A stretch of DNA of 29,431 nucleotides from positions 1 through 29,431 of IMG/VR virus record IMGVR_UViG_3300006027_000040; one strand, 5' to 3'. This DNA is from a virus. Shown one piece after another: positions 1 to 29,431 of the stretch. The notes beneath the pieces are model-generated. The model was given only the letters and a program-made list of their open reading frames with translations. It did no database searches and was not told the DNA's origin. Within the stretch, counting starts at the first letter, position 1, and each line of letters starts with the position of its first letter. Made by a program: the position numbers and the translations under genes.

Positions 1-2
1 CA

Positions 3-929
3 TTAACAGGTGATGCCGTAACAAGTATTACAATAGACACCGCCGGAAGAGGTTACTCTTTTGCTCTTATTCAATTTTCAGGCGGAGGTGGCTCCGGGGC
101 TCAAGCAACTGTTCAATTAGGCTCAACAGAAACTCCTTCATTACAACAAGCCGTAGAATCAACAGCAGTTAGCGGAACATTAGATAGAATAGTTGTTCAA
201 ACACAAGGACTTGATTATATTACAGGGGATGCAGTAGTTACTATTACAGGTGATGGAACAAATGCAGCTGCCTCACCAATTATTAATAATGCAGGAAGCA
301 TAACAGGCGTAACAGTTACAGACCCTGGGCAGAATTATACCTTTGCAGATATTACAATTACACAAACAGTTGGTAATGGAACAGCCTTTACTGGCAGAGC
401 AATTATTTCTCCTTACTCAGGACATGGTGGTAATGCACCAAAAGAACTTTTTGCTAAAAACTTAGGATTAACAGTTTCTTTTATTAGTGATGATAAAGAC
501 GTAATTGTAGGAAACGAATATAGACAAATTGGGCTAATTAAAAATATACAAAACTTTGGAGAAACGGCTCTGTATACAACATCAATTGGAACTCCATGTT
601 TTGTTGTTACAGTTTCAACTCCCGATGATTGGAACTTAGATGATGAACTTACAACATCAGATGGTGGTAAGTTTAGAGTAATACAAAAATTAGATTTGGA
701 TGATGATGGAACTATAGAAACTGTTTACTTACAGGAAATATTACCCAACATTACAGTAGGTTCTATTTTTGAAAATTTAACAACGGGTTCATCTGGAATC
801 GCTATAAATAGTGTAACGAACCCAGAGATATCAAACCATTCAGGTGAAATAGTTTATATCGACAATAGACGTCCAATTACAAGAGACGAAAAACAAGTAG
901 AGACAATTAAGATAATAATTAACTTTTAG
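3..929 (+). CDS. 8: Baseplate wedge subunit gp8 (3' part)
   Basis: The reading frame is open from the window edge, so the N-terminus is missing; 308 codons remain. The last 30 residues (HSGEIVYIDNRRPI, then an acidic stretch, then IKIIINF) match the C-terminus of T4 gp8 as I know it (HSGEMIYMENRPPI...INILFTF). This identifies a structural subunit of the baseplate wedge. The region about 12-410 encodes three consecutive Gly-rich beta modules (for example TAGRGYSF...SGGGGSGA and DPGQNYTFADITI) that T4 gp8 lacks. They look like an insertion before the conserved C-terminal part, which starts near SPYSGHGGN. The gene ends 8 bases before the next start and both belong to the baseplate, as in related phages. 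Identity is firm; the role of the inserted modules is unknown. Confidence 0.85.
   Translation, partial: LTGDAVTSITIDTAGRGYSFALIQFSGGGGSGAQATVQLGSTETPSLQQAVESTAVSGTLDRIVVQTQGLDYITGDAVVTITGDGTNAAASPIINNAGSITGVTVTDPGQNYTFADITITQTVGNGTAFTGRAIISPYSGHGGNAPKELFAKNLGLTVSFISDDKDVIVGNEYRQIGLIKNIQNFGETALYTTSIGTPCFVVTVSTPDDWNLDDELTTSDGGKFRVIQKLDLDDDGTIETVYLQEILPNITVGSIFENLTTGSSGIAINSVTNPEISNHSGEIVYIDNRRPITRDEKQVETIKIIINF
12..410 (+). repeat. Three Gly-rich beta modules inside gp8
   Basis: Three successive protein modules share the pattern hydrophobic strand, G-x-G/N-Y, strand, GGGG/GNG and A-T-rich tail. The same pattern recurs in the proteins starting at 938, 22500 and 25608. Confidence 0.6.
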
Positions 930-937
930 GAAACAAC

Positions 938-3900
938 ATGGCATTGAATTTAAACACAGGTCCTTATTACGATAATTTTGACCGTAGCAAAAAGTTTAGT
1001 AAAATACTATTCAAACCAGGTGTGCCTGTTCAAGCTAGAGAACTTACTCAATTACAATCTATATTAGAACAAGAGCATACAGAACATTTAGACCACATAT
1101 TTAAGGAAGGAGCACCTATATTAGGAGCCAAAGGATTTATACAAAAATTTCCTTTTATTAAGATTAACGATTTAGATGCGGGTGCAGCCTCAGTTTCAAA
1201 TGACACTTTAGTTAATTATGTAGGTGATACAGTAACAGGTGGCACAAGTGGAATGGTTGCTAAAATTAAATCTGTCAGAACAGGTTCAGATGGTGACGCC
1301 GTAGAAAAGAAAACACTTTATTTAGAATATATAGGTGGTGATTCCACAGGAACAAATTTACATTTTGCAGCTGGTGAAACTTTAACAGTTACATCCACAG
1401 ATTCCGGAAGAAACGGAAACACTTTTGTTGTAGATAATAATACAAGTGCAGTAAATGTAACAACTAATTATTTTGGTAAAGCATTATTCTTTACTATTGA
1501 AGATGGACTTATTTACATTAATGGTAGAATCGTTGTCCACACAAAACAAACAATTAACTTAGAGCCATTTAAATTAAATGCAAGTTATCATATAGGTGTA
1601 GAGTTAGATGATAGTATTGTAACCGCAGATGATGACGCCACACTTAATGACCCAGCACAGGGAACATTTAACTATAATGCTCCTGGTGCAGACAGATATA
1701 AATTATCAACAACTATTGCTAAATTAGCATTGACTGCAGAACCAGGTGCTGACTTTGTTAGTATGTATACCGTAGAAAACGGAGAGTTCTCAAAAACAGT
1801 AGATGCTGATATTGACTTTTATGCAGAGTTAGGTAAATCACTAGCTGCCAGAACTTTTGAAGAATCAGGTAACTATGTAATTAAAAACTTTGATGTTAAA
1901 GTTAGAGAACATTTAAAAACTAACGACAATAATGGTTACAAAGCAGCACCAGACGGAGATGCTAATAAAATAGCTGTTTCAGTTTCAACAGGTATTGGTT
2001 ATGTTAATGGGTTTAGAAAAAGAATCGAAGCCCCTACATATATTGATGTCCCTAAAGGAACAGATTCAGTTGTGGAAGAAGGCTTTACAGTTCCAACATC
2101 ATATGGTAACTATGTAACAGTTAATGAAGTCGCAGGATTATGGGACATTGAAGAAGGTAGTATTGTAAAATTAGGCGATACTGCTTCCAATGCAGTTACA
2201 GACGGAACACACGGTTCACACGCTGCCCCATCAACAGTTATAGGACAAGCAAGAGTTAGACAACTTGTTAGGTCTAATAACACACCAGGAACTGCTTCGA
2301 CAGAATATAGACTATACTTATATGACATTAGAATGACATCTAATGAATTTAAAAATGTAAGAACAATTTATTGGAGTAATTCTACAAGCAGTGGTTTTGC
2401 AGACCCTGTATTGGTAGGTGGTAATGCTATTCTTAACGAATCTAAACTTAACCAACTGGTATTTAGAAATCCTTTTTCAGCAACAAAAACATTAGCAACA
2501 GACGTAGGCAGCACATACGATAATAACTTCTTTTATCAGAAAGAATTTGACCAAACGTTTGCAAGTAACGGGCAATCATCATTATCATTAACAGGGTCTA
2601 CAACTTTTCCTTATTCATCTTCTATAACCGATGCAACAGTTAATGATGTGTTTGTAATGGTAATTAAAGACTCAGTTACAATTAATGGAGTAGCATATAT
2701 TCCTGGACAAGTATTCCCACTAACATCTTCTATGTTTACAAGTGTTAGTTCTAGCTCTTTAGCTATAGATGTTGGCACAGTTTCAGTTGCTTTTGATGCT
2801 AAACTTTATGTTGTTGTAAAACAAACAGACGTAGCTCCGGTTCCAAAAGAAATAAGAAAGAATAGATTTGTAACAATAGATACATCTACACACCCAGAAG
2901 GTGCTCTAGGACCTTATAACTTAGGGCATACCGACATTCTACGTATTGATGCAGTCTATATAACTGATTCATCAGGTAGTTATGTAGAAGCAGGCACAGA
3001 CTATAAAGAACAGTTTATATTAGATAACGGACAAACAGATAACTTCTATGGACATGGTAAGTTAATTAAAAAATTAGGTAGTTCTGTAAGTCTAACAAAT
3101 AAGAAAATAACTGTTAAATTAAGTTACTTTAACCCTAACTTTACAGCTACAACAGCAACATATTTCTCATATAACAGTTATCCTGTAGATGACACAGGAG
3201 CATCTGGTATTTACACATATGAGATACCTTTATATAGGTCAGCAAGAACAGGACTTTATGACCTACGTGATTGTCATGACTTTAGACCATATGTTCAATC
3301 GACATCAAGTGATGCTACATTACTTTCATCAGCATCAGAAAATCCGTTAGAAACTGTTCAATTAAGAAATCCAGGTGGAGCAGGGTATACAATGCCTGCA
3401 CCTCACCAATCAATGACAACAGATGCCGAATATTATTTAGGTAGAATTGATAAAGTCATGTTGTCAGAAACAGGACAACTAAAAAGAATTAAAGGGGAGC
3501 CGTCAACAAAACCAATTTCTCCTTTACAAACAGCAGATGGTATGCCATTAGCAGACCTTTACATTGCACCTTATCCTTCAATCAGTCCTTTCCTTGCGAG
3601 AAAGAAAGGCAGAAAAGACTTAGGAGTAAGAGTTAAAAACCTACAAAACAAACGCTATACAATGGCGGATATAGGTCAAATTGAAAACAGAATTAATAGA
3701 TTAGAATACTATACTGCTTTAAGTATGTTAGAGAAAAATACAACAGACTTAACAGTTCCAGATGCAAATGGTATTGACAGATTCAAAAATGGTATATTTG
3801 TAAATCCATTTGATTCACACGCATTAAGTAATGTATTAGACCAAGATTATAAGTGTTCTATAGACCCTAAATTTAAAACTTGTCAACCATTCTTCTTTGA

Positions 3901-6900
3901 GGAAAACTGGGATGCTGTTTACAATTCAACAGATTCAAACCTAGTTACTAAGACAGGAAATATTGTAACACTTCCTTATACAGCGACTTCATATAAGAAA
4001 GTATTAGTTGCATCTAAACCACGTAATTGTGTAGGTGAATTGTTATTTAATTACAAAGGAACACTTACAGTTAACCCACCTTCAGATAACTTTACAGATA
4101 TAGAAGATGGTGGTGAAGTTAATATCTTAGATAACAACTTATACGACACAGTAGAAAACTTAGCACAAGGTTTAAATAATGCTAAACTAGTAAACCAATT
4201 AGATTTCGGTTGGCAAGGCGAACCTGAATCAATACCACTTTCAGAATTAAGTATTCCGGCACCACAAATTAGTGCTAGTGGAGATAGCTTTGCAGGTTCT
4301 TTTGAGAGTTCAGACTCCGCATTCTTCGGTGATACTGCTAACTTAGACGGAGCTGTAATTGGTGGTGGTCGAAGAGGTAGAACTAATATAACAGGAACCG
4401 TTGGCATGACAGGTAGTGCCAATAGTGTAACAAGTGGTGACTTCTCAGGTAGTGTTAATCTAGCTGCGACTTCTACAGGTAGCACAACATTTAATGTTTC
4501 CGGAACAACAGATGGAATTACCCTTTCAACAGATGTAATGACAGTCAGTGCAACAAAAGGCGAAGTTGTTAAAAACGGAGAGTTTGGTGCAATAACAGAC
4601 GTAACATTCCAAACCTATATGAGGTCTCAGGTTGTTACTTTTGTTGGTAGAAGAATGAAACCTAATACAAGATTGTATCCATTCTTTAATGGTGATGATG
4701 TTTCAGCTCATTGTAGACCTGCAAGTTCTTCAGCCGTTGATGCGATTAGTCCAAATAGTTTTTGGTCAGACTTTGCAACAGCAGTTACAGGAGATTTTGG
4801 TGATGCTATTACAACAGATGCAGACGGAAATGTTGCAGGACAATTTAGAATACCTGCAGAAACATTCTTAGTAGGAGAAAGAATTTTAAGATTAACAGAT
4901 GACTCTTTAAATAGAGACTCCTTTACAACCACATCCTGTGAAACAAAATACAGTGCTTATGGTTTAACATCAACAAAACAAACAGCAGTATTTTCAACAC
5001 AAATTCCAAACATACATTTTGGTTCAACAGCAGGTAATACAGAAACTATTACAGGTATTTTAACAGACGTAAAACTAGATGGCTCTTCAGATGTAAGTAT
5101 TTCTGTAGATGCTACAGCAGACTTTGAACTTAACTCCACAACATCGATAGAAGTTGATGCACAGCTTGATGGTGGTATTAATGTTATGCAAGATGACCCA
5201 ATAGCACAAACATTCTTTGTTAATAATAGAGAAGGTGTTGTTGTTCCTAAAGTAGATATTTACTTTAGAACTAAGTCTGCAACTAATGGAATTGAATTAC
5301 AAATTAGAGAAGTTATCAACGGTTATCCAGGAAACAAAGTTATTCCTTATGGTAGTAAAACACTATCAAGTAGCCAAGTAAATGTATCAACTGAAAGTTT
5401 ATCAGGAGCAGTAACATTCTCACCAACAACATTTACATTTGATACACCAGTTTATTTAAAACCAAATGCAGAATATTGTATAGTTCTTTTACCACAAGGT
5501 AATGACCCAGACTATAATATATGGGTTGCAGAATTAGGACAAAATCAAGTAGGAACATCCAAACGAATCGTATTAGATGATATTAACTTAGGAGTCTTAT
5601 TTACTTCTTCAAACAATAGAACATGGAATGCTTATCAGGCTGAAGACATGATGTTTGAAATATATAGAGCTAAGTTTGATATTAGTAATGAGGGCAGAGT
5701 TGTTCTTAATAATGATGATATTGATTGGTGTAAGTTACAAGACTTTACAGCTGGAACTCCTAAAGCAGGAGACGCATTACATGGATTTGATATAGCACTT
5801 ACAAGTGGTGGGTCAGGTTATGCTGTAAATGAAATTGTTACACTAGAAAATGGTGGCGGTGGAACCGGTGCTAAAATTAAAGTCCTTACAGTTTCATCAG
5901 GTGTTATACAAACTGTTGAACTTAATGACCCGGGTTCAGGGTTTACATCTGACCCAGGTTTACTAGGGCAAACTTCAACTGATGGCTCAGGTTCGGGTGC
6001 TACATTTACTTTAACTTTAAATAGAGGCATTGTTGAAAATTATGCTAATGTTTATGGAGTTGCAAGAATTAAAAATACACATGGATTATTTGCTGCCAGT
6101 GACCTTGTAGGAAACGGCACAACTAATATGTCTATTTCCACAATAGAAAATAAAACATTTAACGAACTTAGAACTAATATAAGTTACCTAGACTTTCCAG
6201 AAACTACAATTGAATTTGAGTATGCTGGAACTAAGTCATCAGGAGTAAGTGTTCCAGGAACAGATTATAAAATATTAATTGGAGGAGTTAGAAAGAAAAC
6301 ACCTGAAGAGTTTGCGGTATATTCATATGCTAATGAAGCAGGAAGTTTAAGCTCTCTCAAATCATTTACTTCGAGACTTGATTTGAACTCTGATAATAAT
6401 TATTTATCACCTATTATTGACCTTTCAAGAACATCGTTCCTAGGTAAGCGTAATCATATTAATAATGATTTTACAAACGAAACAAAAAATAATGGAAACG
6501 CACTTTCAAGATATATTAGTAAAAACATTATATTAGCAGACGGACAAGAAGGTGAAGATTTAAGAGTTTACTTGGCACAAAAAATGCCACTAAATACTGA
6601 TATAAGAGTATATGGTAGATTCTTAGCACCTCAAGATGATGCTAACTTTAATAATGATTTAGATTATGTAGAGTTAGAGGCAGTAGAAGTTCCAGGCGTA
6701 GGTGCTGAGGAAAGTTTTGCAGACTTTACATATGCAATACCTGAGGCAAATAAAACATCAGGTGTTTATAATTATGATGTAACAAGAGTAGCAAGTGTAA
6801 CTATTACAGCTGGAGGAAGTGGGTATACATCTGCACCTTCAGTAACATTTAGTGGCGGTGGTGCTACTAAACAAGCAACAGGTTACGCTGTATTAAGTGG

Positions 6901-7129
6901 CTCTGGTGTTTCAGAAATTATTATTACAGACCCAGGTAGAGGTTATACATCAACTCCTACTATTACAATTGCTGGCGGAGGCGGAACAGGCGCAACGGCT
7001 ACAGCAACAACTGGAACTGTAACATATGAAGGTATTAAAGCTTTTGCTGTTAAGGTAGTATTCCTTTCAGACAATAGTTCATTAATACCAGAAATTAGAG
7101 AATTAAGAGCAATTGCTCTACAGGCTTAA
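938..7129 (+). CDS. Giant DUF4815-like baseplate/tail-fibre structural protein (2063 aa)
   Basis: The start is supported by AGGAAACAAC just before the ATG. The N-terminus (GPYYDNFDRSKKF...FKPGVPVQARELTQLQSILE) and a central segment near residues 900-960 (RYTMADIGQIENRINRLEYY) are typical of DUF4815 proteins, large virion proteins of marine myoviruses that lie next to gp8. Around residues 1420-1520 a conserved beta segment (DDPIAQTFFVNN, then QIREVINGYPGNKV) recurs in that family. The protein also carries a TVTGGTSG module near residues 91-165 and two pairs of Gly-rich GSGYTSAP modules (about 1618-1697 and 1951-2026). The region around residues 1080-1200 is Gly/Ser/Thr-rich and low in complexity. 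No membrane segment or enzyme motif is seen. Position suggests a baseplate-proximal fibre or fibre connector, perhaps filling the T4 gp9/gp10 role, but that is inference. Confidence 0.75.
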   Translation: MALNLNTGPYYDNFDRSKKFSKILFKPGVPVQARELTQLQSILEQEHTEHLDHIFKEGAPILGAKGFIQKFPFIKINDLDAGAASVSNDTLVNYVGDTVTGGTSGMVAKIKSVRTGSDGDAVEKKTLYLEYIGGDSTGTNLHFAAGETLTVTSTDSGRNGNTFVVDNNTSAVNVTTNYFGKALFFTIEDGLIYINGRIVVHTKQTINLEPFKLNASYHIGVELDDSIVTADDDATLNDPAQGTFNYNAPGADRYKLSTTIAKLALTAEPGADFVSMYTVENGEFSKTVDADIDFYAELGKSLAARTFEESGNYVIKNFDVKVREHLKTNDNNGYKAAPDGDANKIAVSVSTGIGYVNGFRKRIEAPTYIDVPKGTDSVVEEGFTVPTSYGNYVTVNEVAGLWDIEEGSIVKLGDTASNAVTDGTHGSHAAPSTVIGQARVRQLVRSNNTPGTASTEYRLYLYDIRMTSNEFKNVRTIYWSNSTSSGFADPVLVGGNAILNESKLNQLVFRNPFSATKTLATDVGSTYDNNFFYQKEFDQTFASNGQSSLSLTGSTTFPYSSSITDATVNDVFVMVIKDSVTINGVAYIPGQVFPLTSSMFTSVSSSSLAIDVGTVSVAFDAKLYVVVKQTDVAPVPKEIRKNRFVTIDTSTHPEGALGPYNLGHTDILRIDAVYITDSSGSYVEAGTDYKEQFILDNGQTDNFYGHGKLIKKLGSSVSLTNKKITVKLSYFNPNFTATTATYFSYNSYPVDDTGASGIYTYEIPLYRSARTGLYDLRDCHDFRPYVQSTSSDATLLSSASENPLETVQLRNPGGAGYTMPAPHQSMTTDAEYYLGRIDKVMLSETGQLKRIKGEPSTKPISPLQTADGMPLADLYIAPYPSISPFLARKKGRKDLGVRVKNLQNKRYTMADIGQIENRINRLEYYTALSMLEKNTTDLTVPDANGIDRFKNGIFVNPFDSHALSNVLDQDYKCSIDPKFKTCQPFFFEENWDAVYNSTDSNLVTKTGNIVTLPYTATSYKKVLVASKPRNCVGELLFNYKGTLTVNPPSDNFTDIEDGGEVNILDNNLYDTVENLAQGLNNAKLVNQLDFGWQGEPESIPLSELSIPAPQISASGDSFAGSFESSDSAFFGDTANLDGAVIGGGRRGRTNITGTVGMTGSANSVTSGDFSGSVNLAATSTGSTTFNVSGTTDGITLSTDVMTVSATKGEVVKNGEFGAITDVTFQTYMRSQVVTFVGRRMKPNTRLYPFFNGDDVSAHCRPASSSAVDAISPNSFWSDFATAVTGDFGDAITTDADGNVAGQFRIPAETFLVGERILRLTDDSLNRDSFTTTSCETKYSAYGLTSTKQTAVFSTQIPNIHFGSTAGNTETITGILTDVKLDGSSDVSISVDATADFELNSTTSIEVDAQLDGGINVMQDDPIAQTFFVNNREGVVVPKVDIYFRTKSATNGIELQIREVINGYPGNKVIPYGSKTLSSSQVNVSTESLSGAVTFSPTTFTFDTPVYLKPNAEYCIVLLPQGNDPDYNIWVAELGQNQVGTSKRIVLDDINLGVLFTSSNNRTWNAYQAEDMMFEIYRAKFDISNEGRVVLNNDDIDWCKLQDFTAGTPKAGDALHGFDIALTSGGSGYAVNEIVTLENGGGGTGAKIKVLTVSSGVIQTVELNDPGSGFTSDPGLLGQTSTDGSGSGATFTLTLNRGIVENYANVYGVARIKNTHGLFAASDLVGNGTTNMSISTIENKTFNELRTNISYLDFPETTIEFEYAGTKSSGVSVPGTDYKILIGGVRKKTPEEFAVYSYANEAGSLSSLKSFTSRLDLNSDNNYLSPIIDLSRTSFLGKRNHINNDFTNETKNNGNALSRYISKNIILADGQEGEDLRVYLAQKMPLNTDIRVYGRFLAPQDDANFNNDLDYVELEAVEVPGVGAEESFADFTYAIPEANKTSGVYNYDVTRVASVTITAGGSGYTSAPSVTFSGGGATKQATGYAVLSGSGVSEIIITDPGRGYTSTPTITIAGGGGTGATATATTGTVTYEGIKAFAVKVVFLSDNSSLIPEIRELRAIALQA
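5789..6028 (+). repeat. Gly-rich beta module pair (first) in the 2063-aa protein
   Basis: Two modules are seen, LTSGGSGYAVNEIVTLENGG and LNDPGSGFTSDPGLL, each followed by GGTGAKI or GSGATFTL. They follow the pattern found in gp8, gp15 and gp18 of this phage. Confidence 0.6.
6788..7015 (+). repeat. Gly-rich beta module pair (second) in the 2063-aa protein
   Basis: Two modules are seen: VTITAGGSGYTSAPSVTF with a GGGATKQATG tail, and IITDPGRGYTSTPTITIAGG with GGTGATATAT. They are closest to the pair in the tail sheath at 26049-26291, including a near-identical nucleotide stretch around TATACATCTGCACCT. Confidence 0.65.
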
Positions 7130-7140
7130 TTATAAATTTA

Positions 7141-7148
7141 TATAAATA
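7141..7148 (+). promoter_or_regulatory. T4-type late promoter box TATAAATA
   Basis: Exact match to the T4 late -10 octamer in the short gap after 7129. By T4 spacing the transcript would start near 7154, just inside the small gene whose ATG is at 7151. The promoter may therefore mainly serve the fibre gene at 7367, or the 70-aa protein may be read from the upstream transcript. Confidence 0.6.
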
Positions 7149-7150
7149 CA

Positions 7151-7363
7151 ATGTCCATTAAAACAGATAAATTCATAAGAGACCCAAATACAGGTGCACT
7201 TATTAGCAATGACGTTGATGGCCTCAAGTCATATAGGATGCAAAAACAAAAGGCTTCTCAAATTACAGAAATGTCCAAGGATATAAATAATTTGAAAGAA
7301 GAAATGTTAGGCATAAGAGATGCCTTACAAGAAATTTTAAACTCATTTAAACAGGAAAAGTAA
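7151..7363 (+). CDS. Small coiled-coil protein of unknown function (70 aa)
   Basis: Unrecognised by name. Residues 1-25 are polar (DKFIRDPNTGALISNDVDGL). The rest is a charged heptad-like helix (ITEMSKDINNLKEEMLGIRD) that predicts a coiled coil, so an oligomerising structural or assembly protein is plausible. The ATG follows a late promoter box by two bases and has no Shine-Dalgarno sequence. The downstream gene starts 3 bases after its stop, and that gene's ribosome site (AGGAAAAG) lies in this gene's last codons, which suggests co-expression with the fibre protein. Proteins of this size and place are common beside fibre genes in marine T4-like phages. No function can be assigned. Confidence 0.65.
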   Translation: MSIKTDKFIRDPNTGALISNDVDGLKSYRMQKQKASQITEMSKDINNLKEEMLGIRDALQEILNSFKQEK

Positions 7364-7366
7364 GAA

Positions 7367-8248
7367 ATGTCCACTATTACAACACGTTCAGGTAAAGGTT
7401 CTCCGTTAACAAATACGGAAGTCGACACAAACTTCACTAATTTAAACACAGATAAATATGAATCTGGTTCTGATGCTAGCTTAGCTTCATTAGATGTTAC
7501 AGGTAATATTGTTTTAGGTATCGATGCCGGTGTTACAGCTGCGGGAACTACCCAAGGAACAGGAACAGCATTAACTAAAACATATAACATTGTATCCACA
7601 GCGACTGCTAACCAAGGAGTTGTTTTACCAGACGTTTCAACTGGTTTAAAATGTGTAGTTTATAACTCTACATCAGCAATTATTAAAATATATCCAGCAG
7701 CCGGAGAGTCCATAGATGACGAATCTGCAAACGTTGCTGTTACATTAAGACCAAACAAAGGTAGAGAATATGTTGGTGTTTCAGGAACACAATGGAATTC
7801 AATAGATGAAAATCCAGAAATCCTAGATATCACAGGAGACGCTACAATTGGCGGAAGTTCTACAGTAGCAGGAACATTTACTGTTACAGGTAACGCTACA
7901 TTAAACGGATTAATTGCACATGGTGTTACAGCTAACGTAGCAGCTGCAGGGTCTGACCAAGGTGGAGCAACAGCATTAACAGAAACATTGAATGTTGTTA
8001 CTTCTGGAACAGGCGGAGTTAAACTTCCAACAGCAGTAAGCGGAAGAACAGTTACAGTATTCAACACTTTATCAGTTGATTTAACTTTATACCCAGATTC
8101 ATCAGATAACATTAATGGCGGTTCCGACGATGCAGGTATTACATTACCAGCAAATACAACTAAGACGCTATCATGTAAGGACGATGCTGCTTGGGTAAGT
8201 GTAAGACCATTGGCTGTATATAACAGCAGTGGAACTTTAGTAAATTAA
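7367..8248 (+). CDS. Fibre-like virion structural protein (293 aa)
   Basis: The N-terminus (TRSGKGSPLTNTEVDTNFTN) is a common opening of phage tail-fibre and short structural proteins. The body holds two copies of a beta-rich domain of roughly 95 residues, at about residues 53-145 and 184-285. Each opens with GVTAA...GTALT(K/E)T(Y/L)N(I/V)V, runs through V(V/K)LP, a VYN/VFN strand and (I/L)YP, and ends near a conserved W. A short linker with T(V)AGTFTVTGNATLNGLIAHG joins them, resembling trimeric fibre shaft sequences. No catalytic motif is seen. It is most likely a fibre or fibre-tip subunit, with the exact virion location unknown. Confidence 0.65.
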   Translation: MSTITTRSGKGSPLTNTEVDTNFTNLNTDKYESGSDASLASLDVTGNIVLGIDAGVTAAGTTQGTGTALTKTYNIVSTATANQGVVLPDVSTGLKCVVYNSTSAIIKIYPAAGESIDDESANVAVTLRPNKGREYVGVSGTQWNSIDENPEILDITGDATIGGSSTVAGTFTVTGNATLNGLIAHGVTANVAAAGSDQGGATALTETLNVVTSGTGGVKLPTAVSGRTVTVFNTLSVDLTLYPDSSDNINGGSDDAGITLPANTTKTLSCKDDAAWVSVRPLAVYNSSGTLVN

Positions 8249-8275
8249 TTTAAACTATAAAAGGAGATAGTCCCC

Positions 8276-9379
8276 ATGGCAGGACCACTAAAAATAAAAG
8301 CAAGTTCGTTCCCGGTATCTGCCACATCTTTTGAAGGTGTGCAAGAACTTACAGATGTCGAAATTAAGGATACAATTGCTTATGTTTTAACAAAGAAATT
8401 TTCAGATGATACAGATGGTTCTGGGACTGCTGAATTAAACATTAACGGTTCAGGAACTTCCATAGGGACATTTACTAACAGAGAAAGACAAGAATCAGTT
8501 GGAACTCACCCAGCTGCCGGAACTCTTACATCCACAGTATACGACTTTAAACAAATTACAAGTGCAGCCACAGAGTCTGTAACAAGACCTGCTAGGTTCG
8601 ATGGTGATAGCGTTGCTGAAATGACAGACGGTGAAATAGATACTGAAATTTTAGATAAAGTTATTACAGCTATGGTAACTGATGATGAACATACAACAGG
8701 TATCTATAAAATCTCAACAACAACACCTACCTCAGGTGGGACTTGGACATCACGTTATACAATCGCAGAAACACAAGTTGACGGAACAGATGTAACATAT
8801 TACTTATGGCAAAAAACAACAGCTAATACAACTCCAGCAACAGATAGAAATTTCCCTGTTAAATTAGATGGTGAAAGTGTTGTTGAAATGACACAGGCAG
8901 AATTGGAATCATTAACAGCTGCCATGAGAAACAGAATTATTACTACAGGTGTTGGCACATATTTACTAGATAGCTCTACACCGAGTGCAACAGGAACATG
9001 GGTATTGATGGGCTCTGCAATGGACGATATTATTAAGTCTATTGCTAGCATAGCTTATGCAGGTGCTTATTCCTCAGAGTTTACAGGTTACTATATAACA
9101 AACTTTGCAGGAGCATATGCCAACAACTTTACAGGTTATTACACAGGAAACTTTACAGGAGCATACACACTTTACTATGGTGGTTATGTAGGTGGATATT
9201 TTTCCGGAACATATTCAAGTAATTTTGCAGGAACATATACTGGTTACTTTACAGGTTATTATGCTGGTGCTTTTGCAGGTAACTATACTGGTTACTTCAC
9301 TGGTTACTATGCGGGTAATACAATTCAAACAACTCCGCAAACTCAGGAAACAAAACACCTTTACATTAGAACCGCATAA
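8276..9379 (+). CDS. Tail-fibre-like protein with a C-terminal Tyr/Phe-Gly tetrapeptide repeat (367 aa)
   Basis: A strong Shine-Dalgarno sequence (AAAAGGAGATAG) precedes the ATG. Residues 1-255 contain three degenerate copies of a unit that opens with (F)-P-V-x-hydrophobic-(D/E)-G-x-(S/Q)-V/E-x-E-(M/L)-T. The copies begin near residues 13, 107 and 196, and the later ones end in a GTW strand (GGTWTSRY, ATGTWVLMG). Residues 261-348 are 22 uninterrupted tetrapeptides with an aromatic residue at position 1 (one Val) and mostly Gly at position 3 (FTGY, YTGN, FAGA and similar). A 19-residue polar tail follows. The regular repeat suggests a fibrous or beta-helical/solenoid stalk exposed on the virion. 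A fibre role is inferred from neighbours and composition; receptor binding is possible but unproven. Confidence 0.65.
   Translation: MAGPLKIKASSFPVSATSFEGVQELTDVEIKDTIAYVLTKKFSDDTDGSGTAELNINGSGTSIGTFTNRERQESVGTHPAAGTLTSTVYDFKQITSAATESVTRPARFDGDSVAEMTDGEIDTEILDKVITAMVTDDEHTTGIYKISTTTPTSGGTWTSRYTIAETQVDGTDVTYYLWQKTTANTTPATDRNFPVKLDGESVVEMTQAELESLTAAMRNRIITTGVGTYLLDSSTPSATGTWVLMGSAMDDIIKSIASIAYAGAYSSEFTGYYITNFAGAYANNFTGYYTGNFTGAYTLYYGGYVGGYFSGTYSSNFAGTYTGYFTGYYAGAFAGNYTGYFTGYYAGNTIQTTPQTQETKHLYIRTA
9056..9319 (+). repeat. 12-base tandem repeat, 22 units, coding aromatic-x-Gly-x
   Basis: In-frame units such as TTTACAGGTTAC, TATACTGGTTAC and TTTGCAGGTAAC run without a gap from 9056 to 9319. Each codes for Y/F-x-G/S/N/T-x, with one VGGY unit. 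The DNA copies differ mostly at third positions, so the protein pattern is kept more strictly than the DNA. Confidence 0.85.
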
Positions 9380-9382
9380 ATA
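9375..9382 (+). promoter_or_regulatory. Weak late-promoter-like box CATAAATA
   Basis: One mismatch to TATAAATA, overlapping the stop codon at 9377-9379 and 32 bases before the next ATG. A 7-bp inverted repeat (AATAAAC/GTTTATT, 9379-9399) overlaps it. Confidence 0.3.
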
Positions 9383-9413
9383 AACATATAACGTTTATTA
9401 TTGGAGATATATT

Positions 9414-9857
9414 ATGAGCGAGGAAAAACAATTTCCTAAATTTAAAAACCCCTATTATTCAAATAGGGAAACAGGTCAAATCACCGCAGAGATGCTTATC
9501 GGGTCAGATTACTCTAGGGTAGTCATCAACCCACCCACCGAAGAAGGGCTAGTTAATGCCGACTATGAGGAAATCCTAGCAGAGTTTGGTGAAGATACTA
9601 TTGAAGCAAGAACAGTTGAACTTGAAACAATACACCACAAACACAAAGAAGCACAAAAAGAACAAGAAGAAGCAAAACGTGATAGAATAAAACAGGAGTC
9701 TTTATTTAATGCTAAGATGGAAGCATTTGAAATACAAGAAATTAAGGATTCTGAAAACGCCGAACTTAAAAAGAAACTTAGAAAATCCACTACACTAATC
9801 GAAGTTCAAGCATGGTCAACTATCATTATACAGGAACAATATAACAAGAATGGATAA
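9414..9857 (+). CDS. Charged coiled-coil protein of unknown function (147 aa)
   Basis: GGAGATATATT before the ATG gives a clear ribosome site. The N-terminal 45 residues (FPKFKNPYYSNRETGQ, SDYSRVVINPPTEE) are polar and possibly ordered. Residues about 65-130 are Lys/Glu/Gln-rich with helical periodicity (HHKHKEAQKEQEEAKRDRIK), predicting a long coiled coil. The gene lies directly after a fibre gene, and its last 8 bases overlap the next gene, a glycosyltransferase. That placement suggests a fibre assembly factor or chaperone, but there is no recognisable family signature, so it should be called hypothetical. Confidence 0.65.
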   Translation: MSEEKQFPKFKNPYYSNRETGQITAEMLIGSDYSRVVINPPTEEGLVNADYEEILAEFGEDTIEARTVELETIHHKHKEAQKEQEEAKRDRIKQESLFNAKMEAFEIQEIKDSENAELKKKLRKSTTLIEVQAWSTIIIQEQYNKNG

Positions 9858-10557
9858 TGGATATCTGCTAGTTGCATCTGTAGATAAACAATATTATGAG
9901 GCAGCAATTAAACTTGCCGAATCTATATTAGACTTTGACCCTCGTGCTAAAATAGCATTGTTTACTCATACAGAATGGATAGAAAATGATGAACGTGTTC
10001 AACGTTTATTTTATCATATAGATGGAACAGCTCCCAATAGCATACGTGCTAAACTTTGGGCTTTACCACAAACACCCTTTGAAACAACTCTTTATATAGA
10101 CGTAGATGCGGTAGTCCAGCATGAGGACATCTCTACGGTGTTTGATTTATTAGGTGATAACGATATACTGTTTACACGTAATAGGCCCTACAATGCTAAG
10201 ATAACAAAGCTAAGCGACAATGAAGAAATGATTTATCATTGTGGATTGTTTTTATATAACAATAAGCCTAATACTTTAAAACTAATGAAAATGTGGAATG
10301 AAAATTGGCACAAACAACAGGAGCCTGATTGGGAACATAAGTATAAGAATTTAGGAGTAACACCTTGGGATACGTTTACAATGTGGGATTTATTAAACAA
10401 TACAGAGTTTAAAGATACTATAAAGGTAGGAGTTTTTCCAACTCCAGATGCGAGATGGAACTTTGTAAATGGATATAAATATTCAGAGTTAAATAATGAA
10501 GATATTGTAATATATCATTATACTCTGAGTCGTGTTAAGCCGGGTCTTTCTTTATAA
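9850..10557 (+). CDS. Glycosyltransferase, GT-A fold, GT8-like (235 aa)
   Basis: Residues 1-40 (GYLLVASVDKQYYEAAIKLA...KIALFT) form a Rossmann-like nucleotide-sugar start. A DVD motif at residues 84-86 (TLYIDVDAVV) is the metal/nucleotide-binding DxD of GT-A enzymes. IYHCGLFLYNNKP near 130-142 fits the acceptor-side strand seen in GT8-like enzymes. The sugar donor and acceptor cannot be read from the sequence. The start overlaps the preceding gene by 8 bases, indicating translation coupled to the structural operon. That favours a virion-related target, although host surface glycans are also possible. It differs from the reverse-strand transferases, which share a K-W/Y-G start motif. A possible 30-aa antisense ORF overlaps its last 23 bases. 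Confidence 0.7.
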   Translation: MDNGYLLVASVDKQYYEAAIKLAESILDFDPRAKIALFTHTEWIENDERVQRLFYHIDGTAPNSIRAKLWALPQTPFETTLYIDVDAVVQHEDISTVFDLLGDNDILFTRNRPYNAKITKLSDNEEMIYHCGLFLYNNKPNTLKLMKMWNENWHKQQEPDWEHKYKNLGVTPWDTFTMWDLLNNTEFKDTIKVGVFPTPDARWNFVNGYKYSELNNEDIVIYHYTLSRVKPGLSL

Positions 10558-10627
10558 CTAGTTTAATAACTTTTTGTAGTCTTCCAGCTTTCATCATTTT
10601 ATGAAATCTTTTAAAAATTTTACTCAT
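10535..10627 (-). CDS. Candidate short basic peptide ORF (30 aa)
   Basis: A complete ATG-to-TAA frame on the reverse strand, starting MSKIFKRFHKMMKAG and ending VIKLVIKKDPA. Twelve of 30 residues are Lys or Arg, spaced with hydrophobic residues as in an amphipathic helix. It fills most of the otherwise empty gap at 10558-10686 and overlaps the 3' end of the glycosyltransferase by 23 bases. There is no good Shine-Dalgarno sequence. An AT-rich TTATATATAGTAT stretch and a perfect palindrome lie just upstream of its start. It could be a real small gene or chance; its length alone proves nothing. Confidence 0.3.
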   Translation of the reverse strand: MSKIFKRFHKMMKAGRLQKVIKLVIKKDPA

Positions 10628-10644
10628 ATACTATATATAAGAGT

Positions 10645-10673
10645 TTGTTACAAGATTGTAACAAATGTAACAA
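10645..10673. promoter_or_regulatory. Palindrome with extra half-site, candidate operator
   Basis: TTGTTACA-AGAT-TGTAACAA (10645-10664) is a perfect 8-bp inverted repeat with a 4-base centre. A third TGTAACAA copy follows at 10666-10673. It lies between the reverse short ORF and the oxygenase-like gene, 14 bases before the latter's ATG. It has no T-run, so an operator or RNA structure at the 5' end is more likely than a terminator. Confidence 0.4.
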
Positions 10674-10686
10674 AACTGTAATAATT

Positions 10687-11319
10687 ATGAAAATAATAGA
10701 AATAGGCCCACAATTAAATAATATATTAACAACACACTCTGATTGGTTTTTCTCACAGGAAGACTATTTAGAACTGCCTGACTCGCCCTGTGAAATAAAG
10801 GAACATACACATACGATACAAAGTGCTTGTGGAGAGGAATACTTAGCAGAGGTGCAAGCTAAGGGTAGAGACCATAGGGGAGTTCCGGAAATATCTAGAG
10901 CAACTTCCTTTCAAACTGATATGTGGGTTCCAAAAAAATATAAAGAAGAATCTAAAAGAATAAACAAAGAACTATTAGATTTTTTAGGTGCAAAGTTTAG
11001 TGCTGTTCACGTATTTTACAAACCAGATTGTTTTATGTCTTGGCATTGTAATTGGGATTGTCCTGGATATAATGTGTTATTAAGTTATAATAAAACAGGC
11101 AATGGTTTCTTTAGATATCAAGACCCAATAACAAAAGAAATTGTTACTATGGAAGACACGCCTGGCTGGTCATGTAAGGTCGGTTACTTTGGTGGACATG
11201 AAGAAGAAGATAAAATATTCTGGCATACCGCAGGCTCATATGAACCAAGAATTACATTTGGTTTTGTAGTCCCACATAAAGGTATGTGGGAAATGATGAT
11301 AGAGGATATTGGAGATTAA
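10687..11319 (+). CDS. 2OG-Fe(II) oxygenase-like protein (210 aa)
   Basis: The start is set at the ATG at 10687; an in-frame TTG at 10645 would place the palindrome inside the gene. A probable double-stranded beta-helix core begins near residue 105. H120 (MSWHCNWDCPGYN), H180 (FWHTAGSYEPR) and R188 have the order and spacing of the two iron-binding histidines and the 2-oxoglutarate-binding Arg. The acidic ligand would be D124, or it may be replaced by N122 (HxN), so activity is not certain. Similar oxygenases are frequent in marine T4-like phages. The substrate is unknown; the surrounding glycosyltransferases allow the idea of hydroxylating an acceptor, which is only inference. It converges with the reverse gene at 11316, their TAA stops sharing the palindrome TTAA. 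Confidence 0.5.
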   Translation: MKIIEIGPQLNNILTTHSDWFFSQEDYLELPDSPCEIKEHTHTIQSACGEEYLAEVQAKGRDHRGVPEISRATSFQTDMWVPKKYKEESKRINKELLDFLGAKFSAVHVFYKPDCFMSWHCNWDCPGYNVLLSYNKTGNGFFRYQDPITKEIVTMEDTPGWSCKVGYFGGHEEEDKIFWHTAGSYEPRITFGFVVPHKGMWEMMIEDIGD

Positions 11320-11999
11320 CCTAACGTTTGTCTTTGTCCTATAACCATAAACCTATCATATTCTTTTTTACCGTCCCAAGAATAATAGTTTTGTTTTTTA
11401 ACACCCTCAAAGCCTATCTCATCTAAGGAGACTTGTTCTTTTAAGGCTTCTAAAGTATTAACACAATTAATACCATACATTTCTTCTACAACATTAGAAT
11501 TTTGAACAGCAAATATACTAATAGGATTTTTAGTAGTTAGTTCTTTTAATGGATACATCTGCTCTGTGTGAATACAAATAACAATGTCAACATCTATTTT
11601 ATTTAAATTGTCAAACTCAAAAGGAATGTCTAAGTTGTGGTGTCTTGTTTTAATAAATTTATCTTGTGAATAATGTTTGTGAAATAATTTACTAAGTTCA
11701 ATGGCTTCATCATCTATATCAACTAAATGTAATTGTGAAACATCTATATTTTCACATAGTAAAGGAACAAGAGGAACACCTAACCAAGAATTTAAAATTA
11801 AAACACGCATACTACCCTGTTTAAGATAATATTCATCTATATAATTTTTTAATTCTTCAACTAGCCATATGCTAGCATCCATATTATTTTGTTCAAGACT
11901 TTGCCTAAAGTCTGTAAGTTTATGAGGCATTCTACGTTCTATTACTTGGAGAGCCTCTCCCCAATATTTAAAGTTATTTAAAAAATTAAAATTTAACAT
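11316..11999 (-). CDS. Class I SAM methyltransferase-like protein (227 aa)
   Basis: The central part reads MRVLILNSWLGVPLVPLL, then LHLVDIDDEAIELSK, then DVDIVICIHTEQMYPL. This order of a beta strand with Gly loop, an acidic residue ending strand 2 and a hydrophobic strand 4 matches class I methyltransferase motifs I, II and IV. The motif I loop (NSWLG) is atypical compared with DxGxGxG, so activity is uncertain. The start at 11999 overlaps the upstream glycosyltransferase by 14 bases. A longer form from 12035, with AGGGA eight bases upstream, is also possible. It is the last gene of the reverse operon, so a sugar or protein acceptor modified by the same island is plausible. Substrate unknown. 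Confidence 0.5.
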   Translation of the reverse strand: MLNFNFLNNFKYWGEALQVIERRMPHKLTDFRQSLEQNNMDASIWLVEELKNYIDEYYLKQGSMRVLILNSWLGVPLVPLLCENIDVSQLHLVDIDDEAIELSKLFHKHYSQDKFIKTRHHNLDIPFEFDNLNKIDVDIVICIHTEQMYPLKELTTKNPISIFAVQNSNVVEEMYGINCVNTLEALKEQVSLDEIGFEGVKKQNYYSWDGKKEYDRFMVIGQRQTLG

Positions 12000-12660
12000 C
12001 TTCACTTTTTCCCATTGAATCGAATATACATACATAAGGTAAATCCCTAAACACGTGCTTAGTCGTGTCTTGAGGATATAAGTAGCCGTGATTAAAACTA
12101 TAAACCCATCCTACAGGAAAAAGTTTTTGTTTAACAACACGTCTATTATAAAAGAAGTTATCCAAACCTCTATAATACCAAAGTATCTGCTTCTTATATT
12201 TATTAAAATAATCGGTAAGTTCCTGTGTATTTAAGGAATCATTCCACCGTAATACAGAACTATTTAAATCTGTATATTTGTGAGGTATGTGTCTAGTATT
12301 TTTATATGATGCATCTAAATCGTGCCACCATGTTTTAACAAAACATAAACTATCCTCACATTCAAAGTTAGCAAAAATATCTATGTTCTTTTGAATAATA
12401 GTATCCAAGTCAAAAAACATTTTTTCGCCTTCTTGTTTTACAATCATTGGGTCAAACAAATACATCTTGTTCCACCATTTTTGTAATTTGTTATTCTCAG
12501 GAAATTCTAAAACATTTATTTCCTCAGATAAACCCGTGGCATCTTCTGTTAAACAATAAAAAGTAAAGTCTTGTGTTAAGTGTTCTTTACAAGACGCAAG
12601 GATTTGTTCTACGTGTTGAGCAGAATATTTAGTCCCCCATTTTACTGTATAAATGTTCAT
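11986..12660 (-). CDS. Glycosyltransferase-like protein, KWG family (224 aa)
   Basis: The N-terminus MNIYTVKWGTKYS matches the start motif of the other reverse-strand transferases. FYCLTED at residues 34-40, the WNKMYLF helix, and DLD at 84-86 (MFFDLDTIIQ) form a GT-A nucleotide-sugar site. LNSSVLRW, the GLDNFFY segment and VYSFNHGY are further motifs shared with the paralogues. The ATG at 12660 overlaps the preceding stop as ATGA, so translation is coupled; an in-frame TTG at 12666 is an unlikely start. No ribosome site is seen, consistent with coupling. Donor and acceptor unknown. It is the shortest form of the family here, with no extra domain. Confidence 0.65.
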   Translation of the reverse strand: MNIYTVKWGTKYSAQHVEQILASCKEHLTQDFTFYCLTEDATGLSEEINVLEFPENNKLQKWWNKMYLFDPMIVKQEGEKMFFDLDTIIQKNIDIFANFECEDSLCFVKTWWHDLDASYKNTRHIPHKYTDLNSSVLRWNDSLNTQELTDYFNKYKKQILWYYRGLDNFFYNRRVVKQKLFPVGWVYSFNHGYLYPQDTTKHVFRDLPYVCIFDSMGKSEDVKF

Positions 12661-13469
12661 CGCCAATGTGCTAATAATTCTGGGTCTGCCAATTCATCTT
12701 GTTTTGTGCTACCCCTACTACCATCTTCAAAAGGTAATAAGTCAACATTAAATACGCACAAAATACAATTAGGTCTATAAATTTTTATATTAAGGTCATC
12801 CTCTTCCCAGCTACGACCTCTATTATATGAGTATGCCATCCAACTAGGAAAGTGGTCCCAAAGTTTTTTACCATAGTCTCCCCAACGCCAACTATGATAG
12901 TTATCTGTTCCATCTGTATATGTAAACCATATTTTTTCTTGATGTTCTAAAACATCGTTCCATATAGGTTCACATTGGTCATCACTCCAAACTTGACAAC
13001 TGCCATTAGTATAGGCACCATGAGCAAGTTTAAACCTTCTGGTGCTCATAGGTTGTGGGTCCTGCCACCAACTTCTTAATTTAGTAGGCTGTTCAGTATT
13101 ATATGTAAGTATAGGTTCTAAGGAATTTTGTATAATAACATCTAAGTCAAAGAATATAAAACGACCTGTAGGTTTATCTTCTGCAAAATTGTGGGTATTA
13201 AAAACAAAAGTTTTAGGCCTATCCCAACACCTAGCCATACCATATTTAAAGTCGTCTTTTTGAAACCAGTATTTAGGATGTATGTCTGGTATATCAGGAA
13301 ATGGAATAACTTTTATATCATCATCAAGGCCTTCAGGTTTATCTGTATAACAATAAAAATGAAAATCATAATGGTCCGGAGTATTCCTTTTTGCCATATT
13401 TTTTAAACGATTAACAAAGTGTGGGCCATACTTATCGCCCCACTTAGAACATATTGCATTAACACGCAT
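12657..13469 (-). CDS. Glycosyltransferase-like protein, KWG family (270 aa)
   Basis: The start at 13469 is chosen because it places CSKWGDKYGPHFV at the N-terminus as in the paralogues, and GGAG lies nine bases upstream. An ATG at 13529 would add 20 unrelated residues inside the previous gene. DLD at residues 108-110 (FIFFDLDVIIQ) is the GT-A metal motif. HPKYWFQK and CWDRPKTFVFNTHNF are nearly the same as in the N-terminal part of the 737-aa neighbour (CWDRPKFLIFNSHHW), so the two are close duplicates. GTDNYHSW and MAYSYNRG follow as in the family. The start overlaps the preceding gene by 11 bases and the end overlaps the next by 4. Sugar and acceptor unknown. Confidence 0.65.
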   Translation of the reverse strand: MRVNAICSKWGDKYGPHFVNRLKNMAKRNTPDHYDFHFYCYTDKPEGLDDDIKVIPFPDIPDIHPKYWFQKDDFKYGMARCWDRPKTFVFNTHNFAEDKPTGRFIFFDLDVIIQNSLEPILTYNTEQPTKLRSWWQDPQPMSTRRFKLAHGAYTNGSCQVWSDDQCEPIWNDVLEHQEKIWFTYTDGTDNYHSWRWGDYGKKLWDHFPSWMAYSYNRGRSWEEDDLNIKIYRPNCILCVFNVDLLPFEDGSRGSTKQDELADPELLAHWR

Positions 13470-15672
13470 TATCACAATCTCCACATTTTGCTTTACATAT
13501 CGGTAAAGGGTTTCTACGTAAATGTTCACTTATGTTTTGAACATCACTATTATATATTACTTCATGCACAGTGATTTTTGAAGCATCACTATACTGCCAA
13601 TTATAAGGATAGTCTAAAGGATGGTATGGAAATAATTTATTTTCCCAAACATCTCTTCCTATATAGGAACATGGAAATAAATTACTCTTACTGTTTATAT
13701 AAAAATACCCGCTTTTTCTAGCATCACACCATACAGGGTCTTTATCCTTTATCTTTTTTCTTATATTTCTTAATTCAATTCCTTTTTTAAATTCTTTTAA
13801 TGTATCTAAATTAACAGGAACATTTTTATCTGTTTGAATTTGTTCCTCAAGTTTTTCTATCTTCGTCTGTTCTTCTTGTTTTACAACTTCTATTGTATCA
13901 ACATAATCTAATTTAACACCCTCTTGGAATGTTTGTAAACGCACAGAGCAATTTTGTTCTTGGAAGTAGTTACAAATACGTTCTAAATCTTCTACATGAA
14001 TAGGGTCTGTTATCTCACAAACAAACGTAACCCAGTTCACTGGATATTTATCAAAGATAGTTTTAATACTATTGAGGTTATGTTCATAGCCATCTACAAA
14101 TATATCATTAAATTCATTATTAGTATCATTTCTTTTTGTTGATAATTGTATCATTGCACCATCTGGCTTTTCATCATATAGACCTTTATAAAGGTCACTA
14201 TACTCTTCGCCATAACTTTGAAAGTATTTAAATAACGTATTGTCATCTGTGGAACCTTTTTGATTAAGGACACGTAATAATTCCTCTCGTGGCATAATGT
14301 TATACAACATACGAAATACTTCTTCATATTCCTCATCATAAAATAATTCTGTAAGATGATAAAAATAATATTTTTTATAAAGTTCTGCACATTCATCATA
14401 TGTTGCGTGCTGAAAAAATACTGAGGGTCCTTCAGTTTTATATCTTTCCATTAACCAGTCTTCTTTTTGTAAGGCAAACAACTCATCAAAGTTTTCACAT
14501 AGTTCTTCCCCTGTAAGATTCCACATCATACTTTGGTCGCCGTGTTGTATATCCCATACTTCCGGAAAGGCTTCTTTAAAAGTTAAGTGAACAGAAACAA
14601 TATCATTGTTATTATATGATTCTAATATTTGTTCATGTGCATTAAAATTTAAATACCTGTCAGTTAAACTTCTATTGTTTAACCAATCAAACTCTAACCA
14701 GTTTCTCATATGTGGAAATTGTGTATGGTTTTGTTTCCAGTCTCTACCAAATCTGGGAAACTCATCTAAATATTTTTCTGCTAATTGTGTATAATTTTCT
14801 GCATCTAATAGTTCTCTTATTTTTACTAAATCTTTTGTATTGTAATTAAAGAACTCTTTCGGTAATTTAGGTAACCACAATCTTTCAAAATCATCTTTGC
14901 CGTGCCAATGTATTAATAAGTCATAGTCCTTTTTAATCTCATGCGGTTTAAATTGTTCGCCTGCATTAGGAGTTATATCAACATTAAACAAAGCTACTTT
15001 AGCTTCCTCTCTATATAAATGAGGTCTTACATCTTTACCAAACTCTTGTCCCCTATTATAACTGTAATACCATTCCTTAGGTAGGAAGTTCCAAAAGTTT
15101 TTGCCTACTACCATGTCCTCTCTATAATAATGATAGTTGTCGCTACCTTTAAAGAAAGTTTTGAATACGGTGTCTTGGTGTTTTATTACATCATCATATA
15201 TTTTTTCACATTGATTGCCGTTCCATAACATAATACTAGAGTTATATAATGAACCTCGCATATCAGTAAACCGTCTGTTCTTTAACACAGACGGGTCTTC
15301 CCAATTAGAGTATAACATTGTGGGTTGTTCTGTGGCTATATCAAAAAACTCATCTATATTATTTTGTATAATAATATCTAAGTCCATATAACAAAATGGT
15401 CCTTTTGTTTTTAGCCAATGGTGGGAATTGAATATAAGAAACTTGGGTCTATCCCAACAATAGTTTTCCTTACCAAACCAATAGTCAGGATGCAAGGGTT
15501 TGACGTGAGGTATATTCCTTGTTATAATATGTTTATCTAATCCACTTACATCATCAGTATAACAAATAAACTTAAAACGCTTACTGTATTTACGACTGAC
15601 CATGCCGTATAAATTATTTACATAATCTGGGCTATATCTATTTCCCCACTTTATGCAAAGAAAGTGCATCAT
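13459..15672 (-). CDS. Glycosyltransferase fused to SPASM-like iron-sulfur region (737 aa)
   Basis: Residues 1 to about 260 are a complete KWG-family transferase: LCIKWGNRYSPDYV, CYTDD at 37-41, CWDRPK at 72-77, DLD at 97-99, GSDNYHYY and YYSYNRG. Residues about 260-500 are rich in aromatic and acidic residues and are not recognised. Residues about 505-600 (MIQLSTKRN, then WVTFVCEITDPIHVEDLERI) resemble the later strands of a radical-SAM barrel. The C-terminus from 648 (WCDARKSGYFYINSKSNLFP, C668, and C726, C730, C733, C737) resembles the SPASM iron-sulfur region of phage radical-SAM proteins. No CX3CX2C motif is found where a radical-SAM core would carry it. The only such spacing is at the extreme C-terminus. 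So this is a fusion with a probably degenerate or partial radical-SAM/SPASM part that may act in binding. Confidence 0.6.
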   Translation of the reverse strand: MMHFLCIKWGNRYSPDYVNNLYGMVSRKYSKRFKFICYTDDVSGLDKHIITRNIPHVKPLHPDYWFGKENYCWDRPKFLIFNSHHWLKTKGPFCYMDLDIIIQNNIDEFFDIATEQPTMLYSNWEDPSVLKNRRFTDMRGSLYNSSIMLWNGNQCEKIYDDVIKHQDTVFKTFFKGSDNYHYYREDMVVGKNFWNFLPKEWYYSYNRGQEFGKDVRPHLYREEAKVALFNVDITPNAGEQFKPHEIKKDYDLLIHWHGKDDFERLWLPKLPKEFFNYNTKDLVKIRELLDAENYTQLAEKYLDEFPRFGRDWKQNHTQFPHMRNWLEFDWLNNRSLTDRYLNFNAHEQILESYNNNDIVSVHLTFKEAFPEVWDIQHGDQSMMWNLTGEELCENFDELFALQKEDWLMERYKTEGPSVFFQHATYDECAELYKKYYFYHLTELFYDEEYEEVFRMLYNIMPREELLRVLNQKGSTDDNTLFKYFQSYGEEYSDLYKGLYDEKPDGAMIQLSTKRNDTNNEFNDIFVDGYEHNLNSIKTIFDKYPVNWVTFVCEITDPIHVEDLERICNYFQEQNCSVRLQTFQEGVKLDYVDTIEVVKQEEQTKIEKLEEQIQTDKNVPVNLDTLKEFKKGIELRNIRKKIKDKDPVWCDARKSGYFYINSKSNLFPCSYIGRDVWENKLFPYHPLDYPYNWQYSDASKITVHEVIYNSDVQNISEHLRRNPLPICKAKCGDCDNAC

Positions 15673-16321
15673 AATATTTTACATCTGCTCCTGGAAATTG
15701 TTCTTGTCCATTTAATAACGCTACTGTATATTCTGGTCTATATTTAAAACTTTGATTGTCTTCTTTAGTTGCACCATATACATAGGAATAGATAAGTTGT
15801 TCTGGGAAATGTTTGAAATCACACTCATGCCAAAAGAATCTATCATCGCCACCTACATATTTTGTCATATAGTAGTCTTCATCTTTTAAAAATTTTTCTA
15901 CAATATTTATAGCAGATCTACCTGTCCAGGATAGAACACTGGAGTTATAATTACCCAAGTAATTTAATTTAATATCTTGATTGTAAACTCTTTCGGTAGG
16001 AAAATTTTTATCTTTCCAATGAGTATAAACTATTGTATTACTATTATAACTCGATTTCCATAAGATGTCAATACTTTTTTGTATGTTTATATCCAAATCA
16101 AAATACAAAACATGGCCCAAATCTGTTTGCTGTAACATAAGAACTTTATTCCAATGCCCATACTCGGGGTCTAGCGGTCTTGTTTCTATAGCAGGGTCTA
16201 TATCAGTAGGGTCATCTGTTAAACAGACATAATTATACTTGCCATTTGTTTTTTCATAAATATCATTAACAGAGTCAGCACTAAACTTATTGCCGTATTT
16301 GATTGTTAATATAGTTTGCAT
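15638..16321 (-). CDS. Glycosyltransferase-like protein, KWG family (227 aa)
   Basis: First gene of the reverse block. The N-terminus LTIKYGNKFSADSV is the family start motif. VCLTDD lies at residues 32-37, HWNKVLML precedes the catalytic region, and DLD at 75-77 (LYFDLDINIQ) is the GT-A metal motif. NSSVLSW, GGDDRFFW and IYSYVYG follow the paralogue pattern. Its 3' end overlaps the 737-aa gene by 35 bases. Only 17 bases separate its ATG from the divergent gene at 16339, so its promoter would have to lie in that gap or inside the divergent gene. No TATAAATA box faces this way. Sugar donor and target unknown. Confidence 0.65.
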   Translation of the reverse strand: MQTILTIKYGNKFSADSVNDIYEKTNGKYNYVCLTDDPTDIDPAIETRPLDPEYGHWNKVLMLQQTDLGHVLYFDLDINIQKSIDILWKSSYNSNTIVYTHWKDKNFPTERVYNQDIKLNYLGNYNSSVLSWTGRSAINIVEKFLKDEDYYMTKYVGGDDRFFWHECDFKHFPEQLIYSYVYGATKEDNQSFKYRPEYTVALLNGQEQFPGADVKYYDALSLHKVGK

Positions 16322-16325
16322 ATCT

Positions 16326-16333
16326 TATAAATA
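16326..16333 (+). promoter_or_regulatory. T4-type late promoter box TATAAATA, possibly leaderless
   Basis: Exact octamer in the 17-base divergent gap. With the T4 spacing the first transcribed base would be 16339, the A of the next gene's ATG. No Shine-Dalgarno sequence lies between. Confidence 0.65.
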
Positions 16334-16338
16334 TTGTT

Positions 16339-16665
16339 ATGGCAACAATACAAAACATCGTTATCGACCAGGGGACCACATTTAGTTTAGAGCTAACTCT
16401 AACAAATGATGATGGGTCCGCAACCGATTTAACGGATTATACTGTTTCCTCTCAGATGAGAAAAAGTCATTACTCTACTACTTATACAAGTTTTACTACA
16501 AATAAAGTTAATTTAACAGGAGTTATTACCATTTCATTAACAGCTACACAGACATCAGAACTAAAAGCTGGAAGGTATGTGTATGATATTGAAATTACAT
16601 CATCAGAAGAAACTGTTAGAGTATTAGAGGGTATTGTTACTGTAACTCCGGAGGTAACCAAATAA
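16339..16665 (+). CDS. Small beta-rich virion protein (108 aa)
   Basis: The sequence alternates short hydrophobic strands (IQNIVIDQGTTFSLELTLTN, VITISLTAT, RYVYDIEITS), as in Ig-like or baseplate upper-protein N-terminal domains. The phrase IDQGTTF...LTLTNDDGSATDLT is typical of small structural proteins in the fibre region of marine T4-like phages. There is no signal peptide or enzyme motif. Its stop overlaps the next start as TAATG, so the two are translated together. A baseplate or fibre-attachment role is probable from context only. The absence of a ribosome site and the placement of the late promoter suggest a leaderless message. Confidence 0.6.
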   Translation: MATIQNIVIDQGTTFSLELTLTNDDGSATDLTDYTVSSQMRKSHYSTTYTSFTTNKVNLTGVITISLTATQTSELKAGRYVYDIEITSSEETVRVLEGIVTVTPEVTK

Positions 16666-16898
16666 TGGCAATCAAAGTAAGTGCTACAAGAGGCGCAACT
16701 AAAGTATCAGTTAATACAGTAAACACTGGCTCGCAAAGAGTAACAAGTGCTTCATTACAACAATTATCAAATGTAGATACAACAGGAGGCTTAGAGGATG
16801 GATACACTCTAGTTTATGATGAAGACACAGGAAAATGGGTAGCACAAGAGCTCAGTTCTTCTGTTCAATTAGATGTTTTAGATGGCGGAACCTACTAA
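16665..16898 (+). CDS. Short fibre-region protein ending in LDGGTY (77 aa)
   Basis: Residues about 30-60 (LQQLSNVDTTGGLEDGYTLV, YDEDTGKWVAQ) match the short segment that recurs in tail-fibre proteins, with the GY-hydrophobic-Y and GKW motifs. The last six residues, LDGGTY, are nearly the same as the C-termini of the proteins ending at 18381 and 19369. The start overlaps the preceding stop (TAATG). The gene looks like a minimal fibre or connector module whose C-terminal tag may be recognised during assembly, which is inference. No function is established. Confidence 0.6.
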   Translation: MAIKVSATRGATKVSVNTVNTGSQRVTSASLQQLSNVDTTGGLEDGYTLVYDEDTGKWVAQELSSSVQLDVLDGGTY

Positions 16899-16916
16899 AA
16901 TAAAAAGTAGGATTTG

Positions 16917-16924
16917 TATAAATA
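16917..16924 (+). promoter_or_regulatory. T4-type late promoter box TATAAATA
   Basis: Exact octamer 87 bases before the ATG at 17011. A weak inverted repeat CCTACT/AGTAGG (16891-16911) precedes it. The gene downstream has a good ribosome site, AAGGAGAAAATTA. Confidence 0.65.
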
Positions 16925-17010
16925 AAATGGTATAAAACATATAATCAACAACTTTTACATTATAAAAGACAAAGCCCATAAGGGTAAATTTTAATCCAAG
17001 GAGAAAATTA

Positions 17011-18381
17011 ATGGCAACAGTAATTCAAATTAAGAGAAGTGTCAATGATACTGCTCCATCAACATCGGATTTAAGTGAAGGAGAATTAGCCTATAGCCAA
17101 GATAAATCAGGCGATGGTGCTAATGCGATACTTTACATTGAATCAGTTGATTCTAGTAACGCTCAAGTTATTCAGAAAATTGGTGGTAAATATTATACAG
17201 ACATTATCGATGGCGCTACGGATTCTAACACTGCTTCCAAACTAGTTAAAAGAGATGGTAGTGGAAACTTTAGTGCAGGCACAATCACAGCAGCCTTAAC
17301 AGGTAACGTAACAGGAACAGTTTCAGACGTTTCTAACCATGACACAGATGATATTTCAGAAGGTTCAAGTAATCTTTATTTTACAGATGCAAGAGCTAGA
17401 GGTGCTATTAGTGCTTCTGGTGATATTTCATATGACAGTTCAACTGGTGTTATTAGTTTTACTAATGATGCTGGAGACATTGAAAGTGTTGTTGCCGGTT
17501 CTGGTTTAACAGGTGGCGGAACAACAGGTGATGTTACACTAAACATTGGCGCAGGAACAGGTATTACTGTAGCTGCCGATACAGTTGGTTTAACAGACAC
17601 AGGTGTTACAGCTGATTCATACGGTTCAACAACAGCAATTCCAGTCCTTACAGTTAATGCACAGGGACAAATTACAGCTGCAACAACAGCAGCCATTGCT
17701 ACTTCATTCACACTTTCAGATGGTTCTAACACAGATACATTTAGTGGCGGTGAAACATTAACATTCAGTGGTGTATCAAACGAAACAGACATCACAGTAT
17801 CTGACAATGAAGTAACAGTAGGTTTGGTTACTAACCCAACAATTGGTGGTAACTTAACAGTTTCAGGTAACATGACAGTTGCAGGAACAACAACTTCTGT
17901 TAATTCAACAAACTTAGAAGTTAATGACCCACTATTTAAAATGGGTGCGAACAACGATTCATCAGACGCAATTGACTTAGGTTTTTATGGTTTGTATGAT
18001 ACATCAGGTTCACAAGACTTATTTGCAGGTTTGTTCAGAGATGCAAACGACGGTAAATGGAAACTGTTTAAAGATTCACAATCCGAACCAACAACAACTG
18101 TTGACACTACAGCAACAGGATATAGTGTTGCTACTTTAGTTGCCAACCTCGAAGGCGATGTTACTGGTTCATTAACAGGCGGAACTGTTAGCGGACTAAG
18201 TGCAGCAATCGGTGTTGCAGACGGTGGAACAGGTGCAGGAACATTTACATCAAATGGTATTGTATTCGGTAACGGAACAGGCGCATTACAAGTAACAGCA
18301 GCCGGAACAGATGGTCAAGTTCTAATTTCCAATAGTGGAACACCAGAATTTACATCATCATTAGACGGCGGTTCTTACTAG
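17011..18381 (+). CDS. Tail-fibre-like virion protein (456 aa)
   Basis: The N-terminus IQIKRSVNDTAPSTSDLSEG resembles the adaptor domain of Mtd_N-like fibre proteins (a positively charged start, then D/EGELAY). KLVKRDGSGNFSAGTITAAL near residues 78-97 is a widespread fibre motif. The segment SEGSSNLYFTDARARGAIS also occurs, altered, in the 425-aa protein at 19412. Beta-rich Gly/Thr repeats (NLTVSGNMTVAGTTTSVNST) follow, then a segment with FYGLYDTSG and GKWKLFKD. The C-terminus is LDGGSY. The product is a probable trimeric fibre exposed on the virion; the receptor is unknown. A strong terminator follows directly. Confidence 0.7.
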   Translation: MATVIQIKRSVNDTAPSTSDLSEGELAYSQDKSGDGANAILYIESVDSSNAQVIQKIGGKYYTDIIDGATDSNTASKLVKRDGSGNFSAGTITAALTGNVTGTVSDVSNHDTDDISEGSSNLYFTDARARGAISASGDISYDSSTGVISFTNDAGDIESVVAGSGLTGGGTTGDVTLNIGAGTGITVAADTVGLTDTGVTADSYGSTTAIPVLTVNAQGQITAATTAAIATSFTLSDGSNTDTFSGGETLTFSGVSNETDITVSDNEVTVGLVTNPTIGGNLTVSGNMTVAGTTTSVNSTNLEVNDPLFKMGANNDSSDAIDLGFYGLYDTSGSQDLFAGLFRDANDGKWKLFKDSQSEPTTTVDTTATGYSVATLVANLEGDVTGSLTGGTVSGLSAAIGVADGGTGAGTFTSNGIVFGNGTGALQVTAAGTDGQVLISNSGTPEFTSSLDGGSY

Positions 18382-18395
18382 GTCTTACTAAATTT

Positions 18396-18422
18396 GGGGG
18401 TCTTTCAATCAGGCCCCCTTTT
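18396..18422 (+). terminator. Rho-independent terminator
   Basis: GGGGGTCT and AGGCCCCC form an 8-bp stem (one G-U pair) with loop TTCAATC, followed by TTTT. It lies 15 bases after the stop at 18381. Confidence 0.85.
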
Positions 18423-18438
18423 ACAGGATAATTAAATT

Positions 18439-18843
18439 ATGGAATATAAAAGTGAAGGGGCAAAAAAGCCGGCAGGGAATAAAGTCCTTGACCATTATTT
18501 AAACTCATTGGCTGGTAAAGTTAATGAATTAAATTTAAATAAAATATTTTTAGAGTCTCAACTGGCAATGAAGAACGAGGAAATACAAGAATTAACCGTT
18601 CAATTACAAAATGTGCCAGAAGTAAAAGACGACGAAGAAGATGATGAGAAATTTATTTCTATGAAAAAAGACTTATCTGATGCAAAGAAAAAAATAGCTC
18701 AGTTAAGTCAAGAATTAAAAAGTTCTGAATTTAAGCAAGGCGGAGATTCAGAGTTAGTGGAAAAATTAAGACAAAAAAACTTAAAACTTGAAAGTCAGTT
18801 ACATGAATTACAAGTTGCAAGGAGAAAAGATAGGAAACAATAA
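18439..18843 (+). CDS. Coiled-coil protein of unknown function (134 aa)
   Basis: Residues 20-60 (NSLAGKVNELNLNKIFLESQ, then MKNEEIQELTVQLQN) and 72-134 (MKKDLSDAKKKIAQLSQELK, KLRQKNLKLESQLHELQ) show strong heptad patterns, separated by an acidic stretch (VKDDEEDDEKF). This predicts two coiled coils. The N-terminus is basic and polar (YKSEGAKKPAGNK). The gene starts after a terminator with AGGATAATTAAATT upstream and stops 3 bases before the next gene. It may be an assembly factor or a structural rod near the fibres. No family is recognised. Confidence 0.65.
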   Translation: MEYKSEGAKKPAGNKVLDHYLNSLAGKVNELNLNKIFLESQLAMKNEEIQELTVQLQNVPEVKDDEEDDEKFISMKKDLSDAKKKIAQLSQELKSSEFKQGGDSELVEKLRQKNLKLESQLHELQVARRKDRKQ

Positions 18844-18846
18844 TAA

Positions 18847-19155
18847 ATGGCTATTACTTTAAAACCAAAAAGAAGTGAAACAAACGGAGCTGTTCCAACG
18901 GCTGGAGACTTAGAAGTCGGCGAATTAGCTATGAACCCAACGAACAAGAAATTGTTCACAAAAGATACATCGGGAAATATTATTACAGTTGCTAACTATT
19001 CAGTTGGTGACCCTAATCTTATTTTTCCAATTGGTGACTATGGAGATTTAACTGATACCGCAGTAGACGCTTTCGGTATCTCAATAGCTACAGCCTTTGA
19101 TTGTCAGAATCCAACAAACGATTTGACAATTGAAGACTTGGGCGAATTAAGTTAG
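18847..19155 (+). CDS. Small fibre-adaptor-like virion protein (102 aa)
   Basis: The first 50 residues (ITLKPKRSETNGAVPTAGDL, then EVGELAMNPTNKKLFTKDTS) fit the adaptor pattern found at the N-termini of fibres in this region: a basic strand, P-T/S-x-x-D/E-L, and GELAMN/AY. The remaining 50 residues are acidic and unfamiliar (FPIGDYGDLTDTAVDAFG, then TIEDLGEL). No long shaft follows, so it is a short adaptor-type protein. Only 3 bases separate it from the coiled-coil gene and 13 from the next small adaptor. A structural role is likely by context. Confidence 0.55.
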   Translation: MAITLKPKRSETNGAVPTAGDLEVGELAMNPTNKKLFTKDTSGNIITVANYSVGDPNLIFPIGDYGDLTDTAVDAFGISIATAFDCQNPTNDLTIEDLGELS

Positions 19156-19168
19156 AGAGGAATAACTA

Positions 19169-19369
19169 ATGCCAAAGAAAGTTCAATTTAGACGAGGAAC
19201 AGGAACACAAAATGATGCTTTTACCGGCGAAGAAGGTGAAATCACAATGAACACAAGCAATAATTCTATTAGAATTCATGACGGTTCTACAGCAGGTGGA
19301 CACGAAATGATGAAAGTAGATTTAAGTAATATGGAAGATGGTTCTTCTTTAGACGGCGGTTCTTATTAA
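19169..19369 (+). CDS. Mtd_N-like adaptor-only protein ending in LDGGSY (66 aa)
   Basis: The first 54 residues match the N-terminus of the next gene's protein at 34 of 54 positions by hand count (VQFRRGT, FTG, GEIT, HDGSTAGG, DLSN). This is the N-terminal adaptor seen in many phage fibre proteins, including Mtd_N-like ones. Here it is followed only by MEDGSS and LDGGSY, with no fibre shaft. AGAGAGGAATAACTA is the ribosome-binding region. It may plug a fibre-attachment site or act as an adaptor; this is inference. Confidence 0.65.
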   Translation: MPKKVQFRRGTGTQNDAFTGEEGEITMNTSNNSIRIHDGSTAGGHEMMKVDLSNMEDGSSLDGGSY

Positions 19370-19382
19370 AACATTTTGCATT

Positions 19383-19390
19383 TATAAATA
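19383..19390 (+). promoter_or_regulatory. T4-type late promoter box TATAAATA
   Basis: Exact octamer between the adaptor-only gene and the long fibre gene, 22 bases before the ATG at 19412. The ribosome site is ACAGGAGATATTAAAA. Confidence 0.7.
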
Positions 19391-19411
19391 GAATAACAGG
19401 AGATATTAAAA

Positions 19412-20689
19412 ATGCCAACTCAGGTCCAATTTAGAAGAGGAACAGATTCTCAATCAAGCAGTTTCACGGGAGCAGCCGGTGAAATTACAATCAATTTAAC
19501 CAACGACAGTATTCACGTCCATGACGGTTCTACTGCAGGCGGATTTGAGTTAGCAAGAGCTGACTTAAGCAACGCTGAAGGAACTACTGTTGCTGCAGGA
19601 ACAGGTATTACTAAGGTCGGAACAACACTTAGTATTGGCCAGGATGTAGCAACAACAGCTAACGTTACATTTAATAACGTAGATGTAGATGGAACACTTA
19701 CAATAGGTGGAACAACTACAACATCAGGAAGTATTATTCCAGACGCCGACGTCTCATATGACTTAGGTTCTGCTAGTTACCAATGGCGAGACGTATACGT
19801 TGGTCCAGGTTCATTATATGTTAATGGTCAAAAAGTATTAGAAGATAGTTCAGGAACAATTGTTGTTTCTGCAGACGATGACCAAAACCTACAAATGAAA
19901 ACAGCAGGAAGTGGAGACATAGAATTTAATCCATCAGGCACAGGTATTATCCAAGTTAAAGGCACATTGCAAATGTTGGATGGCGAAAACATTACTAACA
20001 GTGCAGGTAACGCTGTTACATTTGGTAGTGGTTTAGAGTCAGATTCACTTGCATCAGCATCAACAGATACAGATTTAACATTAAGTGGTAACGGAACAGG
20101 TAATGTTGTTGTTTCAGATAGTTTAACAGTTTCAGGTAACTTAACCGTTTCAGGAACTACAACAACTGTAAACTCCGAAACAATTTCACTTGCAGATAAC
20201 TTAATCGATTTAAACAGTAACTTCACTTCAGGGTCTCCTACTGAAGATGCAGGTATACGTATAATGAGAGGTGACTCTAGCAATACTCAATTAAGATGGA
20301 ACGAAACATCTGACCAATGGGAATTTACAAATGACGGTTCCTCATACGTTAAAATCGCAACAGACACAGACGACCTTGCAGAAGGTTCAACTAATGAATA
20401 CTTTACAAACACTAGAGCAAGAAACGCTATTGGTGTTTCAGGTGGCGGACTTACATACGATGCCAGCACAGGTGTTGTTACAATTGCAGATGTTCCGACA
20501 TCAAATGTTGATGGATTAGACACAGCTTTAGGTCTTAAAGCACCGTTGGCTTCACCAGACCTTACTGGTTCACCGACTGCTCCAACAGCAGCCACAGGAA
20601 CTAATACAACACAGATTGCTTCAACAGCATTCGTTCAACAAGAATTAGACGCGCTAAGAGCAGAACTATACGCTTACGACGCTAGTTAA
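19412..20689 (+). CDS. Tail-fibre protein with Mtd_N-like adaptor (425 aa)
   Basis: Residues 1-55 are the adaptor (VQFRRGTDSQ...HDGSTAGGFELARADLSN). Residues about 100-140 (SGSIIPDADVSYDLGSASYQ, then WRDVYVGPGSLYVNG) match the common phage segment DLGS...WRDVY. Residues about 230-310 (NLTVSGTTTTVNSETISLAD, then WEFTNDGSSYVKI) and the LAEGSTNEYFTNTRARNAIG segment are shared with the 456-aa protein. The C-terminal 50 residues contain APLASPDLTGSPTAPTA and TQIASTAFVQQELDAL, a widespread fibre ending. No catalytic residues are seen. The product is very probably a trimeric tail fibre on the virion. It is followed by a strong terminator. Confidence 0.75.
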   Translation: MPTQVQFRRGTDSQSSSFTGAAGEITINLTNDSIHVHDGSTAGGFELARADLSNAEGTTVAAGTGITKVGTTLSIGQDVATTANVTFNNVDVDGTLTIGGTTTTSGSIIPDADVSYDLGSASYQWRDVYVGPGSLYVNGQKVLEDSSGTIVVSADDDQNLQMKTAGSGDIEFNPSGTGIIQVKGTLQMLDGENITNSAGNAVTFGSGLESDSLASASTDTDLTLSGNGTGNVVVSDSLTVSGNLTVSGTTTTVNSETISLADNLIDLNSNFTSGSPTEDAGIRIMRGDSSNTQLRWNETSDQWEFTNDGSSYVKIATDTDDLAEGSTNEYFTNTRARNAIGVSGGGLTYDASTGVVTIADVPTSNVDGLDTALGLKAPLASPDLTGSPTAPTAATGTNTTQIASTAFVQQELDALRAELYAYDAS

Positions 20690-20710
20690 TAATTAGACTT
20701 TAGTTACAAG

Positions 20711-20735
20711 AAAGGTCCGTTAAGGGCCTTTTTTG
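20711..20735 (+). terminator. Rho-independent terminator
   Basis: AAAGGTCC and GGGCCTTT pair (one G-U) around loop GTTAA, followed by a T-run. It lies 22 bases after the stop at 20689 and ends the fibre block. Confidence 0.85.
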
Positions 20736-20755
20736 TGCCTGCCTATTTCGTTTTG

Positions 20756-20763
20756 TATAAATA
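20756..20763 (+). promoter_or_regulatory. T4-type late promoter box TATAAATA
   Basis: Exact octamer between the terminator and the neck gene, 22 bases before the ATG at 20785. It probably drives the gp13 to gp17 cluster. Confidence 0.75.
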
Positions 20764-20784
20764 GTAACATTAAAGGAATTACTT

Positions 20785-21753
20785 ATGGCACTTTCAACAA
20801 GACAACAATTAATAGATTATTGTTTACGTAGATTAGGATTCCCTGTTATAGAAATTAATGTAGATGACGGGCAAATATCAGACAGAATAGATGATGCCTT
20901 ACAACTCTGGCAAGAATATCACTTTGATGGCACCGAAAGAGTTTACATAAAAAGACAACTAACAGGAACCGAATTAAATATACAAAACTCTGTTGCTAAT
21001 AATTTTACAGTAGGTGAAAAAGTTACAGGTTCTACATCAGGAGCATCTGCAAAAATTACCTCAATTGCATCTAACTTTCAATTTATCGTAGATGATATTA
21101 AGAAGGGTGACTTTGTTGCATCTGAAACAATTACCGGTGACCAATCAGGTCAAACAGCAACATTATCTACTACCACACCGTTTACAAAAGGAGATTTAGA
21201 AAACGGATATATTCCTATAGGCGATAGTATTTTAGGTGTTACAAAAATGTGGAAATTTGGTGCCGTTGTAGGTAGTAAATCAGATGGACTATTTGATGTT
21301 GATTACCAATTTGCCTTAAACGATTTGTATAATTTATTAAGTGCAGACGTTACATATTATTCAATGGTTAAAACACATATGAACGTATTGGAGTCCTTGT
21401 TTGTAACCGAGAGACAGATACGTTTTAATAGAAAAACAGATAAACTTTACATTGATACCGACATGGATAAAACATTTAATGTAGGGGATTACGTAATTGC
21501 TGAAGGCTGGGCTTTATTAGACCCTGAAACATACACAGAAGTCTATGACGATATGTGGCTTAAAAGATATGCAACTTCATTGATTAAAAGACAATGGGGT
21601 GAGAACATGAAGAAGTTTGGTGGAATACAAATGCCAGGTGGAGTTACTTTAAATGGTGACCAAATTTATGCAGAAGCAGTAAATGAGATTGCAACTATAG
21701 AAGATGAGATGCAAATCAGATACGAACTCCCACCAACATTTATGACAGGGTAA
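20785..21753 (+). CDS. 13: Neck protein gp13 (322 aa)
   Basis: The start (STRQQLIDYCLRRLGFPVIE) and the C-terminal half (YDDMWLKRYATSLIKRQWGE, then NMKKFGGIQMPGGVTLNGDQ) are typical of the T4 gp13 family, the neck protein that completes the head and joins it to the tail. The length is close to T4 gp13 (309 aa). A region of about 58 residues (residues 72-129, NNFTVGEKVTGSTSGASAKI to ATLST) looks like an inserted beta module and resembles one in the 2063-aa protein. GGAATTACTT precedes the ATG. The next gene starts 3 bases after the stop, as expected for the gp13-gp14 pair. Confidence 0.85.
   Translation: MALSTRQQLIDYCLRRLGFPVIEINVDDGQISDRIDDALQLWQEYHFDGTERVYIKRQLTGTELNIQNSVANNFTVGEKVTGSTSGASAKITSIASNFQFIVDDIKKGDFVASETITGDQSGQTATLSTTTPFTKGDLENGYIPIGDSILGVTKMWKFGAVVGSKSDGLFDVDYQFALNDLYNLLSADVTYYSMVKTHMNVLESLFVTERQIRFNRKTDKLYIDTDMDKTFNVGDYVIAEGWALLDPETYTEVYDDMWLKRYATSLIKRQWGENMKKFGGIQMPGGVTLNGDQIYAEAVNEIATIEDEMQIRYELPPTFMTG
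20998..21171 (+). repeat. TVTG-TSG type beta module in gp13
   Basis: FTVGEKVTGSTSGASAKITS and a second half FVASETITGDQSGQTATL form two related strands. The module at about 1208-1433 in the 2063-aa protein (YVGDTVTGGTSGMVAKIKSV, FAAGETLTVTSTDSG) has the same layout. Confidence 0.5.
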
Positions 21754-21756
21754 ACC

Positions 21757-22500
21757 ATGCCTACAAATTTTTACTTTCAATCTGGAAATACATCTGGCAC
21801 CGATAGTGAACAACTATTAGTGGAAGACCTAATCATTGAAAGTATTAAAATTTACGGACATGATGTTTACTATATGCCTAGAACATTAGTAACAAGAGAT
21901 GAAATATTTGATGAGGACGCTTTAAGTAAATTTGAAGAAGCCTTTCCATTAGAAATGTATTTGGAAAACGTCAATGGTTACGATGGAGAGGGAGAATTAT
22001 TCCAACGTTTTGGTTTAGAAGTTAGAGACCAAGCTACTTTTGTTTTGCCTAGAAGGCGATGGAATCAGTTAGTAGATTATAGTGGAGGAACGTTTCTTCA
22101 AAGTGGTAGCAGGCCTATGGAAGGAGATATGTTATTCTTTCCTAAAACTAATTCATTGTTTGAAATTAAAATGGTTGAGTTTCAAGACCCGTTTTATCAA
22201 CTAGGAAAACTCTATACGTTTAAACTTATATGCGAACTTGCAGAATATAGTTCTGAAAGGATTAATACAGGCAGAACTGAGATTGATAGAATTGAGGAAG
22301 ATAATAGTGTTGATACATATCTTTACCAATTACTATTAGAAGATAGCAGTATGTTTAAACTGGAAGACAACGGTTACTTTATTACTGAGGACTTTGCTAT
22401 TAAACCTGCAACACAGGGCGACAATGCAGATTTTGACACCATAGAAGTAGCAGAAGATATATTAGACTTTAGTGAAAGTAATCCGTTTGGAGAGTTATAA
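21757..22500 (+). CDS. 14: Neck protein gp14 (247 aa)
   Basis: The sequence MPTNFYFQSGNTSGTDSEQL, IKIYGHDVYYMPRTLV, and ATFVLPRRRWNQLV is characteristic of T4 gp14, the second neck protein, which closes the filled head and connects to the tail. Length is near T4 gp14 (256 aa). PMEGDMLFFPKTNSLFEIK fits the conserved middle. It follows gp13 by 3 bases and its stop overlaps the gp15 start (TAATG), so the neck and tail-completion proteins are translationally coupled. No insertion module is seen here. Confidence 0.85.
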   Translation: MPTNFYFQSGNTSGTDSEQLLVEDLIIESIKIYGHDVYYMPRTLVTRDEIFDEDALSKFEEAFPLEMYLENVNGYDGEGELFQRFGLEVRDQATFVLPRRRWNQLVDYSGGTFLQSGSRPMEGDMLFFPKTNSLFEIKMVEFQDPFYQLGKLYTFKLICELAEYSSERINTGRTEIDRIEEDNSVDTYLYQLLLEDSSMFKLEDNGYFITEDFAIKPATQGDNADFDTIEVAEDILDFSESNPFGEL

Positions 22501-23489
22501 TGTTAAAAGGTAAAAATTTTTATCACCAACATATACGTAAGGCTATTATAGCTTTTGGAACTATATTTAATAACATAGTTATTGAACGTAAAAATACTTC
22601 TGGAGTTATAGAACAATCCATAAGAGTCCCTTTAGCCTATTCAACAAAACAAAAGTTCTTATCTAGAATAGAACAAATACCGACAGTTGAAAGTAGAGGA
22701 GAGGTTGCTATTGTTTTACCTCGTATGGGGTTTGAGATTACTTCATTACAATATGATGCCTCTAGAAAGATATCACAAATTAATAAACACATTAAATCTA
22801 ATACTACTGATTCTTTAAGTGTTAAGCGACAATTTGTTTCTACTCCATATGACTTAAACTTATCTTTATATATATTTGCGAAGAATCAAGAAGACGGGTT
22901 AGGAATATTAGAACAAATTCTTCCTTACTTTAATCCTGACTTTAATATAACAATTAATGATTTGCCTGAGATGGATATTAAACGAGATATTAAAGTTGTG
23001 TTAGATAATATTAATTATGAGGATAACACTTCAGGAACATTTGCTGCCAGACAAAGTATCGTTTGGACATTAAACTTTAATATGAAACTTAATTTCTATG
23101 GTCATGTTGCGAATGAGGGTATTATACGTAGAGCAATTGCTAACGCTTTTACACAAATAGATACAGGCGGAGAAGGAACAAAAATAACTGCTTCAGTTCA
23201 ACCAGGAACTGCTACAGCTACAGCAACAATAAGTTCTGGTAGTATAGATAGTATTAATTTAACATATGCTGGCACAGGCTATGTGAAAGAGCCTAATGTT
23301 ACTATAGAAGGTAATGGTAGAGCTCATGCTGTAATGATTGAAGACAGAATTAAAGAAATAATAATAGATGATGTAGGGTCTGGATATGTTACTGCACCAG
23401 CAATTACAATAGAATCCCCTTTAAATGGTGATGATGTAATTACAATAGAAGACCCATATAGATTCCTAGTGGAGTTTGATAAAATATAA
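22500..23489 (+). CDS. 15: Tail completion / sheath terminator gp15 (329 aa)
   Basis: RKAIIAFGTIFNNIVIERK, IRVPLAYSTKQKFLSRIEQI, VLPRMGFEITSLQYDASRK and LYIFAKNQEDGLGILEQILP align in order with T4 gp15, the protein that caps the tail and binds the neck. T4 gp15 has 272 residues; the extra length here is mostly the C-terminal segment at about residues 236-306. That segment contains two Gly-rich beta modules (TYAGTGYVKEPNVTI and DVGSGYVTAPAITIESP) like those of the sheath protein. Overlaps with gp14 and gp16 are both TAATG. Confidence 0.85.
   Translation: MLKGKNFYHQHIRKAIIAFGTIFNNIVIERKNTSGVIEQSIRVPLAYSTKQKFLSRIEQIPTVESRGEVAIVLPRMGFEITSLQYDASRKISQINKHIKSNTTDSLSVKRQFVSTPYDLNLSLYIFAKNQEDGLGILEQILPYFNPDFNITINDLPEMDIKRDIKVVLDNINYEDNTSGTFAARQSIVWTLNFNMKLNFYGHVANEGIIRRAIANAFTQIDTGGEGTKITASVQPGTATATATISSGSIDSINLTYAGTGYVKEPNVTIEGNGRAHAVMIEDRIKEIIIDDVGSGYVTAPAITIESPLNGDDVITIEDPYRFLVEFDKI
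23205..23417 (+). repeat. Gly-rich beta module pair in gp15
   Basis: Two modules, each with strand, AGTGY or GSGY, P-x-(V/I)-T-I and a tail. They lie near the C-terminus and have the same layout as those in gp8, gp18 and the 2063-aa protein. Confidence 0.6.
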
Positions 23490-23935
23490 TGGAAACAAAA
23501 GATAATAAAATATTTGAAGCCTTAGATAAAACATTTGATACGGTGACAAAAGACCTTAAAGTTAAGGTTCCTGAAATAAAAAAAGGAACTGTAGATGAGG
23601 ATTTTGAAGAAGCCCGAGGTGTTTTAAAAAGAGCTATGGCTTATAGTGAATCTACTATTCAAGGTATATTAGCAGTTGCACAAAATAGTGATAACCCCAG
23701 AGCATACGAAGTGGCAGCACAGGCAATTAAAAACTTGGGCGACCAAGCACTTCAAGCTATGGATATACAAGAGAAAAAACAAAAAATAGAAAATGCTGAT
23801 GAAAATAAACCCAAACAAATTGGCACTCAAAACAACATAGTATTTAATGGAAGCACTTCCGACCTCTTAAAAGCAATACAAAAAGAGAACGAAAAGGTAA
23901 TTGAACATGAGTCAACAGATGACGGAGACAACTGA
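23489..23935 (+). CDS. 16: Small terminase subunit gp16 (148 aa)
   Basis: Position between gp15 and gp17, length close to T4 gp16 (164 aa), and composition identify the small terminase that recognises DNA and stimulates the packaging motor. Residues about 30-110 are helical (DEDFEEARGVLKRAMAYSES, then NPRAYEVAAQAIKNLGDQAL), matching the central oligomerising region. The C-terminus (NNIVFNGSTSDLLKAIQKEN) resembles the gp16 tail. The start overlaps the gp15 stop (TAATG) and the gene overlaps gp17 by 29 bases. Confidence 0.8.
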   Translation: METKDNKIFEALDKTFDTVTKDLKVKVPEIKKGTVDEDFEEARGVLKRAMAYSESTIQGILAVAQNSDNPRAYEVAAQAIKNLGDQALQAMDIQEKKQKIENADENKPKQIGTQNNIVFNGSTSDLLKAIQKENEKVIEHESTDDGDN

Positions 23936-25553
23936 TACAAGTTCATATCACGGTAACCCCAATCTTAAACCAGTAGCATATAAGCATGACTGGACAAAGG
24001 AACAGTTATCGGAGTATATGAAATGTAAAGACGACCCCAAATATTTTATAGAAAACTATTGTCAAATAGTTACGCTTGATAAAGGATTGCAACCCTTTAA
24101 ACTTTACGAATGTCAAAAACGTAAAGTCGATTTTATTATGGGTAATCGTAAAACTATATTAATGGAAGGCAGACAGCAGGGTAAAACTATTACGGCAGCT
24201 GCCTGTATATTACATTACAGTATATTTAACGATAGTAAAACTGTAGCTATTATGGCAAACAAAAGCACAGCAGCCAGAGAAGTATTAAGTAGATATCAGA
24301 TAATGTATGAACAATTACCTTTATGGATGCAACAGGGTGTAAAGACGTGGAACAAAGGAGACGTTGATTTAGAAAATGGCTCACGTGTTTTTACAGCAGC
24401 TACAACGGCATCTGGTATTAGGGGTAAGTCTGTTAATTGGCTTTACATTGATGAGGCTGCTATTATACCAAACAATGTTGCTGAGGAGTTTTTTACTTCT
24501 GTTTATCCGACAATTTCTGCTGGTGAAACAACTAAAATTTTACTTACATCTACACCATTAGGTTACAATCATTTTTGGAAGTTTTGGAACGAAGCCGAGA
24601 AAGGCACAAACGGTTTTAAAAATATGTTTATTCACTATACCGAAATACCAGGTAGAGATGATAAGTGGGCTGAGGAACAATTAGGGTTATTAGGGGAACT
24701 TAAATTTAACCAAGAGGTTTTATGCGAATTTTTAGGTTCATCTAATACACTTATTAATAGTAAAACAATAGGAAGTCTTAGTTCTATTGAACCAATATAC
24801 ACAAACGATGGATTAGACATATATGTAAATCCGGAAAAAAATAAATATTATGTATTAGTTGCAGATGTAGCACGAGGTATAGGAGGAGATTACTCCGCTT
24901 TTGTTGTTATAGATGTAACTGAGATGCCCTACAAAGTAGTGGCAAAGTATAGACATAACAAAATAGCACCAATGCTTTATCCTAATGTAATAGATAAAGT
25001 AGGCAAGGACTATAATAATGCCTTTGTATTACTGGAAAGTAATGATATAGGCCAACAGGTTGTAGATATACTTCATTCAGAATGTGAATATGAAAATATT
25101 TTTACAACTATACAAGAAAATAATAAACAATATATAACACCCGGATTCGGTAGAGCTACCAAATTAGGAGTTACAACATCCAAAGCAGTAAAACGTCAAG
25201 GATGTTTTGCATTTAAAAGTTTAATGGAGGAGCGTAAACTTTTAGTATTTGATGCGGAAATAATACAAGAACTATCTACTTTTATAGAACGAGGAAATTC
25301 TTATCAAGCAGACGAGGGTTATCACGATGACCTAGCAATGTGTCTTGTGTTGTTTGGTTGGGTAACAACCAACTCTTTCTTCGGGGATTTAACTAATGTC
25401 CAAGTAAGACAAGGGTTATATAATGCAGAAATGAGAGAAATCGAAAATGATTTGACTCCTTTTGGAGTTATTGATAACGGTATAGCTCCGGAGACAGAAG
25501 TTTTCGGGGGCGATCTCTGGGTTTTTGAAGACACAAAATTAAAAGAATTATAA
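23907..25553 (+). CDS. 17: Large terminase subunit gp17 (548 aa)
   Basis: Packaging ATPase and headful nuclease. In the N-terminal ATPase, Walker A is GRQQGKT (88-94), Walker B is WLYIDEAA with D182-E183, and the coupling motif is TSTP (214-217). The C-terminal RNase H-like nuclease shows VADVARGIGGDYS with D320, LLESNDIG with E377 and D380, and YHDDLAM with D474-D475. All the expected key residues are present. It is shorter than T4 gp17 (610 aa), mainly before Walker A. The start is set at the ATG at 23907 (AAGG upstream); a TTG six bases earlier is in frame but unlikely. Confidence 0.92.
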   Translation: MSQQMTETTDTSSYHGNPNLKPVAYKHDWTKEQLSEYMKCKDDPKYFIENYCQIVTLDKGLQPFKLYECQKRKVDFIMGNRKTILMEGRQQGKTITAAACILHYSIFNDSKTVAIMANKSTAAREVLSRYQIMYEQLPLWMQQGVKTWNKGDVDLENGSRVFTAATTASGIRGKSVNWLYIDEAAIIPNNVAEEFFTSVYPTISAGETTKILLTSTPLGYNHFWKFWNEAEKGTNGFKNMFIHYTEIPGRDDKWAEEQLGLLGELKFNQEVLCEFLGSSNTLINSKTIGSLSSIEPIYTNDGLDIYVNPEKNKYYVLVADVARGIGGDYSAFVVIDVTEMPYKVVAKYRHNKIAPMLYPNVIDKVGKDYNNAFVLLESNDIGQQVVDILHSECEYENIFTTIQENNKQYITPGFGRATKLGVTTSKAVKRQGCFAFKSLMEERKLLVFDAEIIQELSTFIERGNSYQADEGYHDDLAMCLVLFGWVTTNSFFGDLTNVQVRQGLYNAEMREIENDLTPFGVIDNGIAPETEVFGGDLWVFEDTKLKEL

Positions 25554-25556
25554 ATA
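25549..25556 (+). promoter_or_regulatory. T4-type late promoter box TATAAATA (upstream of a pair)
   Basis: Exact octamer overlapping the gp17 stop codon, first of two boxes before the sheath gene. Confidence 0.65.
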
Positions 25557-25567
25557 TTCTTAGTAAA

Positions 25568-25575
25568 TATAAATA
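25568..25575 (+). promoter_or_regulatory. T4-type late promoter box TATAAATA (downstream of a pair)
   Basis: Second exact octamer, 19 bases after the first and 33 bases before the gp18 ATG. Tandem boxes fit the high demand for sheath and tube proteins. Confidence 0.7.
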
Positions 25576-25607
25576 AGTATTAACACTTAAAAATAAAGGA
25601 GAAAAAC

Positions 25608-27563
25608 ATGGCTTTTCAGCTTTCCCCAGGTGTATTAATAAGGGAACAAGACGCTACTAATGTTGTTCCAGCAGTCGCTACTACGGTAGGTGGATTTGTT
25701 GGTAACTTCCAGTGGGGTCCTGCAAGGCAAATTTTAAACATAGATTCAGAAAATAATCTAGTTTCAAGATTTGGCAAACCCGATGACAATACAGCACAAG
25801 ATTTTATGACTGCTTCTTCTTTCTTAGCATATGGCTCATCTCTATTAACAATTAGAGAAGTTGGCTCAACAGCCAGAAACGCTATATCAAACGGAACAGC
25901 AGTTTTAATTAGAAATGAATCTGAATATGAAGCCTCATACGAAGGTGGCGCAGGTGCCGTTGGAATGTGGGCAGCTAAATATCCAGGTGAAATTGGAAAC
26001 TCTTTAGAAGTTAGCTTTGCTGATTACGCATCCTTTGATGCTACATCGGTTGCTTCTGTAACAGTATCAGACGGTGGAACAGGTTATACATCTGCACCTA
26101 CAGTAACATTTGATTCACCTCCAGGTGTAGGAGTTACTACTGTGGCAGCAACAGGAACAGCAACTTTAGACGGGTCTACAGTTTCAGCAATTACAGTAAC
26201 ACAACCAGGTTTTGGATATACATCTGCACCTAGCGTAACTATATCAGGTGGCGGTGGCTCAGGTGCTACAGCTACAGCAGTATTAACAACTGCTTGGTCA
26301 TATGCAGGTCAATTTGATGGCAGACCTACTTCAACATCAAATGCTAGAGCAAATTCAGTAGATTTAGACGCTATGCACATTATTGTTGTAGACAAAGGTG
26401 GTAAGTTTACTGGAACAGCAGGAACAGTTTTAGAAAAATTCTCTAACGTTTCAAAAGCTTCAGACGCTAAAGATTCATTAAACCAAACAAATTTTTATAA
26501 AAAAGTAATTAATTCTAGAAGTAAATATGTATGGTGGATGGACCACCCTGCAGATAGCAATGCTAGTAACTTCGGTAATGACTTTTCAACAATAGTATCT
26601 AGCCATAATGGGTTATTTGGATTTGTTCCAAGTGGTAACTCAGAATTAACAGTTAGACTTACATTAGGTGTAACAAATGCACCTGCAGATGGTGATTTAC
26701 AATCAGGGTATGACCTATTAGCAAATGACGAATTAGTTGATGTTCAATTAGTTTTAGCAGGTGGTCATTCACAAACAGTTGGCGATTACATTATTGACAA
26801 TGTAGCAGCTATAAGACGTGATTGTATGGTATTCATTTCACCACAAAAAGCTAACGTAGTTAATAACACTGGTTCAGAATTATCAAGTGTTGTAGCAGAA
26901 ATAACAGGTGCTAACTATACTAGGTCAGCATTTGCTGTTATGGATTCAGGCTGGAAATATATGTTTGATAAATATAACGACGTATACAGATGGGTTCCAT
27001 TAAACGGTGATGTTGCAGGAACTTGTGTAGTTGCAGATGCTGAGGCTGACCCATGGTTCTCACCAGCAGGTAGCTCTAGAGGAGCAATTAAAAATGCAGT
27101 TAAATTAGCATGGAGTCCTAAGAAAGCAGATAGAGACACGCTATACAAAAACAGCATTAACCCAGTTATTGGTGACCCAGGAGCAGGTATTATTCTTTTC
27201 GGAGATAAAACATTAACTGCTTCAACAGGTGCATTTAGCAGAATCAACGTAAGACGACTATTTAATACAATTGAAAAAGCAGTTTCAACGGCAGCTAAAC
27301 TTCAATTGTTTGAATTTAACGACGCCTTTACACGTGGACAATTTAGGTCTCTAGTAGAACCTTTCTTAAGAGATGTCCAAGGACGTAGAGGAATATACGA
27401 CTTTAGAGTTGTATGTGATGAAACAAACAATACAGCAGATGTAATTGATAACAATGAATTTAGAGCAGACGTGTTTATTAAACCTGCTAGAAGCATTAAC
27501 TTTATTACATTGACTTTTGTAGCAACAAGAACCGGCATTTCGTTTGAAGAGCTCGGAGCGTAA
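25608..27563 (+). CDS. 18: Tail sheath protein gp18 (651 aa)
   Basis: The N-terminus (FQLSPGVLIREQDATNVVPA, then TTVGGFVGNFQWGPA) is the standard opening of T4-family sheath proteins. The C-terminal half (DRDTLYKNSINPVIGDPGAG, LQLFEFNDAFTRGQFRSLVE and FIKPARSINFITLTFVATRT) is the conserved sheath core that contracts around the tube. Length is close to T4 gp18 (659 aa). A module pair at about residues 148-228 (GGTGYTSAPTVTF, GFGYTSAPSVTISGG) is probably surface exposed and is shared with other virion proteins here. AAAGGAGAAAAAC is a strong ribosome site. The tube gene follows after 26 bases. Confidence 0.92.
   Translation: MAFQLSPGVLIREQDATNVVPAVATTVGGFVGNFQWGPARQILNIDSENNLVSRFGKPDDNTAQDFMTASSFLAYGSSLLTIREVGSTARNAISNGTAVLIRNESEYEASYEGGAGAVGMWAAKYPGEIGNSLEVSFADYASFDATSVASVTVSDGGTGYTSAPTVTFDSPPGVGVTTVAATGTATLDGSTVSAITVTQPGFGYTSAPSVTISGGGGSGATATAVLTTAWSYAGQFDGRPTSTSNARANSVDLDAMHIIVVDKGGKFTGTAGTVLEKFSNVSKASDAKDSLNQTNFYKKVINSRSKYVWWMDHPADSNASNFGNDFSTIVSSHNGLFGFVPSGNSELTVRLTLGVTNAPADGDLQSGYDLLANDELVDVQLVLAGGHSQTVGDYIIDNVAAIRRDCMVFISPQKANVVNNTGSELSSVVAEITGANYTRSAFAVMDSGWKYMFDKYNDVYRWVPLNGDVAGTCVVADAEADPWFSPAGSSRGAIKNAVKLAWSPKKADRDTLYKNSINPVIGDPGAGIILFGDKTLTASTGAFSRINVRRLFNTIEKAVSTAAKLQLFEFNDAFTRGQFRSLVEPFLRDVQGRRGIYDFRVVCDETNNTADVIDNNEFRADVFIKPARSINFITLTFVATRTGISFEELGA
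26049..26291 (+). repeat. Gly-rich beta module pair in gp18
   Basis: Two modules, VTVSDGGTGYTSAPTVTF and VTQPGFGYTSAPSVTISGG, with tails TATL and GSGATATAVL. The DNA near TATACATCTGCACCT is nearly the same as at 6825 in the 2063-aa gene. Confidence 0.65.
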
Positions 27564-27571
27564 CATAAATA
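27564..27571 (+). promoter_or_regulatory. Weak late-promoter-like box CATAAATA
   Basis: One mismatch to TATAAATA, just after the gp18 stop and 18 bases before the gp19 ATG. It may add tube transcription, but read-through from gp18 would suffice. Confidence 0.3.
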
Positions 27572-27589
27572 CCCAACTAGGAGAAATAA

Positions 27590-28105
27590 ATGAATATTGA
27601 AGAATTTAAGGCAAGACTAGGGGCAGGGGGAGCTCGTCCTAATCAGTTTAGAGTCGAACTTACTTTCCCAGGTTATGTTACAGGTGTTGATTCATCTTTC
27701 AGTTTGCTAGTAACAGGTGCAGCTTTGCCCGCAAGTAATGTAAACCCAGCTATCATTCAGTATAGAGGTAGGGAAATTAAACTTGCAGGTGAAAGAATAT
27801 TTGACCCGTGGACAATTACTATTGTTAATGATACAGACTTCTCTTTAAGACGTCCTTTCGAAGATTGGATGAATGGTCTTAATGATAGAGAGTCTAACAC
27901 AGGTATTCAAACACCAAGTGATTATCAAACAGATGTAGTTGTTAAGCATTTAGATAGAAATGACGACGTATTAAGAGGCGGAACTTATACATTAAGAAAC
28001 GCTTTCCCAATTAATATGTCTGAAATTGCATTGAACTATGCACAGAACGATATATTTGAAGAATTTACAGTAACATTTCAATATACACACTACGACGTCG
28101 TTTAA
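27590..28105 (+). CDS. 19: Tail tube protein gp19 (171 aa)
   Basis: The N-terminal stretch EFKARLGAGGARPNQFRVEL, then SLLVTGAALPASNVNPAIIQ and YRGREIKLAGERIFDPWTIT, is characteristic of T4 gp19, which forms the inner tube. Length is near T4 gp19 (163 aa). The C-terminal FPINMSEIALNYAQNDIFEE and FTVTFQYTHYDV fit the conserved end. CTAGGAGAAATAA is a good ribosome site. It lies between sheath and portal as in T4. No insertion module is seen, which fits a protein whose inside faces the DNA channel. Confidence 0.92.
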   Translation: MNIEEFKARLGAGGARPNQFRVELTFPGYVTGVDSSFSLLVTGAALPASNVNPAIIQYRGREIKLAGERIFDPWTITIVNDTDFSLRRPFEDWMNGLNDRESNTGIQTPSDYQTDVVVKHLDRNDDVLRGGTYTLRNAFPINMSEIALNYAQNDIFEEFTVTFQYTHYDVV

Positions 28106-28128
28106 GCGACTAGTGGAGTAATAACATT

Positions 28129-29431
28129 ATGGAAATTTTTGGTTTTGAAATAAACCGTAAGAAGGACACGGCAACGACTAAATCGTTTGTCCCTAAAGAC
28201 GAACAAGGTGCCATAGATAGTATCCGAGGTGGAGGCTACTATGGCACATACTTTGACGTTGAAGGTGTCGCGAATACGGAAGAAGCATTAATAAAAAGAT
28301 ATAGAGATATATCTATGATGGCTGATGTAGATGCAGCTATAGAAGATATCGTTAACGATTCGATATCTAACCTAGAGGATGAAAGGCCTTTAGAGATAGA
28401 CACAGATAAAGTAAATGTGTCTGCAAGTGTTAAAAAAGCTATTGCAGAAGAGTTTGATAATGTGCTTAAAATGTTTGATTTTAACAACAGAGCACAAGAC
28501 TATTTTAGAAGATGGTATATAGATGGCAGAATTTATTTTCACAAAGTAATAGATACTGCATCACCAAAACAGGGCATCAAGGATATTAGATATATTGACC
28601 CACGTAAGATTAGATTAATACGTGAAGTCAACAAGGAAAAGGACGCTAAGACAGGCGTTCAATTTATTAAGGACACGAAAGAGTATTTTGTGTATGATAA
28701 TAAAGGAATAGCTAGTAAGCCAGGTCAGTATTCTGCAAGTGTAAATGACAAGGCACTAAAAATTAGCAAAGACGCAATCGCGTATTGTCCCTCAGGTTTA
28801 GTAGACCAGGACAAAAATATTCCATTATCATTCCTTCATAAGGCTATCCGTCCTGCGAACCAACTTCGCATGATGGAAAATGCTGTAGTTATATACAGAA
28901 TAACAAGAGCACCTGAGAGAAGGATATTTTATGTCGATACTGGTAACTTGCCAAAGATAAAGGCAGAACAGTATTTAAAAGACATAATGGACAGGTATAG
29001 AAACAAGTTAGTATACGATGCTAACACAGGCGAGATAAGAGATGATAAGAAATTTATGTCCATGCTTGAGGACTTCTGGATGCCTAGACGAGAAGGTGGC
29101 AGAGGAACAGAGATACAAACTCTACCAGGCGGACAAAATTTAGGTGAAACAGGAGATGTTGATTACTTTCAAAAGAAACTATATCAAGCATTAAATGTTC
29201 CTGTATCACGTTTAGAACAACAGGGCGGACTAAACTTTGGTCGTTCTGCAGAGATTAATAGAGACGAACTTAAATTTACAAAGTTCGTTGCTAAGTTAAG
29301 AAAAAGATTTAGCACATTGTTTGATGATATATTAAAAACACAATTAATATTAAAGGGTGTTATTAATGAAGAAGATTGGTCGGATATAAGAGAAAACATC
29401 CAATACATCTTTGCATCAGACGCTTACTATA
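28129..29431 (+). CDS. 20: Portal vertex protein gp20 (5' part)
   Basis: The frame is open to the window edge, so the C-terminus is missing (434 codons present; T4 gp20 has 524). KRYRDISMMADVDAAIEDIV, FNNRAQDYFRRWYIDGRIYF, KDIRYIDPRKIRLIREVNKE, FLHKAIRPANQLRMMENAVV and EIQTLPGGQNLGETGDVDYF are hallmark segments of the T4-family portal, the dodecamer through which DNA enters and leaves. TGGAGTAATAACATT precedes the ATG. It follows the tube gene by 23 bases with no promoter box, so it may be read with gp18-gp19. Confidence 0.93.
   Translation, partial: MEIFGFEINRKKDTATTKSFVPKDEQGAIDSIRGGGYYGTYFDVEGVANTEEALIKRYRDISMMADVDAAIEDIVNDSISNLEDERPLEIDTDKVNVSASVKKAIAEEFDNVLKMFDFNNRAQDYFRRWYIDGRIYFHKVIDTASPKQGIKDIRYIDPRKIRLIREVNKEKDAKTGVQFIKDTKEYFVYDNKGIASKPGQYSASVNDKALKISKDAIAYCPSGLVDQDKNIPLSFLHKAIRPANQLRMMENAVVIYRITRAPERRIFYVDTGNLPKIKAEQYLKDIMDRYRNKLVYDANTGEIRDDKKFMSMLEDFWMPRREGGRGTEIQTLPGGQNLGETGDVDYFQKKLYQALNVPVSRLEQQGGLNFGRSAEINRDELKFTKFVAKLRKRFSTLFDDILKTQLILKGVINEEDWSDIRENIQYIFASDAYY

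Follow-up and report, generated by a model that had tools for sequence, protein, structure and literature searches.

The host recognition cluster of pelagimyophages is described, in the portion of the source available, as a large, non-syntenic and hypervariable island for which modification of the host O-chain is the reading its authors prefer (Zaragoza-Solas et al., 2020, PMC7029224). The same portion reports several GT8 genes and radical-SAM cassettes in these host-recognition regions. Excerpts of PMC5332604 describe radical-SAM genes as common among some T4-like phages from the environment, and PHD-like oxygenases are widespread in marine phages; for the latter, the accessible part of the Phold paper gives 'glutamine' as the next most conserved triad residue in the phage group studied (PMC12774648). 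The locus analysed here shares with the pelagimyophage/cyanomyophage cluster, as far as the available portion of PMC7029224 describes it, a position upstream of neck genes and among tail-fibre genes of T4-like marine phages, several GT8-type transferases and radical-SAM-related cassettes. Unlike that cluster, as presented there, it forms one ordered cassette across related contigs, with an oxygenase-like protein (OX), a methyltransferase-like protein (MT) and a fusion of a glycosyltransferase (GT) to a radical-SAM-like region.

The window, by which we mean the whole stretch of DNA analysed (29,431 bases of an IMG/VR virus record), carries T4-like structural genes: the end of a baseplate wedge gene at 696–929 and, from 20785 onward, neck, sheath stabiliser, terminase, sheath and tube genes. 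As connector genes lie at 20785 and 21757, a sheath stabiliser gene at 22500, and fibre-type genes are present, the region with fibres and GTs adjoins the neck genes. One phrog_460/701-type stretch occurs in the sheath stabiliser (22500–23489), in the sheath (25608–27563) and in the C-terminal part of the 2063-aa product of 938–7129, and looks like one domain inserted into several virion proteins. Window bases 1–25000 gave no nucleotide-level match among phage records. Among the 15 matches listed, cyanophages, pelagiphage Mosig and methylophage Melnitz all have terminases ~47–49% identical to that of the window, and therefore no host is named.

The initial annotation had described five DxD-bearing GT-like genes together with an oxygenase-like and a methyltransferase-like gene, and all seven ORFs, called mechanically, were recovered, with DxD in each of the five GTs. 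On the plus strand, between fibre-type genes, lie the repeat fibre p8276 (8276–9379, 367 aa), p9414 (9414–9857, 147 aa), GT1 (9850–10557; GT-A-like, a family of its own, with D84-x-D86) and OX (10687–11319). The OX ORF opens at 10645, from which its residues are numbered, and its conserved start, M15, is at ~10687. The minus strand carries MT (11316–11999; the ORF reaches 12035, with a conserved Met at ~11999), GT2 (11986–12660; ORF to 12666), GT3 (12657–13469; ORF to 13529, likely start at 13469), GT4 (13459–15672, 737 aa) and GT5 (15638–16321). The right border of the block is p16339 (16339–16665, plus strand), which is fibre-assembly-like (phrog_1084, 1.8e-27; phrog_3304 'L-shaped tail fiber protein assembly', 2.4e-21). 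When the conserved starts are used, neighbours in the reverse block overlap by 4 to 35 bp, in agreement with the tight overlap first reported. The start of GT1 overlaps the end of p9414 by 8 bp; the overlap of the first transferase with its neighbour therefore stands, but the structural role ascribed to p9414 is unproven, since this protein, found between fibre and GT1 throughout the relatives, has no Pfam or PHROG match above chance. None of the seven enzyme proteins reaches a Pfam family above cut-off or matches an NCBIfam model.

Gene order was compared in related viral contigs, taking the best 80 of 288 loci for the fibre, the best 80 of 408 for GT1 and the best 80 of 432 for GT3; because only the best 80 loci per search were used, the counts lean to close relatives, and several counted loci share contigs or come from near-identical phages. 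In all three sets, the order fibre-p9414-GT1-OX / MT-GT2-GT3-GT4-GT5 / p16339 was found, insertions aside, in every contig that was long enough. Among the best 80 of 288 fibre-anchored loci, GT1 lies downstream in 77, the remaining three contigs ending before GT1, and OX can be seen in 73 of these 77 loci (three contigs stop after GT1, L135 one further ORF later). OX is the next gene in 78 of the best 80 of 408 GT1-anchored loci, the other two contigs ending there, and the fibre lies upstream in 75, the other five contigs starting inside or just before GT1. Fibre, p9414, GT1 and OX occur together in 49 of the best 80 of 432 GT3-anchored loci; the other 31 contigs end too early, and no different gene order was seen in this set. 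Scans anchored on GT4 and on OX (37 and 45 loci) gave the same order except in three distant contigs (L072, L082 and L084), which keep fibre-p9414-GT1-OX next to a different or rearranged reverse block. Only these most distant relatives and Phage C48C1 carry the four genes without the full reverse block. Phage C48C1 is also the one record among 50,697 phage records that has homologues of the fibre, GT1 and OX; they lie side by side and precede a gene annotated as L-shaped tail fibre assembly. GT2-like genes were detected in four of the 50,697 records. Extra ORFs of ~195–290 aa recur in relatives at the same junctions, i.e. MT/OX and around GT2/GT3 (e.g. L010, L022, L069 and L258), and resemble insertion hot spots.

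Co-occurrence with the repeat fibre at 8276, which the initial annotation had pointed to, was borne out, the fibre being present wherever the contig is long enough. Its term 'accessory' island fails, because the block is a conserved unit, on a par with core genes. GT3 is 79–84% identical to the window protein and the large terminase 73–79%, with GT3 higher in all six phages having both values (82 vs 79, 84 vs 75, 83 vs 76, 83 vs 77, 82 vs 74 and 79 vs 73; the two identities were computed with different aligners). Across a 13-phage panel, median identity to the window protein is 82 for GT3, the most conserved protein of the block, 68 for p16339, 66 for MT, 65 for GT2, 58 for the GT4 domain, 55.5 for p7367, 53 for GT1, 51 for both fibre and OX, 49 for GT5, which is among the least conserved of the block, and 42 for p9414.

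The DxD motif is invariant in the aligned homologues of the transferases (24/24 for GT1, 26/26 for GT2/3/5 and 17/17 for GT4). A window search with GT4 retrieves GT3 (42%), GT5 (35%) and GT2 (31%), which identifies GT2–GT5 as paralogues, and phrog_1962 'glycosyltransferase' is matched by GT2 (3.3e-10), by GT5 (1e-7) and weakly by GT4 (0.002), with no match for GT3. In a tree of 51 rows, GT2, GT3, GT4 and GT5 form one clade each, of 12 rows per clade, with support values of 100/99, 100/99, 98/97 and 100/97, respectively, and GT3 and GT4 are sisters. As each gene has its own clade, the four must have separated before the divergence of these phages. It is highly improbable that the genes are unselected cargo, brought in by horizontal transfer as a GT island whose members share no pathway. 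Such an origin would agree with the hypervariability reported, in the available portion of PMC7029224, for marine phage host-recognition clusters, and with the ORFs of ~195–290 aa inserted between block genes in many relatives; it is already disfavoured by the fixed order in the loci examined, the four orthologous clades, the invariant DxD and the strong conservation of GT3 and MT.

GT8 enzymes such as glycogenin, LgtC and the LARGE1 domain have DxD and the GT-A fold, the latter as modelled for GT4, in common with the transferases of the block. Pfam GT8 (PF01501) was matched by 4 of the 26 GT2/3/5-type members (best 1.1e-4) and by 9 of the 24 GT1 members (best 8.6e-4), with no window protein among the matches listed. 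Among PDB entries, the GT profile matched LgtC (E 0.0075), a lipooligosaccharide galactosyltransferase, best by sequence; the GT1 profile found no match among PDB sequences, and the GT4 profile gave chance-level matches only. LgtC and Pfam GT8 are the best sequence matches; the similarity is weak, and GT4 differs from GT8 enzymes by a long extra region. The GT-A core that the initial reading called for was recovered in the model of GT4 residues 1–262 (14887–15672, minus strand; D97-x-D99), parts of which are below pLDDT 50: Foldseek matched glycogenin-2 (3.2e-4), Z scores were 9.7 for glycogenin and 9.6 for LARGE1, and GT6 enzymes were found too. In a viral fold library, the best GT4 matches are phage glycosyltransferases, to this first domain. 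The remaining transferases would, by homology, have the same GT-A fold.

Taking these data together, we propose, with confidence about evenly balanced, that the cassette is a conserved core module in a clade of uncultured T4-like phages and that it builds a fixed oligosaccharide, with the adjacent fibre as the most likely site. The five GTs would transfer sugars in successive steps to assemble one fixed oligosaccharide, four of them being ancient GT8-like paralogues with separate conserved roles, and OX and the MT-like protein would prime, trim or cap it. The acceptor would most likely be the Tyr/Thr/Gly-rich repeats of p8276, or another part of a fibre, and the glycan on the virion may aid stability or host binding. 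The [YF]xGx[YF] repeat occurs at 16 sites in p8276 and at two or fewer in any of 18 other plus-strand proteins checked. N-x-T sequons in the fibre repeats were considered as glycosylation sites and dropped, as they are not kept across homologues. Fibre linkage, phage-intrinsic conservation and the full transferase set favour this proposal, and the conservation of GT3 above that of the terminase fits a phage-encoded acceptor. On the other side, the linkage can also be explained by common inheritance within one phage lineage. The link to the fibre is stricter for GT1 and OX than for the reverse block, so that a split is possible, in which the fibre would be the target of GT1 and OX but not of the reverse block.

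The cassette could instead modify a host-surface glycan (LPS or O-chain) during infection, which would prevent superinfection by rivals or keep new virions from being trapped on debris; adjacency of the fibre genes would then arise since phage host-recognition genes travel together. We regard this possibility, including its account of the fibre linkage, as the main rival and the less likely of the two. It is the published reading for pelagimyophage GT islands between VrlC and a neck gene, in which GT8 is most represented, in the available text of PMC7029224, and the match to LgtC supports it and counts against the fibre as acceptor. However, the islands of that text are described as non-syntenic and hypervariable and the present block is ordered. 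Host surface glycans differ strongly from strain to strain, yet conservation is higher for GT3 than for the terminase, and GT1 and OX lie within the fibre's late-strand gene run and were, in all loci examined, accompanied by the fibre where the contig reached it.

The promoters bear on the same question. The T4-type late promoter motif TATAAATA occurs 11 times in the window, ten of them on the plus strand (5.2 expected; 3 of 100 shuffles were as high), and, of 18 plus-strand starts checked, five (7151, 16339, 19412, 20785 and 25608) have it at most 60 bp upstream. Its plus-strand copies at 7141, 16326, 19383, 20756, 25549 and 25568 lie 10–59 bp upstream of five plus-strand genes. The copy at 16326–16333 faces p16339, and in 29 distinct p16339/GT5 intergenic sequences the motif faces p16339 in 29/29 and GT5 in 3/29, where it is palindromic. 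From this pattern it follows that the fibre-assembly gene p16339 has a late promoter and that the GT block is usually without one of that kind. The initial annotation had envisaged a glycan pathway aimed at fibre proteins or at the host surface; linkage favours the former target, but the GT block, on the opposite strand, lacks the late promoter of p16339 in 26 of the 29 sequences, which argues against the fibre and for a host-surface role. A scored sigma-70 scan of the 29 intergenic regions revealed no conspicuous further promoter for the GT block. An early promoter was considered, as TTGAC-type sites were seen by eye in five longer regions, and it was discarded: in the scan, sigma-70-like sites toward GT5 reached p≤0.05 in only 2/29, with a mean p of 0.64. 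A perfect 12/12 sigma-70 match lies at 16071–16043 on the minus strand, inside GT5.

OX was initially annotated as a probable 2OG-Fe(II) oxygenase. Its model (pLDDT 89.7) has a predicted PHD2/P4H-like double-stranded beta-helix (Foldseek 6.1e-5; PHD2, Z 11.3 over 152 residues; Pseudomonas putida P4H, Z 10.6), and AlkB/FTO folds are also matched, ranked below PHD2; the OX profile gave only chance-level matches among PDB sequences (T-cell receptor chains). In the OX alignment, W133-H134-x-N136, H194 and R202 are invariant, with H194 ... R202-x-T204 in 21 sequences, and R202 is, by its sequence position, a candidate for the 2OG-binding Arg/Lys after the second His. OX shares with PHD2/EGLN-like 2OG-Fe(II) oxygenases the predicted fold, two conserved His and a conserved Arg. 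Unlike in those enzymes, the carboxylate ligand of H-x-D/E is replaced by Asn (WHxN) in 102 of the 102 distinct homologues for which the motif could be read (100 in a first count and 2 reread; 4 fragments, one WHNN and three ending before the motif, were set aside), and no Pfam or NCBIfam family is matched. Because Asn replaces the carboxylate ligand, catalysis by OX is unproven, and the oxygenase label is, on the model, half right. Phage C48C1 has three copies of the H-x-N family (18360–18902, 40139–40714 and 152349–153020).

Seven 2OG-oxygenase genes of Pelagibacter phage Mosig were aligned with OX and are too divergent to settle the ligand point; in that genome, 10947–14802 and 31815–38844 carry several genes annotated as 2OG-Fe(II) oxygenases, of which four are located between the fibre and the neck genes. 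Cellular genomes gave three OX hits, which were rejected as host genes: they are MAG contigs, and the two that carry cassette genes (labelled Muricauda and Bifidobacterium breve) are read as phage contigs; the third, Sphingobacteriales, has only OX in the stretch read. We also rejected OX as a prolyl hydroxylase of the p8276 repeats, as the repeats have no proline and such an enzyme would therefore have no target there. The missing proline and the missing carboxylate ligand are two further points against the fibre as the substrate. Regarding MT, the initial label of methyltransferase-like gene agrees with the direction of its matches, which are weak (Spermine_synth 0.013, Methyltransf_12 0.068, spermidine synthase 0.064); together with the alignment, they suggest a class I methyltransferase-like protein with a putative SAM-binding Rossmann fold.

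An oxygenase next to a glycosyltransferase follows the logic of TET/JBP-type and T4-type base modification. Hypermodification of the phage DNA, with glycosylated bases and OX as base hydroxylase, would make use of this pairing and of the lower-ranked AlkB/FTO matches of the OX model. We nevertheless find it very unlikely: the GT domains are GT-A/GT8-like, known phage DNA glucosyltransferases are GT-B, OX is without the H-x-D carboxylate, and the genes lie within the fibre region, not beside nucleotide metabolism.

The C-terminal part of GT4 is a feature that goes beyond the initial annotation. GT4 combines the GT8-like domain with a helical middle and a radical-SAM/SPASM-like C-terminal region. 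In a model of poor overall confidence (pLDDT 67.8), residues 501–717/726, a candidate partial TIM barrel, match SuiB (Z 12.8, 167 aligned) and BtrN (Z 12.1, 156 aligned), above the GT matches; within 501–726, residues 600–654 and 669–693 have pLDDT <50. The SPASM family PF13186 is matched by 10 of 17 GT4 homologues (best 2.4e-4), the window GT4 itself having no match. Unlike in SuiB and BtrN, the CxxxCxxC cluster motif is absent from the tail in all 30 distinct C-terminal stretches. At the same place and spacing, in the loop after the first strand, the window protein has N515-xxx-N519-xx-N522 (14107–14130, minus strand), and the three positions are N in 30/30, N in 23, D in 5 and I in 2, and N in 30/30. 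The SPASM-like part (residues 649–737; 13462–13728, minus strand) has Cys 649, 668, 726, 730 and 733 (and 737). CX18C, in the first half, is kept in 28/30 stretches and CxxxCGxC in 30/30; the five to six Cys are fewer than the seven of the SPASM motif as given in the accessible part of PMC6231123. The sequences suggest a radical-SAM-like domain that is apparently dead and, again unlike in SuiB and BtrN, fused to a glycosyltransferase.

Complete GT4 ORFs fall into a class of ~250 aa without the tail (102) and one of 400–950 aa with it (59; not deduplicated). In L032, L036, L039 and L041, a short GT4 is followed by a separate ~500-aa protein that bears a degenerate form of the tail. A GT2-like transferase of Phage C48C1 (98839–101350) has, one gene away, an ORF whose radical-SAM-type motif, CNYSCSMC, is intact; this arrangement is a possible source state of the fusion. 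No GT-SPASM fusion or phage SPASM protein was found in the available part of the literature searched, a result that is not proof of absence.

In SuiB, the peptide contacts the radical domain, the SPASM domain and the linker, according to the available part of PMC6231123. For the proposed glycosylation of the fibre, we offer as a doubtful refinement a self-contained system in which the former radical-SAM/SPASM region would dock a fibre peptide for the fused GT. Its order, hydroxylate or bind and then glycosylate, would by analogy resemble the plan of eukaryotic Skp1 glycosylation; nothing on Skp1 was found in the literature searched.

The features that set this locus apart are the strict order and conservation of the cassette, the H-x-N oxygenase family and the fusion of a GT to a radical-SAM/SPASM-like tail that lacks the cluster motif. 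The GT4 tail would be a clear instance of a radical-SAM fold that persists in the absence of its catalytic cluster, and the OX family raises the question of whether the PHD fold is still catalytic there. The host-recognition GTs of marine phages are usually read as modifiers of host O-chains; a fixed cassette of five GTs that stays with one repeat fibre, and in which one GT surpasses the terminase in conservation, makes glycosylation of the virion a concrete and testable alternative.

Follow-up and report, generated by a model that had tools for sequence, protein, structure and literature searches.

The locus and its gene order

The window, by which we mean the whole 29,431-nucleotide stretch of DNA analysed here, is a 29-kb fragment of a T4-like myovirus in which Pfam recognises the terminase, the sheath and the portal gp20. 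The terminase is closest (about 47–49%) to those of Synechococcus phages, Pelagibacter phage Mosig and Methylophilales phages. On the minus strand, at 13459..15672, lies a gene of 737 codons plus stop, whose product runs from a glycosyltransferase (GT) through a helical middle and a degenerate radical-SAM part to a SPASM/twitch domain. The gene is a single ORF in 50 complete relatives, and recurrence of the fused ORF in dozens of independent contigs rules out a sequencing error or chimera.

The fused gene is part of a minus-strand cassette. Its start is overlapped by the glycosyltransferase gene GTa (15638..16321; phrog_1962, E 1e-7), and it is followed by GTb (12657..13529), which is 42% identical to the GT domain of the fusion and is opened by a GTG, with the true start probably further in. 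Next come GTc (11986..12666; phrog_1962, E 3e-10) and, last, a possible methyltransferase (11316..12035), for which the Pfam matches are weak (Spermine_synth, E 0.013; Methyltransf_12, E 0.068). On the plus strand, flanking the cassette, 8276..9379 encodes a Tyr/Thr/Ser-rich, fibre-like protein, our proposed acceptor. Its C-terminal ~100 residues are dense in YxG tetrapeptides (YTGYYAGAFAGNYTGYFTG...), 11 of them by regular expression, with up to 18 in relatives (e.g., YTGSYTGSYTGAYTGSYTG in L036), making the protein a possible target of multi-site glycosylation.

The order fibre genes, GTa, GT/radical-SAM fusion, GTb, GTc, possible methyltransferase is kept in 22 of 22 contigs, all of which were selected for carrying the GT/radical-SAM gene. 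Where a contig reaches beyond the cassette, it shows a conserved ~220-residue protein (oxygenase-like by eye, with no Pfam match), a further glycosyltransferase (GTd), a small protein, a YxG-repeat fibre-like protein and large structural genes. Contigs with the minimal form of the fusion, described below, carry an extra gene between GTb and GTc (L280:6001-6645 and L276:6022-6447), either an FkbM-type methyltransferase (PF05050, E 2.6e-8) or else a cytidylyltransferase (PF01467, E 2.3e-14), in keeping with a cassette that builds glycans. The setting matches the host recognition cluster of pelagimyophages, described in the available text of PMC7029224 as a hypervariable region amid T4-like structural genes that holds tail fibres, several glycosyltransferases and radical-SAM gene cassettes; the same portion of that paper mentions neither a GT/radical-SAM fusion nor a dead radical-SAM domain.

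Domain composition and descent of the fused protein

Residues 1–258 (14899..15672, minus strand, as are all coordinates within the gene) match phrog_1962 (E 0.002) and are paralogous to GTa, GTb and GTc. The nucleotide-sugar/metal motif DxD, here D97-L-D99 (15376..15384), is invariant across 14 aligned GTs from the cassette and its relatives. When the full-length model is searched with Foldseek, the top 21 PDB folds are GT6/GT8 enzymes, including BoGT6a (E 1.3e-3, prob 1.00, TM 0.38, with low pLDDT in residues 116–261) and LgtC (E 1e-2), and SuiB appears further down. The likeness to the retaining GT-A transferases of GT6/GT8 (BoGT6a, alpha-1,3-GalT, LgtC) lies in the best fold matches and the DxD; unlike them, the 737-residue protein has no GT family match in a Pfam search, and BoGT6a is metal-independent, whereas the DxD suggests a metal. 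By these comparisons the N-terminal domain is a glycosyltransferase, probably of GT-A type, with its DxD intact, in agreement with the initial annotation, which had called a transferase here from the sequence.

The middle module (residues 266–479, 14236..14877) is all helical in the AlphaFold2 (AF2) model, with pLDDT mostly 70–93. It is missing from the minimal fused form of 465–467 residues and is enlarged or duplicated in forms of 835–916 residues; the length classes (465, 735–739, 835–842 and 911–916 residues) suggest gain or loss of modules. The fused form of L020 and L022, at 911 residues, has the module between the GT and the dead domain duplicated, and for L020 the duplication scores 275 against a shuffled maximum of 56.

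The C-terminal part gave little to direct searches. Nothing useful came from searching the window protein by itself against Pfam, NCBIfam and the PDB sequences, or from profile searches of the C-terminus against the PDB, where no chain matches in sequence. The features that had prompted the initial annotation are nevertheless there: exactly six Cys lie within the final 90 residues (649, 668, 726, 730, 733 and 737), and the YIN...LFPCSYIG pattern is present (YINSKSNLFPCSYIG). In the SPASM profile search that the annotation had proposed, PF13186 does not match the window protein, but SPASM matches weakly in 21 of 32 relatives (best E 2.5e-4), and the relatives L004, L018 and L026 are just above the cut-off (L026 at 21.7 bits against 21.5).

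A SPASM search of the relatives' contigs revealed intact proteins with both CNxxCxxC and a C-terminal SPASM domain, namely L296 and P0002, each on the same contig as a relative in which the two parts are separate genes (the split forms L229 and L120, respectively). L296 passes Pfam for Radical_SAM (PF04055, E 5e-11) and SPASM (PF13186, E 1.4e-5), and BLASTP aligns it with the dead split protein encoded on the same contig (E 3e-10) from just past the Cys motif to the C-terminus. We recruited 56 intact radical-SAM/SPASM proteins by similarity to L296 and P0002, not to the dead forms. In hhalign comparisons, the intact and split families align with E 1.9e-30, intact and fused with 7.4e-11, and split and fused with 8e-19. 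Taken alone, the barrel remnant (residues 498–640) matches the intact family with E 2.5e-6 (prob 88.8) and the SPASM part with E 6.8e-11 (prob 97.1). These E-values are per single comparison; six unrelated and two reversed alignments, run as controls, gave 0.05–0.6.

Structure prediction gives the same picture. A model of residues 480–737 was built from fused sequences alone, with intact sequences excluded from the alignment; its overall quality is only fair (pLDDT 68), with the remnant mostly at 84–97 and the SPASM parts at 40–80. In the fold search, also proposed by the initial annotation, radical-SAM enzymes rank first: the eight best PDB folds are chains of SuiB, BtrN, BlsE and DesII (E 3.9e-3 to 5.6e-2, none reaching 0.001, prob mostly 0.93–1.00), and the best 15 viral matches are named radical-SAM or Fe-S proteins. 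The solved enzymes that resemble the C-terminal model (SuiB, BtrN, BlsE, DesII, PqqE) are active and carry a radical-SAM cluster, some with SPASM/twitch domains. We reject a zinc ribbon on the spacing C-x18-C-x57-C-x3-C together with the SPASM homology. The comparisons therefore show that the C-terminal domain either descends from intact phage radical-SAM/SPASM proteins or has an immediate ancestor in common with them, and we are highly confident of this domain identity.

The intact family occurs in marine and freshwater phages, with distant named relatives in Campylobacter phages F379 and CP220 and in Pelagibacter phage Mosig EXVC030M. Its members (L296, P0002/L304, L311–L393) share with the fused protein the succession β1-α1-β2-α2-β3 followed by the SPASM pattern C...PC...CX3CG; they differ in having CNxxCPxC, GxxGDP and a full barrel and in lacking a GT, on all of which the fused protein is the opposite. 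No adjoining GT-like gene was found in the flanks covered for the intact radical-SAM genes.

Features lost and retained in fused and split forms

Further scans extended the 37 whole-protein loci first found to 50 complete fused homologues, and 55 split relatives encode the two parts as separate genes. The long fused form, to which the window protein belongs, spans 735–916 residues and comprises GT, helical middle and C-terminus, and in the minimal form (L275–L281) the GT is joined directly to the C-terminus. In the split form (L026–L035, L074–L142 and others) a GT of 255–270 residues is followed by a separate ORF of ~500 residues, whose C-terminal ~290 residues are the counterpart of the fused C-terminus. 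All three have one common location and one gene order. In a GT tree rooted on GTb, the fused forms make up one clade (98/83) and the split forms another (99/98), and therefore, on this topology, a single fusion or a single fission, in either direction, separates them. The N-terminal ~200 residues of the split ~500-residue protein (L026:8749-10251, L030, L033, L035 and ~50 more) have no DxD, and against the GT alignments they reach hhalign E 7e-5 (prob 63) at best, with GTc only; they may represent an inactive GT-A domain that precedes the dead radical-SAM part in one chain, which we regard as suggestive and do not claim. A scan of genome contigs for the family found no cellular copy, and tblastn of the window protein against phage records returned only a distant GT in phage C48C1, the matches to the C-terminal part being chance ones.

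The radical-SAM remnant covers residues 500–598 (13879..14175) and consists of β1-α1-β2-α2-β3 by hhalign and AF2. The initial annotation had seen possible late barrel strands in the middle; the strands kept are in fact the early ones, and β4–β6 are deleted, so that the fused form falls short of a partial (β/α)6 barrel. Strands 4–6 are largely present in the split forms. As the annotation had noted, the core has no CX3CX2C: the motif is found in 54 of 56 intact proteins and in none of the 50 fused or 55 split forms. In its place, where intact relatives have CNxxCPxC, the window protein reads R514-N-D-T-N-N-E-F521 (14110..14133), and the fused forms at large read [R/Q/H]NDTxNxF, with N-D near-invariant and no Cys nearby, at a position for which the exact gap placement is uncertain; in the split form the loop is deleted. 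The counterpart of the SAM-binding GxxGDP ("GGEP-like") motif is C-E-I-T-D-P (residues 552–557, 14002..14019), and the two SAM-binding Gly positions, occupied in 56/56 and 55/56 intact proteins, are both 0/50 in the fused forms. With CX3CX2C, SAM-binding Gly and strands 4–6 lost, the protein is predicted neither to bind a radical-SAM cluster nor to cleave SAM, and by every criterion tested the fused C-terminus should be incapable of radical-SAM chemistry. All dead forms, fused and split, fall on one side of the branch that separates them from the intact proteins (100/99), which fits a single loss of catalysis, a reading to be taken with care given the long branches.

The SPASM/twitch-type domain (residues 641–737, 13462..13752) tells a different story. 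Four Cys are candidate ligands of an auxiliary cluster: C649 (13726..13728; 53/56 intact), C668 of the LFPC motif (13669..13671; 56/56 intact), C726 (13495..13497; 56/56 intact) and C730 (13483..13485; 56/56 intact). This twitch-like set is present in 50/50 fused forms. The first-half SPASM pattern CX9-15GX4C is found as C649-x13-S/G-x4-C668, where the G position is Gly in most relatives and Ser663 in the window protein; the full seven-Cys, two-cluster SPASM set is not, there being at most six Cys with the terminal spacing CX3CX2C. That spacing (C726/C730/C733), correctly singled out by the initial annotation as the only one in the protein, arises at the extreme C-terminus. C726 and C730 correspond to the SPASM CX3CG in each of the 56 intact proteins, and C733 (13474..13476) is an extra Cys present in 50/50 fused, 54/55 split and 0/56 intact proteins; in this alignment the terminal motif is the SPASM end plus C733, and no displaced radical-SAM motif. 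The split forms keep C649 (55/55) and mostly C668 (47/55), have His for C726 in 50/55, and retain C730 in 4/55 (missing in 51), from which a 3-Cys-1-His site may be conjectured. Since this oceanic clade has His for C726 and no C730, a [4Fe-4S] centre cannot be general across the family as a whole.

Selection on the fused gene is strong throughout. The median dN/dS is 0.035 for the GT, 0.027 for the middle, 0.041 for the barrel remnant and 0.016 for the SPASM part, showing that the C-terminal domain is under strong purifying selection, which argues against junk. It is because of this selection that we read the C-terminus as repurposed rather than decaying. The initial description, in which a sugar transferase is joined to a radical-SAM protein that is partial or repurposed, is thus borne out by profiles, folds, motif loss and selection.

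Possible roles of the dead domain

We propose a phage glycosyltransferase whose C-terminal half is a radical-SAM pseudoenzyme. The retained SPASM part, which probably carries a single Fe-S (or other metal) centre, would have a structural role and would hold either a protein acceptor or enzymes that act as partners, given that the SPASM domains of active enzymes are placed at the substrate. Sugar would then be transferred to the docked acceptor by the GT domain. The cassette most likely glycosylates the phage's own fibre proteins, encoded on both sides of it, above all the YxG-repeat protein. Modification of the host surface (LPS), proposed for such islands in PMC7029224, would explain the location equally well, and we take action on host surface glycans to be less likely than action on the phage's own fibres. 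The docking role, Fe-S occupancy and the fibre as acceptor are inferred, and for the whole account, a docking or scaffold pseudoenzyme in a fibre-glycosylating cassette, we judge the chances to be somewhat better than even. Its sharper version, in which the dead domain is a non-catalytic, metal-bearing clamp that recognises YxG-repeat fibres, be it in one chain with the GT or as a subunit of its own, is offered tentatively.

An unlikely, though reasonable, alternative is that the dead domain serves as a scaffold or activity switch, binding the adjacent GTs, or an intact radical-SAM enzyme encoded by that phage, rather than the acceptor. Two intact/degenerate pairs do share contigs (G015, G012), and in the sister clade the dead domain is a separate protein encoded beside a free GT, much like a detachable partner; however, not every carrier contig, some of which may be incomplete, shows an intact family radical-SAM protein. 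Less probable still is a redox-active auxiliary cluster that donates electrons to an intact radical-SAM enzyme or gates the GT by sensing oxygen or iron. For PapB, electron transfer between molecules has been reported, likely via an auxiliary cluster (PMC10470005), and the four ligands in 50/50 fused forms and the SPASM dN/dS of 0.016 would suit such a role, but the split clade at the same locus keeps the domain despite losing C730 and replacing C726 by His, and the cassette has no redox partner. We likewise doubt, and slightly more strongly, that the radical-SAM part is a decaying vestige beside a GT that alone matters: half of the barrel is deleted, the catalytic motifs are gone and the split clade has lost further ligands, yet dN/dS of 0.016–0.041 is comparable to or stricter than that of the GT, and the Cys and the NDTxNxFND motif are invariant in more than 30 diverse sequences. 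A still-active, non-canonical enzyme with its SAM cluster on C726/C730/C733, a spacing found in 50/50 fused forms, is very improbable, as C726 and C730 align with the SPASM CX3CG of intact proteins that have the upstream CX3CX2C too, the SAM-binding Gly and strands 4–6 are lost, and most of the split clade lacks both C726 and C730.

GT and radical-SAM/SPASM domains are known kinds; what is new is that the two are fused and that catalysis has been lost while the auxiliary site is kept. Among the open-licence papers searched, none describes a radical-SAM pseudoenzyme domain, whether alone or fused to a GT. Here, a family in abundant marine phages has shed radical chemistry and kept its auxiliary-cluster Cys under strong selection, which separates the role of an auxiliary Fe-S domain from radical catalysis. 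The roles of auxiliary clusters have been called largely enigmatic (PMC10470005). The conserved multi-enzyme cassette beside tail-fibre genes would also bear on how phages of the ocean decorate either themselves or the hosts they infect.

Radical-SAM genes also cluster in other phages. In Campylobacter phage F379 (L313, 2995-6639) and Pelagibacter phage Mosig (L314, 452-8495) they stand in adjacent pairs or threes, and those of Mosig adjoin aminotransferase, carbamoyltransferase and nitroreductase genes. A 165-kb phage contig (L069, G001:136000-150000) holds about seven within 11 kb, several of them with an N-terminal SPASM domain, and others at 28 kb and 123 kb; the intact proteins of this contig with the N-terminal SPASM were set aside as a different subtype.
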